NCBI GenBank assembly: GCA_009839745.1
Contig: VXPE01000101.1
Span: forward strand, 1-47,501
Direction: 5' to 3'
Source: Candidatus Poribacteria bacterium
GTDB lineage: Bacteria; Poribacteria; WGA-4E; WGA-3G
DNA: 47,501 bases
Shown here: positions 1 to 47,501 of the stretch, one piece after another
How positions within the stretch are numbered: position 1 is the stretch's first letter
How the letters are laid out: every line of letters starts with the position of its first letter
The notes under the pieces: model-generated
Told to the model about the DNA's origin: nothing
Seen by the model: the letters and a program-made list of their open reading frames with translations, nothing else
Database searches by the model: none
Translations under genes and position numbers: made by a program

Positions 1-183
1 GCACCGATTTACCCGTGCTTTTCTAAAGACTAAACTTTTTTCAAACTCACGTTAATTAGCACAAGGCGTTTTCGTAACTTTTACACTCTAAATACTCAAG
101 GTGCTTCTCTCGAAACGTAAACCGTCAATCAGATAACCATAGTCTTTTTAGAGTTAACACGCTTGACATCCTTATGCCTCCTC

Positions 184-1020
184 TTACTGTTTAAGCCGTC
201 CCCATGTTGTGGTGAGTTTTTCGTGTGGTTCGACTGCGAGGGGGATACCGGTCTTCGCTCCACCTTCACCTATCAGATGATATGCATTGTCCGAGGCATC
301 TGAGAATATCCGTTTTCCACCCGGTTCATCAAAATGCCACAACGCAACTGTCTGACGGTCTTTTTTGAACTTGCCGCGCGGTGTAAAACCGCGTTTATTT
401 ACACCGTAACGAGCAACCTTTGAGATGCGGACCTCATCGATATATCCTGCAAAGGGTCCCCAAAAGTAGTCGCCGCGAAACTGAATTTTCTTTCCAAACC
501 CGCCGAGTGTAAAATCCTTTGGACGCTCGAAACCTGAGATATCGTGTGCGAGTGTTGTTCCTCGTGCCGAGATGTCTACGGAGTCATTAACGATGATTAT
601 GGTTTGTATCCCTTTTGCCTGATAAACGATGTGATACCATTGATTCAGGGTAAAAGGTATCGGTGGATAGGGAGTCGTCGCTCGCCCTTTCGCAATAGGA
701 AGATGCGCTTGAATCTTGAAGATTAAATCTCCCGCGTGAATATCCTCCTCAATACATATTCGCATCTGTTGGCTGAGAATCATTGCGAATGTATTCGTGT
801 CGGGCGGTGTGGTTGGATAGACCCACATTTCGACGGTAAACTCATCCGTGTCTTTTGGGAAGAATACACCCTGGGTTTTAAAATCCAGAACAGCGTAGTC
901 GTCGACCCCGTCAAGGACTAAATAGTTACCACCTGCGGGCGAAGCGGGTGGGAATGCTTTAGCACTCAGCGGAATTAATGCGAGGAAAAAGAAACATGTA
1001 AGGATGTGTCGGTAAACCAT
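184..1020 (-). CDS. Secreted LamG-domain (concanavalin-like) protein with WGxLK tail
   Basis: This 278-residue protein starts with a Sec-type signal peptide (hydrophobic residues about 7-20, likely cut after SAKA), so it is expected outside the cytoplasm. The rest reads as one LamG/laminin-G-like jelly roll: YLVLDGVDDYAVL near residue 33, FTVEMWVYP near 61, QWYHIVYQAKG near 128, GYIDEVRISKVARY near 192 and a closing VALWHFDEP near 226. Such domains usually bind glycans or proteins, but the ligand cannot be read from sequence. The ATG is supported by AAGGAGA just upstream. The C-terminus, KLTTTWGRLKQ, matches the tail of the Kelch and PD40 proteins elsewhere in the window, which suggests a common sorting or anchoring route. 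It follows the small sigma-like gene on the same strand. Confidence 0.85.
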   Translation of the reverse strand: MVYRHILTCFFFLALIPLSAKAFPPASPAGGNYLVLDGVDDYAVLDFKTQGVFFPKDTDEFTVEMWVYPTTPPDTNTFAMILSQQMRICIEEDIHAGDLIFKIQAHLPIAKGRATTPYPPIPFTLNQWYHIVYQAKGIQTIIIVNDSVDISARGTTLAHDISGFERPKDFTLGGFGKKIQFRGDYFWGPFAGYIDEVRISKVARYGVNKRGFTPRGKFKKDRQTVALWHFDEPGGKRIFSDASDNAYHLIGEGGAKTGIPLAVEPHEKLTTTWGRLKQ

Positions 1021-1045
1021 TTTTTATCTCCTTCATATTCGGTTT

Positions 1046-1486
1046 TTAGGTGATATTTAGAAGTTTGAGCACTGAAACAACTATAATTGCGATTACCAAA
1101 ATTGTTAAAAAAGTAAGAAAGAACCGCTTCCTAACTGAATGAGATTTCGATTTTATGTGCGGGACTTGTCGCATAAGGTTCTCGTGTACACTTCCAGATA
1201 CCTGCGCGTCACCGAGCACTTTTTGAATTAGGAGTATCTCATCCTTTTGTAAAAATTTGTGCGCCCGCTGAAGTCTACGTGCAATTGTATTCGCTGACAC
1301 ACCTAAGAAGTTACCTATCTGCTTAGGTGCCATTTCACCCAAGTAACAAAGGACGATTATCGTTCGCTCACTCTCTGGCAGTTTTTTCAACGCTTGCTGC
1401 ACGAGTTGATAGCGATACTTGTATGCATTTGTCTCACACCGCTCCAAGATATCATGAGTATAGGAAGATTGTCCTTTCTTCCCCAT
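1046..1486 (-). CDS. Region-4-only ECF sigma-like protein with C-terminal membrane helix
   Basis: This 146-residue product contains sigma-70 region 4: LPESERTIIVLCYLGEM followed by the helix-turn-helix KQIGNFLGVSANTIARRLQR at about residues 37-80. Sigma region 2, needed to bind core polymerase and melt the -10 element, is absent. A hydrophobic helix (about 121-141) ends the protein. It aligns well with residues about 108-245 of the sigma/propeller fusion at 14442-17345, including VLGxxQ and the NLMRQV/RIMRQV motif, so it looks like an internal fragment of such a protein. It could be a membrane-held DNA-binding antagonist or a decaying relic. The frame is intact and a G-rich stretch precedes the ATG, so expression is possible. 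No region 2 coding remnant was seen upstream. Confidence 0.65.
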   Translation of the reverse strand: MGKKGQSSYTHDILERCETNAYKYRYQLVQQALKKLPESERTIIVLCYLGEMAPKQIGNFLGVSANTIARRLQRAHKFLQKDEILLIQKVLGDAQVSGSVHENLMRQVPHIKSKSHSVRKRFFLTFLTILVIAIIVVSVLKLLNIT

Positions 1487-1528
1487 TGGTGTACCCCCAG
1501 TAATTACATGAGATTTTCTATGATACTG

Positions 1529-2623
1529 CTATTCAGGAGACCATATCCGAAGCCCTTCAAAGTCAAAACGAAAAGGAATGACTTGGACCCCCACTTCTCT
1601 AAATCCTCTTCTTGCAGCATCAATAGAATCTGGATTACAGTGGAACACTAAGCAGCCACCGCCGCCGGCTCCGCATGCTTTCCCGCCTGTACAATTGTTT
1701 TTTTTCGCAATATCAACCAATTCACCAATCCGTTCCGTATTTACAGAAGGATGTAACTGTTTTTGAAAGTGCCAATTCTCATCAAACAATTGACCTAAAT
1801 CAGAGAAATTGGCGGTCTCAAATATCTGCTTCATCTCATCAGCAATTCTGCGAAGCGCCTTCAAAGCTGCATGCGTCTTTCTGTTCCCCGCTTTGTAAGT
1901 GTCAATTACATTCTGGAGAATGCTGCCTGAAAAGTGCGACTCCCCTGTGTACACAAGTAGTAGAGACTTCTGAAGCTCCTCCAGAACGTCCTCAGTGAGT
2001 CCGAGTGGAGTTGATTTAACAAATGTGCTATTACATCGTAGCAGGTTTATCCCACCGAGTAGACCGGCGTAGTGATCTTGTTTCCCACATGGAATTCCGG
2101 TTTCCTGTTCAACACCCGCCGCGATGTCAACAATTTGGCATAGCGTTAATTTCTTTTCGACAAAAGTCGAGAGTAGCCCTACAAGTCCAACGCCAAGAGT
2201 GCCAGAAGCCCCCAATCCGCTTCCCTTTGGAACTTCGCTCCAAGTCGAGAGATGGCAGCCCTTATTAGGACGAAAGCGAGACAAAATCGCTTGCGGAAGA
2301 TTCAGCCCGCGCAAGCATGTGGATACGTCCACCGGATAAAAGAACTCTTTGAGATCCACAGCGTGGAGACTTACACATGCGTCAAGGACAGGTGTGAGAG
2401 ACGCGTAGACATGTAAATCAATCGCCGCATTCACCACCACTCCTTCATTTTCCATCGCGAACGGAATCAAATCTGTCCACCCGCCAGCAAAATCAATCCG
2501 CGTCGGCGCACGCGCATAGAGAGGCGCGCGATGCAGTAGACTCGCTACAGCTCTCTCTTGGCTAGCAGAGGAAATCTGCTGCCAATCCTCTTGTGTTTTG
2601 TGAAGCAAAGTTGAACGCATCAT
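1529..2623 (-). CDS. GHMP-family sugar kinase (HddA / fucokinase-like)
   Basis: This 364-residue GHMP kinase probably phosphorylates a sugar or sugar phosphate. Motif 1 is RAPTRIDFAGGWTDL near the N-terminus, typical of heptose-7-phosphate and fucose kinases. Motif 2, the ATP loop, is VPKGSGLGASGTLG. Motif 3 is KACGAGGGGCLVF near the C-terminus. All three family motifs are intact and the length is normal. I place the start at the ATG at 2623 because AGGAGA lies 8 bases upstream; a longer reading would overlap the preceding gene. The exact substrate (D-glycero-D-manno-heptose 7-phosphate, L-fucose or other) is not resolved. It may supply activated sugar to the glycosyltransferases of the window, but that is inference. 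Confidence 0.85.
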   Translation of the reverse strand: MMRSTLLHKTQEDWQQISSASQERAVASLLHRAPLYARAPTRIDFAGGWTDLIPFAMENEGVVVNAAIDLHVYASLTPVLDACVSLHAVDLKEFFYPVDVSTCLRGLNLPQAILSRFRPNKGCHLSTWSEVPKGSGLGASGTLGVGLVGLLSTFVEKKLTLCQIVDIAAGVEQETGIPCGKQDHYAGLLGGINLLRCNSTFVKSTPLGLTEDVLEELQKSLLLVYTGESHFSGSILQNVIDTYKAGNRKTHAALKALRRIADEMKQIFETANFSDLGQLFDENWHFQKQLHPSVNTERIGELVDIAKKNNCTGGKACGAGGGGCLVFHCNPDSIDAARRGFREVGVQVIPFRFDFEGLRIWSPE

Positions 2624-2664
2624 GGTCTGAGTCTCCTGTATAGATAACGTGATACATCCGATGC

Positions 2665-2973
2665 TTAAGCATCCAAAACTATACAATTCCAGAGAAATTC
2701 GATCGTGGCGTACTCCCCAACCTTTTGCATGAGATCCGTATGCGTTTCACGCCATAATTTTGCCGTGCTTTGTAGATGAATCTCTCTATTCTCCCAAAGT
2801 TCTGAAACACAATACCCTGCCCGATCTTGATAGGTATCCAACAGTTCAACTGCCAAGCATCCAGGTGTCTTTCGTAGAACAGGAAGCCACTGAGTTTTCA
2901 GAAATCTTTGCAAATCTTTCTTTTTCTTTTTTTCCCGCAGTGTTAAAATATAAAAGATTCTCGATCTTGCCAT
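2665..2973 (-). CDS. Small ABM-like dimeric alpha/beta-barrel protein
   Basis: The 102-residue product begins with a beta strand (RIFYILTL) followed by a Lys-rich helix, then PGCLAVELLDTYQDRAGYCVSELWEN and helices ending in the HTDLM region. This pattern (strand, helix, PGxxxxELL, xxxxSEW.. strand) is typical of antibiotic-biosynthesis-monooxygenase/YgiN-like ferredoxin folds. Such proteins are cofactor-free oxygenases or small ligand-binding dimers, and function cannot be predicted further. The start has a clear AAAGGAG ribosome site. It lies about 40 bases upstream of the GHMP kinase start and downstream of the A24 peptidase, so the three are probably cotranscribed. Confidence 0.6.
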   Translation of the reverse strand: MARSRIFYILTLREKKKKKDLQRFLKTQWLPVLRKTPGCLAVELLDTYQDRAGYCVSELWENREIHLQSTAKLWRETHTDLMQKVGEYATIEFLWNCIVLDA

Positions 2974-3061
2974 GTTATGACTCCTTTTTCATTACTAATA
3001 TTTCCGATATCTGTCGGAATGGACAATCTCTTATTGAGGTTTATTCATGGGAAGCGAACGT

Positions 3062-4198
3062 TTACTGAAAAAGCGTGAAAAAGGGACCGCGGCACAAAAG
3101 CGTCAAGATAACACCCAAACAGATCATAGGCGCGAACCGCAAAGAGCGTTGGATGCGGATCCTGTTATCGAAATCCTCAAATTTACCATCTTCTGAGAGT
3201 TGTTTCAATTCCGCCGCCTTCTCTTCCGAAACGCTCCCTGGTAAGGTTCCAAGAACAATATTCGGGTTTAACACACTTGGGAGCGCAAAACCTTTCTTGC
3301 TATATGTAATTTCTCCATCGATCCCTTCCACCCTAACAATCTGTTCAGCAGGCACCATGCCCTCTTTCAAATCAGAGATGTCTATCTCGCGATCCAACAC
3401 CATACTGTCGAGATTCTCAATAAAATGCTTCCCAAAGAAGAATACGGTAAGGTAAAGAAGGTATATCTTCAAAAGCGGGGCGTACGCCTCCGACCAAGCA
3501 TTCAGCGTCCAAGGGGTTGTGAGAATCATCAATTGAATCATCACTACGGAAACAACATAGTTACGGATCTTTTCCAGACTGAATTTTTTTACAAAGTAAC
3601 TGAGGGTGAAATACAGAGAAAATACAATCAAGAGTTGATGCCACAATCCCAGTTCAATCCCTAACCAACGCAGCGAGAGGATAACAAACTGCCGTAACCC
3701 AAGCAAAAAGATAAGCCGAAATATCCTCTCAAAAATCTGTTGACGAAAATCTTCCTGTTGGAAAATTAACATAAATGCCTGCCATTTCTGTTGAACATTC
3801 GTTTTCAGACAGAGGTAGGTAACGAGGATCACACAATACGGCACGAAAATATTAATAATCAGGGATGTCGGTGTGTATTGCGCGAATGCCATCGACTCCG
3901 AAAACAATCCCACTGGCATCAATAGAGACGCGCCCCATACCAGTTTGGCATCGCCTGCAGCGAAAATGCCGAACCAATAGAGCACCAGAACGATTAAAAA
4001 ACCACCAACAACCGTAATGATACTGTTTAAGAGGCCGCTGTTCCCTAACATAACCGAAATGCCTTGACTCAGGATGCCGGCGTAGATGAGCCCGTAGCTG
4101 CAAAAATTCTTGATTTTTCTTTCCCGTAAATCTGTATAGGTCGCATAGCAACAGAAAAGTAGAAGAAGACCGATGAACAAATTCTGGTAGTTTAGCAT
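3062..4198 (-). CDS. A24-family prepilin peptidase-like aspartic membrane protease (module 1)
   Basis: This 378-residue polytopic membrane protein carries both catalytic Asp motifs of A24 (prepilin/preflagellin) peptidases: the first in YTDLRERKIKN (about residues 21-31) and the second in FAAGDAKLVWG (GxGD-like, about residue 82). It has no N-terminal methylase domain. After about eight hydrophobic segments comes a soluble piece with LKEGMVPAEQIVRVEG, followed by a last hydrophobic segment. This resembles the C-terminal domain of archaeal-type A24 enzymes. Known members cut class III signal peptides after a Gly on the cytoplasmic face. No pilin gene is present, but the Cys-rich peptides here have Flp-like N-termini, so they are plausible substrates. 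It is 11 bases downstream of a Kelch gene, in the same operon. A second copy lies at 25230-26366. Confidence 0.85.
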   Translation of the reverse strand: MLNYQNLFIGLLLLFCCYATYTDLRERKIKNFCSYGLIYAGILSQGISVMLGNSGLLNSIITVVGGFLIVLVLYWFGIFAAGDAKLVWGASLLMPVGLFSESMAFAQYTPTSLIINIFVPYCVILVTYLCLKTNVQQKWQAFMLIFQQEDFRQQIFERIFRLIFLLGLRQFVILSLRWLGIELGLWHQLLIVFSLYFTLSYFVKKFSLEKIRNYVVSVVMIQLMILTTPWTLNAWSEAYAPLLKIYLLYLTVFFFGKHFIENLDSMVLDREIDISDLKEGMVPAEQIVRVEGIDGEITYSKKGFALPSVLNPNIVLGTLPGSVSEEKAAELKQLSEDGKFEDFDNRIRIQRSLRFAPMICLGVILTLLCRGPFFTLFQ

Positions 4199-4209
4199 TT
4201 TTCAATTCC

Positions 4210-5307
4210 TTAAGGTTGACTTTGAGGTTCCATTTTCAACGCCCCCCATCGCACCGGCAGTTTCCCGACTGCCTCAACCGAACGAAATCCGGTATCATAT
4301 ACCAACACATCTGTAGAATATTCCCAATCTTCTTCGTAACCTCCGAAAACATAAATCTTGCCGTTAACCGCTGCTGTCCCAGAAGGGTTAATGGGCGTTG
4401 GCAGTTCTGGAATATCGTGCCACGCCTGGGTTTGTGGATTATATACATCCACAGTCGCCAAAATCTCAGGAAGCGCATCTTCCCAAATGAAACCGCCAAT
4501 CAAATAGATTTCATTCCTAATAACAACCGGAGAAAAATCAAGTTTGATGTCTAACATATCGTTCTTCTGCTGCCATTGATGGGTTATTGGGTTATATTCC
4601 TCAATAGTCGCAAGATACGGCCCCCCCCTAAAGTCCATTGGCCATCCATATCCGCCGATGACATAAATACGATTGTTGACAACTACCATACCGCCAGGAT
4701 CACGTCGGGTGGGCATTTTAGGACCCTTCGCCCATGTATCTGTCGCAGGATCATAGATTTCAACGCTATCTGTCCGTTCATCGATATTTAAACCGCCAAT
4801 GAGATAGATTTTGTCAGCAACTGCACCAATCCCGAAATTGAGCCAAGGTGTGGGCATGTCCTGTTTCCTCGTCCATGTATCTGTTTGAGAGTCGTAGGCA
4901 TCTACGACAACTGGAAATTTCATATTCGCACGGTTATTGTTTTTTCCACTAAATCCCCCAAAGACATAGATGGTGTCGTTGACTACTGCCGCTTTAGCAC
5001 CTGTGCGTGGCGTTGGCATATTGGCAATTCTCTGCCACCGGTTTCTTTCTGGGTCATACATCTCAACAATTGATAATCCAAAGGGGCCAGGTATTCTTCT
5101 ACCAAGTTTTGCGTCTTCATAGAGACTACCACCGATGAGATAAATCTTATCGTCTACAACAACAGTAGTGAAATCCAGTCGCTTAGTAGGAAGTTGAGAT
5201 ACCAATTCCCAATCCTTACCAGCAAAGGATTCTACTGACATCAGCAAGAGAATAAAAACAACTGTGCTAATAACGACAGTTTTTTTAGAATTGAGTGCGC
5301 TTAACAT
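4210..5307 (-). CDS. Secreted six-bladed Kelch propeller with WGxLK tail
   Basis: The 365-residue protein has a signal peptide (hydrophobic residues about 10-28, likely cut after SFA). Six Kelch repeats follow, each marked by a KIYLIGG-type motif (KIYLIGG, TIYVFGG, KIYLIGG, RIYVIGG, EIYLIGG, KIYVFGG) and by YDPxTDTW-type turns. It should fold as one beta-propeller outside the cytoplasm, probably binding a protein or glycan; no catalytic residues are evident. The C-terminus KLPVRWGALKMEPQSQP has the tail motif shared by other secreted proteins of the window. The start has AAGGAGG upstream. It lies directly downstream of peptide A and 11 bases before the A24 peptidase, so its partner may be peptide A. 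Confidence 0.88.
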   Translation of the reverse strand: MLSALNSKKTVVISTVVFILLLMSVESFAGKDWELVSQLPTKRLDFTTVVVDDKIYLIGGSLYEDAKLGRRIPGPFGLSIVEMYDPERNRWQRIANMPTPRTGAKAAVVNDTIYVFGGFSGKNNNRANMKFPVVVDAYDSQTDTWTRKQDMPTPWLNFGIGAVADKIYLIGGLNIDERTDSVEIYDPATDTWAKGPKMPTRRDPGGMVVVNNRIYVIGGYGWPMDFRGGPYLATIEEYNPITHQWQQKNDMLDIKLDFSPVVIRNEIYLIGGFIWEDALPEILATVDVYNPQTQAWHDIPELPTPINPSGTAAVNGKIYVFGGYEEDWEYSTDVLVYDTGFRSVEAVGKLPVRWGALKMEPQSQP

Positions 5308-5336
5308 TGTAAATTCCTCCTTATGTTGTGAATAGT

Positions 5337-5385
5337 AGCGAGAACTTATACAAAAACGAATTCGCGTAAATAATAAGTTCTCGCT
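5337..5385. repeat. Perfect 13-bp inverted repeat between peptide A and Kelch gene
   Basis: AGCGAGAACTTAT at 5337-5349 is exactly complementary to ATAAGTTCTCGCT at 5373-5385, with 23 bases between. In the minus-strand transcript it would form a strong stem after the peptide stop and before the Kelch ribosome site. There is no clean U-tract, so it is more likely an mRNA-stabilising or attenuating element than a full terminator. Confidence 0.6.
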
Positions 5386-5427
5386 GATTCTATGTGGATA
5401 GCCATCTTACATATAAATGGCTACTGG

Positions 5428-5700
5428 TTAACACTCAGGGTCCCCACAATAATAGAAAAGATCACCTTCCGCATCAGTTGCAGAACAGCAGGATACAGCG
5501 GTGGGACACGCGTGAGTCTTTTCTCCATCGCACCATCTCCAATCTGCTTCTGCCTCCGGGGTCAGCATCACTGATGCCAAAATAGCACCCGTCGCCACTG
5601 TCCCTGCGACCAAAGCATTCTTGTGCGCCACATGCCCCTCTTCTTTGACGAAGAAATCACTCAGACGCTGTTTCGTGAGTTGTACTACGTGAGTTTGCAT
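5428..5700 (-). CDS. Cys-rich leader/core peptide A
   Basis: This 90-residue peptide has a conserved leader and a cysteine-rich core. Residues 1-20 are charged (LSDFFVKEEGHVAHKN), residues about 29-46 are hydrophobic (LVAGTVATGAILASVML), then PEAEA gives a signal-peptidase-like AxA site. The predicted core starts near DWRWCDG and holds six Cys in about 38 residues, including a CC pair, ending CGDPEC. The leader is identical in protein, and nearly so in DNA, to peptide B at 7233-7511, while the cores do not align: the pattern of a precursor family with fixed leader and variable core. The start has GAAAGGAGGTGAAATCGA upstream. It sits between two Kelch genes. Its mature function (toxin, signal or ligand for the Kelch protein) is unknown. 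Confidence 0.85.
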   Translation of the reverse strand: MQTHVVQLTKQRLSDFFVKEEGHVAHKNALVAGTVATGAILASVMLTPEAEADWRWCDGEKTHACPTAVSCCSATDAEGDLFYYCGDPEC

Positions 5701-5754
5701 TCGATTTCACCTCCTTTCATCTATCGGATAAACTTACCAAAGCAATGTTCATGC
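5561..5754. repeat. 194-bp duplicated leader and 5' region, copy 1 (peptide A)
   Basis: This stretch, covering the ribosome site, start and leader codons of peptide A, matches 7372-7565 of peptide B with only two mismatches by eye (5569 and the G of CAATGTTC near 5748). Similarity stops sharply where the core begins. This indicates recent duplication or gene conversion limited to the leader. Confidence 0.85.
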
Positions 5755-5875
5755 GATACGCCGTTGAGGACATGGAAAAGCCTAAGAATAAACCTTAAGA
5801 GACAGATTCAACAGTCAACGGCAGTGATTCGCAATTCCATGACTTGGTAAGACCTTGCATGTAATTGAGCATTTT

Positions 5876-6997
5876 TCAATTCCTTAAAAGGGGTGGCGGT
5901 GCTTTGAGTTCCCCCCATCGCACCGGCAGTTTCCCAGTTGCCGTGACGGCACGAAACCCGGTATCAAACACTTCAACGGTTGGAGAAAGTTCCCTATCTT
6001 CTCCACGACCCCCAAAGGCATAAATCTTGCCGTTGACCGCCACTGTAGAAAATGGCAGTTGTAAGGTTGGAGCAGTAGGAATCAAATGCCATCTCTCCGT
6101 AGCCGGATTGTACACTTCAATACTCTCAATCCGATCACCTACTGCAGCACCTCCCGCTTGCACATCAAAACCACCAATGAGATAGATTTTATCCGCAATA
6201 ACAATTGTTGAAAAACCTGATCTCAGACTTGGCATGTCAGGTCTCTTCGTCCACCGGTTGGTTCTCGGTTCATAGACCTCAATGGCCCCAAGATACGGCC
6301 CCCCGTGATTGCCGACTTGCGGCCAGCCTGCCCCACCGATAACATAAATGGTGTCGTCAATAACCGCTGTTCCAATTCCATCACGTCTTGTCGGCATTTT
6401 CGCTCGCTTTGTCCACGTGTCACTAACAGGGTCGTAGACTTCAACGAGATCAAGGCGTCCTTGGTGCCCAGGTTTCCGGTCCTTTGGATGGAGATACCCA
6501 CCAATCGCATAGATTTTGCCAGCGACCACACCAGTGCCGAACCACAGACGGAGAATTGACAAGTCCTGTTTCCGAATCCACGTGTCAGTTTGCGGATCGT
6601 ACATCTCAACGACTTTCAGAAATTTGAAATTCTCACCCCGGTTGTCTTTCCCAGCGTGTCCTCCCATAACGTAGATTTTTCCATCAACAACTGCTGTCTC
6701 AGCACCCGCGCGGACGGTCGGCATATCAGCGAGTCTCTGCCACGTGTTGGTCTCTGGGGCGTAGACCTCGACCAACGACATTCCAAACGGACCGTTTTCA
6801 TGTTCAAAGCGCGTGCCACCGATGAGATATATCTTTCCATCTACCACGGCAGTCGAGAACTCACTTCGATGCGTTGGCAGTTCAGAGATGACCTGCCACT
6901 CGTTCGCAGCAGCATTTTCTATTGCTAAATTATAGAGAACCACAGCAGCTAAGCCAACCAGAACCCATTGTAAGAACTCATGTATTTTTAACAGCAT
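5876..6997 (-). CDS. Secreted six-bladed Kelch propeller with WGxLK tail
   Basis: I start this 373-residue protein at 6997 because TAAGGAGGCATCA precedes that ATG. It opens with a hydrophobic signal segment (about residues 10-27, then ENAAANEWQ). Six Kelch motifs follow (KIYLIGG, KIYVMGG, KIYAIGG, TIYVIGG, KIYLIGG, KIYAFGG), giving a six-bladed propeller. The C-terminus KLPVRWGELKAPPPLLRN carries the shared tail. It is a paralogue of the Kelch proteins at 4210-5307 and 13066-13461. It lies between peptides B and A in a repeating peptide/Kelch arrangement, suggesting each propeller works with the peptide encoded just upstream. Confidence 0.88.
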   Translation of the reverse strand: MLLKIHEFLQWVLVGLAAVVLYNLAIENAAANEWQVISELPTHRSEFSTAVVDGKIYLIGGTRFEHENGPFGMSLVEVYAPETNTWQRLADMPTVRAGAETAVVDGKIYVMGGHAGKDNRGENFKFLKVVEMYDPQTDTWIRKQDLSILRLWFGTGVVAGKIYAIGGYLHPKDRKPGHQGRLDLVEVYDPVSDTWTKRAKMPTRRDGIGTAVIDDTIYVIGGAGWPQVGNHGGPYLGAIEVYEPRTNRWTKRPDMPSLRSGFSTIVIADKIYLIGGFDVQAGGAAVGDRIESIEVYNPATERWHLIPTAPTLQLPFSTVAVNGKIYAFGGRGEDRELSPTVEVFDTGFRAVTATGKLPVRWGELKAPPPLLRN

Positions 6998-7161
6998 TGA
7001 TGCCTCCTTATCAATATCAATGCCAATCAAACGTCAAGGGTGTGAGGAAAAAGAAAAAAACAATGCTTTTCCCAACTTCTTCCTCACAAAATCTGCTCTT
7101 AAGATTGTTCCTTAGCGTCCTTTATTTTATAGGCGGAAAACTTGCGAAAACGAATCTATAT

Positions 7162-7188
7162 CTGATTGTGCCTTTAAGACACAATCAG
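7162..7188. repeat. Perfect 9-bp stem-loop between peptide B and Kelch gene
   Basis: CTGATTGTG (7162-7170) pairs with CACAATCAG (7180-7188) around a 9-base loop. It occupies the space between the peptide B stop and the Kelch start, as the hairpin at 5337-5385 does for peptide A. No T-run follows on the minus strand, so full termination is unlikely. Confidence 0.55.
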
Positions 7189-7232
7189 GTAAGACCTCTT
7201 TACCACATCCGCCTACGCAGGACGGCCATCTC

Positions 7233-7511
7233 TTATATATCGACGCAGAAATAGAACGGCTCACCGTCTCCGTGGAAACCGGAGCGACAATCCTGATCAG
7301 CCTTTCGACACCAGACGAAATTGTCTTCTTCACCACACTTAAACCTATGATGAGCCTCAGCGGTATCAGGTGTCAGCATTACTGATGCCAAAATAGCACC
7401 CGTCGCCACTGTCCCTGCGACCAAAGCATTCTTGTGCGCCACATGCCCCTCTTCTTTGACGAAGAAATCACTCAGACGCTGTTTCGTGAGTTGTACTACG
7501 TGAGTTTGCAT
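7233..7511 (-). CDS. Cys-rich leader/core peptide B
   Basis: This 92-residue peptide has the same first 48 residues as peptide A, with the Flp-like LSDFFVKEEGHVAHKN start and a hydrophobic stretch. PDTAEAHH then gives a likely AxA cut. The core from HHRFKCGEE holds four Cys (one CRKADQDC pair) and many acidic and aromatic residues, and is unrelated to the peptide A core. The ribosome site GAAAGGAGGTGAAATCGA is identical to that of peptide A. It is the first peptide downstream of the module 1 glycosyltransferase pair, so it is the most direct candidate substrate of those enzymes. Confidence 0.85.
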   Translation of the reverse strand: MQTHVVQLTKQRLSDFFVKEEGHVAHKNALVAGTVATGAILASVMLTPDTAEAHHRFKCGEEDNFVWCRKADQDCRSGFHGDGEPFYFCVDI

Positions 7512-7565
7512 TCGATTTCACCTCCTTTCATCTATCGGATAAACTTACCAAAGCAATATTCATGC
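7372..7565. repeat. 194-bp duplicated leader and 5' region, copy 2 (peptide B)
   Basis: Partner of 5561-5754, with near-identical DNA over leader, start and ribosome site. Further upstream a second shared block (CGCAATTCCATG..TTGGTAAGA) occurs at about 7569 and 5829, the copies differing by an indel of roughly 70 bases. Confidence 0.85.
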
Positions 7566-7656
7566 AATCCGCAATTCCATGGTTTGGTAAGAACTTATAT
7601 GGCTATATGAAGGGCGTAAAAGGATTCTGATGCGTATGCCCTCCAAGTTCAGAAGT

Positions 7657-9297
7657 TCAGAGAAGATTCTCTAAGATTTTTTCAGCACGTTCTGGTTCTT
7701 TGCAGATGGAGTGAAGGACAGTTTTAACCTCCATCAGTGTATGTTCCTCCAGAAGTGTCATCGCAATTGCCTGCTCTATGTCAATCGGTGCTGGAACCTT
7801 TGATAGCACAAATGCCTCTGACTCGATTTCACCACATATCGGATTGTAATGTTTCCTAAAGAGCAGACGATGTTTCGCAGATTTATACTCGGGCCCCTTA
7901 CAATTTTGAAGATCTCCAAATAAACGGAGGATTCGCCGGATCGTCTCTTGCCATGACCAAGTTGAAGTCGCCTTTAATCCTACTTGCACCAAAACCTGCT
8001 GTTCATTGGGATTTTCGAGCAGAAATCTGAGTTCTTGCGATATTGATTCAACTGGCAAATCGACTGGATCGAAAAGACTTGGCGAAATTTGAATAAACCG
8101 ACACGCGCCTGAAATCTCTTCAGGTGTAGAATATCCCCAAACAACCGTTGGAATGCCACACGCAACGATCTCAAGCAGGAGTAGCGCGGATGCCCCGAGA
8201 ATCGTCGGAAACACCAATGCATCTAACGCATTAAAAATAAAAGGGCTCGCCTCTTTGTCCTGCAGGGACGCAATATTAAAAAAGTTAACGCAGCCATCAC
8301 TTGTGAAATTGTCCATCTCAGTGGAATGAATAACCAGATAGTTGAAGTTTGGGTTGGCAAAACGTAGTTTGCGCATGAAGCGAAGCGTTTCGTGCGAATT
8401 AAGTCCTGGCACAATACCTATCAACGGCTTTTGCAAAATCGCTTCATGCCCGAGTGCCTGCGCCAATTGACGCTTACATTGCGTTTTATCCATCGGTTTG
8501 AAAATAGATGTATCAACACCATAAGGAATATGATGAAAAACACCCAGATCGGGAACGAAATCTGAAAAAAAGGTTTGCGTCCAAGAAGCATCACAAGCAA
8601 AGGCGTCAAAGTCTCTCAACGCCGCACATCTCTCAAGCACGGTATTACACGCTTCATGATTTATCAAAGCCTCATTGGACAGGCGGAGTATAACTGGATG
8701 CCTGTTAAATTTCAGGTAAACCTGTTCCCATACGGTTAGTGGTGCTAAAGCGAGGATGCCGTCACTGTCCCGCGGAATAAATTTTGCTGGCGAAAATGAG
8801 CGGTCACTTCTAAAGAAAATCGGGTGAACGCCTTCAACCCGCAAACCTTCTTCAATTTCTTGGCGATTATTATCCTTTTCAGATACAGGCAAATAAAGGT
8901 CGGCGTGATTTGCCAGTGTGGTCAGCAGATGATGATTCGCCGCACTTAGGAGAAAAGAGGTTATCTTTTTGTTCTCCAAAATCCCTTCTGTCAGAAAAAT
9001 TTTCTGACGATCATTACACCGAGTGAGTTCCATCTCTGCTGGATGTGATGAAAACAGCAGTCCCATCTTTGAAAGTTTAGAGAGAAAAGCGAGTGTCTCA
9101 AAAATCTCAGAACGACCATATTTGTCGGCGATGGCTTCAATAATGGCATCTGTTTCCGAAACACTATAAGCGTTCAAAATATCGCAGACAATATCATTCA
9201 CCGGAATAACAACACCCGCATCAAGATCAGCAACGAACTTCTCGCCATTGCATTCAAATTGATGAAGATTATGCAAATTGCGAGGAAACTCAATCAT
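7657..9297 (-). CDS. RRE/PqqD-like domain fused to degenerate GT-B glycosyltransferase (module 1, second of pair)
   Basis: The 546-residue protein begins with a PqqD/RRE-like domain (residues about 5-85: LHQFECNGEKFVADLDAG, then IVCDILNAY, ending GLLF). This domain type, known in PqqD and SCIFF-type maturases, binds precursor leaders. A GT4-like GT-B fold follows, with the sugar-nucleotide half near SPFIFNALDALVFPTI. The EX7E motif is altered: GASALLLLE has Gly where the first Glu should be, as in the two other second-position enzymes, so it may be a non-catalytic partner. The C-terminus (LLEEHTLMEVKTVL) matches the other GTs. Start by GAGGGGAG. It follows the canonical GT by 14 bases and precedes peptide B. 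Confidence 0.82.
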   Translation of the reverse strand: MIEFPRNLHNLHQFECNGEKFVADLDAGVVIPVNDIVCDILNAYSVSETDAIIEAIADKYGRSEIFETLAFLSKLSKMGLLFSSHPAEMELTRCNDRQKIFLTEGILENKKITSFLLSAANHHLLTTLANHADLYLPVSEKDNNRQEIEEGLRVEGVHPIFFRSDRSFSPAKFIPRDSDGILALAPLTVWEQVYLKFNRHPVILRLSNEALINHEACNTVLERCAALRDFDAFACDASWTQTFFSDFVPDLGVFHHIPYGVDTSIFKPMDKTQCKRQLAQALGHEAILQKPLIGIVPGLNSHETLRFMRKLRFANPNFNYLVIHSTEMDNFTSDGCVNFFNIASLQDKEASPFIFNALDALVFPTILGASALLLLEIVACGIPTVVWGYSTPEEISGACRFIQISPSLFDPVDLPVESISQELRFLLENPNEQQVLVQVGLKATSTWSWQETIRRILRLFGDLQNCKGPEYKSAKHRLLFRKHYNPICGEIESEAFVLSKVPAPIDIEQAIAMTLLEEHTLMEVKTVLHSICKEPERAEKILENLL

Positions 9298-9311
9298 TAT
9301 TTAACTCCCCT

Positions 9312-11009
9312 CTATCCGTTCATGGATTCCTGAAAACCAATAACCTTTTCGAGAATCGCCTCGGATCTATTTTGGCCATATAAATGATGTAACACCGCCT
9401 CGACCTCATGTCGGGTGTGCTTTCTAAGAAGTGCCAGTGCCAAACCCTCTTCTATGGATTGAGCATAGCGATCCTTCATTAGGGGTCTTTCCTTTTGGGT
9501 TGTAATGTTGTTCAATATGGCTTGGTTTTCAATCTGTCTTCGACGATTATTAAGGGAAGGAGCGAAAGAGATGGCGAAGTGTGGTTTATATCGGTTTTCT
9601 AACTGTTGAATTCGCTTCAGTCTTCTAAACAACGCAATAACATTCTGCGCGGTTTTATCCCATGTAAAAGTCAACGCTCTTTCTCTTGCTTTCTCTCCCA
9701 ACGCCAATCGTGCCTTCTCATCGGTGAGGAGGGTATTGATCGCATCCGCCATTACCTTCGGTGAAACCGTTCCAGCGAAACTCCCAATTTCATCATCATA
9801 AGCTCGCGCGGGCACAACAATTCCTGCATCGCCGACAACCTCAGGAAGTCCATCAAGTTTTGGGACAACCGGTGGTATCCCACAAGCCATCGCTTCTAAT
9901 AGCGCAAGTCCAAACGTTTCTTCACCCACCATTGACGGGAAACAGTAAACATCAAAGGCATTCAGAAGTCGTGCAAGTTGGTCTCTTGGTTGCTGTGGTG
10001 CATAAATCAGATTTGGAGGTAACTCCTGATGTGCGTAGATATTCAGTGTTGGCGCGGTCAGCAGAAAACACGCATGTGGCAGAAGCTTGGCAATCTTGAT
10101 GTAAATTCCGGCACCTTTCTCAGGTTGAAATCTTGAGAAAAAACCGACAACCGGTGAAGTCGCAATCTCAGGTTTGTTCAGCATCTTCGCAACTTCATTT
10201 TTGGCTTTCTGCTTCTCCAATGGGCAAAATTTGTTAGCATCAACTCCCAATGGTATAGTATGAAAAATATCCTTGTCACAGACAAATCGACCATACAGAT
10301 CGCTGACTGAATTCGTTGGAACCAGAAAAGCATCAAAAGGACGCATCGCCGCATACCAAAGCAATCCCGAGTTAATACCATCGCCATTGTGACCTCTTGC
10401 AGAATAAATCGGGATAATAAAGGGTGCGTCAACATAATGTAGGAGAAAAAGAAACCTCTTGCCTGGATGACTTTCTAACAGCACACCATCATAATTGCTA
10501 TCCATCAACTTTAAGAGAGTAGACCGATCGTTTTCTTGGAATCTTATACCTCGCACATTCTCCTTAAATACTTCGTCGTTTTCACTTACTATATCAAGAG
10601 AAGCATAAGTTTCAAGAGATTTGACGAGATTGTGATGTGCAACCGACACCCCACCTGTTGCTTTTGTAATATCAGTCGCATAGGCACTCCTTTGCAGGAC
10701 GAGGATCTTTAATCTTCCAGAAGCCTTTGTCTCTAATGCCGGTGTATCCCTTTTGAAATTTGAGAAGAGAATCCCGCGCTGCTCCATTACAGCCAGCGAA
10801 TCTAACGCCTCAATGACTAAATCAGCGTCGTATTTTCTTCCAAGCCGGTCTATGATCTCTTCACTTGAAAAAGATGGGCATAGTTCCAGAATCTCCCAGA
10901 CAATGTTATCAATTTCCAATACAATACATTGACTCAAGTCAGCGACATACATACGACTGTCCTGCCGGAATTTATGTAGATGAGCGGTAGATTTCGGACA
11001 TACTAACAT
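9312..11009 (-). CDS. RRE/PqqD-like domain fused to canonical GT4 glycosyltransferase (module 1, first of pair)
   Basis: This 565-residue enzyme has an N-terminal PqqD/RRE-like domain (about 8-85: LHKFRQDSRMYVADLSQC, IVWEILELC, GILFSN) and a GT4 GT-B fold. The first half shows TGGVSVAHHNLVKSL and SARGHNGDG. The donor-binding half shows FFSRFQPEKGAGIY and an intact EX7E motif in EETFGLALLE (Glu about 364 and 372). The C-terminus GLALALLRKHTRHEVEAVL is shared by all six GTs. I take the ATG at 11009, with GAGGGGG upstream; it lies 14 bases after the stop of the multiheme fusion, so the two are tightly coupled. The predicted role is glycosyl transfer to a leader-bound peptide or neighbouring secreted protein. 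Donor sugar unknown. Confidence 0.85.
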   Translation of the reverse strand: MLVCPKSTAHLHKFRQDSRMYVADLSQCIVLEIDNIVWEILELCPSFSSEEIIDRLGRKYDADLVIEALDSLAVMEQRGILFSNFKRDTPALETKASGRLKILVLQRSAYATDITKATGGVSVAHHNLVKSLETYASLDIVSENDEVFKENVRGIRFQENDRSTLLKLMDSNYDGVLLESHPGKRFLFLLHYVDAPFIIPIYSARGHNGDGINSGLLWYAAMRPFDAFLVPTNSVSDLYGRFVCDKDIFHTIPLGVDANKFCPLEKQKAKNEVAKMLNKPEIATSPVVGFFSRFQPEKGAGIYIKIAKLLPHACFLLTAPTLNIYAHQELPPNLIYAPQQPRDQLARLLNAFDVYCFPSMVGEETFGLALLEAMACGIPPVVPKLDGLPEVVGDAGIVVPARAYDDEIGSFAGTVSPKVMADAINTLLTDEKARLALGEKARERALTFTWDKTAQNVIALFRRLKRIQQLENRYKPHFAISFAPSLNNRRRQIENQAILNNITTQKERPLMKDRYAQSIEEGLALALLRKHTRHEVEAVLHHLYGQNRSEAILEKVIGFQESMNG

Positions 11010-11023
11010 TATGCACCCCCTCG

Positions 11024-13012
11024 CTAACGACAGCTTCCACTTACTTTTCCACGCCAAAGGCTACCGTCAATAATCCGTCCATCAATGACCAAAGTCGGGG
11101 ACCCTTTGATATCGAGTGCCTCCGTCCTTTGTATCTCCTCAACAAGATCTAATGTTATCTTTTCCGATTCCACCGCTTCTGCAATCCTGCTGACATCCAG
11201 TCCAACATCCTTCGCGCAATGGACCCATGCTTCCTGAAGGTGGTCCGCGCGACACAGCAAATAATCAAAAAGTTTCTCTGGATATAGCTCAGCGATAACC
11301 ATTTGTCGCTTGTTCTCCATAAGCTCGGGTTCACCATGTAAACTTGTAAACCGAATATCTCCACTCGCATCTTCCGCAGATGCGTCCTCTTTCCCTATTA
11401 TAAACCGCAACTTGAAGTCGATGGTATCCCCATACGTTTCAAAAAACGGCAGCAATTCCTGTTCCGCTTGCACACCGAATGGGCAATACGACATTACAAA
11501 AAGTTCAACCTCTGGTTTCATAGGTCCACGCATGCGCTGCTCAAGGATCTGCTTGAGGCTCAACTCAGTTCGGCTATGATCAACTTCGGACATGACGTAT
11601 TCAATAAGTAGGTCGAATCCCGGAGAATGTTCAGGCGTGTGGCACTCTATACAAACTTTTTCAGAAACTTGACCCCGAATATTCTTTTTCAGGGGTGTGT
11701 AAACGTGTTGTCTACCCGGACCGTGGCAGGTTTCGCATCCGACATCCACAAGATGCGCACGTTCTGTGTTACCTATCTCGTAACCACTCTCATATCCGGA
11801 GCCAGTGACGTGGCACGTGATACATTCGGGATAATATTCCCTACCCACCGTGCGTAAGGTGTTGAACGCTGTGGCGTGCGAAGAGTGAGACCACTGGCTG
11901 AATTCTTTCTGATGGCATTCTTGGCATGCTTGAGAACCGATGTAGCTGTTTCTATCATCTTGTTCAAGGGGTTCCGAAGAAAACAATCGATGACCGATGA
12001 TCTGGAATTGATGGTCGGTAGCGACTTGATGATAGAAATCATCCAAGAGTTTCCTAACGTCCGGATCGTCAGAGACAGATTCTGTTAGCGCAATTTGCTG
12101 AATTTTCGAGGATATATCCCCCACGCTATCGGATAGCATGAGCGCACCAAGCGTCTTCCCTTTGGAACTACAATACGTCAGTAAGACATCGCCAACCCTT
12201 TCGGTTTCGCCTTCGGACGGACTCAAAATCGCTGAAAAACTCGGGTATTCCCGTGCCAATGCTCTATTGACTTCTATAGGTGAATGACTCAGGCCAACAA
12301 CAAAATCGGATTGCTCCTGAACTTCTGACATAAGTGAATTAAGTTCCCCAGACACAGATGCCATTTTCGCTGGGTCTTTAAGGTCCAACGTGACCATAGC
12401 GATTCGTTTTCCTCCTATCGTTTTTATCAAATACGAGCCAGAATTCTGGGTCAAATCTGAATCCAAAGATGTAAACGACAGGTCAAATTTCCTATTTTCA
12501 ACGATCCCAATCTCTGCCTCAAAAGGAAAGAACGCGTCATAATCCATCATTTCCATCGCCATAAGGGTTGTTTGTACGCGATGCTGGTCTCGTATATGTA
12601 CCCCATTACCAGTCGAGGAATCATCTGATTTAAACGAGTGTGGTTTCATGCTTGAGAGTTGAGAAGGTTGGATGCCACCCAGATCCACCAATAGTGGAGA
12701 AAACCCGTTTTCGCGGATATGCGATATTACTTTGGCACGCCTCGGTAACCCGCCTGATTGTCCGATAAAACAACCGCATGGTTCAAGCTGTGCTTGTGTG
12801 TTCCCAGTGAAGAGAAGCAGCGGCACCCTGTTCGATGAAATCTCTTTCAATTGATGTAGATAATCCACCAAAGATGTCGCATGAATCTGAGAAGCGAGTT
12901 GTTTGGTCTCTCTAATATATCGCAACCGTTTCGCTTCACTCCATTGTTGATAAACAAACGGACCTACTACAACAACAGTCAGAATCAGTGTAAGTAATAT
13001 GTATTTCTTCAC
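11024..13012 (-). CDS. Metallophosphatase-like / tetraheme cytochrome c / DsbA-like fusion
   Basis: The 662-residue protein has an N-terminal membrane anchor (about 4-20). A 5'-nucleotidase-like domain follows, with FTGNTQAQLEPCGCFIGQ and SGGLPRRAKVI. Four CxxCH heme-c motifs come next (CQECH, CITCH, CETCH, CIECH at about 363-454), resembling cytochrome c554. A C-terminal thioredoxin/DsbA-like domain (about 502-662) has FVMSYCPFG and the cis-Pro loop KGSPTLVIDGR. The active-site pair is reduced to one Cys in CPFG, with further Cys later (CRADHLQEAWVHC). It should be periplasmic, possibly moving electrons between thiols and heme. Start: GTG at 13012 preceded by CTGGAGATTTTT. It directly precedes the GT pair, so a role in disulfide formation of the peptides is attractive but unproven. 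Confidence 0.8.
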   Translation of the reverse strand: MKKYILLTLILTVVVVGPFVYQQWSEAKRLRYIRETKQLASQIHATSLVDYLHQLKEISSNRVPLLLFTGNTQAQLEPCGCFIGQSGGLPRRAKVISHIRENGFSPLLVDLGGIQPSQLSSMKPHSFKSDDSSTGNGVHIRDQHRVQTTLMAMEMMDYDAFFPFEAEIGIVENRKFDLSFTSLDSDLTQNSGSYLIKTIGGKRIAMVTLDLKDPAKMASVSGELNSLMSEVQEQSDFVVGLSHSPIEVNRALAREYPSFSAILSPSEGETERVGDVLLTYCSSKGKTLGALMLSDSVGDISSKIQQIALTESVSDDPDVRKLLDDFYHQVATDHQFQIIGHRLFSSEPLEQDDRNSYIGSQACQECHQKEFSQWSHSSHATAFNTLRTVGREYYPECITCHVTGSGYESGYEIGNTERAHLVDVGCETCHGPGRQHVYTPLKKNIRGQVSEKVCIECHTPEHSPGFDLLIEYVMSEVDHSRTELSLKQILEQRMRGPMKPEVELFVMSYCPFGVQAEQELLPFFETYGDTIDFKLRFIIGKEDASAEDASGDIRFTSLHGEPELMENKRQMVIAELYPEKLFDYLLCRADHLQEAWVHCAKDVGLDVSRIAEAVESEKITLDLVEEIQRTEALDIKGSPTLVIDGRIIDGSLWRGKVSGSCR

Positions 13013-13065
13013 AAAAATCTCCAGTTTCTCCAAGTTTAGGCAGTTGTAAACGATTGTAATTCTTT

Positions 13066-13461
13066 TTACGGTTGGTGCTGCGGTTCTGCTTTGAGTTCGC
13101 CCCAGCGCACCGGCAGTTTCCTGACCGCCTCAACCGCACGAAAGCCGGTATCATAGACCAGAACGTCTGGATTAAATTCCAAATCTTTTCCGTAGCCGCC
13201 GAGGACATAAATCTTGCCGTTGATCGCCGCCGCACCATAAGGTCGAATAGCCGTTGGCATTGATCGAATATCGCTCCACGCCTGGGTTTGCGGGTTGTAT
13301 ATATCCACAGATGCTAAAAACTTAGGGTGTCTGCCTGTGGGAGCGAACCCTCCAATCAGGTAGATGTTGTCCTTCATAACAACCTGCGAGAACCCGTGTC
13401 TGGGGTCTAACATAAGCCCTTTAAAAATTAAGGACACAGTTTTAGGTGGGACAGGGTGCAA
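13066..13461 (-). pseudogene. 5'-truncated Kelch gene, cut by repeat R1
   Basis: Only the last two Kelch blades remain (NIYLIGG and KIYVLGG), then the tail KLPVRWGELKAEPQHQP. The open frame corresponds to the last third of the Kelch protein at 4210-5307. Its first 15 or so codons are translated repeat DNA (R1, 13417-13462), not Kelch sequence, and there is no signal peptide or good ribosome site. Insertion of or recombination at R1 removed the 5' end. A functional secreted product is unlikely. Confidence 0.8.
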
Positions 13462-13462
13462 A
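13417..13462 (-). repeat. Dispersed repeat R1, copy a (at the Kelch truncation)
   Basis: Read on the minus strand it starts TGCACCC and ends GTGTCCTTAATTTTTAAAGG, facing the truncated Kelch frame. Other copies are at 17481, 21718, 22004, 33888 and 36036. No transposase gene is present in the window. Confidence 0.75.
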
Positions 13463-13493
13463 ATGCGAGAAAATTGAGAAGAATCTGTATCTA

Positions 13494-13533
13494 CAGCAAA
13501 AAAAACAAAAAACCCGCCTGCAATTACGGCGAG
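13494..13533 (-). terminator. Rho-independent terminator (minus strand)
   Basis: On the minus strand CTCGCC and GGCGGG (13533 to 13513) form a stem with one G-U pair around a 9-base loop, followed by a long T-rich tail (TTTTTTG then TTTTTTTT). It lies downstream of the ParB-like gene, in tandem with the terminator at 13575-13602. Confidence 0.65.
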
Positions 13534-13574
13534 TTTATTCTCAGGTACACGGCGTTACAGATGTACCAGTTTAA

Positions 13575-13602
13575 AATTAAAAAGGCGAACCTTATGTTCG
13601 CC
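13575..13602 (-). terminator. Rho-independent terminator (minus strand)
   Basis: GGCGAAC and GTTCGCC (13584-13590 and 13596-13602) make a 7-bp stem with a 5-base loop. On the minus strand the stem is followed by TTTTTAATTTT. It closes the transcript of the gene ending at 13696. Confidence 0.75.
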
Positions 13603-13695
13603 CCTGTTGCTTTTAGAATACCATGACTAACAGTCGAATTTTAGCATCATATTTTCAACCGGTGTATTTCCCTTCCAAAATAGACGTATTTGTTG

Positions 13696-14295
13696 TTAAG
13701 TTCTACCCGATCGGCGTAAATCCACGGCGAGTCCCTCAAGTTGAGATGCCACTTCCTGAATGTTAACGTCTACACCTTGACGCACTAATTGATAACACAG
13801 GTCCTCCCACCTTTGGCGTTGTGTCCAGGCAATCTTACAGATTTCGGTCCAAATATCAGATCCAAGAGGAAGCGAAAGGGGTTGAATTTCATCAAAATGG
13901 ATACCCGCTAAAATGCTAAGGGAATCCATAATGGATTTACCTTCCTTAATCACAAGGTTAACAACTTTCCCACATTCTTTAGCGGTCAGACCCTTCACCT
14001 CAACGATCGCAATAGCCAATATCCATTTATCTTCTTCCTGCTTGAGTCGAGTGATTTGATAGGCTTGTTCAATCCCGATATGTCCTTCATCAATTTTCCA
14101 CAGAATGCCTATCGGAAGTTGAGAGATACGATGGCGGACGATCCAAAATTTATCCGATTTACCCATTACTCGTGTGATGGATTGATAGGTTCCGAATTTC
14201 TGATATAAAACATCTACCGCTTTGGCGACCTCAGAGGGTTTCTTCTGATCATGGGCAGCTACAATCTTTTTCGCAGTTTCTATATCCATCTCCAT
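13696..14295 (-). CDS. ParB/KorB-like DNA-binding protein, uncertain
   Basis: The 199-residue soluble protein is not firmly recognised. Its centre reads like the helix-turn-helix region of ParB/Spo0J relatives: YQSITRVMGKSDKFWIVRHRISQLPIGI, then KIDEGHIGIEQAYQITRL and LTAKECGKVVNLVIKEGKS. The N-terminal nuclease/CTPase box typical of ParB is missing, so it is shorter than true partition proteins. A DNA-binding regulator is the best guess. The start has TGAGGAGGCGATTGAG upstream. Two terminators follow, so it may be a single-gene transcript. It sits among repeats and a truncated gene and may be a mobile-element cargo gene. Confidence 0.5.
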   Translation of the reverse strand: MEMDIETAKKIVAAHDQKKPSEVAKAVDVLYQKFGTYQSITRVMGKSDKFWIVRHRISQLPIGILWKIDEGHIGIEQAYQITRLKQEEDKWILAIAIVEVKGLTAKECGKVVNLVIKEGKSIMDSLSILAGIHFDEIQPLSLPLGSDIWTEICKIAWTQRQRWEDLCYQLVRQGVDVNIQEVASQLEGLAVDLRRSGRT

Positions 14296-14371
14296 CTCAA
14301 TCGCCTCCTCAGATCATTGTCCAACTTCCTTTGACGCTTACGATAAATGGTTACATAATTCAGCCGAAATT

Positions 14372-14388
14372 GTGTGCTATTAGCACAC
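14372..14388. repeat. Perfect 8-bp palindrome, possible operator or hairpin
   Basis: GTGTGCTATTAGCACAC is a perfect inverted repeat with a one-base centre. It lies between the sigma/propeller fusion stop (14442) and the ParB-like gene start (14295). It could be an operator for the latter or a weak hairpin after the former. Confidence 0.4.
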
Positions 14389-14441
14389 TGAAAGGCTTCA
14401 TGCCTTAACATTCTTCCCGACAAATTCATAATCACTATCTA

Positions 14442-17345
14442 TTATTCCTCCGCAAGCGATATCTGAAATATTCCGCGATCTTTAGTGGCACTATAGAGTC
14501 TGCTGTTAATTATATTAAGAGAGACAACTTCACCTGGCACTTCTGAAGCAAACTGTCTCCAGCGTCCATCAGTATCCAACCCATAAATCCCCATATCTCC
14601 AGCACCGTAAACTCTGGGACCCGTCACAGCGAAATGATTCATAGTAAAGTGGTTTATAATAATAGGTGTACCTGACCTATCCATTATTACGCGCCAGTGT
14701 TCCCCAGTTTCTGAAACTAAGACCCCTGTGTCTGTCGCGACGTAAACCGTTGATCCCACAAAAACGATCTCTTTGAACGAAGTAAAGTGAAGTGGTAGAT
14801 TGGGTGTAACATCCCTCCAATTACTTCCTTCGTCAAGCGATTGAAACAGTCTACCGTGCCCTTGCCCGACATAGAGTATCTTTCCCGAAACGGCTAACTT
14901 AAATCCCTCATCGAAGAAATTGTCATGAGACGGCTTAACAATGTCTACTAACCCTGTGTCCTTCCACGCTGAATCACCAAATTTCCATTTAAAAAGTCTA
15001 CGATTGTATCCCGCATAGAACACATCACCGCTAATTGCAAACGCCTCGACTCTCGTCCATTTCTCAATAGGAGGCAATGCAGCCTTTGTCAAGCGATCTT
15101 CACCCATTATCTCACTATCAATAGCAGGGACATCTTGAACTGGAATCATCGTATTACCTTCTCCAGATAAACGGAAAATGTGCAAGTGATTTTTTTCAGG
15201 GGAAATAAAATAGAGCATCCCACTATCAATCACAAACTTTGCATAGAGATTGGCATAAATATAAGCACCATCATCTTTCACTGATTTACGAGAGACCTCT
15301 TCAGTACCAATACGGACTTTTTTCCAAGACATGCCTTGGTTGATCGATTGATATACCTCATAGGTAGTATATGCGTATAGCCTATTGTTGAACACAACTA
15401 AATCATATATCCTTGTTCCCAGCACTCCGTCCATAAATATATGCCACGATTCGCCACCATCCGTTGTGCGATGAATACCGAAAGCACCAACTTTGTAAAA
15501 CGTCTCATCGTTCACCGCCGCAGCGGGTAAACTATTGAGCATGTATAAATTCGTGTCAATTCCAAGATTTGTCCAAGTGTCGCCGCCATCCATTGAACAT
15601 AAATTCGTGGCACCGAGTGCTAAGAGCGTTTCATCTGTCACCAAAAGTTTTACACCCGATGGGAGTGCTGATGGACGATATTTAGGTGTTATCTCAGTCC
15701 ATGATGCTCCCAAGTCAATTGATCGATAAATCCTACCTGAACTCGGTTCACTCCTTGGCATTATTGAACTTGCATCCATTGGCGTTAATCCAACTAGATC
15801 GGGTCCCATTCCAACGTAGAGATTCCTATTAAGCACTGCCAAGGAGTAGACAGATTTTGATGTGTCTACTGGTAATTTCCTCCAAATACTTGAATCCAGA
15901 CGATAGAGACCGCGGTTGGTACCGGTAAACACCGTCTTCCCAACAGCGATGATTGCTGAAATCCTTTCACTTCCTAAGCCATCGTTAAGTGATTCCCACT
16001 CAATTCCGCCGTCTATGGATCGGAAAATCCCCTCATCCCTAAGCGCGAGATACATTATGATATCTGATTCTATGTTTGGATCTTCTATCGCATCAATGAT
16101 GATGAATCCAACAGTATCACCCTTTGGTCGGACACAAAACGCACGCCATGTCTCACCTTTATCTACTGACGCAAATATTTCATTTGTAGAAACAATATAG
16201 AGGGTTCCGCGATTCTCCACCATCGGCATCAGGGATTTATCTATCGGAATACTCGTGCTCAGATACCGCCATGTGGTTGCCTCTGTCTCTAATTTGTACA
16301 TGCCCTCTCTTGAAATAGCAAAGGTAGTCCCATCAGAAACGGTGTAAATATCGTGCACCTTACCACTAGGAGGACTATCTATTTGTCCCCACTGCGTAGT
16401 AGAAAACGTGCGTAGATCTTCTTCAGAGTATGTCCTTAGTGTTACCTCAGAAAACTGTGCCCCAGCACCTATACTTTTCCCAGGTAGAATAGCTCGACCA
16501 AACCGGTTTTGTATAGATGGCTTTGATATAACATCAAGAACGATCGGTGCATCAACAATCTCAATCGTAGGTTCCGATGCTGCTTCAAAACTATACGGCT
16601 TTTGGAAGCGGGCAAAATATTGATAACTCGCACCCAGCAGGAACATAACCAAAATTGTTGCCGCGCCGAAAGATAGCCACGGTACTAACGGTTTGCCAGC
16701 CGGTGGAACTGCCGGGTTAATATCGGCGACTTGCCGCATAATCCGCGCTGTTAAATCAGCAGGTAACTGTACGCTTCCGAGCACTTCGCTCACCAAGGAT
16801 TCTGCTTCCTGTAGGCGTTCGCGCCCTCGACGCAGACGACTTTTAATTGTGTTTACCGACACACCTAAAAAGTTACCTATCTCCTTCGTCGTCATCTCGC
16901 TGAGATAGTGAAGGGTCAACACTGTCCGTTCGCTTTCCGGCAGTTTTTCCAAAAGTGATTTGACAACCTCAGAACGATGCTCAGCGGTTTCTGTCTCGTG
17001 TGTCTCTGTCAAATAATGCGTATAGGAGGATTCATCTATCTCTTCCAAGGATGTATCTTCCAGCGACTGCATCGCCGGTTTATGCCTCTGAATCCAATTA
17101 AGTGTCAGTCGATGCGCAATCACATACAACCATCCTGCAAAGGACTTAGGATCTTTCAAGGTCCCAAGTTTTTTGTATACTTGGAGAAAAACATCTTGGG
17201 TTAGTTCTTCGGCATAGTGAAAATCTCCTATCTTTCGCCAGATAAGCGCGTGAACCCCCTTTTGATGCCTTTCGACCAAGATGTTGAATGCCGAATCATC
17301 ACCTGATAATATCCTGTGTATTAATTTAACATCGTCTTCTAACAT
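14442..17345 (-). CDS. Membrane-tethered ECF sigma factor fused to a large BNR/Ycf48-like propeller sensor
   Basis: This 967-residue fusion has sigma region 2 (about 10-90, with YAEELTQDVFLQVYKKL and WLYVIAHR), region 4 (about 125-180, with LPESERTVL and KEIGNFLGVSVNTIKSRLRRG) and one membrane helix (about 222-243). About 700 extracytoplasmic residues follow with repeated BNR/Asp-box signatures such as SxDxGxxW (SVDKGETWRAF, SIDGGIEWESL, SMDGGDTWTNL, TTDGGESWHIF, SLDEGSNWRDV). The likely model is a sigma factor held at the membrane and released by proteolysis when the propeller senses a ligand. It lies downstream of peptide C in module 2, where other modules have a secreted propeller, so the peptide may be its ligand. 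Start with GGAGGTTATGG upstream. It lacks the WGxLK tail. Confidence 0.85.
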   Translation of the reverse strand: MLEDDVKLIHRILSGDDSAFNILVERHQKGVHALIWRKIGDFHYAEELTQDVFLQVYKKLGTLKDPKSFAGWLYVIAHRLTLNWIQRHKPAMQSLEDTSLEEIDESSYTHYLTETHETETAEHRSEVVKSLLEKLPESERTVLTLHYLSEMTTKEIGNFLGVSVNTIKSRLRRGRERLQEAESLVSEVLGSVQLPADLTARIMRQVADINPAVPPAGKPLVPWLSFGAATILVMFLLGASYQYFARFQKPYSFEAASEPTIEIVDAPIVLDVISKPSIQNRFGRAILPGKSIGAGAQFSEVTLRTYSEEDLRTFSTTQWGQIDSPPSGKVHDIYTVSDGTTFAISREGMYKLETEATTWRYLSTSIPIDKSLMPMVENRGTLYIVSTNEIFASVDKGETWRAFCVRPKGDTVGFIIIDAIEDPNIESDIIMYLALRDEGIFRSIDGGIEWESLNDGLGSERISAIIAVGKTVFTGTNRGLYRLDSSIWRKLPVDTSKSVYSLAVLNRNLYVGMGPDLVGLTPMDASSIMPRSEPSSGRIYRSIDLGASWTEITPKYRPSALPSGVKLLVTDETLLALGATNLCSMDGGDTWTNLGIDTNLYMLNSLPAAAVNDETFYKVGAFGIHRTTDGGESWHIFMDGVLGTRIYDLVVFNNRLYAYTTYEVYQSINQGMSWKKVRIGTEEVSRKSVKDDGAYIYANLYAKFVIDSGMLYFISPEKNHLHIFRLSGEGNTMIPVQDVPAIDSEIMGEDRLTKAALPPIEKWTRVEAFAISGDVFYAGYNRRLFKWKFGDSAWKDTGLVDIVKPSHDNFFDEGFKLAVSGKILYVGQGHGRLFQSLDEGSNWRDVTPNLPLHFTSFKEIVFVGSTVYVATDTGVLVSETGEHWRVIMDRSGTPIIINHFTMNHFAVTGPRVYGAGDMGIYGLDTDGRWRQFASEVPGEVVSLNIINSRLYSATKDRGIFQISLAEE

Positions 17346-17480
17346 CCATAACCTCCAAAACGAATAACAAATCTTATATTATTCCAATAGCGGACCTTCG
17401 CGTGGCACAACCTAACAGGAGACCATGCTACAAATATGTGTGGTTAAAGGTGCTGAATATAAACAAATGCTTTACAATAT

Positions 17481-17527
17481 CCCTTTTAAAATTAAAGACA
17501 CAACTTTTCGGAGGCAAGGGTGCATTA
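17481..17527 (-). repeat. Dispersed repeat R1, copy b
   Basis: Minus-strand reading starts TGCACCC and ends GTGTCTTTAATTTTAAAAGG, facing the sigma/propeller gene whose ATG is 136 bases further on. One promoter-like reading is TTGCCT, 17 bases, TAATTT. The rest of the 278-base gap at 17346-17623 shows no gene. Confidence 0.7.
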
Positions 17528-17623
17528 TAAAAAATAAAAAGCAAATTTGCAATCAAAATTGCAAATTTGCTTGAAATCGTATGGCATTCCGACTGCGGAA
17601 AACAGTGGAAACGCAAACATGGA

Positions 17624-17884
17624 TTAACTATCATCAACACACTCAGATTCCCACTGTTGACAGGTTCCGTCATCATCGTACTCTTCACACCACGCTCTAC
17701 ACCAGCCATACGGCCCACAATCATCATGGGTTTGACATGATGCTTCTGCAGGTGGAGCATACATCATCTGCGATAACAAAAGGACCCCACCGGCTACACC
17801 CAAAGTTAACGGCGCCCGTATACCGACCCGTCCACTTTCAGATGTAAGAAACCGTTTCGCTCTATCGCGTGTCTCTTTTTTCAT
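17624..17884 (-). CDS. Cys-rich leader/core peptide C (module 2)
   Basis: The 86-residue peptide starts with a charged segment ending in RFLTSESGRVGIRAPLTLG, similar in pattern to Flp-type pilin N-termini and to peptides D-F. A hydrophobic stretch (about 27-42) is followed by APPAEASC, an AxA-type site with Cys right after. The core has six Cys (SCQTHDDCG, WCRAWCEEYDD, GTCQQWESECVDDS) and is strongly acidic. AAAGGAGGTAAATCCGA precedes the ATG. It follows the module 2 GT pair and precedes the membrane-bound sigma/propeller fusion. The AEASC end could be mistaken for a lipobox, but the usual Leu three residues before the Cys is missing. Confidence 0.82.
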   Translation of the reverse strand: MKKETRDRAKRFLTSESGRVGIRAPLTLGVAGGVLLLSQMMYAPPAEASCQTHDDCGPYGWCRAWCEEYDDDGTCQQWESECVDDS

Positions 17885-17929
17885 TCGGATTTACCTCCTT
17901 TCCGCCGGATTTACATCCAGCCAAATTAA

Positions 17930-17951
17930 TTTTCCAAACTGAGTTGGAAAA
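17930..17951 (-). promoter_or_regulatory. Hairpin in the 5' leader of peptide C
   Basis: TTTTCCAA and TTGGAAAA form a perfect 8-bp stem with a 6-base loop, 46 bases upstream of the peptide start. It is the counterpart of the TTCCCAAC/GTTGGGAA stem before peptides D, E and F. A CCGG-containing segment near 17904-17909 sits where those leaders have a second stem. Confidence 0.5.
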
Positions 17952-18020
17952 CCTATTCCAACATCAAAGACCTACTTGAAAATCAGGCGTAGAGGTCCTT
18001 TGCTGGAAATACTCGAAAAC

Positions 18021-18043
18021 CAAATTGTGCAGAGCACAATTTG
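18021..18043. repeat. Perfect 10-bp inverted repeat
   Basis: CAAATTGTGC (18021-18030) pairs with GCACAATTTG (18034-18043) around AGA. It lies between the module 2 GT pair and peptide C. On the minus strand GGTTTTCG follows, which is only weakly terminator-like. It may set the level of the peptide message or stabilise an mRNA end. Confidence 0.55.
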
Positions 18044-18045
18044 TC

Positions 18046-18176
18046 TTATAGTAAAGCCTGTAATTACTTATACACCCGCAGAAGAAGCGTCGGGAATCGG
18101 AGTTCCCTCCTACAGGGTTCATGAAGCAGGGTGCGGGTTCTCCAAAATGTAAACTTATTTTCAGATTTTACTATAA
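18046..18176. mobile_element. 131-bp MITE-like element with terminal inverted repeats
   Basis: TTATAGTAAA at 18046-18055 is matched by TTTACTATAA at 18167-18176, and the complementarity continues imperfectly inward (CTG and AT-rich blocks). The inside carries GGGAATCGGAGTTCCC, itself a hairpin. No coding capacity. Together with 18021-18043 it fills most of the 349-base gap at 17885-18233. Confidence 0.5.
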
Positions 18177-18233
18177 TTTCACATTTTCAATTCAGTAGAC
18201 TTATACCGTAGGGTCAATCTCCACTAAAGTGGG

Positions 18234-19916
18234 TCAAAATTTAGTCCCTCTTCCAAATGCCAAGTTGCCCCGTCGTTGAACAGAACTTTCTATCTTGAAA
18301 TGCTTGAAAACCGACGCGACTTCAGTGGATTTGTGCTGTTCCATGAGTGTCTCTGCTAAAGCCTTTTCGAGATGTTCATACCTGTTAATCCCCAATCTAT
18401 ACACATTGGATGTTATTTTACGCGTCTCAGAACTATAGCGACGACAGAAAATAGGACGGAACAAATTTTCATCGGTTGGATAACTCCTGGTCATCAACGG
18501 ACGGTTCTCCTCAAACAATCGGATAATATTTCTTGCTGCCTTCTGCCAAGTGTATTTCTGAGCGAAACCTTTCGCAATCCGTTCATATTCAGCGCGCATC
18601 TTAGAAGGCTCCAACCCTTGATTGATCGCTGCCGAAAGTTGGTCCATGGATACGTGAAAATCACCAAAATTATCCCATTCCAATCCGATACTCACCCCTG
18701 CTCCTTTTACTTCTGTGGGGAGACCGTATTTCGTCATGGCGATACACGGCGTTCCATAAGCCATTGCCTCCAAAACCACTGAAAGCGGTGTACCCGGCAT
18801 CGCAGGAAAATAGATCAGATCCAGTGCCTGAAAGAAAACCGGTAAAATTGCAGACATCTCCTCATCATCTGCCCTGAAAATCACCACATTCTCCGGTAGA
18901 TTCCTATAGTGCTTTGCCAATACGTAATCATAAACAAAAATCGAGAGATGTCGGTTGGCTCGCGCAAATGCAGAAATCCACTGTGCACCAAGATGCGGCT
19001 CAAATCCAGAAACCAATCCAACAACTGGGCGCTCGGCAAACATCGGTCTATCAAAAATAGCAGCGGTGTGTTGCTTTGCTAACCCTTTATCAATCGGTTC
19101 AACAACGTTGATACCGTCCGGAATCACATGGATATGCTTTCCCGGAATACCAAACTCGCTCAGCCATTCCTTCATCCATGATGCTTTGACAACCAAACTA
19201 TCATTCGTTTTCTGTGCCACATAGAGAGCCAAGAGTGGTTCAAGCAGCGAACTTTGTAGTTTCTGGCTGTTTTCTATACAGTGAACAATTGGAATATCTG
19301 GGACCTGATAGTATAACAGGTCATTCTCCATTAATTGAGAAAGCAGTAAAATACCGTCGTAGCCTTCTCTGGCATACCATACAGGCACAAAGGTATCGTC
19401 CTCATCATTTGTTATCTGCCGAATACGAATCTTCCCTAAATCTCTCTTGTTCCCGGAGCGTATACCACCATCCCTGACTTGCGAAAAAGATAGTGTTTCT
19501 AACGATGCCTTACGCGTAAGGGCAGATAAAAGTTGATACCGATTCATAGTCGTGATGTAATCAATCGATGATTCTTCATCCCTAAAACCGAATGGAACCA
19601 ACAATCTGAGTTCTCCACGTACAGGTTGAGAAGCGTTAAACTCACCAGATGACTCGGGAATCCGTGCTAAAAGTTGTCCTCGCTTACCAAACCACTCCAA
19701 TCGTTTAATACCTTCAAAAACAGATGACACCTTATACTTTTTTTTCAAAGCCTCAACAATTTGATAATCCGTCTGAGTCCCATAGCGACTCAGGATATCC
19801 CATTCTACATCGTTGATTTCAATGATGTCATTGGTTTCAAGGTCAGCAACATATTTGCGTCCCTCTCGTTCAAATTTATGGTGGGGTTTTAAGTGATAGC
19901 CTGAGTTATGGGTCAT
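18234..19916 (-). CDS. RRE/PqqD-like domain fused to degenerate GT-B glycosyltransferase (module 2, second of pair)
   Basis: The 560-residue protein has a PqqD/RRE-like N-terminus (HHKFEREGRKYVADLETN, EWDILSRYG, RGQLL, about residues 10-85) and a GT4-like body. The donor site motif reads PGTPLSVVLEAMAYGTP, where the first Glu of EX7E is Gly, so catalysis is doubtful. The C-terminal stretch KALAETLMEQHKSTEVASVF is the family's shared end. The closest relative here is 30467-32116. AAGGAGGATAAAGAACCA precedes the ATG. The gene starts 20 bases after the canonical GT stop. A pair of active and inactive GT-B proteins recalls the GtfA/GtfB adhesin glycosyltransferases, where one subunit helps binding rather than chemistry. 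Confidence 0.82.
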   Translation of the reverse strand: MTHNSGYHLKPHHKFEREGRKYVADLETNDIIEINDVEWDILSRYGTQTDYQIVEALKKKYKVSSVFEGIKRLEWFGKRGQLLARIPESSGEFNASQPVRGELRLLVPFGFRDEESSIDYITTMNRYQLLSALTRKASLETLSFSQVRDGGIRSGNKRDLGKIRIRQITNDEDDTFVPVWYAREGYDGILLLSQLMENDLLYYQVPDIPIVHCIENSQKLQSSLLEPLLALYVAQKTNDSLVVKASWMKEWLSEFGIPGKHIHVIPDGINVVEPIDKGLAKQHTAAIFDRPMFAERPVVGLVSGFEPHLGAQWISAFARANRHLSIFVYDYVLAKHYRNLPENVVIFRADDEEMSAILPVFFQALDLIYFPAMPGTPLSVVLEAMAYGTPCIAMTKYGLPTEVKGAGVSIGLEWDNFGDFHVSMDQLSAAINQGLEPSKMRAEYERIAKGFAQKYTWQKAARNIIRLFEENRPLMTRSYPTDENLFRPIFCRRYSSETRKITSNVYRLGINRYEHLEKALAETLMEQHKSTEVASVFKHFKIESSVQRRGNLAFGRGTKF

Positions 19917-19936
19917 TGGTTCTTTATCCTCCTTTT

Positions 19937-21682
19937 TTAGGCAGTCGCCTGTATTAAGCCGTGAACCCTTTTAAGTGTCGCCTTTGCTCGTTCCTCATCC
20001 TCAACCACCGCAGCAAGGACCGCCTCGGCTTCCCTCACAGTGTGATTCTTCAAAATGCTTAACGCAAGACCATCCTCAACATGCATGGAATAGGCTGTAT
20101 CCCTTATGAGACAGCGCTCATAATGTTGATCCATCCCCAATACAATCGATTTGTATTTCAACCACTCACTGCCTTGATGTGCTAATCCTTCCGCTTCTAA
20201 ACCATAAGCTGCTTCTGACGGTGTCGGTACAAACATATTTAAAAGTCTGTTTGGACTGACAAGCCGTCTCTTTTCGTGGAGTCTCTCAAAGCACTTTATA
20301 ATCCGTCGCGCCGTCTTGTCCCAAGTGAAGGACGCTGCCCGTTCTCTTGCCTTCTGGGAAAGTTCCTGTCGCATTTCCTCATCATTCAGCAGCACGTTAA
20401 TCTTCTCCGAAAAATCTAAGGGTGAAGGGTAACTGACAACCGTCGCTATATCTTCTTCAAAATTCTCGGCATCGGCGATCAGACCCGTATTTCCAACAAC
20501 CGATGGCACACCATCAAAATTGGGAACGATCGGGGGAACGCCACACGCCATCGCTTCAAGGACTGTCAATCCAAAGGTTTCCTCACCTGACATTGAAAGG
20601 AAACAATAGACGTCAAATGCGTTATAGACCATCGGCAACTTCTCACGAGGATGGAATCCGGCGTAGACGAGATTATCAGGGAGTTCCCTCGATTGATACC
20701 TTCCAAGGTTCGGACCCGCAATCAAAAACAACAAATGCGGATTCAATTCAGCGAGTTTTAAGTAGATAGATGCCCCTTTTTCTGACTGCACCCGTGAAAG
20801 GTAGCCAACAGTTGGCGTTGTTACAATGCGTTCGTCTCCAACCTGTTCAGCCAACTCTTGCTTGGCTTTTTGTTTATTCATCGGACGAAACAACGCCGAA
20901 TCTACACCGTTAGGAAGTGTATTAAAGAAACTCGAATCCCATACATAATCCGAATAGAACTCCCGGACATAATCCGATGGCGCCGTGAAAGCATCAAAAT
21001 CTCGCATCGCCGCGTAATGCCGCAATATAGAGTTTATCGCTTTTCCCCCATGTCCACGGGGGGCATGACACTGAACTAAGATCGGCGGGAGTTCTACATG
21101 CTCGTAAAGGGGTAGCAGCCATGTTTCCTGGTCGTGATGTAAGGTAAGAATACCGAAATAGGTTTCGTTGAGCCTTCGACTGAGTCTACCGAAGTCAGAC
21201 ACCCTGATATCAACTTCATAGACGTTATCGGCTAACTTCCGATTCTGGTTGCCTGCAAAGTGAAGATCTACGTATTTGGTGAGATGTTCAAACATGTAAG
21301 ACAGCGCCATGTTCGTCCCCGCATACAACGTTTCGATATCAAAATACGAGTCAACATTGATACCCGGTATGGCAACAAGCAACTTCCGCCGATCCGTTCC
21401 TACTGAGACGATCTCCTCGAGATTTTTACCGCGATTGAAGAGTAACCCTTCCTTTTCAAATTCTGCAAATGTTTCAAACGCCTCATAAATCTCGTCCTCT
21501 GCATAAGTGGTTTTCAGGACCTGGACAATTTCTTCGTTTGTCCGCTCTTCCGCCAGTTTCAAGATGTCGAACATTACGGCGGAGAGTTCGATAATGCTCG
21601 CTTTTTCAAGGTCTGCAGCATAAAATACTGCATCCTTTTCAAAGAGGTAAAGCGGGTGTAAAATTCTTGGGAAATCAAACAC
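19937..21682 (-). CDS. RRE/PqqD-like domain fused to canonical GT4 glycosyltransferase (module 2, first of pair)
   Basis: I start this 581-residue enzyme at the GTG at 21682: GGAGAAAAAA lies just before it, and the homologous gene at 32138-33853 has the same layout. An upstream in-frame extension would run through repeat R1. The PqqD/RRE-like domain covers about 5-85 (LYLFEKDAVFYAADLEKA, MFDILKLAEE, EGLLF). The GT4 part shows QCHAPRGHGG, YLSRVQSEKGAS and an intact EX7E motif in EETFGLTVLE. The C-terminus GLALSILKNHTVREAEAVL is shared by all six GTs. It is very similar to the module 3 enzyme, also in DNA, showing cassette duplication. Confidence 0.85.
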   Translation of the reverse strand: MFDFPRILHPLYLFEKDAVFYAADLEKASIIELSAVMFDILKLAEERTNEEIVQVLKTTYAEDEIYEAFETFAEFEKEGLLFNRGKNLEEIVSVGTDRRKLLVAIPGINVDSYFDIETLYAGTNMALSYMFEHLTKYVDLHFAGNQNRKLADNVYEVDIRVSDFGRLSRRLNETYFGILTLHHDQETWLLPLYEHVELPPILVQCHAPRGHGGKAINSILRHYAAMRDFDAFTAPSDYVREFYSDYVWDSSFFNTLPNGVDSALFRPMNKQKAKQELAEQVGDERIVTTPTVGYLSRVQSEKGASIYLKLAELNPHLLFLIAGPNLGRYQSRELPDNLVYAGFHPREKLPMVYNAFDVYCFLSMSGEETFGLTVLEAMACGVPPIVPNFDGVPSVVGNTGLIADAENFEEDIATVVSYPSPLDFSEKINVLLNDEEMRQELSQKARERAASFTWDKTARRIIKCFERLHEKRRLVSPNRLLNMFVPTPSEAAYGLEAEGLAHQGSEWLKYKSIVLGMDQHYERCLIRDTAYSMHVEDGLALSILKNHTVREAEAVLAAVVEDEERAKATLKRVHGLIQATA

Positions 21683-21717
21683 TTTTTTCTCCAATCTTTT
21701 CGTTGTTTGTAATTGCG

Positions 21718-22047
21718 CTCTTAAAATTAAGGACACCACATTTTGTAGTATGGGGTGCATAATTTGAAAAAAATATGCGAACATAAACTGCATAAAATCA
21801 CACCAAGCCCGCACACATTTCGGTATGAAAGCCACAATTTACCAAGGTATTAGGCATAATTCCTTGATAAAAAATCAATAATCTGTTGCAAAAAAAAGGG
21901 ACATAATTTAGGGAAAATATGCGAACGGAACACGCCGAATTGATCTTTACTGGAAAGCAACGGTGCTACTTTAGAAGTGAAGATAAAAATTAAAATATCA
22001 GACTGCACCCTCAGTAACCCAAAATTGTGTCCTTAAATAATAAAGGG
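21718..22047. mobile_element. 330-bp MITE-like element bounded by inverted R1 repeats
   Basis: R1 is present at 21718-21763 (facing left, 35 bases from the module 2 GT start) and, inverted, at 22004-22047 (facing right towards 22221). Inside, ATAATTT..AAATATGCGAAC occurs twice (about 21758 and 21902). No transposase frame exists, and no clear target duplication could be seen. This may be a non-autonomous transposon or a divergent regulatory region built from R1. It makes up most of the 538-base gap between the GT gene and the small plus-strand gene. Confidence 0.55.
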
Positions 22048-22220
22048 ACGCACGCCTGACATAAGAAATAGGACAGCGTGAGCAGACAAAAGAGCACTAT
22101 GTCCGATGCGTCAATGTGAGTAAGATGTATCACTGCTGCCTATGCGAGGCAACAGACGAACTCGTTCTATATTGAGAGAAAACACGAATAGGGTTACGAC
22201 TCAGAAGGGAGGAAGTAGCG

Positions 22221-22412
22221 ATGAGTATTGATTCACTGATTAAACACGTCGAAAGTCTCAACAATAACATTCGCGTTGAGAGAACAGGTGAATACCTTAG
22301 CGTGAAAGGGAACACGTATTATGTGAGAGGCAAATTGAAGCTATTAGGTTTTCGATGGAATCGAAATAAACGAGAATGGTATTACTTGGCAAAAGGGATG
22401 GACCTAAACTGA
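22221..22412 (+). CDS. Small conserved-looking basic protein, 63 aa
   Basis: The reading frame has a strong ribosome site (GGGAGGAAGTAGCG before ATG). The product holds EYLSVKGNTYYVRGKLKLLG and FRWNRNKREWYYLA. The pattern 'GFRWNxxxKxWYY' after a predicted helix is familiar from small phage- and plasmid-borne proteins of unknown role, which may bind nucleic acid. It is the only plus-strand gene in the accessory half and stands opposite the module 2 operon, with an R1 copy facing it about 170 bases upstream. Confidence 0.6.
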   Translation: MSIDSLIKHVESLNNNIRVERTGEYLSVKGNTYYVRGKLKLLGFRWNRNKREWYYLAKGMDLN

Positions 22413-22489
22413 AACGAATCTGGAGAACTTACAGCGTTTAGGTTGGAATAAAAGGTATGGATAGTAGACGGAGGCATCTCTATATCCGA

Positions 22490-23791
22490 CTATTCTGCGC
22501 GGAGTGCTTCAATAGGGGGGAACGATGATGCTTTTATCGCGGGATACAGCCCAAACGAAATACCGATTACCACTGAGAATGAGACTGAAATCAGCAGCCA
22601 TTGTAAGGATATAACGGCGGGCCATTCAGGGACGATTTTGACAATTTTGACGGCAAGTATTGCCATGCCTTCGCCAGCAAAGATGCCTAATACAATACCG
22701 ATTGCGCTACCTACACCACATATCATAACTGACTCTATTAAAAACTGGAGTAGGATATCAAGAGGTTTAGCACCAAGTGCCTTTCGTAATCCGATTTCAC
22801 GGGTGCGCTCGTTGACAGCAACAAACATCATATTCATAATACCGATGCCTCCAACGAGCAGTGAGAACCCGGCGATGCTCCCCAGAGTTATTTTTATTAT
22901 CCTACCGATTTTATCTAATTGTACCATACCCGCTCGCATCTCCCAAATCGAGATGAAATCGTCTTGATTTTTGTGTCTTTTTCTGATGACTGTTTTCACC
23001 TCTTCAATTGCTTTCGGAATATCCTCAACGGTATGTGCATAGATCGAGATATACTTAATACGATCATTACCAGTGAAACGTTCTTGAACGGTTGATATGG
23101 GGATAAAGGCAAAGTTATCGAAACTCCAGCCGAATCGCAGACTTCTACCTCTCGGCATCAGTGTTCCGACGACTTTGAATCGTTCTGTGAATCGCATTCC
23201 TTTTTTTCGGTGTCTCCAACTGTAATACTCGTTATGTCGTGCGATTTTAACTTCTTGTCCCAAGGGCGATTTATCACCGAATAAGGCAATAGCAATCTCA
23301 TTGCCTAATACGCAGATTTTCGCTCCGTTCTCTACATCTTCATCTGTGATAAAACGCCCCTCTTTAAGGTCCCACTCCATTGCAGTTTTATAGTTAGCAT
23401 CTACACCGTTCCAGCCCGCACGAGTTTCAGCACCTCCTGGTGCTTGAATCAATACCCCTGACCAATTCCAGACCTGAGGCGCGACAGCCTTGAGGGAAGG
23501 ACATTCTGCCTCCATTGCCAACACATCTTCATATTTTAGATATTCGCTGCTACGGCTAGGGATCCAGCGGTTATTCACGCGTTTGAACCGCTGCTGGTAT
23601 ATAATGAACTGATTCGCACCGCCGAGTTTCTGTATGTCTTGTCGGACAATTTCCTGGGCACCGTCACCAATCGCTATCATTGCCAGTACCGAAGCAACGC
23701 CGATGATAATCCCCAGCATCGTCAGCAGAGAACGTAGTTTATTTGAACGAAGTGCCGCAATACTGATTGATATCGCCTCAACTACGCGCAT
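22490..23791 (-). CDS. MacB/FtsX-family ABC transporter permease
   Basis: The 433-residue permease has the MacB layout: an N-terminal membrane helix (LRSLLTMLGIIIGVASVLAM), a periplasmic domain of roughly 230 residues, and three C-terminal helices with the FtsX signature VNERTREIGLRKALGA. Start at 23791, supported by GGAGGAGTGAA. No ATPase or membrane-fusion partner is encoded nearby, so it must use subunits from elsewhere or have lost them. MacB systems export peptides, lipoproteins or toxins. Its place at the end of module 3, just after a PD40 gene and peptide D, makes it a candidate exporter of that module's products. Confidence 0.85.
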   Translation of the reverse strand: MRVVEAISISIAALRSNKLRSLLTMLGIIIGVASVLAMIAIGDGAQEIVRQDIQKLGGANQFIIYQQRFKRVNNRWIPSRSSEYLKYEDVLAMEAECPSLKAVAPQVWNWSGVLIQAPGGAETRAGWNGVDANYKTAMEWDLKEGRFITDEDVENGAKICVLGNEIAIALFGDKSPLGQEVKIARHNEYYSWRHRKKGMRFTERFKVVGTLMPRGRSLRFGWSFDNFAFIPISTVQERFTGNDRIKYISIYAHTVEDIPKAIEEVKTVIRKRHKNQDDFISIWEMRAGMVQLDKIGRIIKITLGSIAGFSLLVGGIGIMNMMFVAVNERTREIGLRKALGAKPLDILLQFLIESVMICGVGSAIGIVLGIFAGEGMAILAVKIVKIVPEWPAVISLQWLLISVSFSVVIGISFGLYPAIKASSFPPIEALRAE

Positions 23792-23812
23792 TTCACTCCT
23801 CCACATTATAAC

Positions 23813-24784
23813 CTATTCTCGTTTCAGTTTTCCCCAGAGTGTCGTCAGCAATTGGGGTTGTGGTGAAACTGGCAACGCATACGCCGGATCAAACCAATCC
23901 CCAAGATGATTCGAGCCAACATGCGTGAGTTGTTCCGACTGCCCACCATCTAAGTTAACTTTGAAGATGTGGAAACTCTTAAGTCCAACAAACCGTTTAT
24001 AGAGCAGGGCATCACCACGTGGAGACCAAACGACTGAAGTCGCTCTCGGACCCGCTTCATCAATAATTTGGGTAACGCCTGTTCCATCACGATTCACTGT
24101 ATAAATCGTCTCTTTCTCAACGAAGTCTTTAAGTGGCACCCGATGCAGCCAAGAAAATGCCAACTTGTCTCCTGTTGGAGACCACTTCACGCCAGGTAGC
24201 CATGACGGTATCGCCTTGGCTGGAAAAAGGGGTTTCTGGTTGCGCGTACGGAGGTTGAAGAGCGTTATTTGCATCTTTTCTGCCCACCCCGTGATAAGGG
24301 CAAGTTCCATTCCATCTGGCGACCATGTCGCAGGCCCCCCAATTGCGATGCGTTCCTCATCTTCTTCACCGAGTGTTGCAACATGGACCACCTGTTCATC
24401 ACGTATGATACGCGAGTAAGCGATCTGTTTTCCATCTGGCGACCACGCGGGTCCTACTCTGAGTGCCTCCTTCCCAAACACTCGCTTCACATTTTCTCCA
24501 TCTGGATCCATGAGGTATAGGTCCCAAGCGCCATCTCGGTCAGAGACGAAAAGGATCTGTTCACCTATTGGCGACCAGACGGGTGTAATATTCTGTGAGC
24601 GATGGTGCGTTATTTTTACCTGCTGGCTGCCATCTGGATTCATGAGATAAATATCACGAGTCCCTTCACGGTCTGCCCAAAACGCGATTTTAGCGGTTTT
24701 CGGGGCTTCTGCCCAAATAGAGCAAAGTCCGTATAAAAATGTTAAACTGAAAGTGGAAAATAAAAATAAAAGTCGAGGCACCAT
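23813..24784 (-). CDS. Secreted TolB/PD40 propeller with WGxLK tail (module 3, unit D)
   Basis: Beginning at the ATG at 24784 (GGAGGAAATTCTC upstream), this 323-residue protein has a signal peptide (hydrophobic about 4-20, cut near WAEA) and PD40 repeats with the usual 'PxWSPDGxxIxxxS' and 'DIYLMNPDG' elements (VWSPIGEQILFVSDRDG, AWSPDGKQIAYSR, TWSPDGMELALI, KWSPTGDKLAFSW, VWSPRGDALLYKR). It should form one periplasmic or surface propeller. The end QPQLLTTLWGKLKRE carries the shared tail. It follows peptide D and is a paralogue of 27383-28354 and 28989-30002. Confidence 0.88.
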   Translation of the reverse strand: MVPRLLFLFSTFSLTFLYGLCSIWAEAPKTAKIAFWADREGTRDIYLMNPDGSQQVKITHHRSQNITPVWSPIGEQILFVSDRDGAWDLYLMDPDGENVKRVFGKEALRVGPAWSPDGKQIAYSRIIRDEQVVHVATLGEEDEERIAIGGPATWSPDGMELALITGWAEKMQITLFNLRTRNQKPLFPAKAIPSWLPGVKWSPTGDKLAFSWLHRVPLKDFVEKETIYTVNRDGTGVTQIIDEAGPRATSVVWSPRGDALLYKRFVGLKSFHIFKVNLDGGQSEQLTHVGSNHLGDWFDPAYALPVSPQPQLLTTLWGKLKRE

Positions 24785-24845
24785 GAGAATTTCCTCCAAA
24801 ATTAGACATAGGCGTTTAAAAACTATAGTACAAAGCAGCAGAAAT

Positions 24846-24869
24846 ATGTGGCAGTTTTCACTGCCACAT
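24846..24869. repeat. Perfect 10-bp hairpin between peptide D and PD40 gene
   Basis: ATGTGGCAGT and ACTGCCACAT enclose TTTC. The core TGTGGCAGT..ACTxCCACA recurs at 30053-30082 in the matching place after peptide F, so the element is conserved between units. Confidence 0.6.
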
Positions 24870-24932
24870 TCTGAAATGTCTGGAAGGCCAATTAGTTGGC
24901 ATCGACTTCCCAGACAATGGTTGAGTTATTAA

Positions 24933-25058
24933 CTATGCATCCCGACAAGTGCCAAGATCACACACCTGACCTGCCGGGCAAGGGACACCACCACCACCTA
25001 CCTTACCTTCCTCAGACGCGAGGAAGGTTCGGATTCTGCCTTGAATACTATCTTTCAT
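24933..25058 (-). CDS. Cys-rich mini-peptide D lacking the hydrophobic segment (41 aa)
   Basis: This frame is too short for most gene finders. It encodes MKDSIQGRIRTFLASEEG, then KVGGGGVPCPAGQVCDLG and TCRDA. Residues 1-21 match the leader of peptides E and F (IREFVQSEEGKVG), but the hydrophobic segment and AxA site are missing: the leader runs through GGGG straight into a 3-Cys core. AAGGAGAAAAACAAT precedes the ATG. The upstream region keeps the hairpins seen before peptide E, and a PD40 gene follows as in the other units. Either the peptide stays cytosolic, or it leaves by a double-Gly-type route, or the gene suffered a deletion of about 25 codons. Confidence 0.75.
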   Translation of the reverse strand: MKDSIQGRIRTFLASEEGKVGGGGVPCPAGQVCDLGTCRDA

Positions 25059-25075
25059 ATTGTTTTTCTCCTTTC

Positions 25076-25182
25076 TGCCGGTGCTTCTGTTCCGGCAAGA
25101 TTGGATTCCCAAACAGTGCTGGGAATACCATTTCCAGGGCGAATACTATCGCTGTAGGAGTGAAGCCCTCCCCCTGGACATG
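25076..25182 (-). promoter_or_regulatory. Structured 5' leader of peptide D
   Basis: Three nested elements match the leader of peptide E: TGCCGG/CCGGCA (25076-25097), a TTCCC..GGGAA stem (about 25106-25125), and a long-range stem CATTTCCAGGG/CCCTGGACATG (25129-25139 with 25172-25182) with one mismatch. The innermost stem ends just before the ribosome site. Confidence 0.55.
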
Positions 25183-25229
25183 CTTTCTAATATCTTGTCA
25201 AAAGGTTCATCATCCTTGTTGGTTATATG

Positions 25230-26366
25230 TTACAGAAACTGCATCAGTTTCAGATAAAATGGACCTTGGCAAAGTACCGTTAGTATGGCACCGACAGAAA
25301 TGACCGGGGCAAAGCGTATCGAGGGTTGGACGTTTATCTGATTGCCGAATTCAGCAAACGCACCTTCCTCCGCAAGGTTTTGTAACTGGAAAATCTCTTC
25401 TGCGGTTAGACCTACGGGATCAGGTGAAATAACGATATTATCCTTCTGGCCGCTCGAAAAATCCACCTGCTTCTTTTCGTAGCGGACACTGCCATCGGGC
25501 TGTTCTACCCTCACAATTTGCTCAGCGGGAATCATTCCAACCTCAAGACCATTCACGTCCACGACCTTGTCCAAGGTTATACTCGCTAAACTGAGAATCA
25601 ACTGTTTGGCAATAACAAAAACGACGAGATACAGTCCTAAGAAAAAGGCGAAACCGGAGAGAAATACCGATACAGATGGTGTCGCTTGCAGTGCCAACCC
25701 AACAGATGTGAAACCAATGATTAAGTAATAGGCGGGTGTTTTCGGGAACGGCGATAGTAATTTTTGGATCAATGTGAATGCCACCAAAACTAAAACGAGA
25801 TGCAGCAATCGATCAGGTTTCCACTCAAACTGCTGGAACAAGTAGGTTAACCCGGATCCAATACCGATAAACATAAGGAGGCTAAATAGCTTTTCGAGCA
25901 GTGTATTCTTTTGAAAGTAAGACTTAAAGAAATACCGGAACAGATTTAATTTGTTTGGCATTAGGGCAAACTTGAAAAGCAGATAACCGAGGATCCCTAT
26001 TGAGTATGGAACAATAATATTGAGGGCAAGTATCAGGGGTGGGAAACTTAAGGCACCGCTGAGGTTTCTAAACAGGGACAGCGGAAAAATTAAGCAGAGT
26101 CCCCAAAAGAGTTTGGAATCCCCTGGCGAGAAAATACCAAACCAATAGAAAGCAAAAGCGATAAGCCCGCCCCCAAAGAAGAGTCCTAAGATGTAGAGCG
26201 GCGTTGTTGTACCAAGATACCACGCCATCAATTGGCTGAGCGTCCCCACATAAAGCAGTCCGAGGGAGCAGAAATTGCGAATCTTCTGCGTCTTCAGATC
26301 AGTGTAACTCGCATATCCACAGAAAACGAGTGCTAATAAAATCAGAAAGTATTCATAGTGTGACAT
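25230..26366 (-). CDS. A24-family prepilin peptidase-like aspartic membrane protease (module 3)
   Basis: The 378-residue protein is a paralogue of 3062-4198 and has the same length. Catalytic Asp motifs are YTDLKTQKIRNF (about 21-32) and FSPGDSKLFWG (about 82). Several membrane helices are followed by a soluble C-terminal domain with GLEVGMIPAEQIVRVEQ and a last hydrophobic stretch. No methylase domain is present. It lies just upstream of peptide D and 19 bases downstream of the methyltransferase gene. Two modules have both the peptidase and Cys-rich peptides with Flp-like N-termini, while no pilus assembly gene is in the window. This favours a dedicated leader peptidase. Confidence 0.85.
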   Translation of the reverse strand: MSHYEYFLILLALVFCGYASYTDLKTQKIRNFCSLGLLYVGTLSQLMAWYLGTTTPLYILGLFFGGGLIAFAFYWFGIFSPGDSKLFWGLCLIFPLSLFRNLSGALSFPPLILALNIIVPYSIGILGYLLFKFALMPNKLNLFRYFFKSYFQKNTLLEKLFSLLMFIGIGSGLTYLFQQFEWKPDRLLHLVLVLVAFTLIQKLLSPFPKTPAYYLIIGFTSVGLALQATPSVSVFLSGFAFFLGLYLVVFVIAKQLILSLASITLDKVVDVNGLEVGMIPAEQIVRVEQPDGSVRYEKKQVDFSSGQKDNIVISPDPVGLTAEEIFQLQNLAEEGAFAEFGNQINVQPSIRFAPVISVGAILTVLCQGPFYLKLMQFL

Positions 26367-26385
26367 AATAGAAAATTGTCTCCCT

Positions 26386-27282
26386 TTAGGGTTTTATACT
26401 CAACGCGAATGTATCAACGAAAGCCCCAGTTTGACGTTGGAATTCCTTTGTTTCAAAATCAATAACCTCAAGTCCAACCTTTTCGTAGAGTGCTAAGACT
26501 TCATCTGGTGTGTCAAAATCGTAGAGGTGCATCATAAGAGGGAGTTGCACTGGCAGTGCTGTTATTGCGTATCCACCAGGTTTCAGCACACGCATTGCTT
26601 CTGACAATCCAGTTTCTGGATCAGGGATATGTTCAAGCACTTCAATCGCGACGACCACATCGAAAGTGTCGTCAGGATAGGGTAAGGTTCTCACATCTCC
26701 AACCGACAGCTTACCCCTTCCCAGCACTCCTCTCTTTGTCAAGAGTCTTTGTGCATGATGGAGGCAGTAGTGACTAATGTCAACACCATCAACTTGCCAC
26801 GAGGTATTCTGCTGTAGAATGAACGCGGTCAACACCCCAGGACCGAAGCCGAGATCACAGAACTCTGACTTCTCTTCAAAACGATCTAAGTGCTTACCGA
26901 TGAACGCTTTTCGTTCCAAAGCAGGCGGAAAAGAAATATAATTCAGATGTTCGCTGATCGGATAATATTTCGTTTCATAGAGTTTCGTTGTTACGGCTTC
27001 AAAGTCCCTATCTGCTGTGAGTTCAGTAGGAATCTCAAGCGCGAAAAGTTGTTCAATGCTGACTTCACCAGAGTGGAGAATGTCACTGACAATTTCTTCA
27101 GTGTGTGCCCAACTCGTTTCGGATCGTTGGATTAAGTCCTCCGTCTGTTCTAAAATAGAAGACAACAGATACTGAATCGTCTGACCAAAACGGGCGCGAT
27201 GGTATTCCACAGCGTGTGGATACAAGTTTGTGTGTGTTTGAAAACGTGTCTCAAACGAGATTTCAAATTCAGGATAGTTCAT
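26386..27282 (-). CDS. Class I SAM-dependent methyltransferase
   Basis: The 298-residue enzyme has a helical N-terminal region (about 1-130) and a Rossmann methyltransferase fold. Motif I is FCDLGFGPGVLTAF; the acidic loop is VDGVDISHYC; motif II/post-II is DTFDVVVAIEVLEHIPDP; then RVLKPGGYAI. It is a UbiE/Methyltransf_11 relative. The substrate could be a peptide, a sugar on the glycosylated product, or a lipid. AAAGGGAACTGATGA precedes the ATG. It is found only in module 3, between PD40 and A24 peptidase genes, so it may be an added tailoring step of that cassette. Confidence 0.8.
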   Translation of the reverse strand: MNYPEFEISFETRFQTHTNLYPHAVEYHRARFGQTIQYLLSSILEQTEDLIQRSETSWAHTEEIVSDILHSGEVSIEQLFALEIPTELTADRDFEAVTTKLYETKYYPISEHLNYISFPPALERKAFIGKHLDRFEEKSEFCDLGFGPGVLTAFILQQNTSWQVDGVDISHYCLHHAQRLLTKRGVLGRGKLSVGDVRTLPYPDDTFDVVVAIEVLEHIPDPETGLSEAMRVLKPGGYAITALPVQLPLMMHLYDFDTPDEVLALYEKVGLEVIDFETKEFQRQTGAFVDTFALSIKP

Positions 27283-27382
27283 TCATCAGTTCCCTTTTTT
27301 CCTATAGGACTCGAAGTTGGTTGATATTACGTTCACAATAATTTATCCGCAGGTTAGAGAAAGACTCTATTTCCGATAGATC

Positions 27383-28354
27383 CTACTTCCGTTTGAGTTC
27401 TCCCCATAGTGTCGTGAGCAGCTGGGGTTGTGGCAAGACAGGTAGCGCAAACTCTGGATCAAACCAACCGCCCACATAATTCCATCCCTCATGGGTGAGT
27501 TGGACCGGCTTCCCGCCGTCCAAGGCGACTTTGAAGATGTGTAGTTCCCTGTTAACAAGTTGTGTATAAAGGAGTTGGGTGCCATCCGGAGACCAGGTCG
27601 GGTCGGCAGCTCTTGTTGTAAGGTCCCCCACGATCTCTTGCGGATCTGTACCATCGCGGTTCACAATGTAAATTGCCTCTTCCCTGAAGCCGTCAATGTG
27701 CCAAGAGAAAGCGAGTTTATCGCCATTTGGGGACCATGCGGGACCCCGAACCCACATCGGTTCCTTGGGGAAAGGGAAGAATGTTTGTCTTTTCGTTCGC
27801 ACCTTGAGCAAACTGAAACGTCTCGGTTTGTCCAATGCGCCGCTGCGAAAGATGATTTCTGTGCCATCGGGAGACCATGCCGGTGTGTAACCAATCGCCA
27901 CACGCTCCTCATCTTTTCCATCGATGGTGCCAATATAGAGCAAAGTGTTGCCAATTTCTCCATAACTGTAGGCGATGCGTTTGCCATCGGGAGACCATGT
28001 GGGACCCGTTCGTCTCTTCCATTTGTCAAACACCTTTTGTACATTAGAGCCATCTGGTTCCATGAGATACAAATCCCAAGTCCCCCATGCCTTCTGCTCA
28101 CGATTAGATGCGAAAAGGATGTGTTCACCTGTTGGCGACCAAACTGGATAAATATCGTCTGCGCGATGATTGGTTAGATTCACCTTCTCGCTGCCATCAG
28201 GATTCATGAGATAGATGTCCCGAGTCTCTCCTATACTGGCTTTGGCAAACACAATCTTTGCCGTATCTGGTGCCTTTGCGAAAACAGCACACACTTTCCA
28301 ACACAACACGGATACACTGAGCAAACAAAAAAGAAACTGGACCTTATATTTCAT
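27383..28354 (-). CDS. Secreted TolB/PD40 propeller with WGxLK tail (module 3, unit E)
   Basis: The start at 28354 is chosen because AAGGAGGTATTTCTC precedes it; upstream in-frame codons have no ribosome site. The 323-residue product has a signal peptide (QFLFCLLSVSVLCWKVC, cut near FAKA) and PD40 repeats (VWSPTGEHILFASNRE, TWSPDGKRIAYSYG, AWSPDGTEIIFRS, AWSPNGDKLAFSW, TWSPDGTQLLYTQ). It ends QPQLLTTLWGELKRK. It has the same architecture as the neighbouring PD40 genes and follows peptide E by about 200 bases, an intercistronic stretch that holds the hairpin GCGTCTG/CAGACGC at 28435-28451. Confidence 0.88.
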   Translation of the reverse strand: MKYKVQFLFCLLSVSVLCWKVCAVFAKAPDTAKIVFAKASIGETRDIYLMNPDGSEKVNLTNHRADDIYPVWSPTGEHILFASNREQKAWGTWDLYLMEPDGSNVQKVFDKWKRRTGPTWSPDGKRIAYSYGEIGNTLLYIGTIDGKDEERVAIGYTPAWSPDGTEIIFRSGALDKPRRFSLLKVRTKRQTFFPFPKEPMWVRGPAWSPNGDKLAFSWHIDGFREEAIYIVNRDGTDPQEIVGDLTTRAADPTWSPDGTQLLYTQLVNRELHIFKVALDGGKPVQLTHEGWNYVGGWFDPEFALPVLPQPQLLTTLWGELKRK

Positions 28355-28554
28355 GAGAAATACCTCCTTAACGGGAATGAGCCACGGAGAAGTATGGACG
28401 CGGTTTTGATAGTGTATCCCTATACTGCCCTTCAGCGTCTGAGGCAGACGCACTTTCAAAGCGCGCCGCCTCATTGGTTCGTTAATATTCGTCAGAAATA
28501 ATCAGTGACGAAGAAGGCAAACGCCTCTCGTCCTAACCGTTTCTAAGAGTAATA

Positions 28555-28776
28555 TTAACTTGGATGACAACTGCCGTGATCATGGCAGTAATATCCAGGA
28601 TCGCATTCGGATGAGTGACAACATGGACGTGCCTCAGCATGGGGCACCCCAACGATAGCCTGTGCGAGCAGAACACTCCCCACCGCCGCACCGAGCGTCA
28701 GGGGGGATTTTATCCCAACCTTGCCTTTCTCAGACTGGACGAACTCGCGGATTTTACCGCGAAGATTCTTTTTCAT
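28555..28776 (-). CDS. Cys-rich leader/core peptide E
   Basis: The 73-residue peptide starts at 28776 (AAGGAGAAAAACTGAG upstream). Its leader, KIREFVQSEKGKVGIKSPLT, is followed by a hydrophobic stretch (LGAAVGSVLLAQAIVG) and PHAEARP, an AxA-type cut. The core has five Cys (RPCCHSSECDPGYYCHDHGSCHPS) in a CCx4Cx5CxxxxxC-like pattern plus several His, which might bind metal. The leader DNA is nearly identical to that of peptide F (30134-30367), the core is not. A remnant of a GT gene 3' end lies directly upstream, showing how this unit was copied. Confidence 0.85.
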   Translation of the reverse strand: MKKNLRGKIREFVQSEKGKVGIKSPLTLGAAVGSVLLAQAIVGVPHAEARPCCHSSECDPGYYCHDHGSCHPS

Positions 28777-28794
28777 CTCAGTTTTTCTCCTTTC

Positions 28795-28901
28795 TGCCGG
28801 TGCTTCTCTTCCGGCAAGATTGACTTCCCAACCGTAGGTGGGAAAGCCATTTCCAAGGCGAATCACTTCGCAGTGGAAGTAGAGCTCTTCCCTTGGAAAT
28901 G
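28795..28901 (-). promoter_or_regulatory. Structured 5' leader of peptide E
   Basis: Three stems: TGCCGG/CCGGCA (28795-28816), TTCCCAAC/GGTGGGAA (28825-28844, one mismatch) and a perfect 11-bp long-range pair CATTTCCAAGG/CCTTGGAAATG (28848-28858 with 28891-28901). The same three occur before peptide D. The first stem abuts the ribosome site, so folding could control translation. Confidence 0.6.
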
Positions 28902-28985
28902 CTTAAAAACTGCCTCGACTTCAGCAGGTGTATGCTGTTCCGCCAACATTTCTAAAAAAGCAGTTTGAAGGCAGTCAAGTTTCAA
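28863..28985 (-). pseudogene. Remnant of a glycosyltransferase 3' end
   Basis: Just after the PD40 stop at 28989, in the same frame, the DNA encodes CLQTAFLEMLAEQHTPAEVE and AVFKHFQGKSS before a TGA. This matches the last 35 or so residues of the GT at 30467-32116 (CLETALVEMLAEHHTPTEVK, TVFKHF). The remainder of the GT is gone. It marks the left boundary of a duplicated segment that carried the GT 3' end plus the peptide. Confidence 0.75.
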
Positions 28986-28988
28986 ATA

Positions 28989-30002
28989 CTATCTCTTTTT
29001 TATATCTCCCCATGTAGTTGTAAGCAGCTGTGGTTGTGGTGATACCGGCAATGCATACGCTGGGTCAAACCAATCCCCGCCAGCATTCGCTTGAATGCTA
29101 CCCCCAAGATGCGTCAGCTGCGTCCGAATCCCGCTGTTTACATCAACTTTGAAGATTTGGAACCGACCCTTAATTTCCTGTGTATAGAGAACTTCATCTC
29201 CATTTGGCGATAACGCTGGATACTGGGCATAGGGACCTGCTTCTTTAACGAGCTGCTGGAGACCGGTGCCGTCGCGATTGACGATGTAGATCGTTTGCTT
29301 TGCCTTCCATGCGTTATGAAGATCCGCATCCAAGATGGGGGGTAGCGGATGCTTGTTCCCAGTAAAGGCAAGTCTGTCTCCCGCAGCAGACCAAGAAGGA
29401 TCGTATTGCCAAATCAGTGCTTTTATTATGGGTAGCGGTTTTTCCTGCGCTCGTGTCTGGACGTTGATAAATGTCAGTTGAGAGGCGAATGGCTGGTCTA
29501 CAGAGTAGGCAATTTCAGTGCCATCGGGCGACCATGCGGGATACCAGCCTTCCGCAATATGTTCATCCTCTTGTTCCCCAAGGCGCGCAATGCGGATATC
29601 AGAATTAAGAGTATTCCACTGCCTGTTCACATAAGCGATGTGTTTGCCATCTGGCGACCATGTTGGACTGCTTCTATAAATTTTTGTTTTTCGCTTGAAG
29701 ACGCGTCGAACGTTGGTTCCATCTGGGTCCATCAGGTAAAGGTCTCGCTCGCCGCCGCGATCGGAGATGAAAAGAATCTTTTCACCGGTAGGTGCCCAGA
29801 CGGCTTGCAGATCATTTCCAGGATGTTGTGTGAGTCTGACCTGTTCGCTGCCATCTGGGTTCATGGTGTATATTTCTCTGTTTCCGTCGCGTGCAGAGGT
29901 GAACAAAATTTTAGGGGTCGTCGGTGCTTTTGCGAAAAGCGGAGTGCCGTTCGGACATAGTAGTATCACACTAAGCATGTAAGAGATGAATATGCGTTTC
30001 AT
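28989..30002 (-). CDS. Secreted TolB/PD40 propeller with WGxLK tail (module 3, unit F)
   Basis: With the ATG at 30002 (CGGAGGAATACAG upstream) the product has 337 residues, a signal peptide (KRIFISYMLSVILLCPNG, cut near FAKA) and PD40 repeats (VWAPTGEKILFISDRGG, TWSPDGKHIAYVNR, AWSPDGTEIAYSV, SWSAAGDRLAFTG, ALSPNGDEVLYTQ). It ends QPQLLTTTWGDIKKR, a variant of the shared tail. It is the first propeller gene after the module 3 GT pair and peptide F. Confidence 0.88.
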   Translation of the reverse strand: MKRIFISYMLSVILLCPNGTPLFAKAPTTPKILFTSARDGNREIYTMNPDGSEQVRLTQHPGNDLQAVWAPTGEKILFISDRGGERDLYLMDPDGTNVRRVFKRKTKIYRSSPTWSPDGKHIAYVNRQWNTLNSDIRIARLGEQEDEHIAEGWYPAWSPDGTEIAYSVDQPFASQLTFINVQTRAQEKPLPIIKALIWQYDPSWSAAGDRLAFTGNKHPLPPILDADLHNAWKAKQTIYIVNRDGTGLQQLVKEAGPYAQYPALSPNGDEVLYTQEIKGRFQIFKVDVNSGIRTQLTHLGGSIQANAGGDWFDPAYALPVSPQPQLLTTTWGDIKKR

Positions 30003-30052
30003 CTGTATTCCTCCGAAATTTCTCAGGAGACCTAATAAACTCAGCATATGGG

Positions 30053-30082
30053 AGTGTGTGGCAGTAGAAACTACCACACACT
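30053..30082. repeat. Hairpin between peptide F and PD40 gene
   Basis: AGTGTGTGG (30053-30061) pairs with CCACACACT (30074-30082); an inner GTAG/CTAC pair can extend the stem around AAA. It shares the TGTGGCAGT..CCACA core with the hairpin after peptide D at 24846. Confidence 0.55.
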
Positions 30083-30133
30083 GAAAAGTCAATAAGGTTG
30101 TGACGGTCTACGCCACAGCCTATATTGACGGTA

Positions 30134-30367
30134 TTAAACACATGTCCCCTCTCCATCAACGAAAGGACCAACACATCTCTTACCATCCGGGCATTGACCG
30201 TCATCTTTGCATCTTTCGCATGCGTCGGCGGGTATTGTTCCCACGATAGCCTGTGCGAGCAGAACACTCCCCACCGCCGCACCGAGCGTCAGTGGGGATT
30301 TGACTCCCACTTTGCCTTCCTCGGATTGGACGAATTCGCGGATTTTACCGCGGAGATTTGTTTTCAT
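30134..30367 (-). CDS. Cys-rich leader/core peptide F
   Basis: The 77-residue peptide has the leader KIREFVQSEEGKVGVKSPLT, a hydrophobic segment (LGAAVGSVLLAQAIVG), then TIPADACER, a possible AxA-type cut next to the first Cys. The core contains five Cys in ACERCKDDGQCPDGKRCV and GEGTCV, the widespread 'CxxDxxCxxGxxC' disulfide pattern. GAGGAGGTGAACAGAA gives a near-ideal ribosome site. It lies 99 bases after the GT pair and before a PD40 gene, as in the other modules. Confidence 0.85.
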   Translation of the reverse strand: MKTNLRGKIREFVQSEEGKVGVKSPLTLGAAVGSVLLAQAIVGTIPADACERCKDDGQCPDGKRCVGPFVDGEGTCV

Positions 30368-30390
30368 TTCTGTTCACCTCCTCTCTTTCT

Positions 30391-30439
30391 ACCGGAAATC
30401 TCACCCCGGCGGAATGTGCTTCCCAACTGTAGTTGGGAA
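30391..30439 (-). promoter_or_regulatory. Structured 5' leader of peptide F
   Basis: TTCCCAAC/GTTGGGAA forms a stem at 30420-30439, and an imperfect ACCGG..CCGGC pair lies at about 30391-30410, beside the ribosome site. These match two of the three stems before peptides D and E. The region separates the GT stop from the peptide start. Confidence 0.5.
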
Positions 30440-30466
30440 ACCACCTCCAACAGGAAACACACTTCA

Positions 30467-32116
30467 TCAAGAAGCAGAAGTTTCTCGTCGGAAATGCTTA
30501 AAAACTGTCTTGACTTCAGTAGGGGTATGATGTTCCGCTAACATTTCTACCAAAGCGGTTTCAAGACAATCATATCTGTTGGTTCCAATTCGGTACACGT
30601 TAGATGTCGTGTCTCCGGTCCCTGGATTATATCGACGGCAGAAAACTGATGGGAGCAAAGTTCTTTGCCTGTTGGATACATTCACACTTGGTTTCCGATG
30701 ACCCTCTTCAATGGACCGGACAGTTTCTTGTGCTACTTTTTCCCAAGTGAATTTTTGCGCCAAACGCTTTGCGGCGGTTTCACATTCGGCGCGTGTATGA
30801 GAAGGTTTTAACCACTGATTTACCACGTTGGACAACTCAGGCATCGGGACGCGGAAATTACCGCCTCCACGCCATTCCGATTTCACGACAGTACCAGCAC
30901 CCTCGACCTCTGGAGGCAGTCCATATTTCGTCAGAGCGACACATGGTGTGCCGTCCGCCATCGCCTCTAAAACCAACGAAAGTGGTGTTCCCGGAATCGC
31001 AGGGAAACAGACAAGATCAAGTGCCTGAAAGAAAATAGGGAGAACCGAACGGGTCTCCTCATCATTTGCACTAAAAATTACCACATTGTCTGGCGGATTT
31101 TTATAATATTCCGCTAAAAATGAATCGTAGACAAAAATCGCAAGATGTGGATTGGCATGAGCGAACGCAGAAACCAGTTCCGCCCCAAAGTTGGGTTCAA
31201 ATCCAGAAATCAATCCTACAACGGGCTGTTGTGAAAACATCGGTTTTTCAAAGAGAGTGGCGGTATATTGCTTCGCCAGCGGTTTGCCTATAGGTTCACC
31301 AACGTTGATACCGTTCGGAATAACGCTGACACCCTCTCCCGGAACACCATATTCCGTCAGCCAGTCCTTTACCCATGAAGATCTGACGATTAGCGTGTCG
31401 TTTGCGTTTTGGAGGGCATAGATATTTAGAAGCGTTTCAAGTGTTGAACCTTGTAACTTCTGAACATCTTCTATACAGTGAACAATTGGCACACCGGGAA
31501 GCTGATAGTATAAGAGATCATCTGTCAAAAATTGAGAGAGGAGTAGGATACCATCGTATCCATTCATTGCATACCAAGATGGAGTGAAAGCACTGCTTTT
31601 TTCTGTCTCTATATCCCGAATCCGGATATTCCCATAACCTTGAAAGTCCTGCGGTTTTGAGTCTTCTTCTCCTGCTTTGGAAAAAGTAAGGGTTTCCAAG
31701 TCTGCGAATTGCGTCAAGTGCGTCAGGAGTTGATAGCGATTCAGATTTGTTGTATGGTCCAGAGATGTTTTCTCGTTTGTAAAGTGGAACGGCACCAACA
31801 ATTTCGGTTTCCCATCCTTCTGTTTCCAACTGTCTGTATCCCGTTTCGCGGCTCCATCTATTGCGCTTAAAAGGGAGCCTTTCTGTCCAAGCCGTTCCAA
31901 ACGTTCAATCCCGTCGAAGATAGACTCGACTTTATATTCTTGCTTGAGTGCCTCAACGATTTGGTATTGCGTCTGTGTGCCATAGCGACTTAGAATTTCC
32001 CATTCTACATCGTTGAGTTGAACGATATCATTCGTTTCAAGATCTGCGACATATTTCCGACCCTCTTGTTCAAATTTACGGTGTCGGTTCAGGCGGTAGT
32101 GAGCGTGAAGTGTCAT
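30467..32116 (-). CDS. RRE/PqqD-like domain fused to degenerate GT-B glycosyltransferase (module 3, second of pair)
   Basis: The 549-residue protein has a PqqD/RRE-like domain (HRKFEQEGRKYVADLETN, EWEILSRYG, KGSLL, about 10-85) and a GT4-like body with GVSVIPNGINVGEPIGKP. PGTPLSLVLEAMADGTP replaces the EX7E motif, with Gly for the first Glu, as in the other second-position enzymes. The shared C-terminal segment is ALVEMLAEHHTPTEVKTVF. It is clearly homologous to 18234-19916 at protein and DNA level. TGGAGGCGAATAGACT precedes the ATG, 21 bases after the upstream GT. It may bind the acceptor rather than transfer sugar. Confidence 0.82.
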   Translation of the reverse strand: MTLHAHYRLNRHRKFEQEGRKYVADLETNDIVQLNDVEWEILSRYGTQTQYQIVEALKQEYKVESIFDGIERLERLGQKGSLLSAIDGAAKRDTDSWKQKDGKPKLLVPFHFTNEKTSLDHTTNLNRYQLLTHLTQFADLETLTFSKAGEEDSKPQDFQGYGNIRIRDIETEKSSAFTPSWYAMNGYDGILLLSQFLTDDLLYYQLPGVPIVHCIEDVQKLQGSTLETLLNIYALQNANDTLIVRSSWVKDWLTEYGVPGEGVSVIPNGINVGEPIGKPLAKQYTATLFEKPMFSQQPVVGLISGFEPNFGAELVSAFAHANPHLAIFVYDSFLAEYYKNPPDNVVIFSANDEETRSVLPIFFQALDLVCFPAIPGTPLSLVLEAMADGTPCVALTKYGLPPEVEGAGTVVKSEWRGGGNFRVPMPELSNVVNQWLKPSHTRAECETAAKRLAQKFTWEKVAQETVRSIEEGHRKPSVNVSNRQRTLLPSVFCRRYNPGTGDTTSNVYRIGTNRYDCLETALVEMLAEHHTPTEVKTVFKHFRRETSAS

Positions 32117-32137
32117 AGTCTATTCGCCTCCATTTTC

Positions 32138-33853
32138 TTAAGCGGTTGCCTGGATTAAGCCACGAACCCTTTGAAGAATTGTTTTCGCCTCTGCTTCATC
32201 TTCAATGAATTCAGCAAGAAGTGCCTCTGCTTCCCTTGCTGTATGGTTTCTCAAAAGCGTTATCACAAGCCCGTCTTCAACACGCTGGGAATAGAGGGCA
32301 TCTCCCATTAGAGAACACTGGTAGTGCTTGTTCATACTCAACAGGATAGACTTGTATTTGAGATGATGTTGCTTCGGATTTGATACTTCAATGTCAGGTG
32401 TGAAGGCATTCAAGAGTTTATTTGGACTCACAAGTTGCCTTTTTTTGTGAAGTGATTCAAAGAGTTGGATGATACGTCGTGCGGTTTTATCCCAAGTGAA
32501 CGATAATGCGCGTTTTCTCGCTTTTTGGGACAGTGTTTGCCGCATGCCATCGTCGCTCAATAGTCGGTTAATCTTCTCCGAAAAATCTATCGGGGACGGG
32601 TAACTCACAAGAGTCCCTATATCTTGATCGAAATTCTCAGCATCGGCGATTAATCCTGCATCCCCGACGACTGAAGGCACGCCGTCAAAATTGGGAACGA
32701 TCGGTGGAACGCCACACGCCATCGCTTCAAGAACCGTCAATCCAAAGGTTTCCTCACCTGACATTGAAAGGAAACAGTAGACGTCAAATGCGTTATAGAC
32801 CATCGGCAACTTCTCGCGCGGATGGAATCCAGCATAGACGAGATTATCAGGGAGTTCCCGCAATTGATACCTTCCGAAGTGTGGTCCCGCAATTAAAAAC
32901 AACAGGTGCGGATTCAACTCAGCAAGTTTCAAGTAGACAGAAGCCCCTTTTTCTGATTGCACTCGCGAGAGATAGCCGACTGTGGGAGTCGTCACGATTC
33001 GGTCGTCTCCTACATGTTCGGCAAGTTCCTTTTTTGCTGTTTCTTTCTCCATCGGACAGAACAGAGCGGAATCTACACCGTTGCGGAGTGTGTTAAAGAA
33101 ACTCGTATCCCAGACGTAATTTGCATAGAACTCACGGACATAATCCGATGGCGCTGTGAAAGCATCAAAATCCCGCATCGCTGCGTAATGCCGCAACATT
33201 GAATTGAGTGCGTTTCCACCATGTCCACGGGGAGCATGGCATTGTACAAGAATAGGCGGCAGTTCTTTGTGTTGATAGAGCGGTAGGAGCCATGTTTCGT
33301 GGTCGCGATGTAAGGTGAGAATGCCGAAATAGATTTCGTTAAGCCTTCGGCTGAGTCTACCGAAGTCAGACACCCTAATATCAACTTCATACACGTTAGC
33401 CGCCAACTTCCGATTTTGGTTGCCTGCAAAATGGAGATCTACGTATTTGGTGAGATGTTCAAACATGTAAGACAGTGCCATGTTTGTTCCGGCATATAGC
33501 GTTTCAATATCAAAGAACGAGTCAGTGGTGATGTTAGGTATCATAACAAGCAACTTTCGCCGTTTATCTTCTATAGCGAAAGTTTCTCTGAGATTTTCAC
33601 CCCGATTGAATAGCAAACCTTCCCCTTCAAATTCTGCACATCTCTCAAACGCCTCAAGAATCTCGTCTTCTGGATAAGAGGTATTCAACGTCTGAACAAT
33701 TTCTTCACTCGTCTGCTCTTCCGCCAGTTTCAAGATGTCAACCATCACGGCAGAAATCTCTACGACCCGTGCTTTCTCGATATCTGCAGCATAAAGGACA
33801 CCATCTTCCTCAAAGAGGCAGAATCGGTGTAAAACTCTTGGGAAATCAAACAC
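32138..33853 (-). CDS. RRE/PqqD-like domain fused to canonical GT4 glycosyltransferase (module 3, first of pair)
   Basis: The GTG at 33853 is chosen since GGAGGAAAAC lies immediately before it; a TTG four codons upstream has no ribosome site. The 571-residue enzyme has a PqqD/RRE-like domain (about 5-85: FCLFEEDGVLYAADIEKA, MVDILKLAEE, EGLLF) and GT4 motifs QCHAPRGHGG, YLSRVQSEKGAS and an intact EX7E (Glu about 368 and 376 in EETFGLTVLE). The C-terminus GLVITLLRNHTAREAEALL is the family's end. Long stretches of DNA are nearly identical to the module 2 enzyme, including parts of the region upstream of the start and repeat R1 at the same distance. First gene of module 3. Confidence 0.85.
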   Translation of the reverse strand: MFDFPRVLHRFCLFEEDGVLYAADIEKARVVEISAVMVDILKLAEEQTSEEIVQTLNTSYPEDEILEAFERCAEFEGEGLLFNRGENLRETFAIEDKRRKLLVMIPNITTDSFFDIETLYAGTNMALSYMFEHLTKYVDLHFAGNQNRKLAANVYEVDIRVSDFGRLSRRLNEIYFGILTLHRDHETWLLPLYQHKELPPILVQCHAPRGHGGNALNSMLRHYAAMRDFDAFTAPSDYVREFYANYVWDTSFFNTLRNGVDSALFCPMEKETAKKELAEHVGDDRIVTTPTVGYLSRVQSEKGASVYLKLAELNPHLLFLIAGPHFGRYQLRELPDNLVYAGFHPREKLPMVYNAFDVYCFLSMSGEETFGLTVLEAMACGVPPIVPNFDGVPSVVGDAGLIADAENFDQDIGTLVSYPSPIDFSEKINRLLSDDGMRQTLSQKARKRALSFTWDKTARRIIQLFESLHKKRQLVSPNKLLNAFTPDIEVSNPKQHHLKYKSILLSMNKHYQCSLMGDALYSQRVEDGLVITLLRNHTAREAEALLAEFIEDEAEAKTILQRVRGLIQATA

Positions 33854-33887
33854 GTTTTCCTCCAACTTTTTTGTTGTTTATGATCGG

Positions 33888-33930
33888 GCTTTTAAAATTA
33901 AGGACACAACATATTCAGGCAAGGGATGCA
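33888..33930 (-). repeat. Dispersed repeat R1, copy e
   Basis: Minus-strand reading ends GTGTCCTTAATTTTAAAAGC, 34 bases before the GTG of the module 3 GT. Copy c stands at practically the same distance before the module 2 GT. It is a possible promoter source for module 3. Confidence 0.7.
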
Positions 33931-34030
33931 AGATTTAGAAAAAGGGGGAGTGGCATTACTCGCTCAACCAAAGAGATTGGCTTAGAGAGATACAAATCTG
34001 GATGGTTTACAACGTTTGAGGTATGAAAAA

Positions 34031-35500
34031 CTATTCCTTTTCCCAGCGAAACCGCGTTTCTCTGCAACCTCCGAGACGCTGAAGTTTTTCACTAATCCTC
34101 ACCGTTTGTTCAATCAGGAGATCCTCGCTCCCGATAGATTCAACATTGAGCCTCAACAAGGGTTCCGTGTTCGATTTCCGCAGATTAAACCGCCAATTCC
34201 CCTGACCACGACCATTAGCAGCAGGTAGACGGAAACCTGTGTGAAATCTGACCGACAAACCATCAACTGACATTTCAATACAAGGGTGATTCCCCAAAGC
34301 GTATAGTGTCTGTTGAACGCCCTCCATAGCATCTCGCATGTGCCGCTCGGTTTCAAAGGAGAAGTTAATTTCACCTGAAACAGGATATGCCGATCGGAAA
34401 CGATCAACAGATTCAGCGAGTGATGTCCGGTTTGCGCTGAGATATTCAAGGATGAGTAATAAGGGAATCATCCCGTTATCCGTATAGAAATTGTCTTTGA
34501 AGTAATAGTGTCCGCTTGCTTCCCCCGCGAAGAGTGCGCCGGTCTCCTGCATGCGGGTTTTGATAAACGAGTGTCCACACTTGTTGAGAAGCGGTGTGCC
34601 ATTCGCAGAAACCACAGCGTTCTCTACTGCCCAGACGGCTCTTGGATCAAAGATGACAGTCTGTTCTCCTTTCTCTTGAAGGAGTTTTTCGGCAAGCAAC
34701 GCTGTAATGTAGCACCCCTCGACAAACGCCCCGTCTTCATCAAAGAAGAAACATCTGTCGGCATCTGCGTCCCATGCGACCGCCAAATCTGCTTTTGTTC
34801 GTTTAACCGCCTGTGTGGTTAATTCCCGATTTTCGGGTCTCAAGGGGTCAGGTCTGCCGGCGGGAATCTTGGAGAATGTGCCATCGGGTTGGGTAAATAA
34901 TCGCTCACATATCTGGATGGGTGTCTCTGCTAACAGACGTTCGGCAATCTGTCCAGCAAGCCCACTGTTGGCATTGATGACAATCCGCTTGCTGGAGAAC
35001 TGAGGCAAGTTTGTGAATGCGAGAAGGTGCTTCATATAGACATTCAGGAATGGAATAGGTTCAGGGATTGCGCGACCGTGTGTTTTTTGTTTCCGAGATA
35101 GGATGCCGTTTTTGAGGGTATCGCGGATATCAAAGAGACCGGTATCGGCGGATAGTGGTGCGGCATGCCGGCGGACGAGTTTCATACCGTTATATTCAGC
35201 TGGGTTGTGAGAGGCTGAAACGATGATGCCACCATCTGTTTGGTAATGCACGACAGCGAAATAGAGCATATCGGTCGAAATCTGACCAAGGTTGAGGACT
35301 TCAACACCCGAGTCTACAAGTCCTTCAGCAACCTGCTGCCAGAGTTGTGGTGAACTTTCGCGGACATCGTGTCCGAGGGCAACAATTTTGGGTTGGAAGC
35401 GATTTGCGAAGGCGCGGGCGATTTGATAAAAATCTGTCGGTTGAAAGTCAACACCGAAAACGCCACGAATATCATATGCCCTAAATATGTCACGATTCAT
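34031..35500 (-). CDS. Phosphomannomutase / phosphoglucomutase (alpha-D-phosphohexomutase)
   Basis: The 489-residue cytoplasmic enzyme interconverts hexose 6- and 1-phosphates. It begins MNRDIFRAYDIRGVFG, has the phosphoserine loop IVSASHNPAEYNGMKL, the metal loop AWDADADRCFFFDEDG, the sugar loop GEASGHYYF, and a C-terminal phosphate-binding RKSNTEPLLRLNVE. Length and motifs fit bifunctional PMM/PGM (AlgC-like). The ATG at 35500 has GGAGACTTTCA upstream; an in-frame ATG at 35530 overlaps the preceding stop as ATGA and could be used by coupling. It probably feeds GDP-mannose or UDP-glucose precursors to surface polymers or to the glycosyltransferases of this window. Confidence 0.9.
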   Translation of the reverse strand: MNRDIFRAYDIRGVFGVDFQPTDFYQIARAFANRFQPKIVALGHDVRESSPQLWQQVAEGLVDSGVEVLNLGQISTDMLYFAVVHYQTDGGIIVSASHNPAEYNGMKLVRRHAAPLSADTGLFDIRDTLKNGILSRKQKTHGRAIPEPIPFLNVYMKHLLAFTNLPQFSSKRIVINANSGLAGQIAERLLAETPIQICERLFTQPDGTFSKIPAGRPDPLRPENRELTTQAVKRTKADLAVAWDADADRCFFFDEDGAFVEGCYITALLAEKLLQEKGEQTVIFDPRAVWAVENAVVSANGTPLLNKCGHSFIKTRMQETGALFAGEASGHYYFKDNFYTDNGMIPLLLILEYLSANRTSLAESVDRFRSAYPVSGEINFSFETERHMRDAMEGVQQTLYALGNHPCIEMSVDGLSVRFHTGFRLPAANGRGQGNWRFNLRKSNTEPLLRLNVESIGSEDLLIEQTVRISEKLQRLGGCRETRFRWEKE

Positions 35501-35526
35501 TGAAAGTCTCCGTTTTGGAAGTGTTC

Positions 35527-35637
35527 TCATGCATACGCCAGCCGCTCTGGAACGTCAATGTCAATCCAATCCGCACCTGTTTTATTTACGAGGCGAACTA
35601 ATGAGAATTGCCTCCCTATAAATCGAGACACGTTCAT
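35527..35637 (-). pseudogene. Possible 3' remnant of a sugar nucleotidyltransferase (36 aa)
   Basis: The short frame ends GADWIDIDVPERLAYA, closely resembling the C-terminal 'W.DIDTPEDLAYA' of NTP_transferase sugar-1-phosphate nucleotidyltransferases. Only 36 codons remain. It overlaps both neighbours in the ATGA manner. Such an enzyme would act next to the phosphohexomutase, so a deletion of its 5' part is plausible. It could also be a coincidental frame. Confidence 0.4.
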
Positions 35638-35951
35638 TTGTCGATATAGCGGATTTTGCACGTATCCAGCGAAACGATTACCGTTCCACGTATATTCACC
35701 TTGTGCATTGCCCCGTCAACAATATCCTTTTTGGGTTTTGCACAATCGGCTTGCACGAAACAAAGCCTGCCTGTATCGACAAAAAAGCGTCTACCCTCAC
35801 TGTCCGTGAATTCGCCGTCTCCGTCAAGTGTGTTGAATTCATAGTATCTATACGGAAGTGTGTTGATTTTATTCCAATCAAATTCGTCAAGATAGCTCGG
35901 ATCCGCGATATACCAAAGCCCGTTTACATCTCTCAAAATAACGTCAATCAT
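35634..35951 (-). CDS. Hypothetical protein, 105 aa
   Basis: I do not recognise this product. It is soluble and acidic: MIDVILRDVNGLWYIADPSY, then YYEFNTLDGDGEFTDSEGRR, FFVDTGRLCFVQADC and ending KIRYIDK. No membrane segment or signal peptide is seen. The ATG at 35951 is a guess, since an upstream ATG at 35987 is also in frame and neither has a strong ribosome site. Its stop overlaps the start of the nucleotidyltransferase remnant. R1 lies 49 bases upstream of 35987. Confidence 0.5.
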   Translation of the reverse strand: MIDVILRDVNGLWYIADPSYLDEFDWNKINTLPYRYYEFNTLDGDGEFTDSEGRRFFVDTGRLCFVQADCAKPKKDIVDGAMHKVNIRGTVIVSLDTCKIRYIDK

Positions 35952-36035
35952 TATTTTTAATGCCTTAAATATAATCTCACTCTGCAAATCGTCGATTCAT
36001 ATTTGCCTCCGCAACATCACTCTTAAAGTGTGATG

Positions 36036-36083
36036 CCCCTTTATAATTAAGGACACAACTTTAGGGTGAAAAGGGGGCATCAT
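36036..36083 (-). repeat. Dispersed repeat R1, copy f
   Basis: Minus-strand reading ends GTGTCCTTAATTATAAAGGG, facing the hypothetical gene at 35634. The rest of 35988-36134 shows no gene. Confidence 0.65.
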
Positions 36084-36134
36084 TTGTAGCAAAACACTCT
36101 TTTCAGGAAACTCTGTAAAAATTTTGAATTTAAT

Positions 36135-36163
36135 TTGCAATTGCGAATGGAATAGTGTATAAT
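36135..36163 (+). promoter_or_regulatory. Sigma-70-type promoter for tRNA-Asn
   Basis: TTGCAA (36135-36140), a 17-base spacer and a perfect TATAAT (36158-36163) stand 11 bases before the tRNA. Confidence 0.75.
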
Positions 36164-36174
36164 TACATTAACAT

Positions 36175-36247
36175 TCCCCCATAGCTCAGTTGGTAGAGCA
36201 GATGGCTGTTAACCATCGTGTCGGCGGTTCGAGTCCGTCTGGGGGAG
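36175..36247 (+). tRNA. tRNA-Asn (anticodon GTT)
   Basis: The 73-base gene folds as a full cloverleaf: acceptor TCCCCCA/TGGGGGA, D arm GCTC..GAGC, anticodon arm GATGG-CTGTTAA-CCATC with anticodon GTT, and T arm GGCGG-TTCGAGT-CCGTC, with G as discriminator. CCA is not encoded. Confidence 0.95.
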
Positions 36248-36360
36248 CTCTCAATTTTGCTGACGGGCTTTGCCACTCATTTTGGTTGTCAAGGTCCGTC
36301 AGCAAAAATTTTTAACCTGTTCCTGTCCAAACTCGCCTTATCTCTCCAGTGGAGGTCAAG

Positions 36361-37185
36361 ATGCCTAAGAAATTTACCGATGCTCAGCTTGATGAACTCT
36401 TAGCGAAAGGCTACTTAATTGTACCCGACTACTATTCAGGTGAGCAACTTGCGGAGATGCAGGCTGCTCAACGCCGTGTACTCCCGACATGGGAAGAAGT
36501 TAAGGATGATCCACCGCCCGGTAGAGCGACTTTGACCGAATTCCCGCCCGCTGAAATGGCTTTATTACGTGCGATCGTGGACCACGACGCATGGGAATTC
36601 GCACGTAAGTTTCTGAAAACGGAGCGTATTCACTACCGTGCTGGGTGTATGATTGCACGCTACCCTGGATTTAAGGGACCCGGTGTCGATAGCGATCCGA
36701 GCAATTTGCACATTGATAACGGCAACAACTCACTGCTACCACAGTCCGAGAGTGCACGTGAATTCGGGCAAATCGGCTTTTGGGTACACCTTGAGGATGT
36801 TGACGCAGACCAAGCACCGCTGAGACTCCTCGCGAAGGAACACGGGCGGGATACCGCTAAATATGAACCCCTTGTTTGTAAAGGCGGAACTGTCTGTATC
36901 TTCAACAACTATACGCTGCACTCAGCAAGCGATTACCTGCGGGAAGATGGACAACGCTTCACGTGGGGATTCGGCTTAGGACGGGCAGACCACTACTGGG
37001 AAGGCTTCCGGCACTATACAGACAAAGGTCGAAATCCGACGTTCTCGAAATTCATCGGCACGCTGACAGGCGCAGAGCGCGAGGTCTTTCGGTTCCCACC
37101 TGCTGGACATCCATACTATACGCCGCAGACGCTTCAGGCATTAGAAGAACAGTATCCCGGCTGGAACGCCCGCGGTGAGTATTAA
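36361..37185 (+). CDS. Phytanoyl-CoA dioxygenase (PhyH)-family Fe(II)/2-oxoglutarate oxygenase
   Basis: The 274-residue enzyme has a PhyH fold. The iron-binding HxD appears as LHIDNGNN (His and Asp about residues 120-122), and the distal His and Arg in YTLHSASDYLREDGQRFTW. MIARYPGFKGPG and LRLLAKEHGRD are typical flanking pieces. It probably hydroxylates a small organic compound; many such genes with unknown substrates occur in poribacterial genomes. The ATG at 36361 is chosen because GGAGG lies eight bases before it. It converges with the TPP enzyme gene, the coding ends overlapping by 4 bases. Confidence 0.85.
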   Translation: MPKKFTDAQLDELLAKGYLIVPDYYSGEQLAEMQAAQRRVLPTWEEVKDDPPPGRATLTEFPPAEMALLRAIVDHDAWEFARKFLKTERIHYRAGCMIARYPGFKGPGVDSDPSNLHIDNGNNSLLPQSESAREFGQIGFWVHLEDVDADQAPLRLLAKEHGRDTAKYEPLVCKGGTVCIFNNYTLHSASDYLREDGQRFTWGFGLGRADHYWEGFRHYTDKGRNPTFSKFIGTLTGAEREVFRFPPAGHPYYTPQTLQALEEQYPGWNARGEY

Positions 37186-38816
37186 AAAGCCGTTTTTCGG
37201 AGCGGTTCGGACATCAGCCATCCGATGACGTTGACGATGTCGTCCTGCCGGTCCTGTAGCATCACTTCGATGAGTGCAGGTTTTTCGGCAGCGAGGGCAT
37301 CCCGTAACGTGTCCTTAAAGTCCGCCAAATTCTCGACCCGCTCGGCATACGCACCGAAAGACCTTGCGAATTCGACGAAATTCGGATTGAGCAGGTCGGT
37401 GTCGATTGTGCGTCCTTCACACCCTTTCTGTTGAGACCCCTTAATCGCTGACAATGCGCCGTCGTTCACCACAATCGCAACGACATTGATGCCGTATTTC
37501 ATAGCGGTTGCCATTTCCACGGCTCCCATCAGGAACCCGCCGTCCCCACTGAAACAGATGACAGGTCGATCGGGATAAGCGACCTTCGCACCGATCGCCG
37601 CAGGATACGCATGTCCTAAGGCGACACCGATATTGGGATAGAGGAACGTCCTCGGATCGTAGACCGGAAATTCACCAAAAGAGGCGTAACCGAGCGCATG
37701 GACATCAATAGCGTAGATGGTGTCTCGTGGTAGCACGTCCTGTAGTTCATGAATGACCGGCAGCGGGGGTTGTGCGTCAAATGCCTGTCGGAGTTGCGCC
37801 AGTGTTTCATCCCACCCGTTTTCACCCGGGGCAACGTCCTCGATGAGTGCCTGCAACGTCAGTTTCAGATCACCCACCACACCTATATCACACGGATATT
37901 CAAGCCCAATCTCATCGGCATCTTCGTCTATTTGGATGAAGGGTTGCGGGAGTTCCAGACTCCAATTTCGGGTATCAATAGAGGTAAACCGGGGCCCGAT
38001 CCCGATTAAACAATCCGTCCGTTGGAGTGCCTCGCGTCCGAGGTAGCCGTAGCAAATCTGGAGTGCCAACGGATGATCTTCTGACAAAACGCCTTTTGCA
38101 TTACGGGTAACAATGACGGGAGCATTCAGTTTTTCAGCGAGGAGACGTAACTCGTTTCGAGCGTTTGAGTGAAAGACAGCGGAACCGGCGAAAATCAGGG
38201 GCATCTTGGCATTTTGGATTGTTTCGACCGCGGTGCTCAGGGATGCATCATCAGGAGCGGATAATTCAGGGCGTTCGACACGCGGTGGGATTCGGACATC
38301 TCCGTCACCGGTGACGACATCCATCGGGAATTCCAGCATGGTGGGTCCCGGTCTCCCAGTGCGCATCGCTTTAAAGGCGTTTTCAATGACGACAGGAATC
38401 TCAGCGACGGTATGTGCAATCGCGCAGTATTTGGTAATCGACTCGAAAAACTGCATCTGATCCAAGCCGTGGAACATCTTGCTCGGATGTTTACTGTAGA
38501 GACTGGAATCGCTCTGTCCCGTAATCAGCAGGACAGGTGCACAATCCGTGAACGCCTCTAAAATCCCCGTCGAGGCGTTACTGGCACCCGGTCCCGGCAC
38601 GGTGATAGCGACACCGGGTTCACCTGTTGCGCGCGCAAAGCCATCCGCCATCTGCGTCGCCGCGTATTCATGTCGGACGAGGTAGTGGTCGATTGTGCCT
38701 TCGCCGCGTCGCAGCAGGGCATCGTAGATTTGGATGTTTTGGGTGCCGGGCATCCCGAAAACCGCCGAAACGCCTTGTGCTTTCAAACATTCAATGATTA
38801 TATCTCCGCCTTTCAC
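37182..38816 (-). CDS. Thiamine-pyrophosphate enzyme of the acetolactate synthase family
   Basis: This 544-residue protein has the three domains of the family. The N-terminal domain has GMPGTQNIQIYD and the catalytic Glu in VRHEYAATQMADGFAR. The central domain has PLIFAGSAVF. The C-terminal TPP domain has GDGGFLMGAVEMATA with the metal-binding end NDGALSAIKG. No regulatory small subunit is nearby, so a biosynthetic acetolactate synthase is less likely than a decarboxylase or lyase acting on another 2-keto acid. GTG start at 38816; its ribosome site AAAGGAGACTCATAA lies within the end of the small upstream frame, whose stop touches the start. Products are cytoplasmic. Confidence 0.85.
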   Translation of the reverse strand: MKGGDIIIECLKAQGVSAVFGMPGTQNIQIYDALLRRGEGTIDHYLVRHEYAATQMADGFARATGEPGVAITVPGPGASNASTGILEAFTDCAPVLLITGQSDSSLYSKHPSKMFHGLDQMQFFESITKYCAIAHTVAEIPVVIENAFKAMRTGRPGPTMLEFPMDVVTGDGDVRIPPRVERPELSAPDDASLSTAVETIQNAKMPLIFAGSAVFHSNARNELRLLAEKLNAPVIVTRNAKGVLSEDHPLALQICYGYLGREALQRTDCLIGIGPRFTSIDTRNWSLELPQPFIQIDEDADEIGLEYPCDIGVVGDLKLTLQALIEDVAPGENGWDETLAQLRQAFDAQPPLPVIHELQDVLPRDTIYAIDVHALGYASFGEFPVYDPRTFLYPNIGVALGHAYPAAIGAKVAYPDRPVICFSGDGGFLMGAVEMATAMKYGINVVAIVVNDGALSAIKGSQQKGCEGRTIDTDLLNPNFVEFARSFGAYAERVENLADFKDTLRDALAAEKPALIEVMLQDRQDDIVNVIGWLMSEPLRKTAF

Positions 38817-38954
38817 TTATGAGTCTCCTTTGTGTTCTCTGAGAAAATTTTCTAACCACGCATCGGGATCGTATCCGAATCGGCGTAAGAGTTGGCAGCC
38901 GACACGTTTTAGAAAATTTGGGATAAGATTAAAGAGTTTAAGTCGCCAATTCAT
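38817..38954 (-). CDS. Small basic amphipathic protein, 45 aa, coupled to the TPP enzyme
   Basis: The frame encodes MNWRLKLFNLIPNFLKRVGC followed by QLLRRFGYDPDAWLENFLRE and HKGDS. Its TAA directly abuts the GTG of the TPP gene and it contains that gene's ribosome site, so translation would be coupled. The N-terminal half is basic and amphipathic. There is no good ribosome site of its own and I recognise no family. It may be real or a leader-like frame. Confidence 0.4.
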   Translation of the reverse strand: MNWRLKLFNLIPNFLKRVGCQLLRRFGYDPDAWLENFLREHKGDS

Positions 38955-39123
38955 TTTTTAACTTGTTGTTCTTGGGCTGCTCTCCATTACATTACGAGCA
39001 GGTTTCTGGTTAATTTATACTGGATTTGGGAATTTTGACGCTTCTTCGCCAAAACATTAAACCTTTAGCCTGCAACAATACGCAAAAATACCGGATTTAG
39101 TCTGGGAATAGACTCAATCCATA

Positions 39124-39146
39124 CGCAAGTCGCGTGTGGACTTGCG
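39124..39146. repeat. Perfect 8-bp stem-loop in the gap after the ABC ATPase gene
   Basis: CGCAAGTC (39124-39131) pairs with GACTTGCG (39139-39146) around a 7-base loop. Beside it CAATGTATTACATTG (39151-39165) is a palindrome. Both lie downstream of the ATPase stop on the minus strand; no T-run follows. Otherwise 38955-39237 shows no gene. Confidence 0.5.
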
Positions 39147-39237
39147 GGACAATGTATTACATTGCAAAAACACGCAGGCGGATATACGCAAAGGAACATT
39201 ATTTATCCAACCCGCTTCACCGAACCGCAAGGAACAA

Positions 39238-40365
39238 TTAAAAAATAGCGTTGCCACTATTTTTATCGAAAAAATGCAGCCGGTCTGGAACAAATGCGAC
39301 GTAGAGGTGCTGTCCGATTTCCGCTTCAAAGTTCGGTGATGTGCATGCTTTAAGAATCGTGTGCGCGCCGGATGTCCCCGTTCCGAGCGTCAATTCGACG
39401 ATTGTCTCGGCACCGAGGGGTTCACTGCTATAGACCTCCGCCTGAAACGCATTGGGGATTGGTTGATGACTCACAATAACGTCTTCAGCGTGCGCGCCGA
39501 AGATCAGGGCTCGGTCTCGGGCGTTGTCGTTTACAACTTTAGCGATTTTGGGGTCCTGAATTGCGACTGAATTACCGCCGTCAAGATGGCTCGCTAACGT
39601 CATAAGGAGGTCGCCATTCGTGGTGGAGATGTCGCACGGGATGCAATTCATGCTCGGATTGCCGATGAAACCGGCGACAAATAGGTTGGTAGGGTGATTA
39701 TAGATGTCAGCGGGTGTTCCCAATTGCTGGATTCTACCGGCTTCAAGGACAGCGATCCTGTCTGCCATTGACATCGCTTCGATCTGGTCATGTGTCACGT
39801 AGAAGGTGGTTGTGCCGAGTTCACGTTGCCGCCACCGGATTTCGGCGCGCATTTCGGTCCGCAGTTTCGCATCGAGATTGGAGATCGGTTCGTCCATAAG
39901 GAAGACTTGGGGACGCCGCACCATTGCGCGTCCGAGTCCAACGCGTTGTGTCTCACCGCCGCTCAACTGGTTGGGTGTCCGCAGGAGCAGATGCTCGATA
40001 TGCAGCATCTGGGCAATATCTCTGACGCGCCGGTCAATCTCTTCTTCGGAGAGTTTTCTCGGATGCAAGGGGAACGCCATGTTCTCGTAAACGCTGAGGT
40101 GTGGATAGAGGATATGCGATTGGAAGACGAAGGCGACATCGCGTTCCGCGGGGGTTTTCTCGTTGACGCTCACGTCGTCGAGATAGATCGTCCCTTCTTC
40201 GGGGGTGTCCAAGCCAGCGATACACCGAAGCGTGGTCGTTTTTCCTGCCCCCGTCTGACCGAGGAGCACAAAGAATTCCTCGTCTCGGATATCGAGGTTG
40301 ATATCGTCAAGTGCGATGAGATCGCCAAACCGTTTTGTAATGTTTTCGAGTCGGACTGTGGCCAT
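39238..40365 (-). CDS. MalK/UgpC-type ABC importer ATPase
   Basis: The 375-residue ATPase has Walker A LLGQTGAGKTTTL, Q-loop FVFQSHILYPHLSV, signature LSGGETQRVGLGRAM, Walker B VFLMDEPISNLD and switch His in YVTHDQIEAMSMADR, followed by a C-terminal TOBE-like regulatory region of about 140 residues. This is the sugar/glycerol-3-phosphate importer subfamily, whose ATPases often serve several permeases. No permease or binding protein is adjacent. The signature has Glu after GG where Gln is more usual, a tolerated variation. No ribosome site is visible before the ATG; the message would have a short untranslated leader. Confidence 0.88.
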   Translation of the reverse strand: MATVRLENITKRFGDLIALDDINLDIRDEEFFVLLGQTGAGKTTTLRCIAGLDTPEEGTIYLDDVSVNEKTPAERDVAFVFQSHILYPHLSVYENMAFPLHPRKLSEEEIDRRVRDIAQMLHIEHLLLRTPNQLSGGETQRVGLGRAMVRRPQVFLMDEPISNLDAKLRTEMRAEIRWRQRELGTTTFYVTHDQIEAMSMADRIAVLEAGRIQQLGTPADIYNHPTNLFVAGFIGNPSMNCIPCDISTTNGDLLMTLASHLDGGNSVAIQDPKIAKVVNDNARDRALIFGAHAEDVIVSHQPIPNAFQAEVYSSEPLGAETIVELTLGTGTSGAHTILKACTSPNFEAEIGQHLYVAFVPDRLHFFDKNSGNAIF

Positions 40366-40402
40366 GGGTAAGTCTACGATTCTGTGTTGTGGATATTGCT
40401 AT

Positions 40403-40432
40403 AGTATAGCACAAATTGCGTTTAGCGGTCAA
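40403..40432 (-). promoter_or_regulatory. Sigma-70-type promoter of the ABC ATPase gene
   Basis: On the minus strand TTGACC (40432-40427), 18 bases, TATACT (40408-40403), about 37 bases before the ATG. The -10 lies in the palindrome GCTATAGTATAGC, a possible operator. Confidence 0.6.
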
Positions 40433-40613
40433 CAAGAATTCTTTGAACGGATGTATAAATATTTTATAATGGATCCGAAAAATAAATGGACATTTTTGTA
40501 GCGTAGGAAACCGTTAGCGTGCGTCCTCCCTTCAAGGCGTAAAAAGTAGGCAGCTATATGCCACATCCGAGGGTTTGCCCCCTATAATGGTGATAATAGC
40601 CGATTTTGTGAAG

Positions 40614-40629
40614 TGGCATTGTTCTTGCA
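40614..40629 (+). promoter_or_regulatory. Possible sigma-54 promoter
   Basis: TGGCAT, five bases, TTGCA matches the -24/-12 consensus TGGCAC-N5-TTGCA except for one base. It points towards the small gene at 40813. The 447-base gap 40366-40812 otherwise holds the ATPase promoter and a hairpin. Confidence 0.35.
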
Positions 40630-40635
40630 GGTTAA

Positions 40636-40661
40636 ATAAAAAAGAACCTTACAACAAGGTC
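40636..40661 (-). terminator. Possible rho-independent terminator (minus strand)
   Basis: ACCTT/AAGGT (40646-40660) with an ACAAC loop is followed on the minus strand by TCTTTTTTATTT. It could end transcription coming from the yvcK-like gene. Confidence 0.45.
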
Positions 40662-40812
40662 CTATAGATACCGTATTCACAGGAACAGAAGATCAGACAA
40701 ATTTACTAAAAAAGTGTAACTTTTTTTGGCTAACTTCCGTTTAACGTTGTGTTGGACTATATATTCAATTTTTAGCGAATCTATACAAACTCTTTTAGAA
40801 AGGGGTAAAGCA

Positions 40813-41013
40813 ATGAAATCCACTAATGTCCGTAAGAACCATCCATCCTTATATGAAACCGCTGTGTGTCTCGCGATTGCGAAAGCACGTCAAGATGAAT
40901 TACGCTGGGAACTTTTTATTGATAATTTGTCCCAGATTTGCGATACATTCGCCTATCAGATTGCTGCGAAAGGCACTGCCCCTTCTAAGCAATCCAATCA
41001 ATCACGGCACTAA
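40813..41013 (+). CDS. Small hypothetical protein, 66 aa
   Basis: The frame starts with ATG after AGAAAGGGGTAAAGCA. It encodes a mostly helical soluble peptide (YETAVCLAIAKARQDELRWE, LFIDNLSQICDTFAYQIAAK). I recognise no family. It converges with the yvcK-like gene (34 bases between stops). A sigma-54-like site lies about 180 bases upstream. Confidence 0.5.
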   Translation: MKSTNVRKNHPSLYETAVCLAIAKARQDELRWELFIDNLSQICDTFAYQIAAKGTAPSKQSNQSRH

Positions 41014-41047
41014 CCAGTTTCTGTCCAGTAACCGGAACCCTCCTTAC

Positions 41048-42292
41048 TCAAACCGACTCTTGGAGTTTTGGATGGTTGCCAAAGATCTTCACAAGAGAGC
41101 GGACTAATTTTTCGGGATCGTGGCGGATAACATTCATCTGAACACCGCCTAACCATGTGCCGAATTCAGTGACAACCATATCCCGGATGAGGTCTGCCTC
41201 AATCACCTGGATCCCCTGTGCTTCAAGGTTCTCCTGCTCACGATTATAAGAGACTTGCACCTTTGAGGCGTCTGCGACTTGCATTGTCTCCACAGACAAA
41301 GACGAAATATCTTTCGCCAAGTTCAGCACGTCCATGAGGTGCTGCGTATCTTCATAGAGCATTGAAAGTCCTTCCTCAGAAAGTGAACGAATCCGGGTCA
41401 ACTGCGAAACTAGTTCCTTCCGAACATACTCTTGCATGATTTCTGTTGGCGCGGGTTGGTTATTCACCACGACGTAATTGAGCGGAATTTTGGCGTGATC
41501 CAAAATAGCATTAACGTGATCCGTGACCGCATAACCATCGGTTTCACCCGGCTGTGTCATAACGTTACAGACATAGATCTTCATGGCGTCTGAACGCTGA
41601 ATCGTTTCCACGATGCCTTTGATAACCAGGTTCGGCATAATGCTGGTATAAAGGCTTCCGGGACCGATGATGATGACATCGGCGTTAATCAGGGCATCTA
41701 CAGCCCCTTCATGGGCTTGACACTCATAGATTGCATCGGGGGAATGATGTGTTTTTCCGTTCTCGCGGGGTTCAAAAAAGACACGCTTGATCGGCTCACG
41801 ATTTTCTCGGATAGGAATCGTGGATTCGCCGCGAACGATCTCTCCATCAGTGAGTTCGGCACACAAAACGGTATAATCCAACGTCACAGGGATAATCTGT
41901 CCACGCACTGAGAGTAATCTGGATGCTGCCTGAATCGCTTTCGGGAAGTTTCCTTCAAACTTTTCCGTCAGTGCTGTTAATAATAGATTGCCGACCGTAT
42001 GTCCACCGAGTTCCCCATTGCTTGAAAAACGATATTCAAAAAGTCCTGCGAGTTCATCAGCATCGGACAATGTGAACAGGAGCCTCCGGATATCGCCCGG
42101 TGGGAGCATGTCAAACTCTTCAACGAGCCGCCCTGAACTTCCACCATCATCAGAAACGGTAACAATTGCCGCCAGACTATCCAAATCAATGAGGTGGTCT
42201 CTACCCTTCTCCAAATCAGCGTAGTGCTTAATACCACTCAGCAACGCGGATAAACCACTCCCGCCTCCGATGCAGGCAAGTTTCAAAGCCAT
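41048..42292 (-). CDS. yvcK: YvcK-family (CofD-like) gluconeogenesis / cell-shape factor
   Basis: The 414-residue protein begins LACIGGGSGLSALLSGIKHY, the nucleotide-sugar-binding GGGSGL of YvcK/CofD, then AIVTVSDDGGSSGRL, PPGDIRRLL, HTVGNLLLTAL and IIGPGSLYTSIMPNL, all hallmark blocks. In Firmicutes and Actinobacteria this protein binds UDP-GlcNAc and tunes peptidoglycan precursor synthesis and growth on gluconeogenic carbon. A C-terminal extension of about 90 residues goes beyond the core fold. GGAGGAATT precedes the ATG. The gene lies downstream of a GlmM-like mutase, a fitting neighbour since GlmM makes GlcN-1-P for UDP-GlcNAc. Confidence 0.9.
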   Translation of the reverse strand: MALKLACIGGGSGLSALLSGIKHYADLEKGRDHLIDLDSLAAIVTVSDDGGSSGRLVEEFDMLPPGDIRRLLFTLSDADELAGLFEYRFSSNGELGGHTVGNLLLTALTEKFEGNFPKAIQAASRLLSVRGQIIPVTLDYTVLCAELTDGEIVRGESTIPIRENREPIKRVFFEPRENGKTHHSPDAIYECQAHEGAVDALINADVIIIGPGSLYTSIMPNLVIKGIVETIQRSDAMKIYVCNVMTQPGETDGYAVTDHVNAILDHAKIPLNYVVVNNQPAPTEIMQEYVRKELVSQLTRIRSLSEEGLSMLYEDTQHLMDVLNLAKDISSLSVETMQVADASKVQVSYNREQENLEAQGIQVIEADLIRDMVVTEFGTWLGGVQMNVIRHDPEKLVRSLVKIFGNHPKLQESV

Positions 42293-42327
42293 AATTCCTC
42301 CAAATTTCTTTAACTATTAAATCTGAG

Positions 42328-42350
42328 CGGGGTTTCCGTTGTCAACCCCG
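42328..42350 (-). terminator. Hairpin, possible terminator after the GlmM-like gene
   Basis: CGGGGTT and AACCCCG form a 7-bp stem with a 9-base loop. Only a weak T-run follows on the minus strand, so read-through into yvcK is possible. Confidence 0.4.
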
Positions 42351-42474
42351 ATCTAAAATTAATAAAGCACTTTTTTGAGGGTGTGAAAGGTAAACTCGAC
42401 CTAAAACTGCCGTGTAATAACCTGAATAGTCAGAAAAAAGGCGTTCCTACCCTATATAATAGATAACGGAATTA

Positions 42475-43872
42475 CTACGAAATTTGTTTCATTAACACCT
42501 TGAGTGTTTCCATCGTCTCGTCACACAACTGCTCCGCCACAGTGAAAGTCGGTGCCTCACTAAAAACCCGAATGACAGGCTCTGTGCCGGATGGACGGAT
42601 GTTGACCCATCGGTCCTTCCAAACCCGTTTGACCCCGTCCGTTAGTTCCAGTTGCGGTTCCGCGCCAGCGTCACACGCTTCTTTGTAAACCTCCAAAGCG
42701 AGGTCCACAAGACGTTCCGCAAGCTCCTGCGACGGGATTTCCAATTTCTTTCGGCACATCTGATAGTGGGGCATGTTCTCTACAAGCTGCGTTACTGACA
42801 CACCAGATTCAGCGAGATACTGCGCAATCGCTGCAATAGAAGTGATACCGTCCGTGGTGTAATGGATATTAGGATAGATAACACCGCCAGTGCCTTCACC
42901 GCCGATAGCTGCCTTCACGGCGTGCATCTTCTCAACGACCCAACCGACACCGACTTTCGTTCGGTGGAGCGCAACACCGTGCTTCGCTACAATATCATCC
43001 AACATCCGACTCGTTGATACCGTTGCAACAACATCGCCTTTCGTCTTACGCAGCATAAAATCAGCGATAAACGCAAGCGTCCATTCACCACTCAATGGGA
43101 CACCGCGCTCTGTCACAACGACAAGCCGGTCGGCGTCCCCGTCGTGGGCAAAACCAATATCCGCACCAGAAGCGACCACTGTTTTACAAAGTTCATCTAA
43201 CACTTCAGGTGTGGGTTCGGCAGGACGGCGAAAATGTCCATCGGCGACACAGTTCAGCGCAACAACCCGACACCCCAATCTCCGCAAGAGGGGGGGACTT
43301 ATGACACTGCCGGCACCGTTGCCAGCATCTATGACGACCTTCAACGCAGCCTTTCGGATTAAATCGGGTGCCAACCAAGCGGAAGACAGAATTTGATCGA
43401 GGTGATAACCGACTGCATCTTCACACGTTTCAAGCGTTCCTTGTTCGTTCCAAGGAGTAAGTGCGAAATCCTCTTTTGCGTAGATTCGCATCAATTCGTC
43501 CCGCTCCGTCTGTGTCAGAAGATGTCCCAAATTAGAGGCAAATTCAATGCCGTTCCACGCAACAGGATTATGGCTGGCTGTAATGGTAATACTCCCTTGG
43601 GCACCGAGTGCTTTCGCCATTAGGAGTATCGTCGGTGTTGGACAAAGCCCTACATCTATGACGTGGCATCCTGTGGCGAAAAGCCCAGCAAGGACGGCAT
43701 GCCGAACTGTAGGACTGGAAGTTCGGGAATCTCTGCCAATAATCACCGTTCTCCCCCCAACAAAGGTGCCAAACGCCATCGCAAATTGCGTAATGATTCG
43801 GACATCGAGCGAAACGCCGACCTCACCCCGAACGCCTGAAACACTCACAATCGGTTTTTCTGCCTTACCCAT
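42475..43872 (-). CDS. glmM: Phosphoglucosamine mutase-like phosphohexomutase
   Basis: This 465-residue enzyme starts at the ATG at 43872 (GAGAGGATTGT upstream). It has SVSGVRGEVG, the active-serine loop ITITASHNPVAWNGIEF, the metal loop AHDGDADRLVVV, the sugar loop GGEGTGGVIYP and the phosphate loop NIRPSGTEPVIRVF. The GEGTGG sugar loop and overall length fit the GlmM/archaeal phosphosugar mutase group better than the PMM/PGM at 34031-35500. The predicted reaction is GlcN-6-P to GlcN-1-P for UDP-GlcNAc synthesis. The symbol is by similarity; specificity for glucosamine is likely but not certain. Confidence 0.8.
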   Translation of the reverse strand: MGKAEKPIVSVSGVRGEVGVSLDVRIITQFAMAFGTFVGGRTVIIGRDSRTSSPTVRHAVLAGLFATGCHVIDVGLCPTPTILLMAKALGAQGSITITASHNPVAWNGIEFASNLGHLLTQTERDELMRIYAKEDFALTPWNEQGTLETCEDAVGYHLDQILSSAWLAPDLIRKAALKVVIDAGNGAGSVISPPLLRRLGCRVVALNCVADGHFRRPAEPTPEVLDELCKTVVASGADIGFAHDGDADRLVVVTERGVPLSGEWTLAFIADFMLRKTKGDVVATVSTSRMLDDIVAKHGVALHRTKVGVGWVVEKMHAVKAAIGGEGTGGVIYPNIHYTTDGITSIAAIAQYLAESGVSVTQLVENMPHYQMCRKKLEIPSQELAERLVDLALEVYKEACDAGAEPQLELTDGVKRVWKDRWVNIRPSGTEPVIRVFSEAPTFTVAEQLCDETMETLKVLMKQIS

Positions 43873-43891
43873 ACAATCCTCTCTGTAGCCT

Positions 43892-44668
43892 TTATACAGC
43901 ATATCTACGGGAGCTGGTTATCTGCCATGCTCCCAAAAAACAGCACCCGCCAATCACTATCTGCCAGACTCCCACAAGATACCACGACTTCGGATAGTAG
44001 AATACATAAGAAGGAACAGGCGTGCGTTCATAGAGAAGCGGATTTCTAAAGATGTCAAACCCCTCAAAGATACAGCACACAACAATCAGGGGGTTCAGGT
44101 GTAAGACTGGTGGAATGAAAGGTTGAAGATCGTCCACATACCGTTGTAAGGGGTTGAGCAGAAACGCGCCACCCATCAAAACACACCATAACAGGGTGGC
44201 AAACTCCGTGCTGAAGAGGGCATCTCGGAAAACCTGCGTTCCCCAAACCCCGACCGCCGCTGCCGACAAACTATAAATCCCCAGTATTCCGAACATCTGT
44301 AACGCCTTGGCGACGGGAATACGCGTAACGAACAGAGCCGCCCCTGTCGATAAAACTACCCAGCATAACATCGGTATCTGACTTATCAGCAGCAGTCTTA
44401 ACAACCGGTGTCCAGACGAGATAGAGGCGAGGGCATATTGTGCGTCAAAGCCGGTATTTAGGAAGTCGCAACGCACAGCACGGGCAGCAAGATAGGGTGC
44501 TACCAAAAGCACAACAAACACCTGCGCCATAAAAAAACACTCTATCGGTAAACCGAGTTTCGCCTGCATCAACACCCTATAGATAAGATAGAGCAAAAAG
44601 CTCGCAATGACAAACCATGTGATAAGTGTTCGCAGGAGGTGGTTTCGATCGATCAGAGTCGCATCCAT
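43892..44668 (-). CDS. Polytopic membrane protein, ABC-2-type permease-like
   Basis: The 258-residue protein has about six hydrophobic segments (LITWFVIASFLLYLIYRVLM, FMAQVFVVLLVAPYLAARAV, LLLISQIPMLCWVVLSTGAA, MFGILGIYSLSAAAVGVWG, FATLLWCVLMGGAFLLNPLQ, and a last one near YLVGVWQIVIGGCCFLGAW). The layout and the C-terminal soluble loop fit ABC-2-type exporter permeases. No ATPase is adjacent, so a partner is unknown. It starts eight bases after the TPR gene stop and is probably cotranscribed with it. Confidence 0.55.
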   Translation of the reverse strand: MDATLIDRNHLLRTLITWFVIASFLLYLIYRVLMQAKLGLPIECFFMAQVFVVLLVAPYLAARAVRCDFLNTGFDAQYALASISSGHRLLRLLLISQIPMLCWVVLSTGAALFVTRIPVAKALQMFGILGIYSLSAAAVGVWGTQVFRDALFSTEFATLLWCVLMGGAFLLNPLQRYVDDLQPFIPPVLHLNPLIVVCCIFEGFDIFRNPLLYERTPVPSYVFYYPKSWYLVGVWQIVIGGCCFLGAWQITSSRRYAV

Positions 44669-44676
44669 ACGCCAAT

Positions 44677-45330
44677 TTACTCACTTTGGGTCCGAGCCCG
44701 AAGTCGTAATACCGCCTCAGCGATAGAGACGAGGTTCGGGTTAATAACCAAAGCTTGCTTATACGCCGCAAGTGCCTCGTCCATCTTGCCGAGTCTGACA
44801 TAAACGTGTCCCATGCCAGCAAACGCACCGAAGTGATTCGGATTCAGGGAAATCGTCCGTTTGCAATCACGAATTGCCTTGCTCCATTCCTCAAGCATGA
44901 AATACGCGATTGCGCGTTGGTTATACCCTTCGGCGAAACTCGGATCCGTCTCAATTACAGCGGTGAAGCATTCAACGGCTTGCTGATACGCTTCGTTTTT
45001 GAGTAAGTCTTTACCGTTCTCAAGCATCACGTCAACCGCATCATCCCCGGAATGCGACCAAATTTCCCACAATGCGTATTCGGCATTGAAGCGGGTCCCA
45101 CGGTCTCTATTTTTCAGAGCATCTACCAACGCAGGAATTGCTTTTGAACTCCCAACCAACCGAAGTGCGAATCCCGCAGCGCGCCCGAGTAAGGGTTCTT
45201 TGCTGTGAAGATAGGCAGCCAAATCGGCTTCTGAATAGTTAGAAATTAGAAGTCGTTTGAGCGTCTCCTCGTCTGCTGAATTCTTGAATATCAGTTTCGC
45301 CAATTCGGAAGATCCGTTGCGCATCTGCAT
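44677..45330 (-). CDS. HEAT-like / TPR repeat scaffold protein
   Basis: This 217-residue soluble protein has a HEAT-like first half (LGRAAGFALRLVGSSKAIPA, LVDALKNRDRGTRFNAEYAL) and two to three TPR motifs in the second (AYQQAVECFTAVIETDPSFA, EWSKAIRDCKRTISLNPNHF, KMDEALAAYKQALVINPNLV). It should act as a protein-interaction scaffold; the partner is unknown. There is no signal peptide. It is driven by the strong promoter at 45366-45394 and lies upstream of a membrane permease gene. Confidence 0.8.
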   Translation of the reverse strand: MQMRNGSSELAKLIFKNSADEETLKRLLISNYSEADLAAYLHSKEPLLGRAAGFALRLVGSSKAIPALVDALKNRDRGTRFNAEYALWEIWSHSGDDAVDVMLENGKDLLKNEAYQQAVECFTAVIETDPSFAEGYNQRAIAYFMLEEWSKAIRDCKRTISLNPNHFGAFAGMGHVYVRLGKMDEALAAYKQALVINPNLVSIAEAVLRLRARTQSE

Positions 45331-45365
45331 AATTCAGCTCTCCGTGTGGTCCTAATTTTAAACAA

Positions 45366-45394
45366 ATTATATCAGATTCCCGTTGGAATGACAA
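45366..45394 (-). promoter_or_regulatory. Sigma-70-type promoter of the HEAT/TPR gene
   Basis: On the minus strand TTGTCA, 17 bases, perfect TATAAT, about 36 bases before the start codon. ATTCCCGTTGGAAT in the spacer is a partial palindrome. Confidence 0.7.
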
Positions 45395-45422
45395 CCTTAA
45401 ATCCCAGTCCACGCAAAAAATC

Positions 45423-45451
45423 TTGCGATTCAAACAGATACCTGCTATAAT
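45423..45451 (+). promoter_or_regulatory. Extended -10 promoter of the phosphodiesterase gene
   Basis: TTGCGA, 17 bases, then TATAAT with TG one base before the -10. It fires divergently from the HEAT/TPR promoter, about 60 bases before the GTG at 45514. Confidence 0.7.
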
Positions 45452-45513
45452 TATTGGGTCAGACAGGTAGGTAATCCAACAAGTATGCCAAATAGTGGAG
45501 CAAGACACAGAAC

Positions 45514-46623
45514 GTGAAACGGCGAAAAATCCTCATCCTTTGTATCGACGCGGGTAGCCACGAGTATCTCGCAGCGAGCGACCTTCCTAACATCCGCCAG
45601 TTGGCAAAAAACGGATTTTATGTCCGTGCCAACGCCGTTATCCCTTCGGTCACGAACGTAAACAACGTCAGCATCGCAACCGGCTCCTTCCCGGAAACGC
45701 ACGGTATCACAACGAATTACCATGTAGACAGGGCAACCGGCAAAGGGGAATTCATTGAGGATAACCGCTTCCTCCTCGCACCGACCCTCTTTGAGATCGC
45801 AAAAACCTGTAAATTCGCAGACAAAACGGCACTCTTCGTAACAAAGAAAAAATTACTACGCATGCTCGAAGCAGGCACGGATATAGCCGTCGCCGCTGAA
45901 TCACCGCCCTCTGAATACATCCAAAAAGTCGGTCAGGTTGAACCGATCTACTCAGCGGAAATCAATTGGTGGTTGCTCCGTGCTGTGCATGCGGTCTTGC
46001 GGACAGACGCCCCAGAACTCGTCTATTGTTCAACAACGGATTGGGTGCAACACAAATACGCCCCCGATGACGATCTGTCGCAACAGCATCTTGCGGAATT
46101 GGATCGGATTATCGGGAATATCATTGATGATGAACCGGAACGCGAGATCTATATCACAGCCGATCACGGGATGTTGGCAAAAACGACTGCCATTGATCCG
46201 GGGCGCGTCCTCAGTGAACACGGTATCCCTGCGAGTTCTATCCCCATTATTAAGGATCGTTACGTCGCGCATCACGGCAATTTAGGCGGTGCCGCTTATG
46301 TGTTCCTCAAGGATCGCGCCGATACAGGGCAAGCGATCCAAACCCTTCTGAATACGTCCGGTATTGAAGAGGTCTATTCCGCAGAAGATGCGGCACGCAC
46401 ATTTCGGCTCCATCGTGAACGGATCGGAGATCTTTTCGTATTAGCAGACGAAACGACTGTTTTCGGTGAGTTGGAAACGGCAGTGGAACCGACCGCAGTG
46501 CGTTCACACGGGTCTCGGCACGAAAGTTACGTGCCAATCATTGGCTATAACAGCCCGTGGTCGGTAACAGATTTTGAATACAATGTCGATGTCGGAAAAC
46601 TCTTTTTAGAGAGTTTGCGTTAG
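45514..46623 (+). CDS. Alkaline phosphatase-superfamily hydrolase, phosphonoacetate hydrolase-like
   Basis: The 369-residue enzyme has the metal-site residues of type I phosphodiesterases: Asp in LILCIDAGSHEYL, nucleophile Thr in IPSVTNVNNVSIATG, Asp and His in YCSTTDWVQHKYAP, Asp-His in ITADHGMLAKT, and the late His in RSHGSRHESYVPIIGYN. The TTDWVQHKYAP block and the terminal HGSRHE resemble phosphonoacetate hydrolase (PhnA), which splits a C-P bond and needs two zinc ions. It could also act on other phosphodiesters. No phosphonate genes are nearby. The start is GTG with only a distant GGAG, so it is somewhat uncertain. No signal peptide. Confidence 0.8.
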   Translation: MKRRKILILCIDAGSHEYLAASDLPNIRQLAKNGFYVRANAVIPSVTNVNNVSIATGSFPETHGITTNYHVDRATGKGEFIEDNRFLLAPTLFEIAKTCKFADKTALFVTKKKLLRMLEAGTDIAVAAESPPSEYIQKVGQVEPIYSAEINWWLLRAVHAVLRTDAPELVYCSTTDWVQHKYAPDDDLSQQHLAELDRIIGNIIDDEPEREIYITADHGMLAKTTAIDPGRVLSEHGIPASSIPIIKDRYVAHHGNLGGAAYVFLKDRADTGQAIQTLLNTSGIEEVYSAEDAARTFRLHRERIGDLFVLADETTVFGELETAVEPTAVRSHGSRHESYVPIIGYNSPWSVTDFEYNVDVGKLFLESLR

Positions 46624-46636
46624 CGGAGGTTCTGAC

Positions 46637-47398
46637 GTGCAAGTCAAACGTGTATCTATTACAGTCTTTTCGGTTCTGTTCAGTCTTTTGCTTCCCAGTT
46701 TAGTCTATGCCCAACGGAATCAACCCGAAGTTGTGTCCATACCCGATGCGAATTTGGCGACGGCAGTGCGGGAAATAATTGGCGATTCCATTACGACGCA
46801 CACACTACTGGATCTTACAGGTCTTAGGGTTGAAGAGCGCGGGATAGAAAATCTCACCGGTCTGGAACACGCCCGCAACCTCAGGAGACTGCACCTTCAA
46901 AGGAATGCGATATCAGATATTTCTCCGTTAGCAGGCTTGACGCAATTGACTGAGTTATTACTTTCGGTGAATAATATCTCGGACGTATCGCCCCTCGTTG
47001 AACTCAAAAAACCGCCTGCGGTGTATATGAACCAGAATCCCCTGAGTTACGATTCCATCAACACGCATATTCCTGTCATACAGGCGAAAGGAATTGAGAT
47101 AGGATTTGATGAGCGCGTCCCGAGGTACCTGGTTACAATATCAGACCCCACGGAACAAGGCGCGGTCAACTCGCCGTTCCCACTCCGTTTTGTCGTGGAA
47201 GTGCAGGACCAGCGAAGGAAGCCGTTCTCAGGTGTGCCGGTGACGTTTGGCATCACTGTGGGGGATGGCACACTTACTGCGGCAGATCGCAGAACGGATG
47301 CTACGGGTAAGGCGACAGCACGTTTGAAATTGGGACGCACCGTAGGCACGACCGTTGTCCGCGTGACCGCCGCACATATTCAGCACCCTGATTTATAA
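46637..47398 (+). CDS. Secreted leucine-rich-repeat / Ig-like (Big_1) protein
   Basis: This 253-residue protein has a signal peptide (VFSVLFSLLLPSLVYAQ, cut after YAQ or YA). About four leucine-rich repeats follow (LTGLEHARNLRRLHLQRNAI, ISPLAGLTQLTELLLSVNNI, VSPLVELKKPPAVYMNQNPL), then a Big_1-like domain with FVVEVQDQRRKPFSGVPVTF and GTLTAADRRTDATGKATARL. The stop falls right after that first Ig-like domain, while relatives usually continue, so the protein may be shortened. It is coupled to the phosphodiesterase (GCGGAGGTTCTGAC before GTG, 13 bases after the stop). It lacks the WGxLK tail. Nothing was recognised from 47399 to the window end. Confidence 0.75.
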   Translation: MQVKRVSITVFSVLFSLLLPSLVYAQRNQPEVVSIPDANLATAVREIIGDSITTHTLLDLTGLRVEERGIENLTGLEHARNLRRLHLQRNAISDISPLAGLTQLTELLLSVNNISDVSPLVELKKPPAVYMNQNPLSYDSINTHIPVIQAKGIEIGFDERVPRYLVTISDPTEQGAVNSPFPLRFVVEVQDQRRKPFSGVPVTFGITVGDGTLTAADRRTDATGKATARLKLGRTVGTTVVRVTAAHIQHPDL

Positions 47399-47501
47399 CA
47401 TCATCTATAAGTGCTGGTACATTTATACCTGCCTTCGGTTCTTATTTTAACCCAAGTTGCTATTGTTCTCCAAAGAGTTGTTTAATGCTTGTAGCGATGA
47501 T

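Follow-up and report, generated by a model that had tools for sequence, protein, structure and literature searches.

The window (the whole 47,501-nt stretch analysed, contig C101 of a 5.04 Mb source genome assembled in 141 contigs) carries on its minus strand a short ORF between a gene for a peptidase-like membrane protein (A24-long) and a beta-propeller gene:

23813..24799, minus strand: PD40 beta-propeller protein gene, next gene after the 41-aa ORF (Pfam PF07676, E=6.5e-16)
24933..25058, minus strand: 41-aa ORF, read from its translation and the intact orthologue in sister genome G019 as a probable in-frame deletion derivative of a gene for a type-1, putatively exported Cys-rich peptide
24994..24998, minus strand: deletion junction with a 3-nt GTG overlap, where 93 nt (31 codons) present in G019 are absent
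25058..25189, minus strand: RNA leader of the 41-aa ORF, built of three conserved stems and running up to the Shine-Dalgarno/start (model R1, 129 bits; covariation; z -3.5)
25230..26366, minus strand: A24-long, archaeal-type prepilin-peptidase-like membrane protein directly upstream of the 41-aa ORF (PF01478, 27.1 bits vs a cut-off of 26.5)

The ORF encodes MKDSIQGRIRTFLASEEGKVGGGGVPCPAGQVCDLGTCRDA*, with three Cys. The initial annotation gave no strand and described a peptide with a leader and without a hydrophobic segment, and such a peptide is indeed encoded: its best 15-residue hydropathy was 0.63, compared with 1.45–2.24 in intact members of the family. Residues 1–21 resemble the leaders of other peptides in the window, as had been noticed, with 13/21 identical to the peptide at 30134–30367, and the type-1 leader block S-E-x-G-(K/R)-V occurs as SEEGKVG at residues 15–21. 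The surrounding signals reported for the gene are also in place. AAAGGAG lies just 5' of the ATG, the PD40 gene follows, and directly upstream is a structured RNA that scored E=7e-30 with R1, a model built in this analysis from a training set that includes this same copy. The hydrophobic segment expected after a type-1 leader and the AxA expected 30–31 residues past its Gly are both deleted. Two strong hairpins lie in the spacer between the peptide and PD40 genes (24800–24932), which shares 97% identity with G019, against 83% for PD40 itself. The peptide has a local CPxGQxCxxGxC-like spacing as in TIGR04201 (Myxo_Cys_RPT), but it scored 17.9 bits against a cut-off of 25 and contains one partial repeat only.

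A 93-nt in-frame deletion relative to G019

G019 belongs to another species in the same genus. Its DNA is collinear and ~83–92% identical around the locus, and the gene is intact there (MKDSIQGRIRTFLASEEGKVGVKGPLTVGMATGSVLFAQTIIGAPQADACPCGGGVPCPAGQVCDLGTCRDA), with the A24 gene upstream and the PD40 gene downstream as in the window. This match, 99% identical outside one deletion, makes the ORF more than a chance reading frame. The intact product runs from MKDSIQ...SEEGKVG through 31 residues comprising the hydrophobic segment, an AxA signal-peptidase site, and two Cys, and then continues as GGGVPCPAGQVCDLGTCRDA. The window copy differs from it by exactly one 93-nt in-frame deletion, plus one substitution in the remaining 126 nt. 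The breakpoint has four possible placements, corresponding to the 3-nt GTG overlap, and the 31 lost codons covered the hydrophobic segment and AxA site as well as Cys 1 and 2 of the core. The deletion is the derived state, since the segment is present in the orthologue and in every intact paralogue; an intact orthologue at exactly this site was found in one genome (G019) among those compared.

The alignment changes how two features of the peptide are read. The GGGG described as leading into a 3-Cys core is present, but it joins leader Gly21 to the GGG of the core, so only the first Gly belongs to the leader. The core GGG is ancestral and recurs in related cores (ADACQCNGGIPC, ADACGGGIPC). The count of three Cys is likewise correct, but they derive from a 5-Cys core whose first two Cys were lost.

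We consider the 41-aa gene most probably an allele of a normal family member that recently suffered an internal deletion (probability roughly 0.88). The comparison shows that a single in-frame loss joined codon 21 of the leader to the Gly-rich beginning of the core and left the RNA leader, Shine-Dalgarno, start, stop, and downstream PD40 gene intact. Under this interpretation, the gene would still be transcribed and translated, and the peptide would probably be made but not exported; it would not insert into the membrane, would stay in the cytoplasm, and most likely would lack the original function. Of the two explanations offered by the initial annotation, a deletion mutant is strongly supported by the exact 93-nt loss and by the hydrophobic segment in every intact paralogue found. 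The other, a natural minimal precursor showing which part of the leader is needed, is unsupported, as a conserved hydrophobic-less homologue was not found. The suggested search of related genomes did return one further hydrophobic-less copy (G027:C49:896-979), a separate decayed remnant in which the leader is fused to the PD40 spacer and the invariant Gly has become Asp (SEED). Restoration of the segment at this site in other strains had been named as the observation that would refute the finding, and G019 provides it, though from a different species. Read as a broken gene, the 41-aa peptide gives no basis for arguing which part of the leader suffices.

Between the source genome and G019, identity was 99.2% in the peptide gene, 95.5% in its 5' region, 97.0% in the following spacer, and 83.1–92.3% in neighbouring genes. 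The high identity of the surviving 126 nt would likewise be expected if the truncated form were under constraint, if gene conversion had occurred, or if the deletion were very recent. A rival reading is that the truncated peptide has acquired a cytoplasmic role kept by selection, for instance regulating the A24-long encoded just upstream or serving as its decoy without being exported; this high identity, the retained leader with its E-x-G, the RNA leader, and the intact ribosome site are in its favour. We regard this reading as very improbable: the UTR and intergenic DNA share the high identity, which is therefore unspecific to the short peptide, the Cys number is odd, and the form occurs once, the G027 copy being an unrelated remnant. 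An assembly or strain-mixture artefact, with the cell carrying an intact gene, has similarly slim prospects. The genome is fragmented, with the window forming one of its contigs, and the many paralogues could confuse assembly, but the 3-nt junction overlap is far below any assembly k-mer, the sequence on either side of the junction matches one and the same gene, that of the G019 orthologue, and the frame is kept. Finally, the family recalls RiPP precursors in its conserved leader, variable short Cys core, and many paralogues, but differs in its Sec-type export features, and we rejected a RiPP/double-glycine leader since the GGGG was created where the deletion joined its ends and the window proteins scanned against Pfam (part of the window genes) included neither a RiPP-modifying enzyme nor a C39 peptidase.

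The type-1 peptide family and its RNA leader

Intact type-1 peptides have a leader of 17–19 aa ending in S-E-x-G, followed by K/R-V-x-x-K-x-P-L, a hydrophobic run, AxA, and a core whose Cys number is mostly 4 or 6. AxA lay 30–31 residues past the Gly in 78/84 intact members (12.8 expected), and the Cys number was even in 72/84, compared with 3 in the window copy. E-x-G was found in 84/84 type-1 leaders, a proportion partly built in by a search pattern that demanded most of this block. A PD40-like gene, recognised by motif count, directly followed the type-1 gene in 61/83 cases. The family was present in 32/85 Poribacteria genomes and 3/22 genera, with ~18 further relatives of the leader in the source genome. 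Three paralogues lie in the window, two of them followed by PD40 genes:

17624..17884, minus strand: divergent type-1 paralogue (86 aa, 6 Cys; sequence)
17885..18018, minus strand: RNA leader of paralogue 17624–17884 (73.3 bits)
27383..28474, minus strand: PD40 gene after paralogue 28555–28776 (Pfam scan)
28555..28776, minus strand: intact type-1 paralogue (73 aa; sequence)
28777..28908, minus strand: RNA leader of paralogue 28555–28776 (139.9 bits)
28989..30092, minus strand: PD40 gene after paralogue 30134–30367 (Pfam scan)
30134..30367, minus strand: intact type-1 paralogue (77 aa; sequence)
30372..30503, minus strand: RNA leader of paralogue 30134–30367 (97.8 bits)

Among 87 type-1 leader ORFs in the surveyed regions, leaving aside a spurious 17-aa row, 84 had the hydrophobic segment, two were frameshifted, and the window copy was the only in-frame one without it. 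Judged from these sequences, copy decay is usual in the type-1 family, and the window copy may be one casualty of birth-and-death evolution.

Other loci, additional to these 87, showed different kinds of loss. On contig C45 of the source genome (241–414, region 241–531), a paralogue lacks approximately leader residues 1–11 and has its 5' region fused to SEEGKVG, a deletion complementary to that of the window copy. In G030 the peptide gene is gone and the RNA leader stands directly before the PD40 gene (L122 3725-3853).

Two large genes on the minus strand of the window lie downstream of or among Cys-rich peptide genes. Downstream of the peptide at 17624–17884, 14442–17345 encodes a 967-aa protein in which ECF-type sigma-70 regions 2 and 4 are joined to a BNR/sortilin-like propeller region. 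Amid Cys-rich peptide genes, 11024–13033 encodes a 669-aa protein with cytochrome c554, GILT, and DsbA-like matches, for which disulfide or thiol chemistry is possible.

Nearly every type-1 gene was preceded by the RNA leader. Three stems are backed by an alignment of 40 leaders, in which 91.5% of cells were paired and 14/23 pairs had changed on both sides, counting stem 2, which was added by hand to the stems 1 and 3 that RNAalifold gave alone. The covariation exceeded all 500 shuffles, and slid controls were 23–53% paired. The covariance model found 17 copies in the source genome, each at a peptide gene, and copies in 25/38 genomes of the genus, nearly all at peptide genes. The position of the RNA suggests that it controls translation or stability. 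Rfam gave no match to the leader (tRNA only in the window scan, nothing credible at lax thresholds), and a known riboswitch was rejected on that ground. An upstream ORF is probably not an attenuator-type leader peptide: its end, '...TPAEVEaVFKHFQ', resembles the C-terminus of a glycosyltransferase-type neighbour and is broken in many copies. In several RNA leaders this coding end ('...HTPAEVEaVFKHFQ'; 30372–30541 in the window, and upstream of many leaders) extends into stem 1; upstream of others it persists as broken fragments. A weak copy of the RNA leader (42.6 bits) also stands directly before an A24-long gene (G016:C133:34757-34912), which suggests shared control of peptidase and peptides.

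A24-long proteins and four leader types

The A24-long protein encoded upstream of the 41-aa ORF has both Asp motifs (YTDLKT, SPGDSK), and its match to PF06819 (Arc_PepC) is below the cut-off (E=0.0014). Among 13 A24-long proteins scanned, several of them partial, 8 matched PF01478 and 10 matched the archaeal C-terminal domain at E<=0.01. The A24-long proteins are like archaeal-type A24 peptidases (PF01478 + PF06819) in matching both domains, though weakly, and unlike them in being bacterial, multi-copy, ~380–400 aa long, and clade-matched to small peptide families. No solved structure was found by sequence search, and the AlphaFold model was poor (mean pLDDT 51).

Across 38 genomes of the genus, A24 genes comprised 37 canonical (~265 aa) and 67 others, mostly ~380–400 aa. 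A peptide gene lay within 10 kb of 52/67 A24-long genes vs 0/37 canonical A24 genes (Fisher 4e-16), leaving 15/67 A24-long genes without one. In a tree of 44 long A24 proteins, the leader type of the neighbouring peptides followed the clades, with 5 label changes vs 19.4 when shuffled (0 of 200); the labels comprised 22 type 1, 9 type 2, and 2 type 3, a few rows were hand-set from neighbours that the pattern or window had missed, and near-copies among the proteins favour such clustering.

Besides type 1, three other leader blocks contain E-x-G: type 2 (KE[ED]GHVAHK), type 3 (GEEGKVGSQ), and type 4 (SETGSVGVK). Types 1–3 recover one another by sequence search. E-x-G was present in all type-2 (n=9), type-3 (n=4), and type-4 (n=3) leaders read, and these types were found next to other A24-long genes, which gives E-x-G independent support. 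A fourth A24-long clade has three members with type-4 peptides just downstream, so the type-4 pairing rests on three loci; the type-4 products are short proteins with almost no Cys (L203 3679-3897, L207 2910-3194, L208 3080-3352). The initial annotation's separation of the leader from the hydrophobic segment was useful to this extent: every leader type closes with the invariant E-x-G and is linked to an A24 peptidase-like protein of its own. The window also holds a parallel type-2 cluster (3062–7511, minus strand) of one A24-long, two peptide genes, and two Kelch propellers:

3062..4198, minus strand: second A24-long, type-2 clade (sequence and tree)
4210..5307, minus strand: Kelch beta-propeller after type-2 peptide 5428–5700 (domain scan)
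5428..5700, minus strand: type-2 peptide (90 aa, leader MQTHVVQLTKQRLSDFFVKEEG; sequence)
5876..7030, minus strand: Kelch beta-propeller after type-2 peptide 7233–7511 (domain scan)
7233..7511, minus strand: type-2 peptide (92 aa; sequence)

A candidate export pathway for small Cys-rich peptides

For the intact family, we propose that the leader (17–26 aa, ending in E-x-G) would be recognised and cut after the Gly by the cognate A24-long on the cytoplasmic side, a step that we favour with some reserve. The hydrophobic segment would direct Sec/SRP insertion, and signal peptidase I may then cut after AxA, so that a disulfide-rich core is released or exposed and could act extracellularly with the beta-propeller protein encoded next to it.

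Class III (type IV pilin/Flp) signal peptides are among the closest known systems. They end in Gly and carry Glu5, with many archaeal exceptions, and Glu5 is dispensable for processing (review, PMC4471445). The intact family is alike in its hydrophilic leader, whose 17–26 aa fall within the 6–26 aa that define type IV pilin leaders (PMC4471445), in the invariant terminal Gly followed by a hydrophobic segment, and in a dedicated, linked A24-family membrane aspartic-peptidase-like protein that has both Asp motifs, as seen in the linkage and clade match above. It is unlike in other respects. The +5 residue is Lys instead of Glu5 (95/100 leaders read; rarely Gln/Arg) and +1 is usually Lys/Arg/His, so A24 cleavage here would be atypical. 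No 21-residue hydrophobic tract directly follows the Gly; about seven mostly polar residues precede the hydrophobic run, and a signal-peptidase-I-like AxA comes after it. The Cys-rich domain is tiny, and no traffic ATPase accompanies the system: none was found near the peptide clusters, and the one T2SSE over the cut-off in the source genome (C45:78419) stands on a contig where the nearest peptide gene is ~75 kb away.

An alternative account treats the peptides as normal substrates of Sec and signal peptidase I whose n-region is unusually long, with the A24-long protein acting on another target in these clusters. The fixed spacing of AxA in 78/84 members, the lack of Glu5, the polar stretch after the Gly, and the clusters without a nearby pilus ATPase are all in its favour. 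It does less well with an E-x-G common to four leader types, including the short, almost Cys-less type 4 that is without the TPxAEA motif, and with leader types that track A24-long clades. We hold this account to be a serious though less probable alternative to cleavage by A24-long.

We found nothing matching in the literature on this Poribacteria peptide family, its peptidase, or its RNA. Taken as a whole, the proposal that sponge-associated Poribacteria have an undescribed export system stands at about even odds. In such a system, leader-matched relatives of archaeal-type prepilin peptidases would cut E-x-G leaders off small, rapidly diversifying Cys-rich peptides. The peptides would act extracellularly alongside a beta-propeller partner, and the system would be controlled by its own structured RNA leader. 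The four leader types, set against four A24-long clades, offer a candidate enzyme-substrate pairing that is directly testable in a laboratory host. If true, the proposal would widen the role of A24 peptidases beyond pilins to include small exported Cys-rich peptides, and it would provide a first handle on the multi-copy surface or secreted peptide repertoire of a major uncultured sponge-associated phylum.
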